DNA from: Amphiura filiformis
Lineage: Eukaryota; Echinodermata; Ophiuroidea; Amphilepidida; Amphiuridae
Length of the DNA: 64,000 bases
NCBI RefSeq assembly: GCF_039555335.1
Contig: NC_092640.1
Location: 40,530,295 to 40,594,294, forward strand
Direction of reading: 5' to 3'
Shown: piece by piece, positions 1 through 64,000 of the stretch
How the letters are laid out: the number at the start of each line of letters is the position of its first letter
Numbering within the stretch: the first letter of the stretch is position 1
Program-made: the position numbers and the translations under genes
Notes under the pieces: model-generated
Database searches by the model: none
What the model was told of the DNA's origin: nothing
Seen by the model: only the letters and a program-made list of their open reading frames with translations

Positions 1-58
1 CATTGGTTCTCTAAGAGTGTATGAAATACCGTTTTATATATATACGGTAAAAGAATAC

Positions 59-100
59 CTGTTATGGATGTTGTAGGTTCCTCTGTAGTTGGATATTGTA
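59..100 (-). CDS. Gene B exon 15: 42-bp Thr/Pro linker exon
   Basis: TTTCAG acceptor at 101-106 and GTATTC donor below 59 bound a 42-bp phase 1-1 exon encoding VQYPTTEEPTTSIT, identical in protein to the exon at 12935-12976. Thr-rich with Pro: probably an O-glycosylated spacer (inference). It closes the second duplicated block; the next exon lies outside the window. Confidence 0.72.
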
Positions 101-353
101 CTGAAATGAAAACAAAAAAGTAGCAGTGTTAAAAGGACACTTAAAAGAGATTTTGCTATTATGAGATTAAAGATGAAATGTTTCTGAATTAAGCTTAAAT
201 TGCTGTTGACTTTGCCATAATGAGTGATACATTCTACCTGTTGATAATTATAAAACACTCCATACAATAGCATGTAGCTACAAGTGTCTCTATGGACAGA
301 CTTCTCCAACATTGGCTAAAATGTGACATTAATTTTTGCCCTTATTGCTCCCT

Positions 354-917
354 ATTCCAGAAAAATACAGCACTAATTTTTGGGGGATTAAAAAAATATT
401 ATCCTGTTTTGCCAAATGAAACATAGCTAAATCCTAATCCTTTAATTAATCCTAACCACCAATAAAAGTCAAATTTGAATATTTGGCCAATTTGTGGAAA
501 TAAGGGCCAAAAACATGCGTTTCTAGAGTGTTTTTCGCATGCGCTGCCAATGAAGCCCAAAGACTTGTATTAAGACTATTTCAGTTTATGCATTCTAATT
601 TTTGGAAAAGACATGTTTGTTTCATTTTGATAACCAATCGACAATCATAAGTGAAAATTAGAGCAAAATTTCGGTATACTCAAGATTTTGAATGCTTGTA
701 CTTGTTCCAAGTCTGTGATTTTTGTGATTCGATTGTTAGAAAACATGCCATAAATGCATGTTTTTGGCTCTTTTTTCAAGAAATTAGTAAAATAGTGAAC
801 TTTTTCTTTTATCTCCAATTAGGACTAAATGAATGATTAGGACTGAGCTATGCTTCATTTGGCAGAACTTGATAATATTTTTTAATCCCAAAAAATTAGT
901 GCTGCACTTTCTGGAAT
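354..917. repeat. Foldback (inverted-repeat) DNA element
   Basis: The ends are inverted copies beginning ATTCCAGAAA at 354 and ending CTGGAAT at 917. The arms are about 80 bp with few differences and share blocks such as GCACTAATTTTT and GCCAAATGAA. There is no coding capacity. The homologous intron of the first block (12977-14254) lacks it, so it inserted after the block duplication. Confidence 0.6.
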
Positions 918-1034
918 GGGGAGTAGATTGTTTTTGGTCTTATTAATTAGTGTATAATGTTATCACACATAATACATGTACTCATTACAAAAATGCACAA
1001 ATCTTATTTTTTTATGATTTGGCAAATCACTGTT

Positions 1035-1540
1035 ATAATATTTTGCAGTAAGCCTTTGACAAGAGCATATTCTAACCCTAACCGCCTAGGGGCTTTTTGG
1101 TGACGGGAAGGGAAAGAAGGAAAGAATAAAGAGACAAAAGAAGGAAAGAAGTTGTTTGCTCTGGGTGGGATTCGAACCAGAGACCCCTCGCATGCCAAGC
1201 ACTCGGTCGGCGGCACTTTGCCACGGGTCTTGGGCTTCGCTGGCCAGCGAAACCATGCCTATATATCACTTAGGGCGATTGCGTCATCACACCACGTGGG
1301 ATGCATGCACGAACAGCACATATATCAAGTAGTATTTTGTAGTATTCAGGAGCGTTAGGGTTAAGCTACATTGTGTATCTATTGCGTTGAAACACGCTTG
1401 TCTCTGATTGGCTGCTGAGGAGATCTGCTGTTGCCGAGTGGTAATTCATGGATAAATTTTGTGCCGTAACATGTTAGCTTTGACTTTGCAACATCACGGT
1501 AGAATGCGCTAGTCAAAGATTTACTGCAAAATATTATAGT
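1035..1540. repeat. Foldback element carrying a tRNA-like core
   Basis: Inverted termini of about 45 bp start TATAATATTTTGCAGTAA at 1035 and recur reversed at 1523-1540. Inside, on the minus strand, is a tRNA-like segment (about 1160-1240) with a perfect B box GGTTCGAATCCC at 1167-1178, consistent with a tRNA-derived SINE. It lies in the last visible intron of gene B. Confidence 0.5.
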
Positions 1541-1569
1541 CTTTGAATACCATGAACTGAACTACTTAC

Positions 1570-1704
1570 CAACACATACTCCTTCATGCTCATCCTCACC
1601 GCCTGGACAGTCAACACGGTCATCACAGAATTGTGACAAGTCAATACACTCAGTGCTGTCATAACATTGGATTTGTGTTGGGTCTGCACATGGAGTAAAG
1701 TCAG
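1570..1704 (-). CDS. Gene B exon 14: LDL-receptor class A domain (second block)
   Basis: A 135-bp phase 1-1 exon holding one complete LDLa module of about 40 residues with six cysteines. The calcium cage is intact: FCDDRVDCPGGEDE carries the D-x(3)-D-C-x(3)-[DE]-D-E type pattern. LDLa modules fold around one calcium ion and bind basic patches of ligands (family knowledge). It is near-identical to the exon at 14255-14389, and the flanking introns also match. The donor is TTG|GTAAGTAG. Confidence 0.87.
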
Positions 1705-2026
1705 CTGCAAATGTGAAATATTAAATGAAAATCAATTTATAAATAATTACAGGCCTTCTGATCCAATCAGATCCGGCTGCTGCATGATTTGAACTGAGAA
1801 ACATAATGAACTTTCTTCAAAATCTCAATTTTGTGAAGTGGGTGATGCTATTACTTCATTAACCCATTTTTAGATTTTGGGTAGAATTAGGGTTTAGATG
1901 GGGGTTAGGTACATGTATTCCCATTTTTGTTCTCTTGATATGACATTTTATCAACTAGTGGGTTAATTTTATTAACAGGTAATATGTGTACTGTCACGCA
2001 CATAACACTATAAGATACAAGCTTAC

Positions 2027-2227
2027 TTGTGCAATCATCTTGGTCACAAGTGTGGACTCTCAGAAAGATGCCATCTGGCGGTCCTGTATCTCCATAACTG
2101 TAGTCTCCGTTGTAGTCAGTAAAATCAATATCTTCGAATAAAGCGATGGCATCTGAACCAAACAATGACAGGTCTGGGTCAGGAGGCGCAGATACACAGG
2201 TCCTGGCAAACGATCTTACTATTGTAC
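2027..2227 (-). CDS. Gene B exon 13: C-terminal half of the LU/Ly6-like Cys-rich module (second block)
   Basis: A 201-bp phase 1-1 exon encoding a segment that opens with SFARTCVSAPPDPDLSLF and ends with RVHTCDQDDCT. The CxxDxC ending resembles the terminal C-C-x-x-D-x-C-N of Ly6/uPAR (three-finger) domains. In between is an acidic Tyr/Asp/Gly stretch (DYNGDYSYGD). It is a close copy of 15399-15605, two codons shorter. The donor is ACAA|GTAAGC, so the last phase base is A rather than the usual G. The LU assignment is tentative. Confidence 0.75.
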
Positions 2228-4183
2228 CTGTAACAATTAAAGGTAAACATTGTCAATTGTATCGTGGACATACTAAATAAACAAGACTAGTAGAATACTG
2301 GATTATGCAATTAAGTGACCGAGAATAGGCATATTTACCCTATATGAATTATGTCCAAGTCAGCGCCACACTGTCACAAAAATTTTGTAGATTTCAATAG
2401 TTAGGGATACCCTTTCAAGTACATGACCTCAGGGAGAGCATGGACCTGTGGATAGAGTTCTTGCTCAATAAAGTCTCAATTAATTGGCAACATCCATAGA
2501 TTGGATGTAGAACTGTGTAGGTTTGGTTGTTATTTTCACCATTATAATTGAAAAGCATAGGTCTTGTGATGATAAGTTTATACCTAAACCGACAAGGCAC
2601 ATATCTTACAAAATGTATTTATTATCCTTCTATATACTTCTAGTCACATTTCTATTCACCGTTATGTAATGTATTCTTCTCCGTGCATTATATTCGCGAA
2701 CTAACCTTCATAGTCCAAATTATATAAACCTGCACGCTAAACAATGCATTATCTGAAACCTGCACGCTAAACAATACATTTTAGATAATATGTGCACGCT
2801 AAAATACTAGAAATACTAGGCCTACTTTCACATAAATATTAACTTGTCTGTTTGATATATATACCATCAAAAAAGTAGGAAAAAAATTATATGGTGTTAA
2901 AATAATTATTGGTTAGAGGCTATGGTATTGTTTCATGCGCATGATGTAAATCATAGGTTACAAATTGTGTTCCATTTTGCAACTATCATTGCCATAAATT
3001 ATGATTAATAAACCCAAATAAATCAAAAATCAAATGAGAATAATCGAGCTTCTGTTAATTAAAAAGGGCTAATAAAAACAGCGGTGACCATACAAGATGA
3101 CACCATTACAAAATATTCAGCATTTTAAATGAAATACATGTAGGTCTATATCTAAAATAACATAAACACGCACAGGAAACACACACTAGCGCATACTATC
3201 ATGATCATGCTTTATAATACTGTACAAATCGTAAAATCCCACTGTCGTGTGTTTTAATATAGGCCTAAGTAGATTTTAACGCTCAAATTACAGAACTATT
3301 AAAAGTCCCGTTGATATTGTTATATAGTGGGACCAATGGGACGTCAAAATCGATCAAACCACGATAAAAATGTTCACAACATTAGAGTCAATTGGTTGGA
3401 ATCCATGCGTGAAAAAGTTACTAAGGTATGACGTGTGGCAAAATCGATACCATTAATTGATAGCTAATTTACACAGTGATTGATTTTCTTGATCAGTTAC
3501 ATGGTCAGTGGCCTGACGGTGTTTTAAAAATTTAAGATATTTTTCCTAATATTCAACCTATTCTAATGAATGCAGCGATTAATATTGCCTATTGTTTTAA
3601 TATACTCAAAGTATATGATGCATAATGTACTTTCGTGCAAATGCGTTCATCAAGATAATTGCACTTGCCTTGGAGTTATTGCATTTAGCTCTCGAGCCTA
3701 TCGAATATGAATATTATGTTTACATCTATTCTCATCTTCTCTGGTTTACATTGTAATTTAAAGTCATAATGTACGATCTTATAATATGAATTTGGTTATT
3801 TATTTTTCAAACCTGCATATTTGTAATGTTTACACATGTTACAACTTGCACCTAAAAGGAATTTTGCCAAATTTGTTGTGTTTGTAGGTAAACAGAGCAA
3901 AGTTCGACATAAAGTCATAATTCAAGAAATTATGACTTGATGTCCGCCCATAGAACTGTGTGTTAAACGGCCAAAATAACAAGCAGTGTTTCTTTCACGT
4001 TACCTCGTTATTTCAGCTCAAAATGGACAGAAACCATTCCCAATCATTATTACTAGTATTATTTCAGCATTTTGAGTATATAATGACAAATTTAAAATTT
4101 GAAGGAAATCGTACATTAAGCCTTTAATGTTAAAAAGTTGTAGTGAGTGATGGTTCTTTATTCGCCTTGTGTATATTGATATG
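2228..4183. other. Intron sequence without recognisable gene
   Basis: AT-rich intron between exons 13 and 12 of gene B. The only structure I see is a short tandem repeat at about 2728-2810, with three copies of a unit containing TGCACGCTAAA. No exon or RNA gene is supported. Confidence 0.5.
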
Positions 4184-5700
4184 TTAAGGGGTGGTGTATG
4201 TGAACGTTTGGACAGTATTTATTTTGGGACATTAGAGCACATCAGACATATCGAATTGCATTCTGAATACGAAGAATGTCCTTCTGGTCTCAAATCATTT
4301 TGATTTTTTGAAATTCGCATTGTAATACATGTACACATTTTATGGCAAATCATTAAAAATTGATATTTTTGATATTTAACAGTACTCGAAGTAAACTTTA
4401 TAAATCTGATGATTTATATTTAAAGTGTATGTAGGTGGAATTAAAAGCCGACGATCAATTGAAAATTTTGACCTTTCGTATTGAAGATATAGATTTTTTT
4501 CCCAAAACACCAAAAAAAATTATAGATCTTTTTGGGAAAAAAATCCATATCTTCAGTATGAAAGGTCAAAATTTTCAATTGATCGTCGGCTTTATTTCCT
4601 CCCAGCTACTAGACTACCCCGTAGTCCACTTGCCCATTGTGCATACTCTGGATATTGTATTTAAGCTTAAAACTCTGATTTAATTAATGTGTGCACAATT
4701 GATAGATTTTCACATCTGATCTTTTCAGTCACCCTACTCCCTCTGTTTGTTAGCTTCCCAAGTGGACTACTGACATTGGATTGCGGTTTACATGCTTAAC
4801 ACGGCTGTCTATGCGCTGCTATGGGTGAGATTGTCGGAAATATGGCCTACTAAAATTGGCGATGATGTAATGCATCTTTAAATGGATCTGGCTTGTGATT
4901 GGTCGCCCAGATCTCGTTATGGTTTAAATCCTCCGGTACCTGTCATTACCATTAATAACTACATGGTACACAAGTATGTGGCCTACGCCGCCTTTGTGTT
5001 GTGTAATTGCATGAACGCGTCAGTAAGTCAATGAGCGCGTCTTGTATTTGCTTGCGGTTAAATTTGATTGATAAACAAGTATGATTGACAGTGTGAGTGT
5101 TAGGGACTTTGCCTGTTCAAAATCACGTTTTTAATTGAATGTCCATAGTCTATTTTTAACCTGGAATTTCGCGATTAATAAACTGGCAGATTCTAAAATC
5201 AGAATTGTTCAGTACTGAAGTGCCAATACAATTATGACATTATGATATGTTGCATTCAATAATATAAGCCACTTTACTTTTACTGTCACTAATATAATTA
5301 TATTAACTTTTTCATAACAATTTTATACTAGTATTTTGATGTATTAAATATCAGTATAATTTCGAGTTCAACTGAATGCTTTCATCATGATTAACATGCT
5401 TTTATTTATCAAAAATAGACTATGGCATAGTCTACCCAGCTACATACACTTTAAGAATATATCATTAAATTTATAAAATTTACTTCGAGGACTGTTATAT
5501 ATCAAAAATATGAAAAATATCAACTTTTAATAATTTGTCATAAAATTTGTATTATACCGTGAATTTCAAAAAATTCAAATTATTTGATAACAGAAAGACA
5601 TTCTTCGTATTCAGAATGCAATTCGATATGTCTGATGTGCTCTCATGTCCCACAAAAAATACTGTCGAAACACTCAAAACGCTCATTCCAGATCCCTTAA
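4184..5700. repeat. Foldback element with TTAA target site and TTAAGGG ends
   Basis: Both ends read TTAAGGG inward, and the arms are long inverted copies (over 200 bp, with shared blocks such as GAGCACATCAGACATATCG). This fits a non-autonomous element of a TTAA-targeting superfamily (piggyBac- or Kolobok-like, inferred). A left-end fragment of the same family occurs at 38239-38395. It contains the strong hairpin at 4438-4599. Confidence 0.65.
4438..4599. repeat. Long near-perfect hairpin inside the foldback element
   Basis: Arms 4438-4507 and 4530-4599 are inverted copies, about 70 nt with only a few mismatches (shared core GCCGACGATCAATTGAAAAT), separated by about 22 nt. Transcription of either strand would give a stem much longer than a typical microRNA precursor. 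Confidence 0.7.
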
Positions 5701-5723
5701 GAAATGTTACAATATAGGAATAC

Positions 5724-5765
5724 CTGTTGCAGATGTTGTAGGTTCCCTTGTGGTTGGATATTGAT
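5724..5765 (-). CDS. Gene B exon 12: 42-bp Thr/Pro linker exon
   Basis: TTTCAG acceptor and GTATTC donor bound a 42-bp phase 1-1 exon encoding DQYPTTREPTTSAT. It is the counterpart of 16396-16437 in the first block and lies between the two LU-like halves. Confidence 0.72.
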
Positions 5766-7194
5766 CTGAAATCAAAAAGAAAGAAGAATTCAAAATCAGT
5801 GGCGTACGTACGCTTGTTTTTTTAATGTGGTGGGCCACGGTCTTGATTCCCACTACTGTTGAAAATTTAAGGCGGGGAACCACTTGTATTTCATTTCAAA
5901 TTGTATGATTACCCGGTAAAAGGACTTTCAAAAGCACCCAAAGCAAGTATTTATCCTAGTGATAAAATGGACCCAAAGCAAGTATTATGGGGTGTCCTAC
6001 CTTAAACAAGTATTTAAATTTTATCAGTCGTGCTGGACACACCTAAAACTTTCACTACCACAACAAATTGAGGTCGGTAGCGATCATTTATAGAGGCCTG
6101 AAGGAAAAAAATTGAAAAACCACACATTTTCAGCATTTTAAAAATAAATTTACCTTCATTTCTACCGATTTTTTTCAGCATCTGGGTGCTGAGTTTGTAC
6201 AATAAGTCATCCTTATTTTGCTTTTTTGATAACCTAAACGCCATACTTATCATGACCAGTTGTGAAAATAGACCATGTGCACTTTTCCTCGCTTTTTTGT
6301 GCGTTGTTGATATACAACTGAGATACAAGTGGTCCCCTGGGCCCCCCTCTAGGTGCGTGCACTTAAAGTCACTGTTTCTTCTCAAATAAAGTTTAATACG
6401 GTCGGAGAATATGGCACTGATACCTTTGCATGTAAAATAATGTGGGACCACAATGCAATTCACACATACTATTACATATGTATACTTGCTAAGGGGCTGT
6501 GCAATAATTATGAGCACTGGGGGAGGGTAAAATTGGGGGGGGGGCAAGAAATTTTTGGCGAGCCAAAAGGGGGGGCAAGCAATTTTTGGCAAGCCGAGGG
6601 GGGGGGGGAGCGATTTTTGGCACGCATTCATGGGGCACCTTTTTAATAAAACACTCTGAAAAGGCTTAGGAAAACAGTACGAAACGCTTAAATATGCAAA
6701 TTTTCCTACTCGATGCACTTGCAACATACATCTAGACCATTTAAGGTTTGCAATTTGGAATCCCAAAAATTTGCCATATTCAAGGGGGGGCAAAGAATTT
6801 TTGGCGGGCCAAGAGGGGGGGGCAAGCGATTTTTGGCGGGCCGAGAGGGGGGAGAAGCGATTTTTGGTGAGCCGTTTGGAAATTTTACCCCCAGCGGGAG
6901 CTCATAATTATTGCACAGCCCCTAATTGTGCTAATTATTCACATTTATACTGAAAATGTTCTCCTGTTTTTATACATGTATACAATCATGATTGATATTA
7001 TATAAGTTTGAAGATATTCCATATACTAAATTAATAGGGTTACTCCCTTTATAGTGTGTGATGAATGGTGGTTTTTTTCTCCCTCTTGTCCATTGGCACG
7101 TTAAAAATTATGGGTAAGAATCATAAGCTTGATCTTCTGCGCTAGTATGTAATGTTCGATTGTTTCAAGATTCCATAGATGCATAGCCTCTTAC
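5766..7194. other. Intron homologous to 16438-17395
   Basis: This intron and the matching one in the first block share long stretches, for example around GACCCAAAG, ATTCACATTTA and AAGTTTGAAGATATTCCATA. That shows the duplication covered introns as well as exons. The copy here also contains the MITE at 6493-6922. The apparent 259-codon ORF at 6014-6793 is an artefact of this repeat. Confidence 0.65.
6493..6922. repeat. MITE with GGGGCTGTGC inverted ends and TAA target duplication
   Basis: The ends are GGGGCTGTGCAATAATTATG and its inverse, flanked on each side by TAA. The homologous intron at about 17100 has the uninterrupted site CTTGCTAATTGTG, a direct empty site. Internally it has G-rich tracts alternating with GGCAAGCGATTTTTGGC-like units. 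A 3-bp TWA duplication suggests a PIF/Harbinger-type MITE. Relatives lie at 22782-23164, 43566-43977 and, degraded, near 27640-27775, 28283-28720 and 54060-54362. Confidence 0.8.
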
Positions 7195-7406
7195 CTTCAT
7201 ATCCATATGAACCATAATTGGGAATATTCAGTACATATTCTATTGCAACACATCTATGAACCAGTCCATCCCTGGGAGTTATGTCACAAGCAACAGATGA
7301 AATCCCAGTGCCACTGATGCATGTCTCATCACTGTAGTCACCATAATCAAAATTTAGAGCAGGAAATACTCAGAAAATGAACACTCCAGACATTGCAGTG
7401 GTTCCT
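7195..7406 (-). pseudogene. Gene B exon 11: N-terminal LU-like half with a one-base deletion
   Basis: Acceptor (TTCACAG) and donor (GGTAAGAGG) are intact and the exon is clearly the copy of 17396-17611. It is 212 bp instead of 216: one codon (TAC) plus a single T are missing in the run after GAG (TATTTCC against TTTTTTCC). The frame reads EEPLQCLECSFSEYFLL and then hits TAA; one extra base would restore homology to the first copy. Either this copy is broken and skipped (symmetric phases allow this), truncates the protein, or the base was lost in assembly. Confidence 0.75.
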
Positions 7407-9000
7407 CTGTGAAGATACAAAATATTAGACAACTAGAGAGGTTCTCGGCTTTCGCGGTTCTCGGGTTTTGTGGTTATTAGCTGATGTTGGTGTTAGATGG
7501 AGAGTGGTATTGTTTGGTAAACCTGTGTGGTTGTAGCTGGTTGTATATTGTTTCTGTTCAGAACCTTGTGTGGTTGCACGAGTCGATGGGTGGGGCATTT
7601 GGTGATATTGGGAAACTGTTTGGTTTTGAATATGGAGAAACGACAGAGTTGGAAATTGCTACGAAAGTGTTTGCAAAAACATTTTAAGAAGAGTTAAATA
7701 TTAAAATGGATACAACAATAACATAATATAATTGAAGATTGTTTTTCAGGTTTCGGAAATTGCTATTGACTTATGCTATGGTTTTATTACAAGGTGTAAA
7801 AACAGAAACGATACAGTATACCTACCAAGAAAAACATAATTTTAAGGTGTTTTACGCTTTTCGGATTATGTTGATAATGTTGATAGGCCTTTCAGGAAGT
7901 AATACAACATACGAGCATGGTTAAAAATATGTGAAAATAAGTTAAACTTTTTTCAATTACCCAAAAGCAGTGCATGTCTCAAAAATTATATTACTATTTG
8001 GAATTGTCATGGGTAGAAAAAATAGAAATATGAATGGAATTTTGAAATTTGACAACTATTTTGATACTTAGCTATCAGTCTTCAGTTGGGCATGTAATAT
8101 ATAGAATATTTCATCTCACATTAAAACAACAGCATGGTGTATATTTTAATGGTTCTTCAAAATCATCATGGACAATAGTGTAATATTTGAGTTACATTTG
8201 ATCTGTACCGTAATGATTGACTGTGTTTAATATTGTTGGTGACAAAATGATGAACATTTGACAATTTAAAAAAATGTCATAATTGCCGTCACATATTATA
8301 TATGTGTTCCTCAGTCCTTTGTTTAAAGGACAACTTTTGAGCACCTAAAATTGCATCCCAGGGTCAAATTTCAAACTTGTTCAAATTATGTTAAAAACCA
8401 TTCCAATGTATTCCTCTAGACTCACTCAAGCATTCAGAAATTGTATAATTTGACATATCTAGGACGTACCGTTCTTGAATCATAACCGAAAAGGTCAAAT
8501 GTCACGTTTTTGGCTCTATGGTGATAAAAAAAATAATAAAGTGCTCTGATTATGTCTAAAGAGTTGTCAAATTGTTCATTTTGATAAAACAACTAAGGCC
8601 GGGGGCACTCAGAATTTACTTGTAAGCATCCGCATGAGAGAAAATACGGATGTAGGGTGGTTTTGAAAAGCAAAACGAGGATCCCCAATTAGGGTTTCAA
8701 AACACTCATTTTACTAGAAGAATGGGTGTTTTATAAAATGATCCTCACTTAGGGTAGTTTTTAAAATTATCAAATTAATGGCCATTTGTGGTGACATATT
8801 TATCAAGTTATTTGGCACAAAAGAATGGTTTCAAGCGATTTTTAAGCTAGATTAGCCGAATAGCCGATCATCATCACTGAATTACACTCATTCCGACACA
8901 TGCAATGTCTAAGACTGACTTTAATCATCACGGCTGCGTGTTAAAATTAAATTTATATTTTTGTACTTTGGGTAACATTCATTACTTGAAGGTACTATTA
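7407..9000. other. Intron sequence without recognisable gene
   Basis: AT-rich intron between exons 11 and 10. A GC-richer patch at 7440-7690 gives a plus-strand ORF with no domain I recognise and no splice context. A G-rich repeat end (GCCGGGGGCACTCAG) begins near 8600. No exon is supported. Confidence 0.4.
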
Positions 9001-9029
9001 GTATCATCAGGGAAGGAGTAAAATCTTTA

Positions 9030-9765
9030 AAATTTAGAATTTTATAACTACCTTGTCTGACATGGTCTCTCATGCAATGTTTGTGTGTGTTAATTTATCC
9101 ATTTCTACACTTTGTTTATAAGCTGGCTCGGTCATGTGTAGTATGATTGAGGGGTGTTTGACCTGCTACTTTAAGGAGGTCAGACCTCTTCAATAATGAT
9201 ATCCGTGGCAGGGTCCTCTGGCATGGCATGTTTTATATTATTTGATTTATAATGCCATTGGTTTAATACGTGACAAGTTGTGTTTTTGTATCTTTATAAC
9301 CACTTGTTTGACATGGTCTCTTATTATATTTTCACTCATGCAATGTTTGCGCTGTGTTCATTTATTAATTTTTTGACTTTGTTATAAGCTGGCTCAGTCA
9401 TGTGTAGCATGATTGAGGGGAGTTTGACATGCTGCTTTCAGGAGGTCAGACCTCTTCAATCATGGTATCTGTGACGGGTTCCTCTGGCATGGCTTATAAA
9501 ATTTATTCTTTTATATTATTTGATTTGTGATGTATTATCTCATAATGCCATTGGTTTCCCTAGCAAGTTGTGGTTTTATTTTGTATCCTTATAGCCACCT
9601 TGTTTGACCAGAGAAGATGAGACTTCGCATCTTCTCTGGTTTGACATGGTCTCTTATTATGTTTATATTCACTCATGCAATGCTTGCTCATGTTAATTTA
9701 TTAACTTCTTGACTTTGTTTATAAGTTGATCAAGCCATGTGTATCATGATTGAGGGGTGTTTATT
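9030..9765. repeat. Three direct copies of a 250-330 bp unit
   Basis: CATGGTCTCT recurs at 9061, 9312 and 9644, and TTATAAGCTGG(T)C with ATGATTGAGGGG recurs in each unit. The third copy is enlarged by a short perfect hairpin (CCAGAGAAGATG and its inverse, about 9608-9640). This is intronic, with no coding capacity. Confidence 0.6.
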
Positions 9766-9766
9766 T

Positions 9767-9930
9767 AAGAAATAAAGGGTAATGCATGATCCTTTACACG
9801 AAAATAATGTGTCGAGGCAGTAAAACGTAAATAATGGGTGAGGCGCAGTTTTAACCCATTATTTAAACGCTTTTACTGCCGAGGACACATTATTTGCGTA
9901 AAGGATAATGCTGCACCCTTTATTTCTATT
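9767..9930. repeat. Palindromic MITE-like hairpin
   Basis: AAATAAAGGGT...GCAT at the left is mirrored by ATGC...ACCCTTTATTT at the right. The two arms of about 75 nt pair with few mismatches (shared TAATGTGTC and CAGTAAAA blocks). Confidence 0.55.
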
Positions 9931-10311
9931 CTATTACCACAAAATAGTGTGATTTAAAGAGAAAATATCAAATTTTGTGCCCAAATATTTCAAATTGTTT
10001 ACCTCAAGGTGGAGCGCATAAGCGTAGCCAAAGCGTATGTACATTCCAATAACACGACCTAACATTCCATTCTCCCCCATAAGCAGGTATGTACATACAA
10101 TAACACACCCCTGACATTCCATTCTCCCCTACATAAGCAGTAGATCATACTGCAGTTACTGCTGTGCGCTCTGCTGTGCGCTGTGATGATAGAAGAACAT
10201 AAAGTTCGTTGCCCTTGACACTTTATCGCTAATTAATGGTCTGTCACGTGACGCGTTTCAACAAATCACAGTGCGCGATTTTGAATAATGGGTCGTGGGG
10301 GTAATAGAATT

Positions 10312-10565
10312 ATATATAGCGTCACACATCATTGCGTTCAGTCACAATGGTTAATTGTGTAAGACAAGAGGCCGTTTTAAAAGTTGCACCTGAGTCCATA
10401 GCAGTCAGGTTTTCTTCAGCAAACACATGAATATGTTTACTGCATTGTTTGAGAGTTGACTCCTATGGACTCAGATGCAAATTTTAACACTGTTTAAAAC
10501 TGTCTCTATTTTTTACATAATGAACCATTGTGATTGAACGCAATGATGTGTGACGCTATAATTTG
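10312..10565. repeat. Palindromic foldback element, about 250 bp
   Basis: The inverted arms of about 110 bp begin with TAGCGTCACACATCATTGCG on both sides and end near the centre with TGAGTCCATAG. There is no coding capacity. Confidence 0.65.
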
Positions 10566-11451
10566 GTCCGTATGTGTAAAACAAATGAGGCTACACATAC
10601 CTTTTTACACGGTTCCATTTCGTCAAATATTTTTCGATTTATTTTAAAACGTATTTAGGGGGGAACTTATAAGTTGTGGACCCTATATTTCATATTTTAG
10701 CGGATATGCATTTTCAAAAAAATGTGGAGCCAAACTTACACCCCCTACAGACCTCAAATTTGGCAAAAATGTGCATTATATTATGATCTAAACAATTAAT
10801 GGACCTCAATCAAACAGCTTAAGATTTACCAAATTTCATACCAGGTGCCCAGACAAAATACTAGAGATCATGTGTAAGAAATATCAAAGTGTCTGATTTT
10901 GCCTTACCCCCTGTAGGACTCAAAATAGGTGCACTGACTAGATCTTTTCTAAAGCTAAATTTTAACACCTCAATCAACTTCATAGGACATTCAGTTGTAG
11001 AGCTATATTTTTTTGAAAGTTTGACCTTCAACGCTAATTAATTATGCAAATTAGCTAATTAATTACGCAAATGAGATTTAAAAAAATGCTTGTCTTTATA
11101 TTATACTCGTAGTTGATGTAATAATATTCCCTTCATATGTTATTGCCAATCCCTCATATGACACCTTAATCAAGATAAAGATACTTTTATAAACACTCTG
11201 TATGTGCACAGTCTTTCTCTTATTATTTTCTATATTTTTTTATTTACTTTTGTAGGAAGGATGGATCTTGAATAATATTTTGTCCCTTTTCCCAAACTAG
11301 AGAGTAGGTCAGTTTGGAAGGTTGTAGATTCTTTTGTGATATATATCTGAATTCAATGAAAAAATCCTGCAGTTTCATACATTTTAAAATTTTCTAAAGC
11401 TATGAATGGTTTTAGGAGTCGGCATGACCCAAATTAATAATTAGTACATAC

Positions 11452-11760
11452 CAAGGTTACAAATGACTCCTGCATCTTCATAGTGGTCACAGTCGTTATT
11501 TCCCCATCCAATATGACGGCATTCATCTAAACCACTTTCTGATCCTGAACAGCTTACATCATCCAGCCATATCTGTCCGGTTCCTTGTCCAAACTGAGCA
11601 TTGCTAACAGCTTGTGCATCACCAGATGGAAATCCAAGTTGCCGACAAACTACCATTGCATCATCATTATCCCACGAGTCATCACACACTGTACCCCAAG
11701 CACCATTGTAAAATACTTCTACTCTGCCTTCACTTGAATTGCTGCCACCAACAAGACGGA
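11452..11760 (-). CDS. Gene B exon 10: SRCR domain (second block)
   Basis: A 309-bp phase 1-1 exon, one SRCR domain of about 100 residues. It starts [16 protein letters not shown] and shows [29 protein letters not shown] and EDAGVIC. Six cysteines are present; the two extra ones of group B SRCR domains (early C1 and the C4 after RQLG) are absent, so it is group A-like. The flanking downstream intron matches that after exon 19472-19792, so this is the counterpart of the first SRCR of block one. Confidence 0.93.
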
Positions 11761-12934
11761 CTGAAATAAATTTCGAGAAGAGAAGAGCGTTTACCCCAGA
11801 CTGTCCAGATAAGTAACACATTTAACAAGGAAAACAAGTCAGTTCATTTTGTAATTTATTTTGTATCCTACAATAAGGCTATCAGGCAGATCAGGATTCA
11901 TAATAAGGACCTAGTCAATCAAATTCACTATAACAGGAGATAATAAATTTTGTAGCATCAAACGACCTGTCATCGAAACCACACACATCCAATAAAACTA
12001 AAATTGCCTTCAAATATTATGGCACCATTACTAAGTTTAGACCATCCCTCCTGCCTGACTCTTTGGTCAATCTTTAGAACACTCATTTCCCCCTACCTTC
12101 ATCAGAACATGCATCAATCCAGTTTGGCTAGTCCATACCAACCCTTCATTTATTTCTATCAGGACCCTTAAATGCGACTACATCATGGTTTGTAGTAGAC
12201 AGCGGAAGGCGGTCACAGATAATCGATATGATGATTTCATACATTTTCATTATTTCTCGTACACTGACTTCATCATATTACACTTTTTAAATAGACCTTA
12301 AAAGGTCTATTGTTATATATTGTAAGGGTTAAATTTCCATCTTGATTCATTTAATTGTTTTGTTTTCCTTTACCTTCTAGCTGTCTCTGATCCCTTAGTC
12401 ACCCTGCAACCATCATGTAGTGCAAAATAATGATTCAATGAAGCTAATTATGACATAAATGAGGTTTTCATTGAGGTTTTTAATCAGCAGTTGTTTCAAA
12501 ATGATAAAATCACCGGGAATTACTTTGGGAGGGTATATAGCAAAATGATTCTTCTATTCACAGCTTTTTGAATTTTTCAACAAAATGAATATCAAGTTAT
12601 GCAAAGAAATGTTTTGTACTCCTAAATTGAGTCTACCATTTTTAAAACACCGCTCAATAAAACCTTCTAGAAAACCCCGTACATGTCAATGAATCATTGT
12701 TTTATACTGCTAGATTTTAAACATCAAGTGGCAAGGAGGTTCTTGGAAGCTTGGTATATCAAATCTTCTCCTAACAACTTCAATATAGATAAAGGAATGG
12801 ATATTCTTCCTGAATAGAACATATTTAAAAAAAGGACATTTGACCAAGTTCTGAGGAAACATTTACAACATAATTAAAATGCATCTATTTCAACAAATTG
12901 CTTGACACGGTATAATATATGTTCAAAAAAATAC
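11761..12934. other. Intron sequence without recognisable gene
   Basis: AT-rich intron between the linker at 12935-12976 and the SRCR exon at 11452-11760. I see no exon, RNA gene or strong repeat in it. Confidence 0.5.
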
Positions 12935-12976
12935 CTGTTATGGATGTTGTAGGTTCCTCTGTGGTTGGATATTGTA
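12935..12976 (-). CDS. Gene B exon 9: 42-bp Thr/Pro linker exon
   Basis: Phase 1-1 exon encoding VQYPTTEEPTTSIT, between the LDLa of block one and the SRCR of block two. It has TTTCAG acceptor and GGTATTT donor. The encoded peptide is identical to that of exon 59-100. Confidence 0.75.
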
Positions 12977-13482
12977 CTGAAATGAGCAAAGAAAGTAACA
13001 AGTGTTAAACATTCTGGTATTATGGGATTGAAGTTGAAATGTTTAAGCTTTTAAGCAATTTAAAAATTGTCATTGGCTTTGTGTGATTGAATGAAACATA
13101 ATTCTACCTTTCATGAACTATACATTCAATGGTTTGGCTGGGGGAGGAGCTTCCCTAATGTGTGAAGTCTTGCACCCCCCTTCCTGGAATACTGACCGCC
13201 CTGATATTTAAGATTTTTTGGGTAACAATCATTACTTAAAGGTACTATTACTGATATCAGCGAAGGAGTAAAAATATATTTAGAATTTGTAGAAATAGTT
13301 TAAAAGTGAAGGATAAGTCAATACAATTTTCATTTCGTGTGTTTTTCATTTGAATCAAATGGGAATTGCATGTAGCTCAATTGTCTGTATGGACATACTC
13401 CTCTAACATTGTCCAAAATGTGACATCTTGCCCTTGTTAGATCGTTTTCAGTCATATCACTTGCAGGGTATGTTAGTATAGT

Positions 13483-13915
13483 ATAGACCTTTTTCTCAAA
13501 CGTCACCAATCAATCAATATTGGGTTCAGCATTCGAGTCATCAGCACCCTAACGCAAATACCGCGCCAGCGCGCGATCAACGGAATTGCCACTGAGCTCG
13601 CAGTCCGCGTTTAGTTCATCACAGTGTAAAAAGTAAACAAAATGTGAAACAAAACAAAGATTAATTTTCAAATAGCTTGGCGGGTTTTTTTTTTTGTATT
13701 TTGTGGGATCAAAACAATCTGAAACAAAGGTAACAAGTATACAGTTCCCTTTAAAAAATTATTTTATGGAAGCTAAAGTGAAAGATGACAAAACAGAGGA
13801 GAAAATACACAGTATTTGGTGTTTTCACACTGTGGGCATGTGGGAAATGCACGTGTTGTTTGTTTACATCTGCGACTCCAATATCGATTAGGTGACGTCA
13901 TCAGAAAAAGGTCTA
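13483..13915. repeat. Foldback element with TAGACCTTTTTCT ends
   Basis: TAGACCTTTTTCTCA at 13483 is mirrored at 13901-13915 (AGAAAAAGGTCTA), with GTCACC/GGTGAC next to both ends. It sits in the intron between LDLa and linker exons of block one. A plus-strand ORF inside (13694-13891) is not convincing. Confidence 0.55.
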
Positions 13916-14254
13916 AACACTCTTTACAAATATGCACAAATTGGATTTTGGATGATTTAGTGACTCATTAATAGTCTCCATTAGAGAATGAATTTGGAGA
14001 AAACCTGATAATTACAAACACTCGCTGAGCAGCAAGACCTTCCCTCTAAGCTTTTAATCCGATAAGCTGATTATCTATTTGTTTTCATGAATTGGAAGAC
14101 ATTCTTTGATGTATTACTGAGCTCAATCATCTTAAATTACCGGAGCGTGAACCACCCAGGCTGGTGGCTCAGCGTAGTATTTTATTAACAGGAGGTTTTC
14201 TCTAAATTCGTTTCCTAATGCTTTAATTTGAATACTATGAGAAAAACTTCTTAC

Positions 14255-14389
14255 CGATACATGTTCCTTCACCCTCATCCTCACCGCCTGGACAGTCAAC
14301 ACGGTCATCACAGAATTGTGACAAGTCGATACACTCAGTGCTGTTATAACATTGGATTTGCGTTGGGTCTGCACATGGAGTCAAGTCAG
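14255..14389 (-). CDS. Gene B exon 8: LDL-receptor class A domain (first block)
   Basis: A 135-bp phase 1-1 exon with one complete LDLa domain. The six cysteines fall in the order PCADPTQIQC, STEC, FCDD, VDC, GTC, and the calcium-binding acidic cluster DDRVDCPGGEDE is intact. Neighbours are the second LU-like half upstream and a linker exon downstream. The first codon is completed by an A from the previous exon. Confidence 0.9.
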
Positions 14390-14422
14390 CTGCAAATGTG
14401 AAATATTACATACAAATCAATG

Positions 14423-14726
14423 GATAATTCGTCGGTCGCAACACATAGTGGCGTACGTGAAGGACAAAATACGTTTCCGATCAAAATGTTTTTGAAGGAT
14501 TGGCTACTAGTAACTGAGTCGATACTCCTCCACTGTTATCTGTCAGTGGCCCCATTCCATTTGTAATTGAAGTTAAAGGTTCAATCTACTATACTGTATC
14601 TTTAATAGTTAACAAGGAATAAATATTATAGGGTAATAGCTAGCTCTAAACCTATACGCCACTATGTGAAACTGACAATTTAGAAAATCACTATACGCCA
14701 CTATGTGTTTCGACCGACGAATTATC
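14423..14726. repeat. Foldback element with GATAATTCGTCGGTCG ends
   Basis: GATAATTCGTCGGTCG at 14423 recurs inverted at 14711-14726; next to it both arms carry ACACATAGTGGCGTA. The homologous intron of block two (1705-2026) has no element at the matching place, so it inserted after the duplication. Confidence 0.65.
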
Positions 14727-15398
14727 ACAAGCTGTGTGTTAGCTTGATCCAATCAGATCATTGTTGGATGATTTGAACTGGGGTTATGAGAAACATATGC
14801 GCTTTCTTCAAAACCTCAAGTTTGAGGGGTGGGTGATGGTATTAGTTGGGTCACCGACCTTAACAATGAAGGTTAGATTTTGGGTAGAATTTAGAAGGGT
14901 TTAGATAGGGGTTATAATTCCCATTGTTTCCTCATGAAATGATATTTGAATATTATTTTACTTGATATATGAAATGATAAAGTGTGTTAGATTAATGAAT
15001 AGATTAGTATGTGTACTCTCACATGGCACCATAAGATATGCTTGTTAGCGGGCCGTTTGACACCATTGTAAGAGTAGGTGGATTCGGTAGGCTACTGGTA
15101 ATAATATAAAAGTTCTGACAGCAACAATGATATTTATTTCTTCATTTCCATACATAATATAAATGATAATACGGAGCGACCCATAATTGTGGTGTTGTTT
15201 CGCCTAGAGCGTGAGTGAGAGAGAGTGAACTCCTAGCACGCCACAGCTTTTATTACTGTTCCCCTATTCATAAACAAATATCCTTTGTCGATCAGAATCA
15301 ATTGGAATGACTCGGTAATATCTGAATTTCCCAAACAAGAATATCCTACAAAAAAAGTATGGATCCCCAATCAACATTCTGCACTGTTACATGCTTAC

Positions 15399-15605
15399 TT
15401 GTGCAATCATCTTGGTCACAAGTGTGGACTCTCAGAAAAATGCCATCTGGTGGTCCTGGATTTCCATAACTATAGTCTCCATAATTGTAGTCAGTAAAAT
15501 CAATATCTCCGAATAAAGCGATGGCATCTGGACCAAACAATGACAGGTCTGGGTCAGGAGGAGCTGCTACACAGGTCCTAGCAAACGATCTCACTGTACT
15601 TGTAG
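15399..15605 (-). CDS. Gene B exon 7: C-terminal half of the LU/Ly6-like module (first block)
   Basis: A 207-bp phase 1-1 exon, open throughout. It carries three cysteines: RTCVAAP near the start and HTCDQDDCT at the end, separated by an acidic Tyr/Gly-rich region. Together with the five cysteines of 17396-17611 this makes eight, in an order that fits a three-finger LU domain (C-x-x-C at the start, C-x-x-D-x-C at the end). A linker exon lies between the two halves, which is odd for a single fold. The donor is ACAA|GTAAGC. Confidence 0.78.
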
Positions 15606-16189
15606 CTGTAACAATTAAAGGTAAACATTGTCAATTGTATCATGGACGTACTACTAAATAATGTATAAATAAACAATTACAAGACTAGTAGAATACTGGA
15701 TTATGCAATATATAAATTATGTCCAAGTGGAGTTCAGTGCATAGGTCACAAAAACTGTGTAGAAGAATTCCATAGTTAGGAATACCCTTTCAAGTAGATG
15801 ACCTTAGGGAGAGCATGGCTCTGTGGTTAGAATTCTTGCTCAATCAAGTCTCAATTATTTGAATTGGCAACATCCATAGAGTACATTGGAACTTCAGCTT
15901 TCCCCATGATGCATGAGAGTTGGGTATATGACCAATGAGAGAATTTCGAAAGGACTTTAAGTTGTCGTTCTGATGTACTGAAGAGCCTGACAGTCGATCA
16001 GCTTCAAGAAGAGTATGATGTAAACCTTGACTGTCCCCAGGGCTTGTCCCCAAACCCATCCCAGAAATAAGTTTCATAAGAGGCTTTTCTAGGATTTATT
16101 TAGGGTTGTTAAACCCAAATAAATGTATTGTATTTTATCATGTTTTTATATATTGCTGTTTATCATGACTGTTCAACAATGAGTCCCAG

Positions 16190-16310
16190 ATGTTTAGCCT
16201 TGTACATCAAGGACAGCCTCACTCTAGCTCAGCTGGAAGAGCATTATTATACTTATCTTTCAAAAGTCTGGGATTCAAGTCCACGCACAAGCAGGTACGT
16301 CCGAAGTCTT
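16190..16310 (+). repeat. Degenerate tRNA-like sequence
   Basis: TAGCTCAGCTGGAAGAGC resembles an A box and GGGATTCAAGTCC a B box, spaced as in a tRNA. I cannot draw a complete cloverleaf, so it is probably a tRNA-derived SINE head or a pseudo-tRNA in an intron of gene B. Confidence 0.35.
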
Positions 16311-16395
16311 TTTTCCCTGGCTTATCTGCCTATGCATGTTATGTTTACATTGTAATTTATCCCCCTTGTATATAAGAAATACAGTAAAGAAATAC

Positions 16396-16437
16396 CTGTT
16401 GTGGGTGTTGTAGGTTCCTTTGTGGTTTGATATTGAT
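16396..16437 (-). CDS. Gene B exon 6: 42-bp Thr/Pro linker exon
   Basis: Phase 1-1 exon with ATTTCAG acceptor and GGTATTTC donor encoding DQYQTTKEPTTPTT. It lies between the two LU-like halves of block one. If it is skipped, the halves join directly in frame, so inclusion may be alternative (inference). Confidence 0.72.
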
Positions 16438-17395
16438 CTGAAATAATTCAAACACGAAAGAAGCAAGGTTTTTGAAAGTGGTGGTGCCACCGGTCTAGAT
16501 TCCCCCCACTGCGTACAAAGACTTTCAAAAAGTGACCCAAAGAAAGTATTTTCCTTAGTGTAAAATGAACCCAAAGCAGTTATGTGGTGTCCTATCCTAA
16601 ACAAGTATTTTACTTTTATGAGCCGTGCCCTACACATAAAAATGTTCACTACCACGATGAATGGAGGGCTGTAGTGATCATTTAAGAGGCCAAGAGAATT
16701 GAAAAAAGCACACGTTTTGGGGAATTCTTTTAATAGAATTTACCAACATTTTGACTGATTTTTCAGCATCTGGGTGCCGAGTTTAGCTACCTTTTTTGAG
16801 TAAAATATGTGCAATAAAGCCATCCTTCCCCCTTTTTTTTTTAATTGTTTTTGATACTCTAAACGAGATACTAGATAAGTGTATCATCCCCAGCCGTTAA
16901 AAAAAGGACCATTTTCCTTGTTTTTTGAACACTGGTGATATACAACTTAACATACAAGTGGCCCCTAACCCTGACTAGGTGCATTTCCCCAGCTGGTGCA
17001 CTTATACCGCTTTCATCTCAAATGAAGTTTAATACGGTCGGTGAATAGTACACTGATATTTTCGCATGTACAATAATGTGGGACCAAAATGCAATGGCTT
17101 GCTAATTGTGCTAATTATTCACATTTACAATGAAAATGCTGTAAAAGGGGACATGTTTGACTTTGTATGTAAGTTTGAAGATATTCCATATCTAAACCCT
17201 GGGTCTACACCAATAGGGTAACTCCCCTTTAAAAATGTCTTAGTGTGTGATAACTGTTATTTTCTCCCCCTTGTACATTGACCTGTTAGAAATTGTGGGT
17301 AAGAATCATTAACTTGATCTTCTGAGTCAGTAGGTATAAAATATTGGATTGTTTCAAGGTTCCAATGCTTCATACTATGGTGCATAGCCTCTTAC

Positions 17396-17611
17396 CTTCG
17401 TATCCATATGAACCATAATTGGGAATTTTCAGTACATATTCTATTGCAACACATTTTTGGACTAGTCCATCCCTGGGGGTTACGTCACAAGCAAAGGATG
17501 AAATTCCAGTGCCACTGATGCATGTCTCATCACTGTAGTAGTCGCCATAATCATCATTTGAAGCAGGAAAAAACTCAGAAAATACACATTCTAGACATTG
17601 TAGTGGTTCCT
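17396..17611 (-). CDS. Gene B exon 5: N-terminal half of the LU/Ly6-like Cys-rich module (first block)
   Basis: A 216-bp phase 1-1 exon. It opens EEPLQCLECVFSEFF, with the C-x-x-C start typical of Ly6/uPAR domains. It continues with ETCISG, FACDVTPRDG and QKCVAIEYVL, then a Gly/Tyr end. Five cysteines in all. LU domains are disulphide-rich three-finger folds in receptors and secreted proteins. I recognise the pattern, not a specific family, so other Cys-rich folds remain possible. Confidence 0.78.
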
Positions 17612-17937
17612 CTGTGAAGATACAAAATATTAAACAAAAAGTGCATTGAATTTCTCCCATTATCTTGAATAATAAAGAGTTAAAATATGACAATGAAAAG
17701 TATATGGAAGTTAATGCCTGCTAAGTGCATACAAGTTCAGCCAAGACGACTTAATACTGTAATCACTGCTGGGTGTTAAAATTAAATTGGATTGTAAAAA
17801 AAATTGTTTTTGGTCAACCTGGACAATTCCATAAGCCTGATGACATATCATAACCATGACTCTTGCCTAAACTCTAACCTGTACACTAACCTTAAAGACC
17901 CTAACCCTAAGCTGAGTATATATGCAGGTGCGCAAAA

Positions 17938-18615
17938 AGTACCATATCGTCGGCCGTATCACATACTGACGTATTCGACATTTTGGAGAAAATTGGTACA
18001 TTAGTTTGTTATCTACTCTATATATTCACCAAAATCCATGCCTCAAAGTGGCTTAAATAGTAAGATATTAATTAATTCAATTTTGTCGTATTTGCAAAAC
18101 ATTGAAATGTCTGAATCACATAACGACATATTTGCCGATCACCTATCCTGCCCAAGTATAAAGCCCAATATGTTGTATCTGCAATTTGAAGAATTTCCCG
18201 TTTCACATAGTGACATATTTGCTCGACGTATTTGCACGACTTTATTATTGCACGGAAAATTGCTGTTTTGTCCTTTTCACATAGTGACGTATTTGTGCAA
18301 CTGTTTCACATAGTGATGTATTTGTGCGACGTATTTGTTATTTGAACGGCAAAATTGTCATTTGTCCTTTTCATATAGTGACGTATTTTATTTAGTATTG
18401 ATTTTGTGCAGAAAAAGTTATACTCTGATAGTGATAAGTGAATTACATTGAAAATATGGTATATTTGCATTACTTTAACCATGTTTTAATCGACAGCAAT
18501 GTTTTAATTGATTTTATGCAGCAAATGAAAATCGCTAAATTTTCAAATTCTCTCGAAATGCGTATTTTGCAAATACAACAGTATGTGATACGGCCGATGA
18601 TATGTACCAATTTAA
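17938..18615. repeat. Foldback element with internal GTGACGTATTTG repeats
   Basis: TCGGCCGTATCACATACTG near 17948 is mirrored near 18580-18600. The interior repeats CACATAGTGACGTATTTG-like units at about 18200-18390. A truncated inverted relative occurs at 30537-30806. ORFs inside (18038-18313, 18438-18659) are repeat-derived. Confidence 0.5.
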
Positions 18616-18663
18616 CACATTATTATGTTTTCGGGTTATTAGGAGTTAAGAAAACCTAATAAT

Positions 18664-18812
18664 GATAATATTGGAAGGCTTATATCGCATAATACCATAA
18701 CATATCGGATTCGTCATACAAATATCGAACTCGCCGTTGGCTCGTCCGATATTTATATGACTCATCTGATATGTTATGGTATCATGCTCAGCCATCCAAT
18801 ATTATATCAATA
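18664..18812. repeat. Palindromic MITE-like hairpin
   Basis: The arms of about 70 nt pair across ATACCATAACATATC and its inverse. It starts about 15 bp beyond the donor of the SRCR exon at 18827-19150, so it lies in the very beginning of that intron. Confidence 0.55.
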
Positions 18813-18826
18813 TCGTAAGTACATAC

Positions 18827-19150
18827 CTTTTGGAGGGCAAATGACCCCTGCATCTGCACTATGGTCACAGTTGTTTATTCCCCACCCATTATGACTGCAT
18901 TCATCTAGAATATTTTCTGATCCTGAACAGATGACATCATCCAACCAAATTGGTCCAGTTCCCTCTCCAAACTGAGCATTGCTAACAGCTTGTGTATCAC
19001 CAGAAGGAAATCCAAGTTGACGACAAACTACCATTGCATCGTCATTATCCCATGAGTCATCACACACTGTACCCCAAGTATCATTGTAGGATACTTCCAC
19101 TCTGCCTTCACTTGAATTACTGCCACCGACAAGACGGACTTGACCAGGAT
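18827..19150 (-). CDS. Gene B exon 4: second SRCR domain (first block only)
   Basis: A 324-bp phase 1-1 exon encoding an SRCR domain that starts [20 protein letters not shown]. It has [29 protein letters not shown] and DAGVIC: six cysteines, group A-like. It is very similar to the neighbouring exon 19472-19792. Block two has no counterpart, although the intron that would precede it is recognisable there (about 11160-11300). Confidence 0.92.
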
Positions 19151-19471
19151 CTATAATAAGATGCATGAAGCAGGTCTTTTTAATCAAGATAAAGGTGCTT
19201 TTACAAACTCTGTTTGAGCAAAGTATCTCTCTTATTATTTTTTATATCAACAATATTTTATTTACTTTTGTAAGGGTGGTTCTTGAATAATATTTTTTCT
19301 CCTTTTCCCAAACTAGAGAATATATAGGTCAGCTATGTGCTATGTAACGGTGTGAATTCTTAAGTGATATATTCAATGAACTATTTCCTAAAGATTCATA
19401 AATTTGATACTTTTCTAAAACTATGGCAGTTTTCGGGCTAAGCATGACCCCAATTAATAATTAATACATAC

Positions 19472-19792
19472 CAAAGTTACAAATGACCCCTGCATCTTCA
19501 TAGTGGTTGCAGTTATGATTTCCCCATCCACTATGCCTGCATTCATCTAAACCACTATCAAATCCTGAACAACGTACATCATCCAGCCATATTTGTCCAA
19601 TTCCCTCTCCAAACTGAGCATCGCTAACAGCTTGTGCATCACCAGATGGAAATCCAAGTTGACGACAAACTACCACTGCATCATCATTATCCCATGAGTC
19701 ATCACACACTGTACCCCAAGTATCATTGTAAAATACTTCCACTCTGCCTTCATATGAATTGCTGCCACCAACAAGACGGACTTGACCAGGAT
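19472..19792 (-). CDS. Gene B exon 3: first SRCR domain
   Basis: A 321-bp phase 1-1 exon, SRCR domain beginning [16 protein letters not shown]. Motifs [35 protein letters not shown] and EDAGVIC give six cysteines, group A-like. The acceptor is TTATTTAG and the donor TTTG|GTATG. The 31-bp nearest block-two counterpart match extends into the downstream intron. SRCR domains mediate protein or microbial-surface binding (family knowledge). Confidence 0.93.
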
Positions 19793-20980
19793 CTAAATAA
19801 GAGAAAAGCAGTAAAGATTTTTTAAATTAAGATTTTGTCAACGTATATCCCCAGTATATAGCAAAGTTGTTAACATTTTAATCTATATTTTTCATTTCCT
19901 TTTCTTAAGTTGGGCGGTATTTCTTGCCATTTCTTTCATTCTTTCTCACAATTTGCTACTTCATCCACATACTTATCAGATTTCGATCCAACTTAGTCAA
20001 AAGCAGTATTATGCAATGATCCTTATGACATTCTAAACATGTTTAAAATATTTTAAAATTAATTTTAAATCATAAAGGGGTCAAAGGTCAAGTTTTCAAA
20101 ATACTCCAATTAAGCTGAAATTTAAATGTGATGATCCTTATGCCATTCTAAACCTGTTTAAAATCAAAGTCATCCGCCTAACTTACCTCGTGCCCTATTT
20201 CTTATTTTATGCTTATTTGATGCAGTATGATCTCCTAAGCATTTTTACAAAATTTTCATCCAAACTGGCAAAAAAATGAGTAGGTGCCGGCCAAAACAAG
20301 TATGGACAGGGGGTCTGTGGGGTCCTGAAAATCAATATTTTCATCAACAATCATTATTATATGCCTGATTCTATTAAAGTTGGTGTTGATTTGTATGTAA
20401 TTGATGTCTAGAATTCCATTTTTGAAAGTTGCATAAAAATTGGAGTTGTCGTTTTCTTAAAATGGCTGTTTTACATCCAAATAAGGATGTGAGGGCGCTT
20501 TGCATAAAACACGCACACAATCTTTTCAAAGGAAATTTTAATGATGCCAGATAATCAGATAATCACATGAGGCATATCCTCAAGACATTTGGGCATTACA
20601 TTTCTTTTCATTTGACCGCGGCACCATTTTGTATTGATTTTCAGACCCCCCCAAAAAAAGAAATTGGGTTTTCTTTTTTGCAAGATGATGAACAGAAGAC
20701 GCAGTGTTTTACACCTTTTAAATGTAAGATACATGTGAAATTATGATGGTTTCAGTACAGAATTCAAAATTGCATTTTAATAACCAATACCTTTATGTAT
20801 AAAATTAACCAAAGAAATAACAATTTGTGTACTTTTTGTAATAAGAAATCTGAAATAATTAAGCACATTCTGACCAAATAAGGTGAAACCTATCTGGGTT
20901 CAGCTTCAAGCCTAGTTTTTACAAAATTTGGTATTCCTGTTACTTTAAATCATATTCTTTTTGGGACAGACCTAAAAAAA
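19793..20980. other. Intron sequence without recognisable gene
   Basis: First part of the long intron between exons 3 and 2 of gene B. AT-rich, with no exon or clear repeat boundary visible. Confidence 0.45.
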
Positions 20981-20984
20981 GAGT

Positions 20985-21380
20985 AATTTCGTTGGAGACC
21001 GCAACCCTAATTTCTTTGACGTTTCCATACCGTGCGAGGCCGTCTTTAGGTCGTCACAATTTCGTTGGTAGTCGTTGTCAACGACCATTGACGAAAAAAC
21101 AACGGCAAGTGACGTCACATCTCGAACCCTGACGACACATTGTGGCAAGTAACGAAATTGTAACGATCTTGGTGCGAAAGTGACTTGCGAATTTTGTCCG
21201 GAGGGTGACCGATATTGACTGTTGATGGCGGATCGTTTGCGAGTACCTGTGGCATTGAAACGGCGGTCTGCGATGGGTTACGATTTTTAAACGATTGTCC
21301 ACGATTTTAAACTTTTTGTGCGATTTTTGACATTTTTGACGTCAGTTCGATTTCAATAGAATGTCCGGAACGATGCAATT
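20985..21380. other. GC-richer block of unknown nature
   Basis: This stretch has many CG dinucleotides (CGTCACAATTTCGTTG, GACGTCAGTTCG), unlike the surrounding AT-rich intron. A second such block lies at 22190-22500, on the other side of the minisatellite. Both may be ends of one mobile element. I find no convincing coding region in either. Confidence 0.35.
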
Positions 21381-21399
21381 TTGAAGTTCATATAAAGAA

Positions 21400-22185
21400 A
21401 TATCAATAATAATAAAAAAAAAATTAATATTTTTGATTATTATTGATATTGATATTGATGTTAATATTTTTGATTATTATTGATATTGATGTTAATATTT
21501 TTGATTATTATTTGACATTGATGATAATATTTTTGATCATTATTGATATTGATGTTAATATTTTTGATTATTATTGATATTGATATACAGTGTCCGAAAT
21601 AAGGAAAATATGGAGGTTATCCCGAGGATAACTAAAGCATAAATTCTGCTTGTCCTCAATACATTTTGGTTGTCCCCAAAATGTGTTATATACTTGGAGG
21701 TAAAATATAGTGGTTGTCCAGGGGATAAGTACATAGCTCAATATGGTTGTCCCCAGTGATTTTTGGACAAGAGGACAAGAGGATAAGTGCTTATTTTGAA
21801 CACTGTTGATATAAAAGTTTGGATTATTATTGATATTGATTTTAATATTTTGATTATTAATGATATTTATATTAATTTTTTTTAATTATTATTGACATGT
21901 GTAATATTTTTGATTATTATTGATATAGATATTAATAGTTTGGATTATTATTGATATTGATTTTACTATTTTTGATTATTATTGATATTTATATTAATTT
22001 TTTTGATTATTATTGATATGTGCAATGTTTTTGATTATTATTGATATTGATGTTAATATTTTTTGATTATTATTGATATAGATATTAATAGTTTGGATTA
22101 TTATTGATATTGATTTTAATATTTTGTGATTATTATTGATATTGATATGTTAATATTTTTGATTATTATTGATATTAATATTTTT
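21400..22185. repeat. AT-rich minisatellite, unit about 30 bp
   Basis: Many copies of TTTTTGATTATTATTGATAT followed by TGATGTTAATA variants, in tandem. It is interrupted by the hAT-like element at 21588-21805. Confidence 0.85.
21588..21805. mobile_element. Non-autonomous hAT-like element with 8-bp target duplication
   Basis: The ends are CAGTGTCCGAAATAAG and, inverted, CAGTGTTCAAAATAAG. The flanking octamer TTGATATA is repeated exactly at 21580-21587 and 21806-21813. CAGTG termini and 8-bp duplications are hallmarks of hAT elements. The element is 218 bp with no coding capacity. Confidence 0.82.
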
Positions 22186-22189
22186 GAGG

Positions 22190-22500
22190 GGATGACCAGA
22201 ACGTTGTGAAGAGTGGGAACGCCAAAGTGGACTATACGATCCGCACACAGTGCCACACACACACACACACAGGCTTTGATGTCGGCCGCTGAGTCACGTC
22301 ATCGTCGCCGCAATCCACCGTCAGCTGCCGTTCCTTGCCCCCAGCAAATCCGCTGCCAGCCGTATGACCTCGTTGCTTGTTGTCGGGCTCCGTCGAAACA
22401 TCGTCACTCGCCGCCCAGACAACGTCCGATTTTGGTCGCTAGTCTCCTTTTCTTGCCGCAGCCTTTCGTCCCTTGCCGTGGTGTTGTCGCTGAATTTACT
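22190..22500. other. GC-rich block with CA microsatellite
   Basis: High local GC and CpG (TCGTCGCCGCAATCC, CGCCCAGACAACG) with a CA run at 22252-22270. A 114-codon plus-strand ORF covers it, but has no recognisable domain. It may pair with 20985-21380 as part of one element. Confidence 0.35.
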
Positions 22501-22781
22501 AATTTAAGGTTAAATTGCATGGTGGCTGTATACGTAATTAGCCAGTCAAATGTTTGATTTTTTGCATGTCAAAGCAATATTGTAACATTTCCATAAAAAA
22601 ACAGATTTGTATATTTTTCCCAAAAATGTTAATTTTCACTGTCAGATACTTTTAAATTTGAGCTGTACATGTACCAATAGGGTAAAACAAACAAAAACAA
22701 AAAGACACATCCGTGTACAATTTGTTTTGAAGAACTCCCTCCAGGGCTATTTTGGTCTTTTTGATGTAAATCTTTTTTTTA

Positions 22782-23164
22782 GGGGTGGTGCAATAATGTG
22801 TACTCCAGGGTTGTGAATTATAGTGGGGGGGGGGGGCAAAGATTTTTGTCAGGCCAAAAGGGGGGACAAGCATTTTTTGGCAGGTTGAAAGGGGGGTCAA
22901 GTGATTTTGGGCAGGTCAAAAGGGGGGAAGCGATTTTGGGCACCGTTTCTATAGGAAAACATTAGGAACACGCTCAAATATGCAAATTTCCTGCACGCTG
23001 CGCTCGCACTATATGATAAGACTATTTAAGGTTTTAAATGGCACGTCAAAAAGGGGGGGCGGGCAAAGTTTTTTGGGACAGCAAAAGGGGGGGGGGCAAG
23101 CAATATTTGGCAGACCATTTTGATAATTCACCACCTCGGGTACACATAATTATTGCACAGTCCC
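22782..23164. repeat. MITE of the GGGGCTGTGC family, TTA target duplication
   Basis: The ends are inverted, variant copies of the family terminus (GGGGTGGTGCAATAAT and GGGACTGTGCAATAAT). They are flanked by TTA at 22779-22781 and 23165-23167. Internal G-tracts alternate with ATTTTTGGCAGG units. It ends about 20 bp from the linker exon donor at 23185. Confidence 0.7.
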
Positions 23165-23184
23165 TTAGCAACTTCACAACCTAC

Positions 23185-23217
23185 CTGGTGTTGTCCATGG
23201 TGTAGTCTGGCCTAGTC
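23185..23217 (-). CDS. Gene B exon 2: 33-bp Thr/Pro linker exon
   Basis: TTCTTACTACAG acceptor and CCAG|GTAGGT donor bound a phase 1-1 mini-exon encoding GLGQTTPWTTP. It joins the signal peptide to the first SRCR domain (K-G-L-G... then D-P-G-Q-V-R-L-V). Short, but phase, splice sites and position agree. Confidence 0.68.
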
Positions 23218-24356
23218 CTGTAGTAAGAAAAGAAAAAATACAGAGAAAAAATAAACCTACATATATACATGTATACAATAACAGCCTCAACGGCTAGAAT
23301 GAGACATATGCATTACTAAATCACTTGTTTTTTAAACCAAAGTACTTGTTTCATCTACAATGAGAAACAAGCAAGTTTTGTAGTTCTGTCTTCAAACCTC
23401 TTTTTAATTTTTTTGAAATTTGTCTCTTTTTTGAAATACTAGTATTGAAAAAGACATGTAAAAAAGCAATTTTGCCACTCTTGAAGCTAAAAATTACACA
23501 TGATGGTGTATATTTATGTTTAAAACAAATTTGGAAAAACCTTCCCTAGACTTTCATGTGCTCTAAACGATAGTGCAAAAAGTTTACCTTTTGCTTGTAT
23601 ATTTTTCGAGTTATCTTGTCACAAAAATCATGCAATGTTGTTAAAAGTGAACTCTGAGAAAGCGATGTTTTAGTAAAAAAATGCCAAAATTATGCACAAA
23701 AAGTCTATATATTTTAAAACCGTAAAACTTTCACACTTGTAAAAGTTTTATCTGGTGCATGGTCTAAATATGTATCTTATGCACCAATGAATCCATGTCT
23801 GTTAGTTTTAATGCACCAAAATTAAAATAATTTAAAAATCTGACCAGCATTATGACTGCATATTTTTAATTTTTTGTTTACACACATTTGCTGGCGTTAA
23901 CAACATACCGAACGCCTTTGACTGTGTTGGACACGATTCGCGTGCGTAATTTCAATATTTTGCATTGCATTCCTGACTTGAGCCATTCTTGAGCAATGTG
24001 ACTTTTTAGAGTTGAAAAAAGTGGAATAAATCAACCAAAAATGGAATATTGTATTTTATCAATTTAAGTGAATGAATACATCTTAGTGTTGATAAATATC
24101 AAGAAATCTCAAATTCGGTTGTGGACGAATGTACCTCCCCTTATTCTGGCCTTAGATATTTCGAAGTGGACATTTTAGGTCTTGTATTATTTGGATGTAA
24201 TTAATTCAAAGCAATGACCTGCTTAGGTTTAGATTTCTTTAGATGTTGTCTGATTATAAATATGTGAAGCATTTGTGTAAATGTCAGGACCTTTTCCCTT
24301 AAATCTGCCTCTGCTCTTTATCTCTTGTGAATTATATTTTTTTTTTATTTACCCAC
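23218..24356. other. First coding intron of gene B, nothing recognised
   Basis: AT-rich, with homopolymer T and A runs. I see no exon, RNA gene or bounded repeat. Confidence 0.45.
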
Positions 24357-24427
24357 CTTTGTTACAGCTGCATAACAGCAACAAAAGTATCCAAGGCAAT
24401 GTCCGCAAGACTGGTAGTTCCATCGAT
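24357..24427 (-). CDS. Gene B exon 1 (first coding exon): signal peptide
   Basis: A strong acceptor (TCTCTCTCCATTGCAG) is followed after four bases by ATG at 24421-24423. The 22-codon reading frame begins MELPVLRTLPW and carries the hydrophobic core WILLLLLCSC; the donor AAAG|GTGGGT leaves phase 1. An N-terminal basic residue, a Leu-rich core and a short polar end make a classical signal peptide. It joins in frame to the linker at 23185-23217. This fixes the 5' end of gene B's protein and shows that it is separate from gene A. Confidence 0.78.
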
Positions 24428-24601
24428 CTGCAATGGAGAGAGAACGATCATATCATACATTAGTTGTCAATATCATAACAAAGAATACAGAAGTGCACAG
24501 TATTATAATTGTAATATATTTGCTTCTCTTGACTCGCTATAGCATATGCTCTGCCAATAATGACACTTTGTCATCAATGTTTAGTTGGTAATGCTTGACT
24601 G

Positions 24602-24891
24602 CAGGCCTTGTCTTTTGCGGCGAGTGAGAGTAATCACTCGCATGTGTTTTGTTCATCCAAATCCATCATTCCTATCTCAATTAGATATAGCTTTTAGCAA
24701 CGTTATTGAGTATTTTGTAGATGTAGATCACTCGCCTAAAATGAACCTGGGGAGAGCTTTTTATCACTCACCTACATTTGGTGTAAAAATAATACAAGTG
24801 ATTAAAAATCACTCGCCTACATCTCACCTGGCAAAGAGTGATTTGTCACCCCGTTTGTCACTCGCCAGCAATGTTCAAAAGACAAGGCCTG
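24602..24891. repeat. Short inverted-repeat element with CAGGCCTTGTCTTTTG ends
   Basis: CAGGCCTTGTCTTTTG at 24602 is mirrored by CAAAAGACAAGGCCTG ending at 24891. The interior repeats ATCACTCGCCTACAT-like units about five times. CAGG ends are compatible with hAT, but a target duplication is not clear. Confidence 0.6.
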
Positions 24892-25734
24892 TTGAATGTT
24901 TCTATGTTCCAGCTGTACGATGTGTGAGCCTCTTCCCTTGTTTGCATAAAATATGGCTGAAATTGACCCCAATATTAGAAAATGGTAATGGTATTGTATT
25001 TTAATAGTACACATTACATACACATCCATTTTATTATACACTAAATGCTTTTTAAACACAAAAATGTTATGTGCTTTTATAAATGAATGCACTTAACATT
25101 TTAGTTTTCCCAGATGAGGGCATATATCACTTCGGACTGGCATAATTGGGGCGGAGCAGGGATATAGCTTTGTGCGGTATATCTACATTGTAACCATGCA
25201 TATAATTAGTACCAAATTCAGCTAGATTATAGTACTGGATTGTGTGTTAACACACCGCAAATTTACAGTACTAGCATGTCAGAATTCCTTTAAATCAGGT
25301 TGCTACATGTACTCTTTAAAGACCACTATCAGGGATCTCTAATCTGCATGTACAAAATACTGTGTGTATATGCTCCACTGTAATTAAATGATCAACTGGT
25401 CTTGTTTTGTGCTCTCTTATAATGACAGTGTTCAGGATCTTGGCACCATTTGGCCAAACATGTGTAAAAAGTGTTAAGGGTCGATAAGATGATAAAGTTT
25501 ATGTTTATATATCATATTTAGGGTAAAATTATGCGTAGATTCATTTATTAGAACTAAAAACCTGGCATCTGTTTTTTGAGAAAAAAATTATTGATTTTGA
25601 GTCTTTATTTGCAGAATAAATTGGGCATTTTGTGGTGACAATTTTTTTCACAGTCGATTTGAAATATGCTATATATTGTACCTATATTTAACCATTAAAA
25701 TTTGTTTATTTTATGCTACAATTAATGACATGTA

Positions 25735-26045
25735 CATGGTGGCTCAGTGGTTACGGCCTTGGACTCATAATCTGAAAGCTTGCTCGACATGCGTGGGTTC
25801 GATTCCCCGTCCCAGCACCGTGTTGCGCCCTTGGGCAAGGCGCTTTGCCTCGCTTGCCTCACCCCACCCAGGTGCAATGGGAAGCTGTTAGGAGTAGTCA
25901 CAGTCGTTGTACTGATGGACCCTGCGCCACTTGTAGGCTGCAAACGTGGTTCCGACATATTCTATTGACGGCGGAATAAATGTAAAAGAGCTTTGAGGCT
26001 GTTTACGGCATAAAGCGCTATATAAATGTCTACATTTATTTTATT
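25735..26045 (+). repeat. tRNA-derived SINE
   Basis: The head carries TGGCTCAGTGGTTA (A box) and GGTTCGATTCCCC (B box) at tRNA spacing. A body of about 200 bp follows, then a tail with AAAGCGCTATATAAATGTC and a T-rich end. Polymerase III promoter plus unrelated body is the SINE pattern. ORFs on both strands here are spurious. Confidence 0.75.
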
Positions 26046-26539
26046 TTTATTTATGTATATTTCCAACGTTGTCAATATACTGCTTCTTTCCTTATTATTT
26101 TGCCAACTTTTCATTTCAAAAATATCTAATGACAATTTCAATGACATGATCTTTTCGGTAAATCCCATAATTCCTTGTGGTTAGACCCGAAATAGCGTTA
26201 TTTGACGTCATGCCAACATGCAATGCATAGTAATGATGTTCGGTAAACGATGTGCAGATTGCAGACCTGCCAACCATTTTGATTTAATCGGATTTGTTCT
26301 GGTTTAAATGGATTCCTTCTGAATTTTGAGTTCACAAAAATTGTACATTCAGATTTTATTCAAAAAAATTACAAAAACAAAAAATTACGAACAATTTAAA
26401 AAAATACTGCTACTAAAAAAAATAAATTTAAAAAAGAAGTTATACATGTAGACTTGTTATTCAAGGTTGGAAACTGCAGAAATACTGCTACTTACAAACT
26501 AGAATTACGCGTTCGTAATTAAGGTGGCCCCACACAAAG

Positions 26540-26830
26540 GTGTATATATAATGAAGGTTTGTTAATAAAAATAATATGCAAATAAGCTCATTAATATTCA
26601 TAAATATGCAAATAACATGCCACAAAACTATACAGCACATTAGGCCACTATATACTATTACAATACCAAGTTAGAAGTTGATCTGTTATTGCGTTTAAGC
26701 TGCAGAGTGGATTAATGAAAATGTAGGCAATATATGCAAATAAGCTAATTAATATTCATAAATATGCAAATAACATGACACAAAACTATACAGCACACCA
26801 GGCCACCATATCCAATTACCAAACCAAGTT
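26540..26830. repeat. Tandem repeat rich in ATGCAAAT octamers
   Basis: Two copies of a unit of about 180 bp contain ATATGCAAATAAGCT and TATTCATAAATATGCAAATA, followed by ACAAAACTATACAGCAC. The same family occurs three times at 55300-55740. Confidence 0.6.
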
Positions 26831-26992
26831 TGATATAAAATTGGACGGATTGAGTGTGATACCTGAATTTATCGGTCGAGCTAGAGTTTTCAAATATCAT
26901 GCGAGACGAAGTCAAGCGTGATATTTGAAAACTCTAGCGAGATCGATAAATTCAGGTATCATGCGAAAGTATCCGTCCAATTTTATCATTAT
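26826..26992. repeat. Palindromic hairpin, arms about 75 nt
   Basis: ATAAAATTGGACGGAT and TGATACCTGAATTTATCG on the left are mirrored on the right, with TTTCAAATATCA and its inverse near the loop. MITE-like. Confidence 0.65.
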
Positions 26993-26999
26993 TATGTCT

Positions 27000-27195
27000 T
27001 CAAAATCTTTTTTTTGGTCAAAAACATGATTTTTAGTAAAAAACATGATTATTAGTAATAGTAGCAAACATGATTTTTGGTTTTAAAAAATGTGATTTTA
27101 CAGTAAGATTTGATTTCTGCTTAAAAATGATTTTTGGTCAAAAACGTGATTTTTGGTCAAAAATGAGATCTTTAGTCAAATATGTGATTTTTGGT
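27000..27195. repeat. Degenerate short tandem repeat
   Basis: TGATTTTTGGTCAAAAA and variants recur about eight times. Low-complexity, with no coding evidence. Confidence 0.55.
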
Positions 27196-28282
27196 CAAAT
27201 GTCACAATTACCAAAAAAAATAATATGTCATTCCGTGTAGCTCTGTGTATTATAACAGGACATCAACTAGGAGCAACCTTTTCAAAGTATACATTTCTAA
27301 GGTGGGCCATATTGCCTCTACTTTGCATTGATATGTTTTTGTTTTTTTATATGTGCTATGGTTTAAATGTTACATATTTTTGACTACTTGTGCTACTTGT
27401 TTTCATTTTCATGCATACAAGAATTTGCAGAGACTTTTCAGACTTGCCCCCTACTGACATATAAATGCCATAATTTGTTTCAATGCAAAATTATGCGCAT
27501 TCCTTGATATTTATGACGAAACACAAAGGAACACCACTTCATGACACACAGCCATTTATCAAAGTAAACACATCAAAGGTCACAAAAAAACCACACCACG
27601 GAAACGTTTAAATAAGCAAATTTTCCTGCTTGCTGCACTGGCAATGTGCAGGGGTGGCAAATATTTTGGCAGGCTAGGGGCAAGCAATTTTGGCTGGCCG
27701 GGGGGCTGGGGTAAGCGTTTTTAGGCACAATGTTAGAAATTTTACCCCTCCGGACTCATAATTATTATATATGTTTTGACCATATCTTGTTGTATGAATG
27801 TCAATAAAATCTGAATCTGAATCTACTGAGCAATCCATAAATATATAAATGCTACCACATATTTTGGTTCGTGTCCTAATAGTCGTTTGCAGTGCACTTC
27901 ATATTCTTTTTTGAAGAAGTGTTTGCGTTTGTATAATATTTTACCAGACACTTCCTGATTTGAAACACACTTACACAGTAATTTTTGAAAATGTCTGTTA
28001 AATTTGTTGATCACTGCATACAGCATACAGCTGTGGAATGCATGACCAGCTTAAACTTGGCATACACCCAAACAAAGGATACAATAAAGCTGAATTCTTC
28101 AGTGATTACTTGTTACAAAGTGATTTTGATCTTCACATACAATTTTTTCAGGAGCATTGAGCTGTACAATGTAGATCAACTACCACTTTCTTTTTCGAAG
28201 TGCAGGGAAAAGATATTTATTCCCCAGCGAAGTCCCTTTTACCTGCCTCAAGTGACCTGCATTTATAGGAGCATTAACAATA

Positions 28283-28720
28283 GTTATAAGCCCTGGGAGG
28301 GTAAAATTGGGGGGGCAAGATTTTTTTGCCAACCGAAAGGGGAGGGCAAGCAATTTTTGGCACACAGAGAGGGTCAGCGGCGGATCCAGGACTGCTTCCC
28401 CCTGCAGGGTGCTGTAAAGTTAGTGATCAAAACGGGATCCAGGTGGCTAGTGGGGGTTGCAAGGGACAGCGCCCCTTGCCTGGGGAAATTTTGCATTTTG
28501 AACTCAATTGAGCGATTTGGTGCATACTTTTTATTTATTTCTTTTGCTCCCCTCTTTCTCTTTTTTTTTTTTGATCCGGGCATGGAGAGGGTAGATTTTG
28601 GCACACATTCCTTGGAGCACCTTTTAAAAATAATGCTCTAATAAAAAGGCTTAGGAAAACAGTACCAAAGCACTTAAACATGCTCATTGCGCTTGCAATC
28701 CACAACATGCTTATCTATCA
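28283..28720. repeat. Degraded GGGGCTGTGC-family MITE with a nested insertion
   Basis: Family landmarks GGGGGGGCAAGATTTTT, AAGCAATTTTTGGC and AGGCTTAGGAAAACAGTAC are present. They are interrupted at about 28375-28575 by a segment bounded by GGATCCAGGA and GATCCGGGC. The 218-codon ORF crossing it is not a gene. Confidence 0.5.
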
Positions 28721-29262
28721 GGGGCACAGTTCTTTAACTGCAATTATTTGCACATTCATTGTATGACCTTTGAAACTTTGAGTAGAAAACCTCATACTCT
28801 TCAACTTGAGGTCAAATTTTGCACTATGATTGTTTCATTGACAGTATGTGATGCAGTGATATATATTTAGACCAGCCAGATATAATTAGAGAATATAACA
28901 GTGGCAACACCATGGGGGGGGGCATGGGAGGAAAATTAACCCCACTCAAAACTCTTGCCCCCGCCCCCCCAGTAAAAAATACTAAATTTTCCACTTTTTG
29001 TCGTCATGGATACCGGCATAAAATACTGCACCTGCCTGTTATCTATCGCACGGTATAGGATAGTAATAATAGACCAACGGACCCAACCTGAAAGTGATCT
29101 ATGGACAAGCAAACCATTTATTTTTTTGCCCTAATTAAATATTAACACGATTAATTTGCAAATATTTAAAAAACCTGTTGTATGTACAATTGAACCTGTT
29201 GGATGTACATTGTACATCTGAGACAACCTTGAGTTTTATGGCTCACAATTCATTATAGCACA

Positions 29263-29403
29263 AGGCCAAAAAAAAAGTTGTTTGTTTGTCCTCCACCGCC
29301 CGCTCCTCAGATTAAGGCCTGACCAATATTCCGCCCGCCCGCACGTCCTCTTTCAAAGCTGTGGAGGACAAACAAACAATTTTTTTTTTTTTTTTTTGGC
29401 CTA
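29263..29403. repeat. MITE-like hairpin with AGGCC ends
   Basis: AGGCCAAAAAAAAAG and TTGTTTGTTTGTCCTCCAC on the left are mirrored by GTGGAGGACAAACAAACAA, a T run and GGCCT on the right. Confidence 0.65.
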
Positions 29404-30536
29404 AATGCAAAAATGACAATTCAAGTGATCACTGATGATCAGTCACTATAAAGGTGCAGTGCTCAGTTTTGCCAAAACATTCCAGCCCAAATCTGGGTTT
29501 AAATAATCGAAAAGTCACCCAATTTTTCTCTTCCACTGGTTTCTACGGGACAGGAAACTACAACATGTAGAAGTTGCGGGATATGTTAAAAAGTTACCCA
29601 ATTTTTCTTGTAACCATTGGTATATCTATAAAAATGGTCCGATATTGTGGGGAAAATCTCCAAAGTCACCCAATTTGGGCTACCAAATCACAGCCTTGGC
29701 AACCCTGGCAGTGCGCTTATTTACTTCTAAAATTCACCTGTCTTATCATTTGAAAAAACAAAAAACCTTTTGTCACTTTTCAAAGCTATACATATTGCCA
29801 TGGTTGCAAACAGGCGGCGAGTGGCATGATCGAGCCGGCAACTTGTGAAACCGTCCGGCCTTATTGCATTTTCCATATACTCGGTTAGTTTTGTGGGGTT
29901 AAATCGAACCCCAACGGTTTTAGCTTGTATTTATATTATTTATTAACATAGGCCTATTTGTTTCTGATATTTCAAGCATTTTAAAATTTCAAAATAATCC
30001 CATTCAATTACACGGTTGGGGGTTGACAATGGAAATTTACTGAATTTAGAGAATGCACGGCGACCACCACCTGGTTGTTACGCCATCACATGTATACATT
30101 TAGCCTCAAGCAAATGAAATGTACACTAATAATATGGGGAATTTGAACATTGGCATGCTGGCTCAAATGCAAATATTGCAAATATTATTGGGCCACAATT
30201 AGGTTAATTTTTAACTGAAACAGCCCAAAAGAAAGAAACACATGACCAATTTTGGCCAATTTTGTTAATAATTCAGACTGTCAGTACACACGGCCTGAGA
30301 CTTGCATGTACGAACAACCTGTGATGTACTGATGGACCGTGAAGACTGGGGGATTGCCTCCCCCACTGGCTACACCACAGCCAGTGACAGCACCAGGATT
30401 TTTTCTGGGGAGGCATGGGGGGGCAAAGTGAATTTCAGGGGGGGCAAACTCAACCAATTTTGCTCAAAATTTCCCCCCTAAGTGGACAATTTCCTGGGGC
30501 TACTGGGGCAGGGGGCAAGAGTTTTGACTGGGGGAA

Positions 30537-30806
30537 TTTGTGAAACGGCAAATTCTTAAAATTGCAGATATGACAAACTGCAGGCTTGCGCAGTATAGGT
30601 GATTGGCAAATACGTCGGTATGTGATACTGACATTTCAAGGTTTTGCAAATACGACATAATTAAATTAATTGACATCTTACTGATTAAACCACATTGAGG
30701 CATGGTATTTGGTGAATAGAGTAAAATATAACAAACTAATGTACCAATTTTCTCAAAAATGTTTAAAATGTCGAATACGTCAGCATGTGATACGGCCGAC
30801 GATTTA
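30537..30806. repeat. Truncated relative of the foldback at 17938-18615
   Basis: Inverted with respect to it. It shares GTGATACGGCCGACGAT, CAAATACGTC, ACTAATGTACCAATTTTCTC and the GGTATTTGGTGAATA region. The minus-strand ORFs here derive from it. Confidence 0.5.
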
Positions 30807-31204
30807 AAGCTACTCGGAGATCCATCACTGCAGAACCACACTTGCCAGGTTTATTTGTTTCATGAATATTGAGGGGGGGGGGGAGGGTAGGAAGGGTCAT
30901 CGCTATACCAATTGTCCATCGATACCAATGTTGGTTTTGACCTGAAAATTGTGGACCTGAATGATAAGGCACATATCAAATAATCAACTCACCTTAACTC
31001 CTACATGGACCACTTCAGAGGATCCGGTACAAATAGCCACTGATGATGTATGACATGTAGTGAGATTTTGCATTCAAGTTCAAAGCCAGCGTGCAAATCC
31101 ACACACCTCCTGGTAGCTGTGTATTTTTGCAACTGATAGATGTAATCTGGTGATTTGTATTCTTAAGCAAAACACAAAGCATATATCCCGCATGAATGAT
31201 TGTG

Positions 31205-31480
31205 CCAATCCATTTAAAGTCCACACTCCCCCTGTGGAAGATTTTGGAAATTATATATCTTCTACAGAGGGAGTATGAATTTCAAATGGAATTAGCACAA
31301 AACCAACTCTATTTGAAACTCACCCTCCCTCTGGAAGATTCCAAATTTAATCTTTCTCAGAGGGTGTATGAAATTCAAATGGAGCTGCTTAATGTGTTCA
31401 TTCCATTTGACATCCATACTCCTCCTGTGGAAGCTATTTCCAAAATCTTCTACAGGGAGAGTGTGGTATAAATGGAATAG
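31205..31480. repeat. Dispersed repeat with CTGTGGAAGATT units
   Basis: CTCCCCCTGTGGAAGATT and AATTTCAAATGGA blocks recur two to three times. A related block lies at about 44015-44190 (AATCTTCCAAACAGGGAGTG, ATTTCAAATGG). Confidence 0.5.
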
Positions 31481-31810
31481 CCCATTCTAATCAACTTTGA
31501 ACTATATGTAATCAAACAATGACAACATCGACAATAGACTTATAAATGGTAATATCCATAATATTACTCATCAGTCAATGCCTTAGATCTAGGCAAAATG
31601 CATATCACACATGAGTGAGTTTGAATACCAATATCAAGGTCCTTTCTACCATTTTCGCCCCAATTAGCGCCCCTCCCCTATTTAATGCTCATACAGAATT
31701 TAATTCTGTCAAATATCTTAATAAATCAACCATAATTATGATGATTTTGAGTCGACAGATACACTGTATTTTTAATGTTAAACGTATGTTTATTTGACGT
31801 TTGCATCATA

Positions 31811-32035
31811 TACTGTTGTATCCCAAAAGGCTGCCTTGTGTGATTTTTTTTTAAATGTCATCTAATTGTGTTAGATACACTGTAAAATTAACTTTATATA
31901 TCAATTTTGGGGTATTATTACAATCTCATGTCCATTCGTAAAAAGAAAGATGCATGATAAGATATAAAATAACAATATGAAATACAACAATGATGATAAA
32001 AATCACACAAGGCAGCTTTTGGAAATACGACAGTA
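31811..32035. repeat. Short inverted-repeat element
   Basis: CTGTTGTATCCCAAAAGGCTG with GCCTTGTGTGATTTTT at the left is mirrored at 31998-32035. There is no coding capacity. Confidence 0.5.
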
Positions 32036-34611
32036 TTTTATGCAGCCGACAAATTTTGACTTTCAATTCATCATTTTAATAAGCGCCTCTTGAAAGTGAC
32101 TACGCTGAAGCGGCCAGGTGCTAATTAGGTTGAATACCGTACAGGAAAATGAGGAAATAAATAACAAAATTATACAATTCACTCACAATAGAAGTTTACA
32201 CAACAATAATAACAGGTATTTTGGTGCTTTACAAAGAAGTTGTGTGGACCTACTTCCCCATACCTGTAGATTACAATCCCTTATCCCAAAAGCTGATAGG
32301 AAAATTGTTCACTTGATTAGTTGGGAGTGATCTACTTTTTCTTGATCTTTATCTTCAAATCTGTTTTTCTCTTTTCATTACACAATGGCTTCATTTAGCC
32401 TGTCTTGAACATGTATTTTGTTAGATGTTGATCCCATCAGCACCAAAACTATTTGTGAAGTGTTTTACGATTTTATATTTATAGGTCATTTATATACCGG
32501 TTTGGATCAATTCATTACAATCTGAAATCGGCTTGATTCACCTTTTTAAGTTTCACATGATTTGTTGAAGATCGATCTTAATTTAAATCATCATTATTTT
32601 GCATTAGAATGAAAATTTGAACTGTGCTGAGCCATTTTGTTTGAATTCAGGGGTGTTAATTGCAATTCCAGGTAAAAACCACATGTGCCTGCTAACGGTC
32701 AACAAATTTTATTGCATGAGGTAAAAGGGCTTTGGTAGTAGGCTACAAAAAGTCACATCAAACATTCCTCCGGTGCTTGTTGCCATAGCAACTGCAGATT
32801 TTATGATTTTGCCGATTTTTGCTTATTTTGGGGTGAAAATAAAGGAAAATATGTACTTTTCTGAATTGCTTTAAATTTGAGGTCACATTAAAAAAACAAT
32901 CTTATCACCATAAATTACTATCTTTGTGCTTTGCCCAGATGCAAAAAAAATTTCAATTATATTTCCCTATGCACAATTTTAGGGCTGGGCAACATTGCCA
33001 ATTTAGCACTTTTGTAAAAAATGCAATTTTACCCTATCTTTAAAGTCTAAAACTAATTTTGCTTGAGCACCCAGAATTATTTTCTCTTTGTTGGTACTTG
33101 GGCAGACATTGCCCCTTCCATATTTGGTAAAAAATCTCTGGGGCTATTTGTTTGATAATTTTCAAAAAATGCATTTTTCAAAATAATGCATTTTCTACAT
33201 ATTTACTCATGTAACCTTTAATACCACCAACTTAATTGAAATATTTGCACACTTTGCACACATGATTAGATACACACTGCACTTTGAGGCTGGAGACAAG
33301 TCCTGTCCTGCAAAAACCGGTATTGCCAAAAAACTTACTTTATTAATCCAAATTTCCAATTTGTGCGTTTTACAATTATTTATTTGATTAATTTTATACT
33401 ATCAATGTTAGTTGAATATAATGTGCATTTAAACAACATTCTGATACAATACAGGTTCACACATTGGCGAGTTTCTCGACAGGTGGCAATAGTAAGTCTT
33501 AGGCTTCGACGACCTTGAGGATACTAAGCCTAGTTTTGACCAAAAATAGTAATTTTTGCGCGGAATTTTTTTTGAAAAATGACATATGCATCTTGGAAAG
33601 TGTATCAGCTTACTAAGATGGATGTTTGGATCAAAAAGGTAAATCACAACATTTTTCTGTGACCTATGGTTTTTGACCTATGACCTTTTGGAATTCATAA
33701 GTATATAGGCCTAAAATGCATGTTTTTAATGATTTTGTTCATTTTGGGCAAAAATGGGACCCTTTTTTACCACCACCTCAAACAGGTTTTGAAACTTAGG
33801 CAATGATGGTGTTACCAGATTTTATGACAATTAATTTACCCATTCCATTTATTTGTGGGTTCGTCAAAACATGCGTGCATTTGTTAAAAATAAGCCTGGT
33901 AAAATGAATGATACTGAACAATAATATAAACTTCAAAATCCCATGCGGGCATCAATATTGACCTTTGCATTATTTGACATCCTCATTGAATTTCTCCCCT
34001 AAATTGAGACATCCGTTTTTTGTTCCGATGCCATCAATTTCTACTTCTACATTGATACTGAAACAGGACCTATTGAAGGTATACTTGTCCAGGGTGGAAA
34101 GGTAATATCACATGTGTTCACATCAAAACAACCGTGCAGACAATATTTGCCAGTGCAAGTTAAAATCCAACTGGTGATGAAGCTACACTCCCTATTTTTC
34201 CCCATTTTCCCTAGTTTCTAACAGAATCCTAAAGACAATTTTCTATCCGTTTGTGTATATGCTAAAAATTTCCATTCCAAAAGTATCATGGTAACAATGA
34301 TATAATCATTGAAGGAGAAATTGCATAATACCCTAAAGGATGTTGAGGTCGAAGGTCATTTAGCATGTTTAGGGGTTGAAATAGCTGTGATTGGGCTCAG
34401 AGTTGGTGAATATAAACCGAAAGGGGAACATGTTAAAACACAGCAGAGGTCACTTCAGGTCAAACTTCATGTACGGGTCAAATTTCAAAATTGCTCTGAT
34501 TAATTTAATTGTGATAAATTACTAAATAACATTTGACACTGAAGAAGACCTCTCTTACTTCCATACCCCTACTAAAGCTTCCCTTTAAAAGGTCCGATGT
34601 TTAACATTTTC

Positions 34612-35000
34612 CCCCGGGGGGCACTCCCACTTTGGAGGTGACGCGTATATAGGGCTGTTAAGACCCCCTTTTTCAGTGTCGTTCTCACCCAAAGACCTCA
34701 TATTTTTTTACGAACACATGTTCTGTCACCCGAAGACCCCTTATTTTTCCATTTGATCTGTCACACAAAGACCCTTATTTTTCAATTTGAACAGCAACTT
34801 TCATTTATCACTGATTTTGTTACCTATTTTTGAAAAAAAAAAGAAATTTCAAGGTTTTTGACACTGTTTCGGCTCTCACCCAAAGGTTCCAATTTCATGT
34901 TCTCACCCAATGACCCCATATTTTTTACATTTTGCTCTCACCGAATGCCCCTTACTGCGAAAGTGCCAGCCCTACACATATATCCATTTCATATTGAAGT
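34612..35000. repeat. Inverted-repeat element with CCCCCGGGGGGCACT ends
   Basis: CCCCCGGGGGGCACTCCC at the left is mirrored by AGTGCCCCCCGGG at the right. Internal CACCCAAAGACC units recur. It resembles in style the element at 41403-41955. Confidence 0.45.
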
Positions 35001-35698
35001 GCCCCCCGGGCATTTGCCCTGAAAGACTCACAATTTAAGTATTCCCCCTCCCGGGATGCCCAGGTTCAGGGTAGTAAGGATGTGATCAACTGTGGAAGAT
35101 AACATTCAATGGTCTTTATAATAAAACATGGAGGATCTAAAGATTTACCATATGGTATCCTGCATACTACAAAATTATTTATGTATGTGGGCCAATATGC
35201 AGGGCCCGTTACACCAAATTCAGTATTAAGACGGACTCGATACTGACTTCAACAATCCATGTATGCTTTAGTAATTGCGAGTCTCAAGTTTTGCAAATTA
35301 AATTCGGGCCCTTTTTTCTGTGTAAATAGTGCAAAAATGATGCACCAAATGGCTTCAATTGGACCTTCATTTTGCAAAAGATTTCCAACTTCTGACACCC
35401 CAGCGTATTCCATATACAAGTGGCTATTTTCTCTCCTGCTTTCGTGCATTTGTCAATTTATGTTTAACACCATTTATAGGCCTACAATAATAGGGAAAAC
35501 TTGTCCACGAAAGGCTTCATGGACCGCTCATATTACAAATTTTCGGCTTTTTCAAACTAAAATTTTACACACTAATAGTGCCAAAATGGTCCACCAAATC
35601 GCTTCAATTAGGTCTTCATTTTGTAAAAGTTTCTTACTTCTAAGGGGGGACGCGATGGCTGCTCCATTTAGTACATTTTTATCTATTTTTTCTTGTAG

Positions 35699-36083
35699 CA
35701 GTCAAGTTAGCTCAATCGATAAGGCATTCGACTATGGTGCGAGAGGTTGCGGTTCGAACCCTGGCGGTGCCTAAATGCGCTCTCGTGGAAAAATTAAGTT
35801 AGCTTGAAATTCCCCTGGACAAGGAACTTACTGCTCATTTGTCTCGTTGTAACCCGTCGAAACTCGGGAGCTGATCCTGGTTGCGATGGTTATTTGTGGA
35901 ATGTCTAGGGTGTGCGCTCTTGAAGCAGCAAAGTCCCTGAATTGTCGTTTAATGGTTTGTGGAATGATGTGGGCCGTAGTGGTCAGCGACAACCTGTAAA
36001 GTGTGCTGAGGCTTGTGGATCAACGTCTAGGCGTTGTGCCTGTGCGTAGCGCACTATAAATCACTGCGCTTTTTTTTTTTTTT
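35699..36083 (+). repeat. tRNA-derived SINE (second family)
   Basis: TTAGCTCAATCGATAAGGC (A box) and GGTTCGAACCC (B box) form the head. The tail is GCGCACTATAAATCACTGCGC followed by a T run at 36070-36085. A 5'-truncated copy of the same tail lies at 59278-59372 on the minus strand. Confidence 0.75.
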
Positions 36084-38238
36084 TTAATTGTCTTCCCCCC
36101 TCTGCCTGCTCTGGATCCGCTACTGCCAAGGAGACATCATTTCACATTTCAGGTGGGATAGACCTAAGGGGGGGGCAGCTATCATTGAGGTGTAGGAATG
36201 CATGAAATTGGATTCGTCTACAATATAGCCTCGATTCTTTGTTAGCCTTGTGTGCCATGTTTAGCTAAAAGTTGGGTAGCCGTAGTCTCTGAAAGCCTGT
36301 TCAGCCAGGTTTAAAACGCATCATTCTCATATTAATAGATTACACAAATATCTGATATATTTACATACAGGCTAGATCACACAAATTATGTCTGGAAAAT
36401 GTACTTAAACCATTGCTATGACGTCTATTCAGTACTGTAGATTATTTTCTACGAATGAACACGTTTCTATGCAAGAATCCAGTTTTAGAGAGTATTGATA
36501 GGCCTATTGTTAGTATAAAGCAGTGGTTTAAATCAGAGAATACACTTGAAATGTATATTATTCCTTGATAAACGAGTTCACTCGGCCATGCCTTGTGGAT
36601 TAAGTAATCAAGAATCGGCAGTTTCGTGTATTCTCATAACAGGATTATCATCAAGCCTAAAAAATGTTTGATTGGCATAACATTTTAAGCTATTAGGAGA
36701 ATTCAAAGAGAAGACAGTTTCCATGGATACGGCCATTTACACCCATTTTTTGTTACTGGGAAATTAGCTTTATTTTATAGATATTTGCTTAAAAATGAGC
36801 ATTAATGGCCGTTGCCATGCAAACTGCATACTCATTGAATTCTCTCAATAGCCTAAAATTAAAGAAGCCCTATTTAGTTAAGTGTAATTTAAACTTTTGT
36901 AATGCAAAAAATTGCTAAAAATGGTAAAAAAGGGTCAATTTTGCCCAAAATCATTAAAAACATGCATTTTAGGCCTACTTATGAATTCCAAGAGGTCATA
37001 GGTCAAAAACCATAGGTTACAGAAAAATGTGATTTACTTTTTTGATCCAAACATTCATCTTAGTAAGCTGATACTCTTTTCAAGATGCATGTCATTTTTC
37101 AAAAAATTTCCCATGTAAAAATGTCTATTTTTGGTCAAAACTAGGCTTAGTATCCTCAAGATCGCCTAAGCCTAAGGCTTACTAAGCCACCTGTCGAGAA
37201 ACTCGCCAATGTGTCTGAACCTGTACTGTATCAGATGATGATTAAAACGCACATTCTATTCAACTAACATTGATAAAATTAACCGAATAAACAATGATAA
37301 ATAATTGTAAAAGCACAAATTGGAAATTTGGATTAATAAAGTAAGATTTTCTGGCAATACCGGTTTTTGCAGGACAGGACTTGTATCCAGCCTCAAAGTG
37401 TTGCTTCTGTTGCAGTGTGTGTCTAATCATGTGTGCAAAGTGTGTAAATATTTCAATTAAAGCCATATTATAACATTTTCATACACCTAGTCCTGTCTGG
37501 CCACTTTTAAATCTAATCTGAAAACCCATTTGTTTCCAAACTAAGTTTTTTATTTTCAATTAAGTGGTACATTTTATTGTATTTCAGGTATGACTTGTTG
37601 TACTAAATGACTTTCCTTGAGTTTTGTGACTTTTCCAAGTGGTGTTAAACATGTTTAATACACGTCTGCATTAGTAATGCTTGTTGGGGAGTAAACAAAA
37701 TATTCTGTATGCGTGGCCTGAACCAACGACATAGCTAGTGCAAATCTGTCTATTTATCCAGCATTTGGAGAATGTGTACTCAACCGTTACTGTAAAAGAC
37801 CTTTGATTCTGGATTCTTGTCCGAGTACTTTTAAGTTATTAAAATGACATTGTACCAAAAATGCCTACTGCAGATGTGGTGGCATACCATAATTCTCCAC
37901 TGATGTATATAGAACATATCATTAATGAACTTTATTACTTTTCGGACCTACAGATTATAAGAGTTATACACCTGGATGATGTTGTATTCATACTTGCATC
38001 TACCAGCATCTACTGCAATGTAAGCTAAACTTAAGAATATGCTTCTTGTGTGCATGGCGTGTGTAAATAAATGAATTAGGTATGAAGCATGCACACAAGG
38101 TTAACATCGTCACATCGTCTGCAGATGTCCGTGGGTGCTAGGCCTAGTATGAACTTTCATTTAACATTTTAACCAAGCACATGCACCTCAAATCTAACCT
38201 TCTACCTCTCTTTCGACAAACATAGTCCAAGGGTCCCT

Positions 38239-38395
38239 TAAGGGAAGGGGTATGAACGTTTGGACAGTATTTATTTTGGGACATTAGAGCACATCAGACA
38301 TATCGAATTGCATTCTGAATACGAAGAATGTCCTTCTGATATCAAATAATTTTGATTTTTTGAAATTACAATGTAATACACATTTGACTGCTCGC
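38239..38395 (+). repeat. Left-end fragment of the TTAAGGG foldback family
   Basis: TTAAGGGAAGGGGTATGAACG followed by a long match to 4184-4330, including GAGCACATCAGACATATCG. The right arm is not present. Confidence 0.6.
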
Positions 38396-38530
38396 TACAA
38401 GAGGACACAGAATATAATTACTATGAAAGAACAGTTTAATTACCAACCCAAAGTGTTACCATTAAACAAGACAACAATTGATTCTTATATATTTTTCTAC
38501 AGCTACATGAATATGTGTTAGACATATAAA

Positions 38531-39745
38531 AATATACGAAGAGCTTATTTCCAAACTGTGTTAAGTCCACCACCTTCAAAATTGAGATTTTGATGAAAAT
38601 GGGTAGTGAGTAATTAGGGCTATCCAGCAATGTGTGTTTTTTTCCAAAATGAGTTAAGTCACGAAATATTGACACATTAAGTATAGGGTTTTTTTCACAA
38701 AACATGTTAAGTCCAACCCAGTTTGGTAGCAAACTGTGTTAAGTCCACGAACACTGCCCTCGAGGCCAATAGTCCAATCAGAGAAATGCGGCAGCTTGTA
38801 GGCAAGTAGCACGGCATATAGGGCTTCCGATAGTTAAACGCCCAAGTTCTGCATGATAACACTGCCTTGCTTTGCGTCTTCGTTCGTGTTTGGTCTGTAT
38901 AAAATTTGTTGCTGAAGTTTTTTTTTAAATATTTTGTAGTTTGTATCGGATTTCTGAAATATTTGATGGATGCCTCCAGAAAGACATGAACAGGGTAAGA
39001 AGGGGGAGAGGGAGATGTTGTGATGGCAGAATTAATGTTAGAGGATGGTGGTAGAGGTAGTTTTTGATATTATTATTTTGTATGATTATCAAAATGTGCT
39101 ACTAAATTCAAGGTATTATTTTTAGCTTAAACACTTAGGACTTAAAACTTACGATATGAGATTAGGGTGACAGCATGGGGAGGGGGAAATTGTGAAAATA
39201 GGATAAAAACAAGTGGATATTTCAGGTCATCACTTATTGTCAGTGAAATTATGTTTGAGAAATGCAATACAATCACGAAGTTTTGAATTCTGAACTATTT
39301 TAAACGTCTAATTTTGGTAAAAATGGGCGGGAGGGAGTTCGAGATGCAAGGTGTTTTGTGGCAAGATTCTGTTTTATAGCAGGGAATCACATTTTGTATG
39401 TTTAATAAATTTATTATCTTTTAAGACTAGTTTGAGAAAAAAATGTAGTTAGTCCTGTGTTACAGATACTGTGTTTTGTGATGTGTTAAGTCCATGCCAG
39501 AAATTGCGTTTTGTGTCAAAACGTGTTAAGTCCATGCTATTTTTAACACAAATTAATTCATAAAAAAAAAACAGTCTCCAGATTTTAACTTAACATGCTT
39601 TTATGGTCTTATATATGTCACTTTCACTTCACTGTAATTTGATAGAAATCTAACTTTTTTCATTGCCATAAAGAAAAATCCTGACTTTCTTCAAAGTGAA
39701 TCTTGTGGACTTAACACAGTTTGGAAATAAGCTCTTCATATATTT
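38531..39745. repeat. Inverted-repeat element with many GTTAAGTCCA motifs
   Basis: GAAGAGCTTATTTCCAAACT and TGTGTTAAGTCCAC at the left are mirrored at 39708-39740. The motif TGTTAAGTCCA or its inverse recurs at least six times inside. It sits within an AT-rich repeat, and another foldback element follows at once. Confidence 0.5.
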
Positions 39746-39767
39746 ATTTTCTTTATTTAATTAATAT

Positions 39768-40338
39768 TATATCAGTTCGGGGGCATTTGTAATTCATGGA
39801 CATGTCTGATACTCTTGAAGGGCAGTGTTATATATAAAAGTATCATATTTCAAGGACGTCTCATAAATCACATACTCCCAAGTCTCAAACAATATAGTAA
39901 TGTTGGTGAATGTGAACCAGCGCAGCGACAATAATTTTGCGAGTAAGCCTTATCAAGGTTGTAGCTAGCCCAAGTTGAGTGCCTGCTAATTTTACTATGC
40001 AATTCATGAATAAAAGCGCAGGCTCGGATACACTTGGGATTTTTTGCTTCAAAATGTTGAATTTTGGCCATAAATGGCTCGAAATTGCAATCTAAGTGTG
40101 TTCTGGGACCATTTGTTGGAATTTGCACAGATAGATAATATATATTTGCACAGGTAAATATTTACTACACAAGCTTATACACCCATCTTCGTTCCGATGT
40201 GCTACATCGAGTGCCCAGCTGACAACAAAGCTTGACATATGTGATATCACAGACTCCTCGTATGCCAAATCACCAACCCGTAATTGAAATCATGCACAGA
40301 CGTCCATGAATTACGAGTGCCCCCGAACTGATATTTAT
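39768..40338. repeat. Foldback element with ATCAGTTCGGGGGCA ends
   Basis: ATCAGTTCGGGGGCATTTGT and AATTCATGGAC at the left are mirrored at 40306-40338 (GTCCATGAATTACGAGTG, CCCCCGAACTGAT). The minus-strand ORF inside is not a gene. Confidence 0.6.
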
Positions 40339-41402
40339 TTCTATACCTACACAATTATGTGTTCAACACATTATATAAAAATATATATTTAAAAAAAAAA
40401 ATATATATATTTGTCTATTTGATTATATACTACATGAATATGTGATATTAATTATACACATAAAAATATATAATTACTTAATTGTTTATTCAATTATAAT
40501 TATTCAATTATGTTTAGGTACATTATAAAAATGATTCAAGAGATTAACACTACACTATTTTTTTCGTTGCACCTGGAGAATCATCAGCAGATAGTGATGT
40601 TGTGCTGATATCTTGTCTACAATCAGGATAGTCCTTTTTGATTGACAGGCTAGTATGACATCATCAGCCCTGATCATATGTTACAATGTAGTCTGCGCCC
40701 TTCCCATGGGCATCAGTGGGTTAATATGTATATTATATTGTCTAGCTGCCCTTACATTTGCAAAACTGTATAATTAATTGGCTAATTTGCATAAATGCTA
40801 ATTATGAAAATATGCAAATGAGAGGGCGGCTACATGTAGACTATATAATGTATATTAAAGCCATATTGTTACATTTGCTGAGGAGGATTTCCTTTTCAAA
40901 ATTCTGTTTTTTACATTAATATATTGTACTTTATTAAAGTAACATACCCTGCAAAAATCAAGCCTCTAGCTAGGTGCTGTAGTTTTATCAAAATCTGAGA
41001 TTTTGAGTAAAACGCAGAAACTGTTGTTTAATTATTACTGTGGCAATATTAGTCAAACGTGTACGCAATGTTCATTCCACAGTACATACATTGTGTGCGG
41101 GACAGTCATGCACACACATCAAAGGACCGTACCGCATTGTTGACATCGGCGCTGGTAGTAATTTCCAATTTTGTTTACCTCAATTGTTTGCCTCAAAATT
41201 GATATCTGACAATAAAAATCTATTTTTTTTTATGGATTACAAACATTTTGAAAAAGTTTCAAAGCATGCAAAATAAAAGTACCCTGAACATTTATGCATG
41301 GATTTTTGGCAAAATATTAGCAAAAATACATATTAATGAGCCTTTTCAGTCATTTTATCTCATTAACTATATTGAATATTGATAAAAACAATATGATATA
41401 AA

Positions 41403-41955
41403 CCCAGGGAGGGGGCACTTCCATGACAGATATGCATCATGTGCCTCGGGATAGACCACCTTTTTCAAACCGGCTTGTACCCAATGACCCCCTTTTTTGT
41501 GTTATGGTCCTACCTATTACCCAATGACCCCCTTTAAAAAAATTCATGTACTCAATGACCCCTTTGTCTATTTCCTGCTATACCCAATGACCCCCCTTTT
41601 ATTTCCCAAATTTAGGTGGTATTTGTCATGTTTGTGTTCTCCTCCAGAAATAATGAGATTTTTCACATTTCCAAGGTGGCCAAGTTGTTTTCACACAGTT
41701 TGGCACTTATTTATGTGTACTTAATGATACTCTTTTGGCAATCCTGTACTCAATGACTCCCATTTTACTTTTTGTTACCCCAATGACCATCCTTTTTTCA
41801 AAGTTTCATACCGAATGACCCCGTTTTTATTCAGGTTGTGTACTGAATGACCCCATATTTTTGTAATTGTACATTTGACCTGAATGCCCCCTACTTTTAA
41901 CATGGCCGAGGCACATCCCTGCCATTTCAGATAGGGAGTGCCTCCCCCGGGGATA
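41403..41955. repeat. Inverted-repeat element with CAATGACCCCC tandem motifs
   Basis: GGGAGGGGGCACTTCC at the left is mirrored by GGGAGTGCCTCCCCC at the right. Inside, ACCCAATGACCCCCTTT recurs about eight times. Confidence 0.55.
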
Positions 41956-42174
41956 TAAATAAAATACAAGTTGATATATTGTGAAAACCGGATGTCCGAT
42001 TTGCTTCAAAGGAAATGCAATTGATCAGTGCACTTGATCAATTTAAAGCATGCTCAGACAATTTCCTAATTTCCATAAATATTCTCATATCCCACCTTAA
42101 ACTCTTGAATCATTTTATCTACCACTGCGTACTTGTATAAAAATATACATTACTTGTTTATTCCATTATTATAT

Positions 42175-42300
42175 ATTTTCTACAGCTACACGAATATGTG
42201 CTAGACACATAAAAATATGTATTTACTTAATTATCTATCAAATTATTATATTTTTTCTACAGCTACATGAAGATGTGTTAGACACAAATTAATTAAGAAA
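42175..42300. repeat. AT-rich direct repeat, unit about 80 bp
   Basis: TTCTACAGCTACA(T/C)GAA(T/G)ATGTG and TAGACAC recur twice here, once near 38495, and loosely near 40425. The foldbacks at 38531 and 39768 appear inserted into this repeat. Confidence 0.45.
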
Positions 42301-42909
42301 CAAAATATGCTACTTTCAGTATAATGGTTTCCCGGGAATGGTTTAACCAATGTGTGCTAGAAAACCCAGTATTAAACATTATTGCAACATTACATGTATG
42401 GTGGTGGTTTAATCTATTTATTAATTGGACATTAGCAGTACATGCAGTATGATGTCATAGCAACAGTCTAAATTAACGGGGAAACATTTTAAGGATGTAC
42501 GCAGGATCGTGCTTGGCAAGTATATATGAAAGTATACCAACATTTTACTCATAGTTAGAAAGTATATAAATATAGAGGCGTGATATATGCATGTAGTGGG
42601 CGTAATTAAAGCATCCAATTTTATCATGTGTTTTGGATCCAATAGTTTCAAAACATAATAATGGTTGCAATTGGATTTGAACTGTTGTTCATATGAGAGC
42701 AGATTTTTCATTGGGGGCCTATTATTTGATCTCAAAACCACCTTTGGCCTCTGTATGTGACCTTTGATACAACTGATATATGCATGTAGTGCAGCTCCTG
42801 GGTGCAACTGTATGACCCAAGTTAGGTTGCAATAGGATTTAAACTGTTCATAAGACCGAAACTTTTGTCAAAACCAAAAGTGTCCCATACAGCGGTCCAT
42901 ACATATATA

Positions 42910-43311
42910 CAGGGTGTCCCTGAAAGAACTATATTTTAATGCCCAAACCAACCAGAACTAATAAAATAGTTGATATGGTTGAGGAATAAAGTAGCTATCA
43001 AATACTGTTTGATTCTTGACAATTGACCCCTCCGTTCCAGGAAGTCAAATCAAATATCTAATAATGTCGCTGACAATGGATGGCTCATGCACTAATATTG
43101 ACACTCCTAATAATCCATGGAAAGGTTTGAAAATGAGGGCACTATTTGAAATTCTTAAAGAACAGTGTGGTCAAATGTCAAAATTCAAAAAATATGCGAT
43201 AGCTGAATTATTCCTCAACCATATCAGTTATTTTATAGATATGTTTGGCTTGGGCATTAAAATAACCAAAAAATTAAGTTTCCGATGATATGTACAGTTC
43301 TTTCGGGGTCT
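42910..43311. repeat. Foldback element with CAGGGTGTCCCTGAAAGAAC end
   Basis: The left end GTCCCTGAAAGAACT and the inner GATATGGTTGAGGAATAA block are mirrored at the right (GAACTGTACA, TTATTCCTCAACCATATC). The right end is more diverged. Confidence 0.5.
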
Positions 43312-43565
43312 CATACAGCCATCCATCAATACGGAAACGTGATTACATAGTCTCTCTGATGATACTCCTCACTGATTCAAAAGAACAGAATATATGTGAC
43401 AGTAACTGATCCAATAAGACCAAAGTTGGATATGTTAGAAAATTGAGTTATTACCATTACTAATTACATGCTCATTACGTAAACTTATTGATGTTGAATT
43501 GAAATTCTCTAAGTCTTTGGAATATATATATACTTGGTTGCAAAGTAATGAACCTTTTTATATAA

Positions 43566-43977
43566 GGGGCTGTGCAATAATTATGAGCCCGGGGTAAAAT
43601 TTCCAAACGGCTTTTTCGCCAAAAATCACTTTCCCCCCTCTCGGCCCGCCAAAAATCGCTTGCCCCCCCCCTCTTGGAACTAAAATGAACATGCCAAATT
43701 TTTGGGATCCCAATTTGCAAACCTTAAATGGTCTAGATGCATGTTGCGAGTGCAACGAGCAGGAAAATTTGCATATTTAAGCGTTTCTGTACTGTTTTCC
43801 TATGCCATTTTAGCATGTTTTATTAAAAAGGCGCCCATGAAGGTGTGCCAAAAAATCGCTTGCCCCCCCCCCCTCGGCTTGCCAAAATTGCTTGCCCCCC
43901 CTTTCGCCCGCCAAAATGTCTTGCTCCCCCCCCTCAATTTTACCCTCCCACAGGGCTCATAATTATTGCACAGCCAC
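43566..43977. repeat. MITE of the GGGGCTGTGC family, TAA target duplication
   Basis: Starts GGGGCTGTGCAATAATTATG at 43566 and ends with its inverse at 43977, flanked by TAA at 43563-43565 and 43978-43980. It carries C/G tracts alternating with GCCAAAAATCGCTTGCC units. Confidence 0.8.
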
Positions 43978-44803
43978 TAAGTCAATTTCCTAAAGTTAAT
44001 TATGCTGGAAATTAAACACTGCATACAACCCCTACGGAAGACACAACATTAATCTTCCAAACAGGGAGTGTGATTTCAAATGGGATATGACTCCATTTGA
44101 AATCTACCACCACTGTGTGGCAGATGTATAAAAGTCATTCATACAGGGTGTGTCCATGGATATCAACTGGAATAGCCCATTCCTGCATACTGATGACGAA
44201 CCGAAGATGACTATAAACCACCACTTTGTACCGTATAGACTATAGAGGGTGTTGTTATACATTTATTTTTTCTGGTAGTGCAAAGCTGATTTGTTATAAG
44301 TTATATATAGGCGGTTTTATAGTAAACTGTTTCTCATCAATATGCAGATCATTCCGTTGTGTATAGACATTTTTTTGTGTCCGTCTCAACATGTAAGCTT
44401 CACATGTCCAGTTACTGATAATAATTATACCTTTTGTAGACATCGGTGCCCGGACCATGGGGCATTTTCTGCAAAATCATAGAAAAGATGAAAAAAATAA
44501 TGTGTGTACATGTAACTATATTGTTTTTGCTTTTTGTGCAGCGCCTACAGACCTTTTGTTTTGTGCGCTTTATGAATGTCCATTATTATGCTATCAGCAC
44601 TTTCAATAACTTTCAGTGTACAAAACAAGCATGATCTTTACCCTTATATGCACACCTCAGTTTAAGTAGCTACAAAAGCTATGACTTGAATGCATAATAA
44701 TTATAGCATGCAATTGGGATAAGAATTATGTGAGTTTCGCCAATTGCAAAGGCAATTGTATGTAGCGCATTTGGCGCAATATTTTCAAAATATTTTTCTA
44801 ATT

Positions 44804-45378
44804 TAATTTAGTAGTTTAAACCTCTGATCTCAACACAAAAATGTGTGTACCTGGAATTTTCAGTCAACATTTCGACTTTCATCATCTGACTGGCAACCCA
44901 GGTTAGGGGTTAGCAACCTTTTGGACACTTGACCCCAAAATTGGGCTGTAGATTCTCGGTTACATTTTGTAAATGTAACCAAATCGACAATTGGCAACTT
45001 TGCAGGTGTAACCATGGTAACAGCGAAATGTAATCCTTTTACCAACACTGACATCTAAGAATCGTTGAGTAATCTATTAGAGCAGTTCTTGACCTTTCTT
45101 TGAGTCGGACAATTTTTTTATTGTCTGACTTTCGACAGCTTGTGTTCCTTCTTAAACTGCGCACGCTCTCACAACACAACCTTCATCAGTGTTAACCAGC
45201 CATCACTGAACAGAGATGGGGTCCGGTACAAGTTATCAAGAATCTACGACCAAATTATGGGGTCAAGTGCCCGATAGGTCGCTGGCTCCTAACATGCTGA
45301 GGAAAGTCAAAGTGTTGACAGAAAAGTCCAAGTACGCACATTTTTGTGTTATGATCAAGGGTTTAAACTACTAAATTA
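44804..45378. repeat. Foldback element, arms about 150 bp
   Basis: TAATTTAGTAGTTTAAACC and AACACAAAAATGTG at the left are mirrored at 45330-45378, with further pairing through CACTTGACCCCA and GTAGATTCT. It lies just downstream of the gene A transmembrane exon. Confidence 0.65.
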
Positions 45379-45492
45379 CGTTTACTACCAACACATGAAC
45401 TTTCATTCAAATTTTTCTGATTCATGTTTATCCACAATCAAGATAAAATCAACAACCAAACCTATAAACTATATAGCCTTCATAATACTTAC

Positions 45493-45728
45493 CATTAATG
45501 ATGGGAAAGCTGGACTAAGTTGCCTTGCTGCCCCTGTGTGATTTTCAATTGGTGTACGAAGACTGAGTTGCGCTACTTTGTACGACGATGTTGTAGGTTT
45601 CGCTTCATAAGGTGAGTTTCGAGCCTTACGTAAACAAATACAGCACAAAACACATAAGATAGCAGAAAGAGCAAACAAACAAACCACAATCGCAGATCCG
45701 ATTCCAATCAAAGCTGCCGTTGACAGAC
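45493..45728 (-). CDS. Gene A exon 18: transmembrane helix and start of cytoplasmic tail
   Basis: AATACAG acceptor (phase 1) and ATG|GTAAGT donor (phase 0) bound 236 bp. The exon starts GLSTAALIGIGSA, runs through a helix of about 25 residues with a Cys-rich end (CVLCCICL), then the basic stop-transfer RKAR. The tail that follows has NSPYEAKPTTSSY and QLSLRTP, with Ser/Thr/Tyr that could be phosphorylated (inference). The juxtamembrane cysteines are possible palmitoylation sites (inference). If not spliced, the frame stops nine codons past the donor at 45469. The next exon was not found. Confidence 0.85.
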
Positions 45729-46042
45729 CTGTATTAACAAAAGATATCTGGCTATATTATCACATCAACTATTTAAAAACATCAATTATTAAAAAAAGAT
45801 TAGCTTTAAAGAAGTAAAGAAACGGTAATTCAATGTTTGAATGTTATTTAAATTATGTATGAGTGATTTCAAACCAATATTAACTGTCATATATTGATGT
45901 AATGGATGACATATAATCACTTGGTGAAATATGTATTGTTCTATTCCACTTGCTGTTCATGCTCCTCGAAATGAACAATCCATACTTTACCTCATGATTA
46001 TATTGTGACAATAATTATTTGTATACTAGGCCTATTACATAC

Positions 46043-46165
46043 CTGTACAGGTGATTCCATCTCCTTCAAAACCACTGTTGCATTCACATGTGAACCCTCC
46101 ATCAGTGTTAGTACATTCAGCATTCACATGGCAGTTATCCAACTCCTTCTCACATTCATTGACAT
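46043..46165 (-). CDS. Gene A exon 17: calcium-binding EGF domain
   Basis: A 123-bp phase 1-1 exon with complete acceptor (GTGCTTCAG) and donor (CAG|GTATGT). It encodes DVNECEKELDNC, then [12 protein letters not shown] and GFEGDGITC: six cysteines, a D-V-N-E-C calcium signature and the C-x-N-x(4)-F-x-C-x-C hydroxylation-type motif. It lies at the 3' side of the 113-bp array and joins to the transmembrane exon. Confidence 0.88.
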
Positions 46166-46246
46166 CTGAAGCACAAATGCATTTCATTGAATTATAAAAG
46201 AAGCCTAGCTATTAAAATAAGGATCATAGTCATTTTTATTTCCGTT

Positions 46247-46964
46247 TGTTAGTACATGCAGCATTCACATGGCAGTTATCAAACTCTATTACATACCTGT
46301 ACAGGTGACTCTATCCCCTTCAAAACCACTGTTGCATTTACAAGTGAACCCTCCATCAGTGTTAGTACATTCAGCATAAACATGGCAGTTATCAAACTCT
46401 ATTACATACCTGTACAGGTGACTCCATCCCCTTCAAAACCACTGTTGCATTCACATGTGAACCCTCCATCATCAGTGTTAGTACATACAGCATTCACATG
46501 ACAGTTATCAAACTCTATTACATACCTGTACAGGTGACTCCATCCCCTTCAAAACCACTGTTGCATTCACATGTGAACCCTCCATCAGTGTTAGTACATA
46601 CAGCATTCACATGACAGTTATCAAACTCTATTACATACCTGTACAGGTGACTCCATCCCCTTCAAAACCACTGTTGCATTCACCTGTGAACCCTCCATCA
46701 GTGTTAGTACATGCAGCATACATATGGCAGTTATCAAACTCTATTACATACCTGTACAGGTGATTCCATCCCCTTCAAAACCACTGTTGCATTCACATGT
46801 GAACCCTCCATCAGTGTTAATACATTTTGCATTATGGCAGTTATCAACTCTATTACATACCTGCACAGGTGACTCCATCCCTTCAAAACCACTGTTTCAT
46901 TTTAACCCTCCGTCAGTGTTATTACATTCGGTATTCACATTACAGTTATCAAACTCTATTACAT
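46247..46964 (-). repeat. Tandem array of truncated EGF exon copies, unit 113 bp
   Basis: The donor-containing motif ACCTGTACAG or ACCTGCACAG (plus strand) recurs at 46295, 46408, 46524, 46637, 46750 and 46859, plus the flanking full exons at 46041 and 46965. Spacing is 106-116 bp, mostly 113. Each internal unit holds the EGF exon from DNC onward plus GTATGT, but lacks the D-V-N-E-C start and acceptor. The junction between units is GTATGTAATAG. Copies at 46859 and 46750 are more decayed. Confidence 0.85.
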
Positions 46965-46966
46965 AC

Positions 46967-47086
46967 CTGCACAGATGACGCCATCCCCTTCAAAACCGCT
47001 GTTGCATTCACATGTGAACCCTCCATCAGTATTAGTACATGCGGCATTCACATGACATTTATCAAACTCCTCACATTCATTGACAT
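46967..47086 (-). CDS. Gene A exon 16: calcium-binding EGF domain
   Basis: A 120-bp phase 1-1 exon with acceptor TATGCTTCAG and donor GCAG|GTATGT. It encodes [23 protein letters not shown] and GFEGDGVIC. It is the 5' intact end of the truncated-copy array. The intron sequence before its acceptor is nearly the same as that before exon 17, so whole-exon duplication came first. Confidence 0.87.
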
Positions 47087-47129
47087 CTGAAGCATAAAAG
47101 CATTTCATTGAATTATCATCATATTACTT

Positions 47130-49790
47130 TATTAACAAACAAGGTTAAAAAGCACACACAAAACCCAGGACATGGCCAACATGCCAGTGCAAAACAACAG
47201 CATGGACCAATGCAGGAAAACGAAGCAAAAACAAACAATTACATACAAGAAATGCATAAAAATCATTTAAAAGAGCCAACAAACATGATTAAACAATGTT
47301 CAATTTGAGGTGTTTGAGGTCATCCCACAAGGGCTCTTTCCTACAATTCCAAATGCTGTATGAGCCCAACAAAGCTAGTTTAGAAATGTCATTGGTGACC
47401 TTTTTGTTGAAAGTAGCTTTGCAAAATTTGAAAAAGGAACGCACACGAGAAACGTTATCTTTACTGACCAGGCCACGAGAACCAACCTCAAAACAAACAA
47501 GATCTGTTTTCACACCCCCCATGTTAAGATCAGAAAGAAGACCGGCATATTTGTTTTGCTTACGATCATGAGATGTTTTTATATTTTGTTCAAAAGGAAC
47601 AGTGAGTTCGGCAATCAAAGCCTTTTTGGCAGATTCATTATACAAAAATATGTCCGGGCGTTGAGATGTAGGCAAAATATTTGGAGGTATTGTACACCCG
47701 GAAGAGGTCATGCCCTTGATGTCCGCAAAAACCTTCACATCGTCGTTTTTAGAAAGGGAGATCAAACACTGAACAATGTGGATCAGGATCGAATCGTGTC
47801 TCCAAGTATACCTCCCTTGCTTAAGTGACTCGGAACAATTATTGAGAATGTGGTGTAAAGTCTCTTTGTTTTTGCAGAGCGGACACCGAGCATTACCCCG
47901 CTTGCCCCAGGTTTTTAGATTGGAAAGGGTAGGCAAGAAGTCGATGGAGGAGCGGACAGCAAATGACAAGACCCCTTTGGGAAGATCATAATTATAGAAC
48001 GCCAGTTAAGATCAGATTGTTCAGCACATATAACCTCAAGCATTCTCCCTTGTTGTAATAAGGGACGAACATAGTCTCTCCAATAGTCCGTGCGATTGTT
48101 TTTGAGAATGCTTTGAATGGTCTTTTTGATGGCGGACCATCTATTTGAAGGTTGAATCTCAATAGCGTCAGTAACAATTGAATTGCTAGTGCGAATACCA
48201 TTACGGGCCATCTTTTTTGTCCACTTCGATTCGCGTTCTAACTTGGACTGAAGCGCATTCTGCACACGATCATCAGCGAAGGTGACTGATCTACCGTATA
48301 GGAGGGTATGGCTTTCCAGATATATGTCCGATATGCGTTTCATATTCAAGCCATCTGGACTGAAAATGATAGCTGGAGTTGGCCCACAAGGTTTCATTTG
48401 GAGCCAAGATTTGATGGCGTTCGTATGGGTATGATCAAGGGTTTCGAGCTGAGAGTCGGTGAGTTCATGAGTCATGAGAAGATACCGAATAGATGGGATT
48501 GAATATTCGGTATAGATCCTAAGCTTGAACTCATTGCGAATTAAGGATGAGTTGATGTTCTCAATCATTGCAGACAACTTGGATTTCACCACCTCGAAAT
48601 GATCACTGGTTTTGTTACATAATGTTATTAAACACCAAGAAACTTTTCCGGAGCATCTTTAACGGACTTCAGCCTGTGTTCACCAATGGAAAACTCAATC
48701 GCTACTGGTTTGCCACTGCAAATAGAGAGAGATTTACACTTGACAGGCTTCAAGGTGAGGTTCATGGTCGAGTTATATGAGCAAGTTCATTCATTAATCG
48801 CTGGGGGGTTCTTTTGTGAGTCGTAATTAAGCAAAAATCGTCGGCGAAAGGAAGAGTTATGTATTTTGTACCATTTAAATCATAGCCATACTGGGATTCT
48901 AAGTTCTTAAGATGTTGAATTATTGGGTTGAAAACAGTTAAAAAGATGATTGGTGAGAGGGATCACCTTGAAAAACTCCTTTTCTGAAGCGGAAGGGTTC
49001 GGAAGACCATGATGGGCCTTTAACTGTTCCATCGAGGGAGTCATACAGACGTTAAACATACTGGACGACCGGAGGTGGGATTCCATTCCTCTGAAGAGTA
49101 TAAATGATCAGAGAATGTTCGACGGAGCCGAACGCATCAGCAAGATCAAAGTAGGTAATGTGAGCAGTGCGTTTTTTGGCTTTGGAATGTGCAATAAGCT
49201 CTCTCATCACCATGGTATGTTCTGCACAACCATTTATTCCGCGCAAAAAAGCCTTTTGCGTTTCAGGGTCTAAGAGTCCGTTCTTGGTCAGGTAATTTGC
49301 CATACGCTCAGCAATAATCTGATGGTAAATTTTTGCAATACACGATGTCAGGGCAATCATTCTAAAATTCTCAGGTTTTGCAGTGTCACCTTTTTTGTGA
49401 ATTAAAACAACTGAGCTAGAAGACCAGGATTCCGGAGGATCTCCAGACTCAAGGAGCTTACTGAACAAAGTACTAAGAACTAGTACTTGGCAGTTTCTTG
49501 ATAAAACCATACATAATCCCATCAGGACCAGGAGACGATGTCACATTTTTCTTGTTGACAATGGCACGAATATCTTTAGGCCGTATAGGAGAACTGATAG
49601 GTCAAACTGATTATTAGGCTCTATAGTTTCAGTAGGAAGATATGGAAACCAGTTTAACTGCGTCATGTTAATGGGTTTTGGAACAGAGTAATTCGACGGG
49701 TAGTATACATCAGCGAGTTCTTTAGTAAAGGTAGGTTGCTCGGGGTTCTGGTCAAGAGAAGCCTAATAAAAATAATAAGGATCATTTTTG
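47130..49790 (-). mobile_element. 5'-truncated RLE-type LINE (R2/NeSL/HERO group), inactive
   Basis: Several minus-strand frames together give a non-LTR retrotransposon. They hold SSPGPDG (about 49521-49540), reverse transcriptase with YFDLADAFGSVEHSLI (within 49052-49522), FADDF catalytic box (48834-48850), a C-terminal zinc knuckle CPLC...HHILNNC (47838-47895), and a restriction-like endonuclease with QRPDI, ELTVP and KQNKY (47545-47668). RT plus C-terminal RLE defines the R2-like group; HERO is common in echinoderms (family knowledge). Frame breaks near 49050, 48960 and 47970 show that it is dead. It sits in a gene A intron, same strand. Confidence 0.85.
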
Positions 49791-50200
49791 ACCTCCTCTA
49801 GCAAAATTCATTTTCCTGGCCACTGGTAACAAAGCATAAATGCACGTCCAGTTTTTAATTTAATTGCCAACAGGCCTTTTCAAGTTGGTCTTGCTATATT
49901 CATGACCACAAATGACAGACTTCATAGAAGTCTACAACCACAACCTACCACAGAGACTATGTCACTCTTCTTCAAAAAGGTAAATTATTCTTTTTTTATG
50001 CCTTAATTTGGATTTTCTAAAATCTAGTTTCTGACAATATAAATTCTCAAAGAGTTTCACAGGTAAACGTATTTCAGTCTTACTAATAGACCATATAATT
50101 CACCTTTTTGGTAAATCCCATAAGCTGCTGTATTTCGATCCCAGATGTCATCATGCTGATGCACACATCCTTACTGCCCACTTCATGGCATTGAAATGCG
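49791..50200. other. Intron sequence, nothing recognised
   Basis: AT-rich stretch between the LINE and the GGAATAGAGAACC array in the gene A intron. No exon is visible. Confidence 0.4.
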
Positions 50201-50227
50201 CAGTAACAATATTCACACATTGGTATA

Positions 50228-50575
50228 GTGGAATTGATATTTGGAATAGAGAACCTTTCTCATATTCGGAATAGAAAACACAGTGACTTGTTTCAGAATA
50301 AAGATCACCTTTATTCGTTTTCGGAATATTCGGAATAGAGAACCATTTTTCATATTTGGAATAGAGAACCTTTCTATTTTCGGAATAGAGAATCTGTTTG
50401 TGTTTTGGGAAGTTTCGGAATAGAGAACCTTCGTAATAGAGAACCGTTTTTTCGGAATAGCGAACCTTTAATTACATTCGGAATAGCGAATGGTAAAATT
50501 ACACGTTCTGAAAGGCGAACCTTTTGAATAGCGAACATTCGGAGCGGCGGACCTTCGGAATAGCGTGCACATCAG
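50228..50575. repeat. Degenerate minisatellite of TTCGGAATAGAGAACC
   Basis: The 16-base motif TTCGGAATAGAGAACC and close variants recur about a dozen times with variable spacers, drifting to GAATAGCGAACC toward the end. Confidence 0.7.
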
Positions 50576-50866
50576 GCTGGAGGCTGTCACAATGTAGTTA
50601 TCTACACTGTATGTAGCATACACATTTTGTCACAGCCAGGGCCATATTTACCTTTTTCATGGCCCTGGGCCAGGCTAAAATTTAGGGCACTTGCTATCTG
50701 GCTTATGTGTTACTCCCCACCCAACCCCATGTAACCTAGATTTGTTTTGACTATGATCATGCATGTAGGACTCACAGTGCAGGGATTCATGGGTGGGAAG
50801 TGAGAGTAGATCTAGCTCTGACTCTCACTTTTCCTGCATGCATTTATCCATGTACTGTATGGTACC

Positions 50867-51055
50867 CGTACTCCATGGGTACGGGTACCCATCCCGGGCC
50901 ATGAGTACGGGAACGGGTCCCAGTTCATGAGTACGGGTACGAAACCACGAGTACGGGTCAGAAGCCAAAATAAGGCGTGAGTACGGGTACAGGTACGGAG
51001 CCATGGGTACGGGTACGTGTACGGAAATTGGGACTCAAGTACGGGTACTACAAGT
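50867..51055. repeat. Minisatellite of GAGTACGGGTAC beside an exon donor
   Basis: GAGTACGGGTAC and ATGGGTACGGGTAC variants recur about ten times, ending about 20 bp below the donor of the two-EGF exon at 51074-51313. Confidence 0.7.
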
Positions 51056-51073
51056 CTGTTGCAAACTACGTAC

Positions 51074-51313
51074 CTTCACACACTGCACCATTTCCAACAT
51101 AGCCCTGGTTACATTCACACATATAGGACCCATCTGTATTACTACATGTAGCTTCCACTGCACATGTACCAGCATTATTACACTCATTGATGTCAACACA
51201 GGCGTTGTACCTATCTTCTTGGTAACCAGTATTACAAACACATTGATATGATCCAAGGGTGTCAGTGCATTCTGCATGCCATGAACACGGGTCTGAAGTA
51301 CACTCATCAATAT
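51074..51313 (-). CDS. Gene A exon 15: two calcium-binding EGF domains in one exon
   Basis: A 240-bp phase 1-1 exon. EGF one starts DIDECTSDPCSWHAEC and has CTDTLGSYQCVC. EGF two starts DINECNNAGTC and has CSNTDGSYMCEC and GYVGNGAVC. All twelve cysteines are present. The acceptor is TATCCCCAG and the donor GAAG|GTACGT. Tandem calcium-binding EGFs form rigid rods (family knowledge). Confidence 0.9.
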
Positions 51314-51904
51314 CTGGGGATAATATGAAACAAAGTTTTACAATTTTTTTTTGCTGCAGTTGTGCTGTTTTTTTCTTTACATTGCAGGTTGTCTGATACA
51401 GAACAGACACAGATAAAGACACACACCAACCCATATGTGTACCACTGGCAAACATACACTTGGTGTTTTCACTATCTACCTTTAATCCGCCTTTTTCACT
51501 ATCCTAATGCTAAATAACCACCCACCTGTGGTCATGGTTTATAACACATTTTGATGCCGTTTTTGATCTAGTAACACCGTCTATAGGAACCGTTGACATC
51601 AGTGGTTCTTGTGCAATCCACTTTTGCACATGCACCAGCCTGAAACGTGGCCATCTATACACCACTTGGATATTTCAGTTTCCACATGCAGACACACACA
51701 TTTGTGTTCTATTCACCTTAAGTCCAAGTGTGGACTGATCCTACACACCCAACCAGAGTCACTGTTTGAAATGCATTTTTATTCTGTTTTTGATCTAAAT
51801 TTATTAACACCATCGTGCATCAGCGGTTAAACATAAATGTCTTATGTATTTATCAGTCCTCATTTCCTTGTGTTAACACCTACACAGGCTTATTGATTTC
51901 TTAC

Positions 51905-52024
51905 TTGTACAGACAGTCCCATCTCCTGCGTAGCCGGTATTACAATAACATACATATGACCCATCTGTGTTGATACATGTTGCTTCTGTATGGCAATCAT
52001 TTGATAGGCTGCATTCATCAATAT
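51905..52024 (-). CDS. Gene A exon 14: calcium-binding EGF domain
   Basis: A 120-bp phase 1-1 exon starting [11 protein letters not shown], with [12 protein letters not shown] and GYAGDGTVC. The acceptor is TTTTTTTTTACTATCAG and the donor ACAA|GTAAGA, with A as the last base as in gene B exon 7. Confidence 0.9.
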
Positions 52025-52084
52025 CTGATAGTAAAAAAAAAACCCACCAACTCTTGTAATACAAATATTCATATTAATTTATTA

Positions 52085-52860
52085 TTACAATTTTTCTGAT
52101 TATCATCCAGTTCATAGCCATCATCACAACCTATACCCTGGTTCCTCATTGGTGCATGGGTGTACTTCTGTCTGTCTATATGTCACTTTGTCTGTATGTC
52201 TACACACCAATGAACCCATCCCTACGTATTCTCTGATCATTATCTATGTCATAGACATCTTCACAGCTACAGCTTTAGCTTTACCCTGGTTCCTCATTGG
52301 TGCATCGATCTGTCCTTCTGTCGGAGTATCTGTCTGTCAGTCTGTCTACATACCAATAAACGCACCTCTACAAGTTCTCTGATCATTATCGAGTTCATAG
52401 CAATCTTCACAGCTGCACCTATAGACGAATCCGACGAGCCACATTCCTACACCTTACTGGCGGCCATAGCTAGGGGCCATCCATCAATTTTTACGCGACA
52501 CCAGTATCATAGGCGTGCAGCGTTTACCGCTCCTGTGACACAGCGCAAGTGTTACGCACTCCAATGCGGTTGCGATAGTGGGTGTCTTGGATCGCAATCT
52601 AAACAACTAAGCTAGTTTGGCGCTGATGGCTCCAAGCTATGGCCAACTTAATCCTGACCATCACTTGGCTCGTCGGATCTATACCCAGGTTCCTCATTGA
52701 TACACGTCTGTCTGTCTACACACCCATATATTCACCCCTACAAGTCTCTGATCATTACAGTATCTAGTTCATAGCCATATTCACAGCTACACCTATATCC
52801 TAGTTCCATATTGGGGAAGGCATGTCTGTCCTTCTGTCTGTCTATACATGCATATACTCA
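52085..52860 (-). repeat. Decayed tandem copies of the 3' part of exon 13 plus donor
   Basis: Four partial copies of the exon tail (encoding EEPGYSCSCEDGYEL-like sequence) plus intron start follow exon 13. In transcript order they lie near 52735-52812, 52685-52700 continued at 52355-52421, 52205-52300 and 52085-52150. Each is followed by the same spacer with GTAGACAGACAGA. The second copy is split by a short inverted-repeat insertion (about 52422-52678, ends ATCCGACGAGCCA). Unit about 150 bp. Confidence 0.7.
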
Positions 52861-52861
52861 C

Positions 52862-52996
52862 CTTCACAAGTTCTCTGATCATTTTCTAGTTCATAACCAT
52901 CTTCACAGCTACAGCTATACCCTGGTTCTTCATTGGTGCATCTCCCATGCTGAACATCACAATCATTAGTGTCATCAGCTGCACACTCATTAATAT
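52862..52996 (-). CDS. Gene A exon 13: calcium-binding EGF domain
   Basis: A 135-bp phase 1-1 exon starting DINECAADDTNDCDVQHG, then CTNEEPGYSCSC and GYELENDQRTC: six cysteines. The acceptor CTAAG is unusual (AAG rather than CAG/TAG). The donor is GAAG|GTGAGT. It is followed 3' by partial copies of itself. Confidence 0.85.
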
Positions 52997-53528
52997 CTTA
53001 GAGACAAGGATAACAAGAATTATTTTGCTTGCTGTAGCCATCTACATCAATTTAAAAAGTATAATGGTAAATGCATACTCAATGAAAGGTCAAATCATAT
53101 CCATTCTCTTTACTTCTATTGGTAATTTGAAATTCTGACTTCATTCAAAAATAGGTTCTTATTGCTGTAATACAACAAGCCCGGGTGGGTACTCAAGTTT
53201 GGATTTGGTAGGGGTGTGCCGCTGGGAATTTGAAAGTGGACCTATCAATATATCAATTTTTCAAGAAAATTTGGACCCATCAATATATCAAAAGTCTAAA
53301 TTTTCAGCCAAATTTAACCCAATTTGTCTTAGTTTTTACAAATTTTCATTAGCATGTATTCAGTGTTCAAAGGGTGACTGTTTTTATGGAGAACTATTGT
53401 CAATTTGTTTGTTTATTGAAAAAGTTCAATTAAGTGTTTGATGCTTTTGTGTTGAAGGACAAAATAATCAGGGTTGCCAAACCTGTGGTGACGCGAAAGA
53501 CAGGTGACCGCTAGTATCGTCAAATTTG

Positions 53529-53558
53529 AATTTTGTTCTGGTATACCAGAACAAAATT
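53529..53558. repeat. 30-bp perfect palindrome
   Basis: AATTTTGTTCTGGTA is followed directly by its exact inverse. Intronic, with no spacer. Confidence 0.8.
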
Positions 53559-53833
53559 ACAACAGTGGCCTATGGAACAGTGTAATACGCATAATCATGC
53601 ATAACTCGCAAACGCAAAATCGGAATCAACTGAAATTTTGGAAATAAGCTTTCTTCGTGGATATCTACTGACAAATGTCATAAAAAGAGGATGCTAGGAT
53701 CACAAAATCCTCTTTTAAATGTGATGACCTCATTTGGTAGTGCTTATAATGTATGTGCGAGGTGAGTTATGGGGGTGTGTGCTAGTCTATGTGAGCATGC
53801 TCAGTCAGTGCACTGAATGCCTATGCCTCTTAC

Positions 53834-53974
53834 CATTGCATGATGTTCCATCATCACTGAGTTCTGCTCCTTGATTGCATACACACTCATCAGTAGTACC
53901 ATCACTACTGCGTACACATTGGCCATATGGTTCACAGGTAATGGTAGTATCAACACAATCTCGACCTGCTTGAA
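53834..53974 (-). CDS. Gene A exon 12: EGF-like domain
   Basis: A 141-bp phase 1-1 exon: VQAGRDCVDTTITCEPYGQC, then DECVCNQGAELSDDGTSC. Six cysteines in EGF spacing, without the D-x-N-E-C calcium start. The acceptor is TTACGCAG and the donor AATG|GTAAGA. Confidence 0.82.
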
Positions 53975-54059
53975 CTGCGTAAGAAGGAAAATAAGACCAG
54001 AATTAAATAAATATTAATTTTAACATCTGCGTATCACACTTTATATGCATTCCAATCAA

Positions 54060-54362
54060 ATTGCTTGTTGTATGTTGTTTGGTGTATGGGGCAACTTTTC
54101 AATAAGACGCTCTAAAAAGGCTTAGGGAAACATTACAGAAACGTTCAAATGTACAAAATATCTTGCTCGCTACACTTGAATAATATATCTGGACCATTTA
54201 AGGTTTGCAATTTTTCGCTAAAATTTGCCATGAGCAAAGGGGGGGGATTTTTGACAGGCTGAGTGGGGGGAGTTCTTTGATTTTTTTAGAAAACCAAATT
54301 TTGGCAAACAGTTTAAAATTTTTGTCTCCTCTCTCCGGGCACTCATAATTATTGCAGACCCT
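54060..54362. repeat. Degraded GGGGCTGTGC-family MITE
   Basis: It retains AGGCTTAGGGAAACATTAC, GACCATTTAAGGTTTGCAAT, a G tract and the right end CTCATAATTATTGCAGACCC. The left terminus is lost. Confidence 0.55.
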
Positions 54363-54428
54363 AACTAAGGATATGACAAGCAAGGTCTCTATTCCAACAC
54401 ATTTCTCTGCCTGATATATGGCACTTAC

Positions 54429-54551
54429 CATCACATGTTAAACTGTCATCGCTTAGTTCAAATCCATCATTGCAGCCACACTCATATCCAGACTCTGTAT
54501 TTATACATACTTGTTCACACTCATCAGTTTGAATATCACACTCATTGATAT
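54429..54551 (-). CDS. Gene A exon 11: calcium-binding EGF domain
   Basis: A 123-bp phase 1-1 exon: DINECDIQTDECEQVC, then TESGYECGCNDGFELSDD and SLTCD. It is near-identical to exon 10, and the intron upstream of each acceptor also matches (AAATCATACAGATAAATCCC), so a unit of about 616 bp was duplicated recently. Confidence 0.9.
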
Positions 54552-55044
54552 CTGTAACAAGAAATCATACAGATAAATCCCATAAATAGTGCCTTCTAGC
54601 ATGCTTTGGTTGGTCATGAAAGTACTTATAACCAGTGATGTAATTCATGATTCTTTGTTTATGTCATGCACATACACACCAATATATATATTGGAAACCA
54701 ATATATATATTGGAAAGCCAAGAGGGGAGGGCAAAGAAGTGCAAGCAAATTTTGGCACATTTTTTGGGGACACAGTGCTCCAGGCACACTATAACTTTGT
54801 TAAGGGTTAGGGCAGGGATTCAGGTAGTGTTGACGATAACTCAATTTTGCTAGGTCTATAATGCAGTGGTGTATGGGTATGAACTGGAAGGTGGTTTTAG
54901 CTCTTGAGTATTTAGATTTTGGAGAGAACTGAGCATGGGGTGTCACATTAATTTAGGTTTTGCAGTTGGCCTGTGTATTGCTCCATTACCCAGAGACAGA
55001 GTTGAGACTGTGGGACAGTCTACTGCCTAATGTATGGCACTTAC

Positions 55045-55167
55045 CATCACATGTTAAATTGTCATCACTTAGTTCAAATCCATCATTGCAGCCACACTCA
55101 TATCCAGACTCTGTATTCATACACACTTGTTCACACTCATCAGTTTGAGTCTCACATTCATTGATAT
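55045..55167 (-). CDS. Gene A exon 10: calcium-binding EGF domain
   Basis: A 123-bp phase 1-1 exon: DINECETQTDECEQVC, then TESGYECGCNDGFELSDD and NLTCD. It differs from exon 11 at only a few residues. The acceptor is TTTTCAG and the donor GATG|GTAAGT. Confidence 0.9.
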
Positions 55168-55299
55168 CTGAAAAGAGAAATCATACAGATAAATCCCATA
55201 AATAGCACTTTCTAGCATGATTTATGTCATTGTTTATGTCTTTGTGATCAAGATGATTTGTAAGATATATAGTAAAGCAGAATTTCACAGTTTGTAAGT

Positions 55300-55740
55300 C
55301 AGGTGGCCCCCACAACAAAGGTTTGTGAATACAAAGAATATGCAAATAAAGTCATCAATATTCATAAATATACAAATAACCTAACACAAACTATACAGCA
55401 AAAGAGGTGTTCATATTCTATCATCCTACCAAGTTAGACATGAATCATTGATTACATGTAGGCTACAGAGTAGATTAATGGAATAAATAACTTGACACAC
55501 AATTAAACAGCACACGGTGATCATACTAAAATCCTAGTACATAGTTTATAGAAGTTATTGGGTGTATGCTGCAGAGTGATTTAGTGAAATTTCAGGCAAT
55601 AATATGCAAATAAGCTCATCAATATTCAGAAATATGTAAATAACTTGACGCAGATCATGACACAGCACATGATGCCACCATACTCTACCATCCTACCAAG
55701 TTTGAAGTTAATCAGTTTTTGCATTAAGGCTGTAGAGTGG
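55300..55740. repeat. Three copies of the octamer-rich repeat seen at 26540
   Basis: ATATGCAAATAAGCTCATC, TATTCATAAATATACAAATA and ACACAAACTATACAGCA recur with a period of about 140-170 bp inside the intron between exons 10 and 9. Confidence 0.55.
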
Positions 55741-55967
55741 CTTAATGATTTTGCTTCAGCCCAACTGTACAGCCGACCAATTATCCCTCTGCACCATGCA
55801 TAACATAATGACGCCACACAACACAATGTTGTAGATGAGCTAAAAATGAGCCGTTGGGAACTGCGCATCCACAATAAAAGCCGTGTAGATTTGGATCCTA
55901 GCAGAATTTTAATCAGTGGTAATGTATTTGAGAATTTCCTGTTTCCATTTTTCAAATATACACTTAC

Positions 55968-56210
55968 CTGTGCATGTTTTTCCATCTCCAATAAACCCAT
56001 CTTGACAACTACATGTATAGCTGCCCTCTGTATTAGTACAGTCAGCTTTAGAGTCACATCCTGCTGTTCTTGAATCACACTCGTTGACATCCGAGCACTC
56101 AGTGCCATCCCCGTCCCATCCTCCATTACAGTTACACTCATAGGAGCCATCTAGATTCCTGCAGGTAGCCATTTCATGGCAGTCATTTGCTCCTAGACAT
56201 TCATCGATAT
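55968..56210 (-). CDS. Gene A exon 9: two calcium-binding EGF domains in one exon
   Basis: A 243-bp phase 1-1 exon. EGF one: DIDECLGANDCHEMATC and CRNLDGSYECNC, GWDGDGTEC. EGF two: DVNECDSRTAGC and CTNTEGSYTCSC, GFIGDGKTC. All twelve cysteines are present. It directly follows SEA domain 2, as in other SEA-EGF surface proteins. Confidence 0.92.
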
Positions 56211-56380
56211 CTGTATGGAGAAACGATATGACATAGTACTACAGATTTTGATGACGTAACTGTTTTTATTTTGTGCAATTCAAAAACATAAGTACCCTAT
56301 TTTTCTGCAATTGGGAGTAGTCACTTTTAAATACATTTATGGTATAGGGAACTTTATTTATGGATAATTACATCACATAC

Positions 56381-56591
56381 CAATTAGTCTGAATGATGGC
56401 TCATCCACTGTAAAGACAGTACTACTAGTCATCAGGTATGTCTTTGTAGCTGTAAGGATTTCATCATCAGTAGCTGTAGATTCATTCTCATCTAATATGA
56501 TGGTGTATACTGCTATAATACTGCCTGGTCTAAACTCTAAAACTTCACAGTCATAAAGCTCTACAGTGTTATCACTAAGTGCAGTCGTTAT
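56381..56591 (-). CDS. Gene A exon 8: C-terminal half of SEA domain 2
   Basis: Phase 0 acceptor (CGGTGCAG) and phase 1 donor (TTG|GTATGT), 211 bp. It encodes ELYDCEVLEFRPGSIIAVYT, with the G-S-[IV]-[IV] motif at which many SEA domains cleave themselves (family knowledge), followed by a beta strand and an acidic stretch (DENESTATDDE). It joins exon 7 in frame. Confidence 0.88.
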
Positions 56592-57124
56592 CTGCACCGA
56601 TAAAATACAAATGAAATCAGAAGTAGACATGCTACATTCTGCATAACATGTGACATAACTGGGCCAATATTTGCATACTTTGTGTACATGAGATAATCCC
56701 CCCATCATCAGGGATGACACCCGGATAGGAGAGGATCCGAAGGATGGGTACATTGAGAAGAAGTTGCTACACACATTGTTAAAAAGCACAACAGTTTTGA
56801 ATGAAAATCTGATGTTCTACACTGCAGAGTAAAGGGAGAGAAGATGGAACTTTTCCGACTTCATTATTTCTTAAGTTTACGCTCTAAAGTATATAAAACT
56901 ATACATTTTGGAAAGGAAATGTGTTCAGAAATTTTATGGTAACATTCGTTCTTTCTTAAAGTTCAGAGTAGAGTTAGAGATATAAAATTTGGGAATGTTT
57001 TAATTTTAAAGATTGAAAAAAAAACCCCCAAAATTGCACATATGGAGACAAAAAAAACCCAATAGTGAACAAAAAGTGAAGTAATACATCAAGAAATCAC
57101 AAATTTGGGTGTGAAAAGCCTTAC

Positions 57125-57252
57125 CTCTGTACACACTAATGTAGCAAGTTGTTCAAATTCTGCTGAATTTGGATCAGAGAGAGCATCAACATACTCAGCT
57201 GGTGTACCCTCTATAGATATTACGATAAACTCTATCTGCAGATACCTGGGTA
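57125..57252 (-). CDS. Gene A exon 7: N-terminal half of SEA domain 2
   Basis: Phase 1 acceptor (TTTGTTTTCAG) and phase 0 donor (GAG|GTAAGG), 128 bp. It encodes VPRYLQIEFIVISIEG, then YVDALSDPNSAEFEQLATLV, matching the first strand and helix of SEA domains (F...Y...L.D..S..F..L). Confidence 0.86.
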
Positions 57253-57816
57253 CTGAAAACAAAAAGAAAGAAATATGAATATTAAATATTTAGACCATAC
57301 TAAAATAAGAGAGACGCTACTTCAATCGCAAAAGTGAGGCCAGTGTGAGTTCGGGACCTTGTGTAAGGGCTAGATGACTCTTGGCCTACGCCATCGACCT
57401 TTGGCCTACATTTGCACTCATTGCAGATGACATCATTCACTCTTACGCTGCCTTTAGTCAGCTTTTAGTTGGCAGACAACGCCACAATAAAAACGTCTTT
57501 TCTCATCTTTTCTGAAGTTGTAGTTATCTCTTTCATAGATTATCTAATTACCTTTTAAAACAAAATGTATGGTAAATTAACCTATTTAGAACAATTTTTA
57601 TAATTTTATTATCGACTTAACCCAGTAATTCTCACTCATTGTGCATGACGATTGACAGCTGCATATCGGTGGTACAAAAAGGCGATTCTCAGACCTTTAT
57701 TACGAAGAGGGCAGTGCACAGTCAACTGTCCTCCGATCCTGACTGACCTGCACTGTTTGTCAAGTACACAGATCGTGACCTGGTCGCTTCGACTTAGATG
57801 TATGCTAATGACTTAC
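57253..57816. other. Intron sequence, nothing recognised
   Basis: Between gene A exons 6 and 7. No exon or bounded repeat is visible; a plus-strand ORF at 57652-57849 overlaps the exon edge and is not credible. Confidence 0.45.
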
Positions 57817-57957
57817 CTACACATGACTCTTTTGATATCTCATATCTGAACCCATCAGCACAGTTTTCACAGTGATAGTCTCCTGGGCCATCATGAACAC
57901 AGTCAATGAAGTTTTTATCTGTACAGATATCTGGATTTTCTACACAGGGCATTATTT
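57817..57957 (-). CDS. Gene A exon 6: EGF-like domain
   Basis: A 141-bp phase 1-1 exon: EIMPCVENPDICTDKNF, then GPGDYHCENCADGFRY and ESCV. It resembles the neighbouring exon 5 in length and cysteine spacing (C-x-x-C in place of C-x-C before the G-[FY] turn), so the two form a duplicated pair placed between the SEA domains. Confidence 0.85.
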
Positions 57958-58391
57958 CTGTATTAAATGAAAGATTTATCATGCAAGAGTGACATGGATG
58001 ATGGGTGCACTTGAGAGATGCACTTGATGCAACCTGCACGCGATACCAAGATGCTTAAGATGGCAGAATTGTTTTCATTCATCTCCGTGCACCGTCGGCA
58101 AGGACCAGAATACCCCCAATTTTCTCCCCATAGCTGATGGTGCGATTGTACGTGGCGGTATAGGAAGTCCCGGTTCTCCTAATTATGTGGAAGTCTTTCA
58201 AAGTGTCACACAAATATGGACCAATGTAACATTAAAATGTTAAAATTTTAGGCCTGTGAAAATTTACCAGGCCCTAATTTCTATTGAACTAGATTTCAAG
58301 TACTGATTAACACCATAAATAACAGATACTGTAGAAGACTATTATGCAAGTGCAGATCACATGACGGTCCGTATGTGTCTTCATTACTTAC

Positions 58392-58532
58392 CTGTACATG
58401 TTGAGGCATCTGTGCTAATTCTATAACCAGTCTCACAATTCTCACATCTGAATTGACCATCGCCTACAAACACACAGTTCACAAAATTTCTGCTATAACA
58501 ATCATGGGTTCCTTCTTCACATGGATTCATCT
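58392..58532 (-). CDS. Gene A exon 5: EGF-like domain
   Basis: A 141-bp phase 1-1 exon: EMNPCEEGTHDCYSRNFVNC, then GDGQFRCENCETGYRIS and STCT. The acceptor is TTTCCATAG and the donor ACAG|GTAAGT. Paralogue of exon 6. Confidence 0.85.
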
Positions 58533-58626
58533 CTATGGAAACAAAGGTTAAAGGTTATGATGCTTGATATCATACTGTATGATATCTGGACTGTCTTTTG
58601 TTCTGACATTTTAGTTCTCCTTTGCA

Positions 58627-59025
58627 TATGTGACCCGCTCTGATGAAACCCGCTCAGCTATTTCGAGATTTGGCAAGTCAAAGTTGGGGAAGGGGTGAAA
58701 AACCTTTCAGATTTGGTTTTTCAATTTTTATTATTTTTTGTTTCCTTAATATGTTTGCTTTAACCTACCAATGAAAACAAAATATTCTTTTATGTCTATA
58801 GCACCCAAATCTAGCATTTTCTGAGTCAAACGAAGTTTTTCTTGCATTTGCCTTTTCTTTATGTGTCGCATCCCCCCTTCTCGTTGAAAAATCGTAGAAT
58901 GAGGACCACATGTCCCAGAAACATAATTTTAGTATCAAATGAAGACCAACACTAAATGATGACATCAAAAACTCAATTTTAAAAATGAGTGACTTATGTC
59001 TAGTTTTGTGGGAGCGGGTCACATA
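58627..59025. repeat. Inverted-repeat element with TATGTGACCCGCTC ends
   Basis: TATGTGACCCGCTC at 58627 is mirrored by GAGCGGGTCACATA ending at 59025. There is no coding capacity; the minus-strand ORF here is spurious. Confidence 0.65.
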
Positions 59026-59277
59026 CATGTTCTGAAGTGTTTTCACTGTGTTCTCAGAGCCCTTGTCAAAAGCAAGTAACCATCCTAGTCCTTCCTAGGG
59101 GGCAAGAGCTCGGTAACCGAAAACAATAGTCCCAGTTGAGAGGATAACAGGGAACCACTGGCCACTTTGCCCCAAGACACACAACCAAGTAGCATCATTC
59201 AGGGATGCAGCTCAACCTTAATCATAATAACCATTGCAAGTATGACCTGCTACCCGAGTGCAGGGGCTTGACCTAAA

Positions 59278-59372
59278 AAACAAAAAAAAAACAAAAAGCG
59301 CCCAGTGATTTATAGTGCGCTTCGCTTTGGCACAACGCCTAGACGTTGATCCACAAGCCTCAGCACATACTT
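59278..59372 (-). repeat. 5'-truncated SINE, same family as 35699-36083
   Basis: On the minus strand it reads TGTGCTGAGGCTTGTGGATC, then GCGCACTATAAATCACTGGGC and a T-rich end, matching the tail of the plus-strand SINE. Confidence 0.7.
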
Positions 59373-59380
59373 ACATCCAA

Positions 59381-59532
59381 ATATTGTCGTTGGGCAGGAA
59401 AAATGTGTTTATGACCCCTGAACATGTTTAAAACAAAACTGCTATAATAAACCGGTTACATAAGAGCTTTTACTTTAAACATGTTCAGGGGCCAATGACA
59501 CATAGGAGGATTTTCCTGCCCAACAACGATAT
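59381..59532. repeat. Short palindromic element
   Basis: ATATTGTCGTTGGGCAGGAA is mirrored at the right end, with CCTGAACATGTTTAAA and its inverse near the centre. Confidence 0.6.
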
Positions 59533-60502
59533 GCAGGATCCAAAAATGCCTATATGGTCAGGTGCATTTTATCCCACTTTTAGCTAGTTAAACATGGTTA
59601 GTAAATATGGAAGATCTGCGGTTACAGGTGTGAGAATTAACCCACAAATTTCCTACGGTACGAGTCCGAGTGACCCGTAAAAATTGAACCAAGCAATAAA
59701 GAGCAGAAAATCCTATTTTTGTTGTTCCGCTGGTTTACATAATACTTCCAGCTCCCTGAGTACACTTTCATTTTAGTTTCCCTTCAAGTTTTCAACCCAG
59801 ATTTTCTATAATCTACATAGCGTGAACGCCATAGCTAATTCTCTCTCTTTAAATTTCACAGGCAAGGGTCCGGGGTCGGACCCTTGAAAATTGGTGAGGA
59901 CCCTTGACATTTCAAAGGCAAGGGTCTGACGGACCCTTGGATTTTTTTTTTTTATTTCGAGGCCTGATGGCAGTGAGGTAAGTTCAGCCCCAAAGCCACA
60001 AGTCTGCAGGACAGGCTGCTCCTAAAACTAACCCTGAAAGTAACCTGTCCATATATTTGTTGTAACTTTGGTTTTATTGTATCAGTGCTCTTAGTGTCTA
60101 GTTATCAGTGGACACAAATTCCAAGGTGGGCAAAATATTGCAAAACGTCCAGTTGTCCTGTTACCAAAATGACTTTACCGAGACGTTTGCACACTAAGTG
60201 CGCGAAAATTTGCAATGTTAATGATGAAATGAGCCAAAGTAAGAATAATCATGGCCTACAAAGGCTACACAGAAGATAAACATCACAAATTTGGTCAATT
60301 TTGTCCTGGTATTTTGGTGGTCGATGTACGCCACTACAAGGCAACATTGCAGGGAGTCTGTTGGGCTGGTTAGGAAAAAAATGTGTTCAAAGCCAAAGTA
60401 GCCCATCTAGGGCAGGCTCTATTTTATACACTGTTTCATGGGGATTACCTACGCAACATACATGTATATCTGCACACCACAACACACACATTTAGTTCAT
60501 AC
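59533..60502. other. Intron sequence, nothing recognised
   Basis: Between gene A exons 4 and 5. It contains an internal direct repeat of AAGGGTCCG/GACCCTTG around 59865-59940 and no supported exon. Confidence 0.4.
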
Positions 60503-60734
60503 CTGGTGAGATGACACTAGCCGATACTACTTGACTATCAGAACCAAGGAACATATCATCACTCAAGCCATCAATCAAGAATGCCTCTTCTATGTCAGAA
60601 ATTTCAACTGTAGCAGACTCTGTAAAATCCAGCCTTATAGTCACCTCTGCTCCATCTGATGTAGGGGTCATTGTCAGTACAGCAGCTCCTAGGAAATCAG
60701 CACTAATACTACTTGCTTGGAAGAGTGATGTCAA
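60503..60734 (-). CDS. Gene A exon 4: C-terminal half of SEA-like domain 1
   Basis: Phase 0 acceptor (CCAATTCAG) and phase 1 donor (CCAG|GTATGA), 232 bp. It encodes LTSLFQASSISADFLGAAVL, then TSDGAEVTIRLDF, which fits the central helix and strands of SEA domains. The self-cleavage G-S step is replaced by D-G-A, so cleavage is unlikely here. An acidic linker follows (ISDIEEAFLIDGLSDDM). Confidence 0.8.
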
Positions 60735-60984
60735 CTGAATTGGGAAATGAAGAATAAGATCAATTTTGAAAATGAGTTTTTTATGTCTCTTGGCTTAACA
60801 TATGCAGACCTGTTTTTCATTCAGTTTTTTCTCCATCTTACTTTTTTACCATCGACTTTTGCTCTTTTCCCCAAAATCACATTTTACTTCTTGTGTCCTT
60901 GTGATTGTCTTCGAGTATCTCTCTCTGTCTCTCCCCTCTCTCTTTCTGTGAATACCTGTGTACCCTTGAATTTCTGTTGTTATA

Positions 60985-62004
60985 TTTAATTCTAGGACAC
61001 AGGTGTATGAGCCTGTAGGTGTACTACACAGAAGCTCCAACCTTAGCTGCTTGAAAACTTTCACAGAGTTGTATACTGCTACCATCCAGGAATTGAACCT
61101 ATAACCTGCGGACTACTATACCAAACACACTTAAATCTTCTGTCAATGCATCTCTATTAGCCTCTGTGTTGACAGTGTCAAACAACCAGACAGGATTGAA
61201 ACCTTTCACCAAGTTGAACAGTGCTACTACTCAGGAATTGAAACTGTAATCTTTAGATCACTTTACCATGTATACTTACATCTTCTGTCAATGCATCTCT
61301 ATTAGCCTCTGTGTTGACAGTGTCAAACAACCAGACAGAATTGAAACCCTTCACCAAGTTGAACAGTGCTACTACTCAGGAATTGAAACTGTATTCTTTA
61401 GATCACTTTACCATGTATACTTACATCTTCTGTCAATGCATCTCTATTAGCCTCTGTGTTGACAGTGTCAAACAACCAGACAGAATTGAAACCCTTCACC
61501 AAGTTGAACAGTGCTACTACTCAGGAATTGAAACTGTATTCTTTAGATCACTTTACCATGCATACTTACATCTGCTGTCAATGCATCTCTATTAGCCTCT
61601 GTGTTGACAGTGTCAAACAACCAGACAGAATTGAAACCCTTCACCAAGTTGAACAGTGCTACTACTCAGGAATTGAAACTGTATTCTTTAGATCACTTTA
61701 CCATGCATACTTACATCTGCTGTCAATGCATCTCTATTAGCCTCTGTGTTGACAGTGTCAAGCAACCAGACAGGATTGAAACCTTTCACCAAGTTGAACA
61801 CTACACCCATTCAGGAATTGAACCTGTAACCATTGGATCACTATACCACGTATACTTACATCTTCTGTCAATGCATCTCTATTAGCCTCTGTGTTGACAA
61901 TGTCAAACAACCAGACAGAATTGAAACCCTTCACCAAGTTGAATACCGCTACTACTCAGGAATTGAACCTGTAACCATTGGATCACCATACCATGTATAC
62001 TTAC
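60985..62004 (-). repeat. Tandem array of exon 3 tail plus donor, unit exactly 145 bp
   Basis: TGTCAATGCA (plus strand) recurs at 61141, 61286, 61431, 61576, 61721, 61866 and 62011, always 145 bp apart; 62011 is the real exon 3. Each unit keeps an open frame encoding VWLFDTVNTEANRDALT-like sequence. The GTAAGT donor is kept in all but the 61141 copy (TTAAGT). A diverged eighth copy lies at about 60985-61130. The unit lacks exon 3's T-rich acceptor; only TAGTAG precedes the open frame. Confidence 0.9.
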
Positions 62005-62117
62005 ATCTACTGTCAATGCATCTCTATTAGCCTCTGTGTTGACAGTGTCAAAGAGCCAGACAGGGTTGAAACCCTTCACCAAGTTGAACACTGCTACCAA
62101 TGAATGAGTTAATGAAG
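62005..62117 (-). CDS. Gene A exon 3: N-terminal half of SEA-like domain 1
   Basis: Acceptor with nine T's and CAG (phase 1) and GAT|GTAAGT donor (phase 0), 113 bp. It encodes ASLTHSLVAVFNLVKGF, then PVWLFDTVNTEANRDALTVD. It joins exon 4 in frame to give a SEA-like fold. It is the 5'-most and only copy of the 145-bp array with a proper acceptor. Confidence 0.78.
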
Positions 62118-62402
62118 CTGAAAAAAAAACCCATATCAGATCTTCATATTATTTTAGTGTAGATTATGCAAACAACACTTCAATCATTTAATAAGTCACA
62201 CACAATATTGGAAACAAAATTTGAATTCATCATTACACTGATCCACGTTTACCGGATAAATCTTATTTATGTTGAAGTTTCTGTTACACCCACTATCACT
62301 CAGAAAGTAGGCATTATTTACAGACAAAATAATAAAATATTTAAATAATGGCATTGTTATTTTCATAATAATCATATCATTTTGAGTACCCTACTTGTTT
62401 TT

Positions 62403-62504
62403 ACCCTAACAAGTTTGTTTGCTTCCCTGTCCTTAGTAGTTTAAGTTTATTTTGGCAGGTTCTCACACTGGAACATGGAATAATTATGTGTGTGATAACT
62501 AACC
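62403..62504 (-). pseudogene. Decayed partial copy of EGF exon 2
   Basis: On the minus strand it keeps ATTCCATGTTCCA, GTGAGAACC, GGACAGGGAAGCA and AACTTGTTAGG in the order of exon 62907-63038, with the middle degraded. The element at 62505-62868 lies between it and the exon. Confidence 0.5.
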
Positions 62505-62868
62505 TTGACAATTGCTTAAAAAGTTACCTTTTTCAGAGTCTTCATTGAGCAGTGACGTAACTCGCGACACCATAGTGATGTTTTGTTTACAATCCTCCGG
62601 TCACATGACCACCCGATGGGTGGTCATGTGTCAGCAGATCATTGTAGATGGCGGGCAGGTCGTATACGGCGTCCCTGTTGAGCGTGGGTCTTTGTATCTT
62701 AATCTTTATGGCTTCCCTGATCTACTTGTTCCAAAAACACACTTGGTCATGTGACCGGAATATTGTAAACAAAACATCACTACGCTGAATGAAGACGCCG
62801 TGATGGTGTCGCAAGCTACGTCGCTGGTCAATGAAGATGAAAAAGGTAACTTTTTAAGCAAATGTCAA
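62505..62868. repeat. Foldback element with TTGCTTAAAAAGTTACC ends
   Basis: TTGACAATTGCTTAAAAAG at 62505 is mirrored at 62850-62868. The arms continue through CACCATAGTGATG and TTTTGTTTACAAT, about 110 bp. There is no coding capacity. Confidence 0.65.
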
Positions 62869-62906
62869 ACATGACAGAGTCCAATATCAGTATCCACACT
62901 GCTAAC

Positions 62907-63038
62907 CTTGACAAGTTAGACTGCTTCCCTGTCTATAGTAATTCATCTGGCATATACATCTATATTCACCAATCCGGTTCTGACACCTTTCATTATTTGA
63001 TGTGGAACATGGAATACTTGTTGCACACTCGTTGATAT
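62907..63038 (-). CDS. Gene A exon 2: calcium-binding EGF domain
   Basis: A 132-bp phase 1-1 exon: DINECATSIPCSTSNNERC, then CQNRIGEYRCIC and SLTC: six cysteines. The acceptor is ATCTTTCAG. The donor CAAG|GTTAGC is weak (GTTAG rather than GTAAG). Confidence 0.83.
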
Positions 63039-63789
63039 CTGAAAGATACAGGGAATCAACAAAATATATGTGGATCAGATAAAATCACCAATGACATAAT
63101 TCAAAGTTTGGCCCAACACTATTGATATTTTAACATATACATGTGAAGGAGTTCTTACAGCTATAGCTATTACAGTGATGCCAGCGCTGCAATTTTAGGT
63201 GCCAACTAGTCTACATTAAACTTGGGTAAAACTGCCCTTATATCTCTGGTGGGTGCTTTTTTTGTTATATTGGGCTACTTCACCGCAACTTGACGAGCCA
63301 ATTCTCCACACCTTGGTATTGGTATTAAAGTTTTGGCAGCACTGAGCTATTAACTATATTTCAAAACTCTCCTCCAGTGGCATAGCCAGGTGTTTTTTTT
63401 TTTGTGTTTGGGGGGTTGGCGTTGCAATGTGCCCTCCACAGAAATTTTCAGGGGTAAAATGGGGATGGCAAATTTTTGACAAAAGACAAGACAAACAAAA
63501 ACCATTTATTATACTTGATACTTGTATTTACAATGTATATCACAATATGGAATGAGTGTCTGGCTAAGTCTCTGTATTCCATTCCAGGGGCAAAAACAGC
63601 TGTGCATTTTCTCTACAACCACTGAACAAGCCCGTTTTTCAAGACATGTGGTGGTTAAAATGTTGATGCAAATGTGTGCCAACCTCATAATTGACCATAG
63701 AAGGCTGGCTACACCCTTGCTCTGCTCTAACCATTTCTCTATGCTGCTATGCTGACTTGGACATTCCTGTCACTTTATACCCATCACAT
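63039..63789. other. Intron sequence, nothing recognised
   Basis: Between gene A exon 2 and the EGF array at the window end. T-rich and G-rich runs near 63390-63420; no exon is supported. Confidence 0.4.
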
Positions 63790-64000
63790 ACCAACACATG
63801 ATGCCATCCCCTTCAAAACCCCTGTTGCATTCACATGTGAACCCTCCATCAGTGTTAGTACATGCAGCATTCACATGGCAGTTATCAAACTCTATTACAT
63901 ACCTGTACAGGTGATTCCATCCCCTTCAAAACCAGTGTTGCATTCACATGTAAACCCTCCATCAGTGTTAGTACATGCAGCATTCACATGGCAGTTATCA
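63790..64000 (-). CDS. Gene A exon 1 of the window: EGF exon within a second 113-bp array, partial
   Basis: Two copies of the same EGF-tail unit as at 46-47 kb. The copy ending at 63903 (donor CAG|GTATGT) reads [15 protein letters not shown] then [16 protein letters not shown] and continues beyond the window. The next, ending at 63792, has a two-base deletion before its donor (TGTGTTG|GTATGT) and lacks a D-V-N-E-C start, so it is probably not coding. The acceptor-bearing end lies outside, so whether the 63903 copy is a true exon cannot be settled here. Confidence 0.6.

Follow-up and report, generated by a model that had tools for sequence, protein, structure and literature searches.

Tandem arrays of exon tails with their splice donors in the introns of one gene of the ophiuroid Amphiura filiformis

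Several exons of a single gene (gene A) of Amphiura filiformis are followed on their donor side by copies of their own 3' part, which carry along the 5' splice site and a little of the next intron. The gene lies in the window analysed here, a stretch of 64,000 nucleotides of contig NC_092640.1. Judging from the letters of this one stretch, the arrays are probably tandem duplications across an exon-intron boundary, which would have expanded locally and be tolerated by the gene as non-coding sequence.

Gene A is encoded on the minus strand and was modelled with 17 exons from E1 (62907-63038) to E17 (45493-45728), its 5' part being located outside the window. All exon borders are AG/GT and the phases agree; when joined, the exons can be read through 901 codons with no stop. 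By this gene structure the window is eukaryotic. In the product, Pfam recognized EGF_CA in 11 stretches and one SEA domain (residues 270-343, E6/E7); E2/E3 share with E6/E7 the phase pattern 1 to 0, 0 to 1 and may represent a second SEA-like domain, for which Pfam gives no such call. A hydrophobic stretch in E17 looks by eye like a putative membrane span, and a search of solved structures with the first 366 residues gave five weak matches to Notch 1 (E 0.0047-0.0086). Whole exons were duplicated as well, namely E15/E16 and E10/E9, the latter together with their flanks (54407-54607 and 55023-55223, 92% identical). A tRNA scan and an Rfam scan of the window returned no match each. The following exons are of relevance here:

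62907..63038, minus strand: exon E1 (EGF), with one faint partial copy 3' of it (exon model, exon-versus-intron scan)
62005..62117, minus strand: exon E2, parent of the 145-bp array (AG/GT borders, fitting frame and phase)
52862..52996, minus strand: exon E12 (EGF), parent of a decayed array (exon model, BLAST)
46967..47086, minus strand: exon E15 (EGF), adjoining the 113-bp array (exon model, frame)
46043..46165, minus strand: exon E16, a close relative of E15 without a downstream array (exon model, exon-versus-intron scan)

The copies found downstream of these exons and at the end of the window are:

62403..62441, minus strand: faint copy of the end of E1 up to the donor (score 38)
61051..62004, minus strand: array after E2, six further 145-bp units (exon tail, donor, intron) and a diverged partial unit
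52087..52861, minus strand: some four decayed E12-tail copies, of which two show a clear donor GT and one is interrupted by an insert (TRF, BLAST)
46247..46966, minus strand: array following E15, with six more units (106-116 bp), each containing CAG/GTATGTAATA, plus a partial unit of 40 nt
63783..64000, minus strand: array at the window end, two E15-family units with an identical unit junction (sequence comparison)

The array after E2 was detected by TRF with a period of 145 and 7.2 copies (61051-62097). It consists of seven ungapped 145-bp units including that of the parent, each combining a 93-nt exon tail with 52 nt of intron, and terminates distally in a diverged partial unit of about 32 nt. 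Differences across the units reach 16%, units 5 and 6 differ at only 0.7%, and likeness does not clearly fall with separation (rho 0.37, p = 0.10). Five of the six further units keep the donor GT, with a score equal to that of the parent, and the last one has lost it. All seven exon parts are open, and variable columns are rarer in the exon part (14/93) than in the intron part (20/52, p = 0.002); this difference rests on the last unit, without which the counts are 14/93 and 11/52 (p = 0.37), and it was therefore rejected as proof of coding use. A weak match upstream of E2 (score 26, with 25 as the highest of 100 shuffles) was not counted.

For the array after E15, TRF gave a period of 113 and 7.4 copies (46247-47069). 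The unit lengths, starting with that of the parent, are 113, 106, 109, 113, 113, 116, and 113 bp, followed by the partial unit of 40 nt. Of each unit, about 103 nt are exon and 10 nt intron, CAG/GTATGTAATA is present in all seven, and the donor score equals that of the parent in each of the six copies. Units differ by up to 12%, and units 5 and 6 show 0% difference outside one 3-nt gap. Two copies are frameshifted, one of them with a stop, and a third carries a 3-nt insertion.

The remaining copies are weaker. Behind E12, TRF reported periods of 146 and 122 with 1.9 copies each, and BLAST aligned copies at 70-81% identity that start at exon nucleotides 55-62 of 135. Two of these four copies show a clear donor GT; it is ambiguous in one that is gapped there and missing from one that ends before the donor. 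The insert that splits one copy (about 52424-52678) has short inverted ends. The E1 copy scored 38, a value reached by none of 2000 order-1 random versions of the intron (highest score, 30). Between E1 and this copy lies an element with inverted ends of 107-125 bp that are 76% alike (62505-62868), which looks like a MITE.

The initial annotation, made from the sequence alone, had described tail-plus-donor arrays after E2, E12, and E15, and all three were confirmed, those of E2 and E15 as strong arrays and that of E12 in decayed form. Its unit lengths of 113, 145, and about 150 bp compare with 145 bp at E2, 106-116 bp at E15, and TRF periods of 146 and 122 at E12. Two further arrays had been regarded as probable, of which E1 retains just the single faint copy, and the one at the window end, whose full exon lies outside the window, turned out to be two units of the E15 family. 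Since the window-end array shares unit and junction with the array after E15, it has no independent origin, and the independent origins first proposed for all arrays are thus reduced to at most four, two of them strong.

To survey the gene systematically, all 17 exons were aligned to the introns on either side over up to 1500 nt, and the scan was repeated at 900 nt with exons masked. Downstream, donor-side partial copies including the exon 3' part were found for 4/17 exons (E1, E2, E12, and E15), and acceptor-side partial copies of the own exon for 0/17 exons in these flanking introns, which bears out the recurrence and the tail-plus-donor anatomy noted at the outset. A match upstream of E16 is the E15 array itself, and matches at E9 and E10 are the flanks of the whole-exon duplication. 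The polarity of 4 to 0 is insignificant when taken alone (two-sided p = 0.125). Compared with 100 shuffles each, the similarity within the arrays reached z values of 98 (E2), 35 (E12), and 94 (E15), which excludes chance.

Enrichment at exons was tested at a score of at least 36, a limit chosen after the score of 38 for E1 was known. A nearby downstream copy was present for 4/17 exons compared to 4/93 tiled intron segments of gene A (p = 0.019) and to 56/551 tiled segments of the whole window (p = 0.094); array-derived stretches were excluded from the tiles, none of which lies above position 63100, and the tiles beyond gene A also cover open frames that belong to other genes. There is consequently a modest enrichment of tail copies at exons above chance, and on the question raised initially, whether random positions are just as rich in such repeats, the outcome is in between. 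If duplications were placed randomly in gene A, 10-12% would be expected on the donor side, 10-12% on the acceptor side, and 72-75% within introns only; with an expected donor-side share of 10-12%, neutrality alone is insufficient to account for the share found.

Apart from gene A, the window contains a number of other repeats and open frames. The only other TRF arrays with a period of at least 100 are longer periods (121-153 bp) of an AT-rich array with a 31-bp unit at 21424-22187. BLAST added local repeats of lower regularity elsewhere, among them one at 9041-9762 (offset about 252 bp, 70% identical) that is tied to no known exon, and a dispersed repeat family has local copies at 55334-55480 and 55598-55747, in an intron of gene A, and at 26554-26839. 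Minus-strand open frames at about 47290-49770, in the intron before E15, resemble by eye a broken non-LTR reverse transcriptase. Further minus-strand open frames at 11444-11821, 18810-19241, and 19464-19826 resemble SRCR domains by their motif; the latter two are similar to each other, as are the minus-strand frames 1908-2252 and 15349-15630. None of the tiles overlapping the open frames 1908-2252, 11444-11821, 15349-15630, and 17373-17720 reached a score of 36.

Acceptors were scored with a model built from the 17 sites of gene A. With each site left out in turn, the real acceptors scored from -0.1 to 16.3, and candidates at the copy starts did not exceed -0.9. In the E15 array, only the AG of the parent scored above 2. 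Each E2 exon-tail unit contains an AG about 28 nt before the donor that scores 3.0-4.3, above four real acceptors. This AG thus falls among the scores of genuine sites and may at times serve as an internal acceptor. Donors are unchanged in score in 11/12 copies after E2 and E15, and use of the downstream donors is predicted to lead to a stop inside the extended exon in all 11 cases tested (six after E15 and five after E2). The gain of an intron would take a usable donor together with a usable acceptor; the copies contain donors, and candidate acceptors at the copy starts are poor.

Compared to their consensus, the six E15 copies carry 8 synonymous and 19 non-synonymous changes and 1 stop, i.e., 29% synonymous on small counts, next to about 27% expected if changes were random and transitions are given an assumed weight of 4. 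For the six E2 copies, comparison with the majority gave 5 synonymous and 10 non-synonymous changes and no stop, again small counts. The copies hence look as if they change like non-coding DNA.

This anatomy is probably best explained by short tandem duplications, with one breakpoint within the exon and the second a short way into the following intron. Head-to-tail copies running from within the exon into the intron next to it are indeed seen at E2 and E15, and at E12 in decayed form. Each duplication would have carried the 3' part of the exon with its 5' splice site and a short piece of intron, leaving out the acceptor of the exon. Two arrays would then have grown by unequal exchange or slippage, with which the near-identity of some neighbouring units fits, and the others would have decayed. 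The last unit of each strong array is an incomplete exon tail, unlike the product of one clean duplication, so that a deletion, a template switch, or some other additional event is needed at the least. The copies would sit in the intron as non-coding sequence, and the gene may tolerate them because the acceptor of the authentic exon is retained and the exon's own donor comes first, so that exon definition and transcription order would work together for the normal junction. A later donor, if used, would bring a premature stop, and an acceptor-side duplication would presumably put a new acceptor ahead of the real one.

The constancy of the donors raises the question of whether they are kept for a purpose. 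The extra donors could serve as decoys that bind U1 or are partly used, so that premature-stop transcripts tune the output of the gene with array length as the dose; the unchanged donor scores and the stop predicted behind every donor tested would suit such a role, which we nevertheless consider unlikely. Among the seven E15 units, the donor columns are invariant (p = 0.014 for all 13 columns, 0.039 when the 10 intron columns are taken, and 0.055 for the 9-base donor), and no other stretch of the unit stays free of variation for as long, yet by run length p is 0.16. With values from 0.014 to 0.16 depending on the measure, donor invariance was rejected as proof of function, even if selection may have kept the donor, as no donor column varies. 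Moreover, the loss of GT from the last E2 copy and its unclear state in 2/4 E12 copies speak against decoys.

A different source may be considered for the array after E15, since five of its six copies are nearer to E16 than to E15 (e.g., 4.6 vs. 11.0%) and the sixth is equally far from both. Accordingly, E15 may not be their source, or E15 may have diverged since, or an E16-like or window-end exon may have been the source. Import from such an exon or from the window-end array, by exchange or by a larger duplication within the gene, would also agree with the junction shared by the two arrays. However, E16 itself has no downstream array, a parent exon diverging under its own constraint would give the same picture, and the parent exon of the window-end array lies out of view, and we regard this origin as distinctly doubtful.

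That the copies serve as alternative or mutually exclusive exons appears very unlikely from their sequence, and the copy-number-variable exons suggested in the initial annotation are disfavoured. The seven open exon parts of the E2 array, their lower variation when all units are counted, and the AG within the E2 tail would be in favour of this use, but the copy starts lack a good acceptor, no AG of the E15 array other than that of the parent passes a score of 2, two of the six E15 copies are frameshifted, and the synonymous share matches that expected without constraint. False tandem copies by assembly error are conceivable as only one sequence was at hand, but are highly improbable, given that the units differ by up to 16% (E2) and 12% (E15) and that the E12 and E1 copies are decayed, unlike duplicated reads.

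In relation to known systems, the arrays of gene A resemble several classes in part. Minisatellites (VNTRs) have units of about 10-150 bp, vary in copy number between individuals, and form head-to-tail arrays of units of about 100 bp with near-identical neighbours. Gene A arrays are alike in tandem unit size (TRF), head-to-tail order, and near-identical neighbours, but begin inside a coding exon, and their units carry a splice donor. Human CBS 844ins68 is a harmless duplication across an acceptor-side boundary. It is likewise short and adds a second splice site, in this case on the acceptor side and with a single extra copy, as opposed to the donor-side, multi-copy arrays of gene A; one report names the 68-bp duplication and cites work on its 3' splice site selection (PMC2630376). 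For the potato RdRp gene, duplication of the intron-exon (acceptor) side with gain of an intron is described in PMC4974935, the Introduction of which refers to Rogers (1989) and Gao and Lynch (2009) on intron gain by tandem duplication. Potato RdRp and gene A have in common a tandem duplication whose breakpoints lie in an exon and in an intron and which brings an extra splice site; in potato, a second acceptor side led to a new intron, whereas in gene A it is the donor side that is copied, several times and with no new intron evident. Whole-exon duplications and mutually exclusive arrays, e.g., of Dscam (PMC4835542), also consist of tandem copies of exon sequence in one gene, and, unlike them, the gene A copies lack the exon head and the acceptor.

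Duplication across one splice boundary is thus already known, and multi-copy, donor-side arrays recurring in one gene look like a new form of it. Among the open-licence literature matches listed, none describes donor-side multi-copy arrays, which does not imply their absence from print, as subscription journals were mostly outside this scope. The unit junction pattern had 0 matches in viral contigs.

In a wider reading of the sequence, exon-tail donor arrays could form a recurrent class of intronic repeats with fixed polarity, in which donor-side duplications survive because the donor made first is always the right one, acceptor-side ones are lost, and array length sets how much correctly spliced mRNA is made. 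We put this forward as a speculative and rather improbable generalization. The arrays of gene A nevertheless are natural counterparts of constructs with duplicated splice sites: at E15, a single acceptor is followed by a row of seven equally scoring donors, of which the first alone keeps the frame. Reads of gene A could tell whether nearness of the exon, transcription order, or exon length decides donor choice. If the donor-side polarity were to hold genome-wide, it would mean that splicing decides which small intragenic duplications survive.
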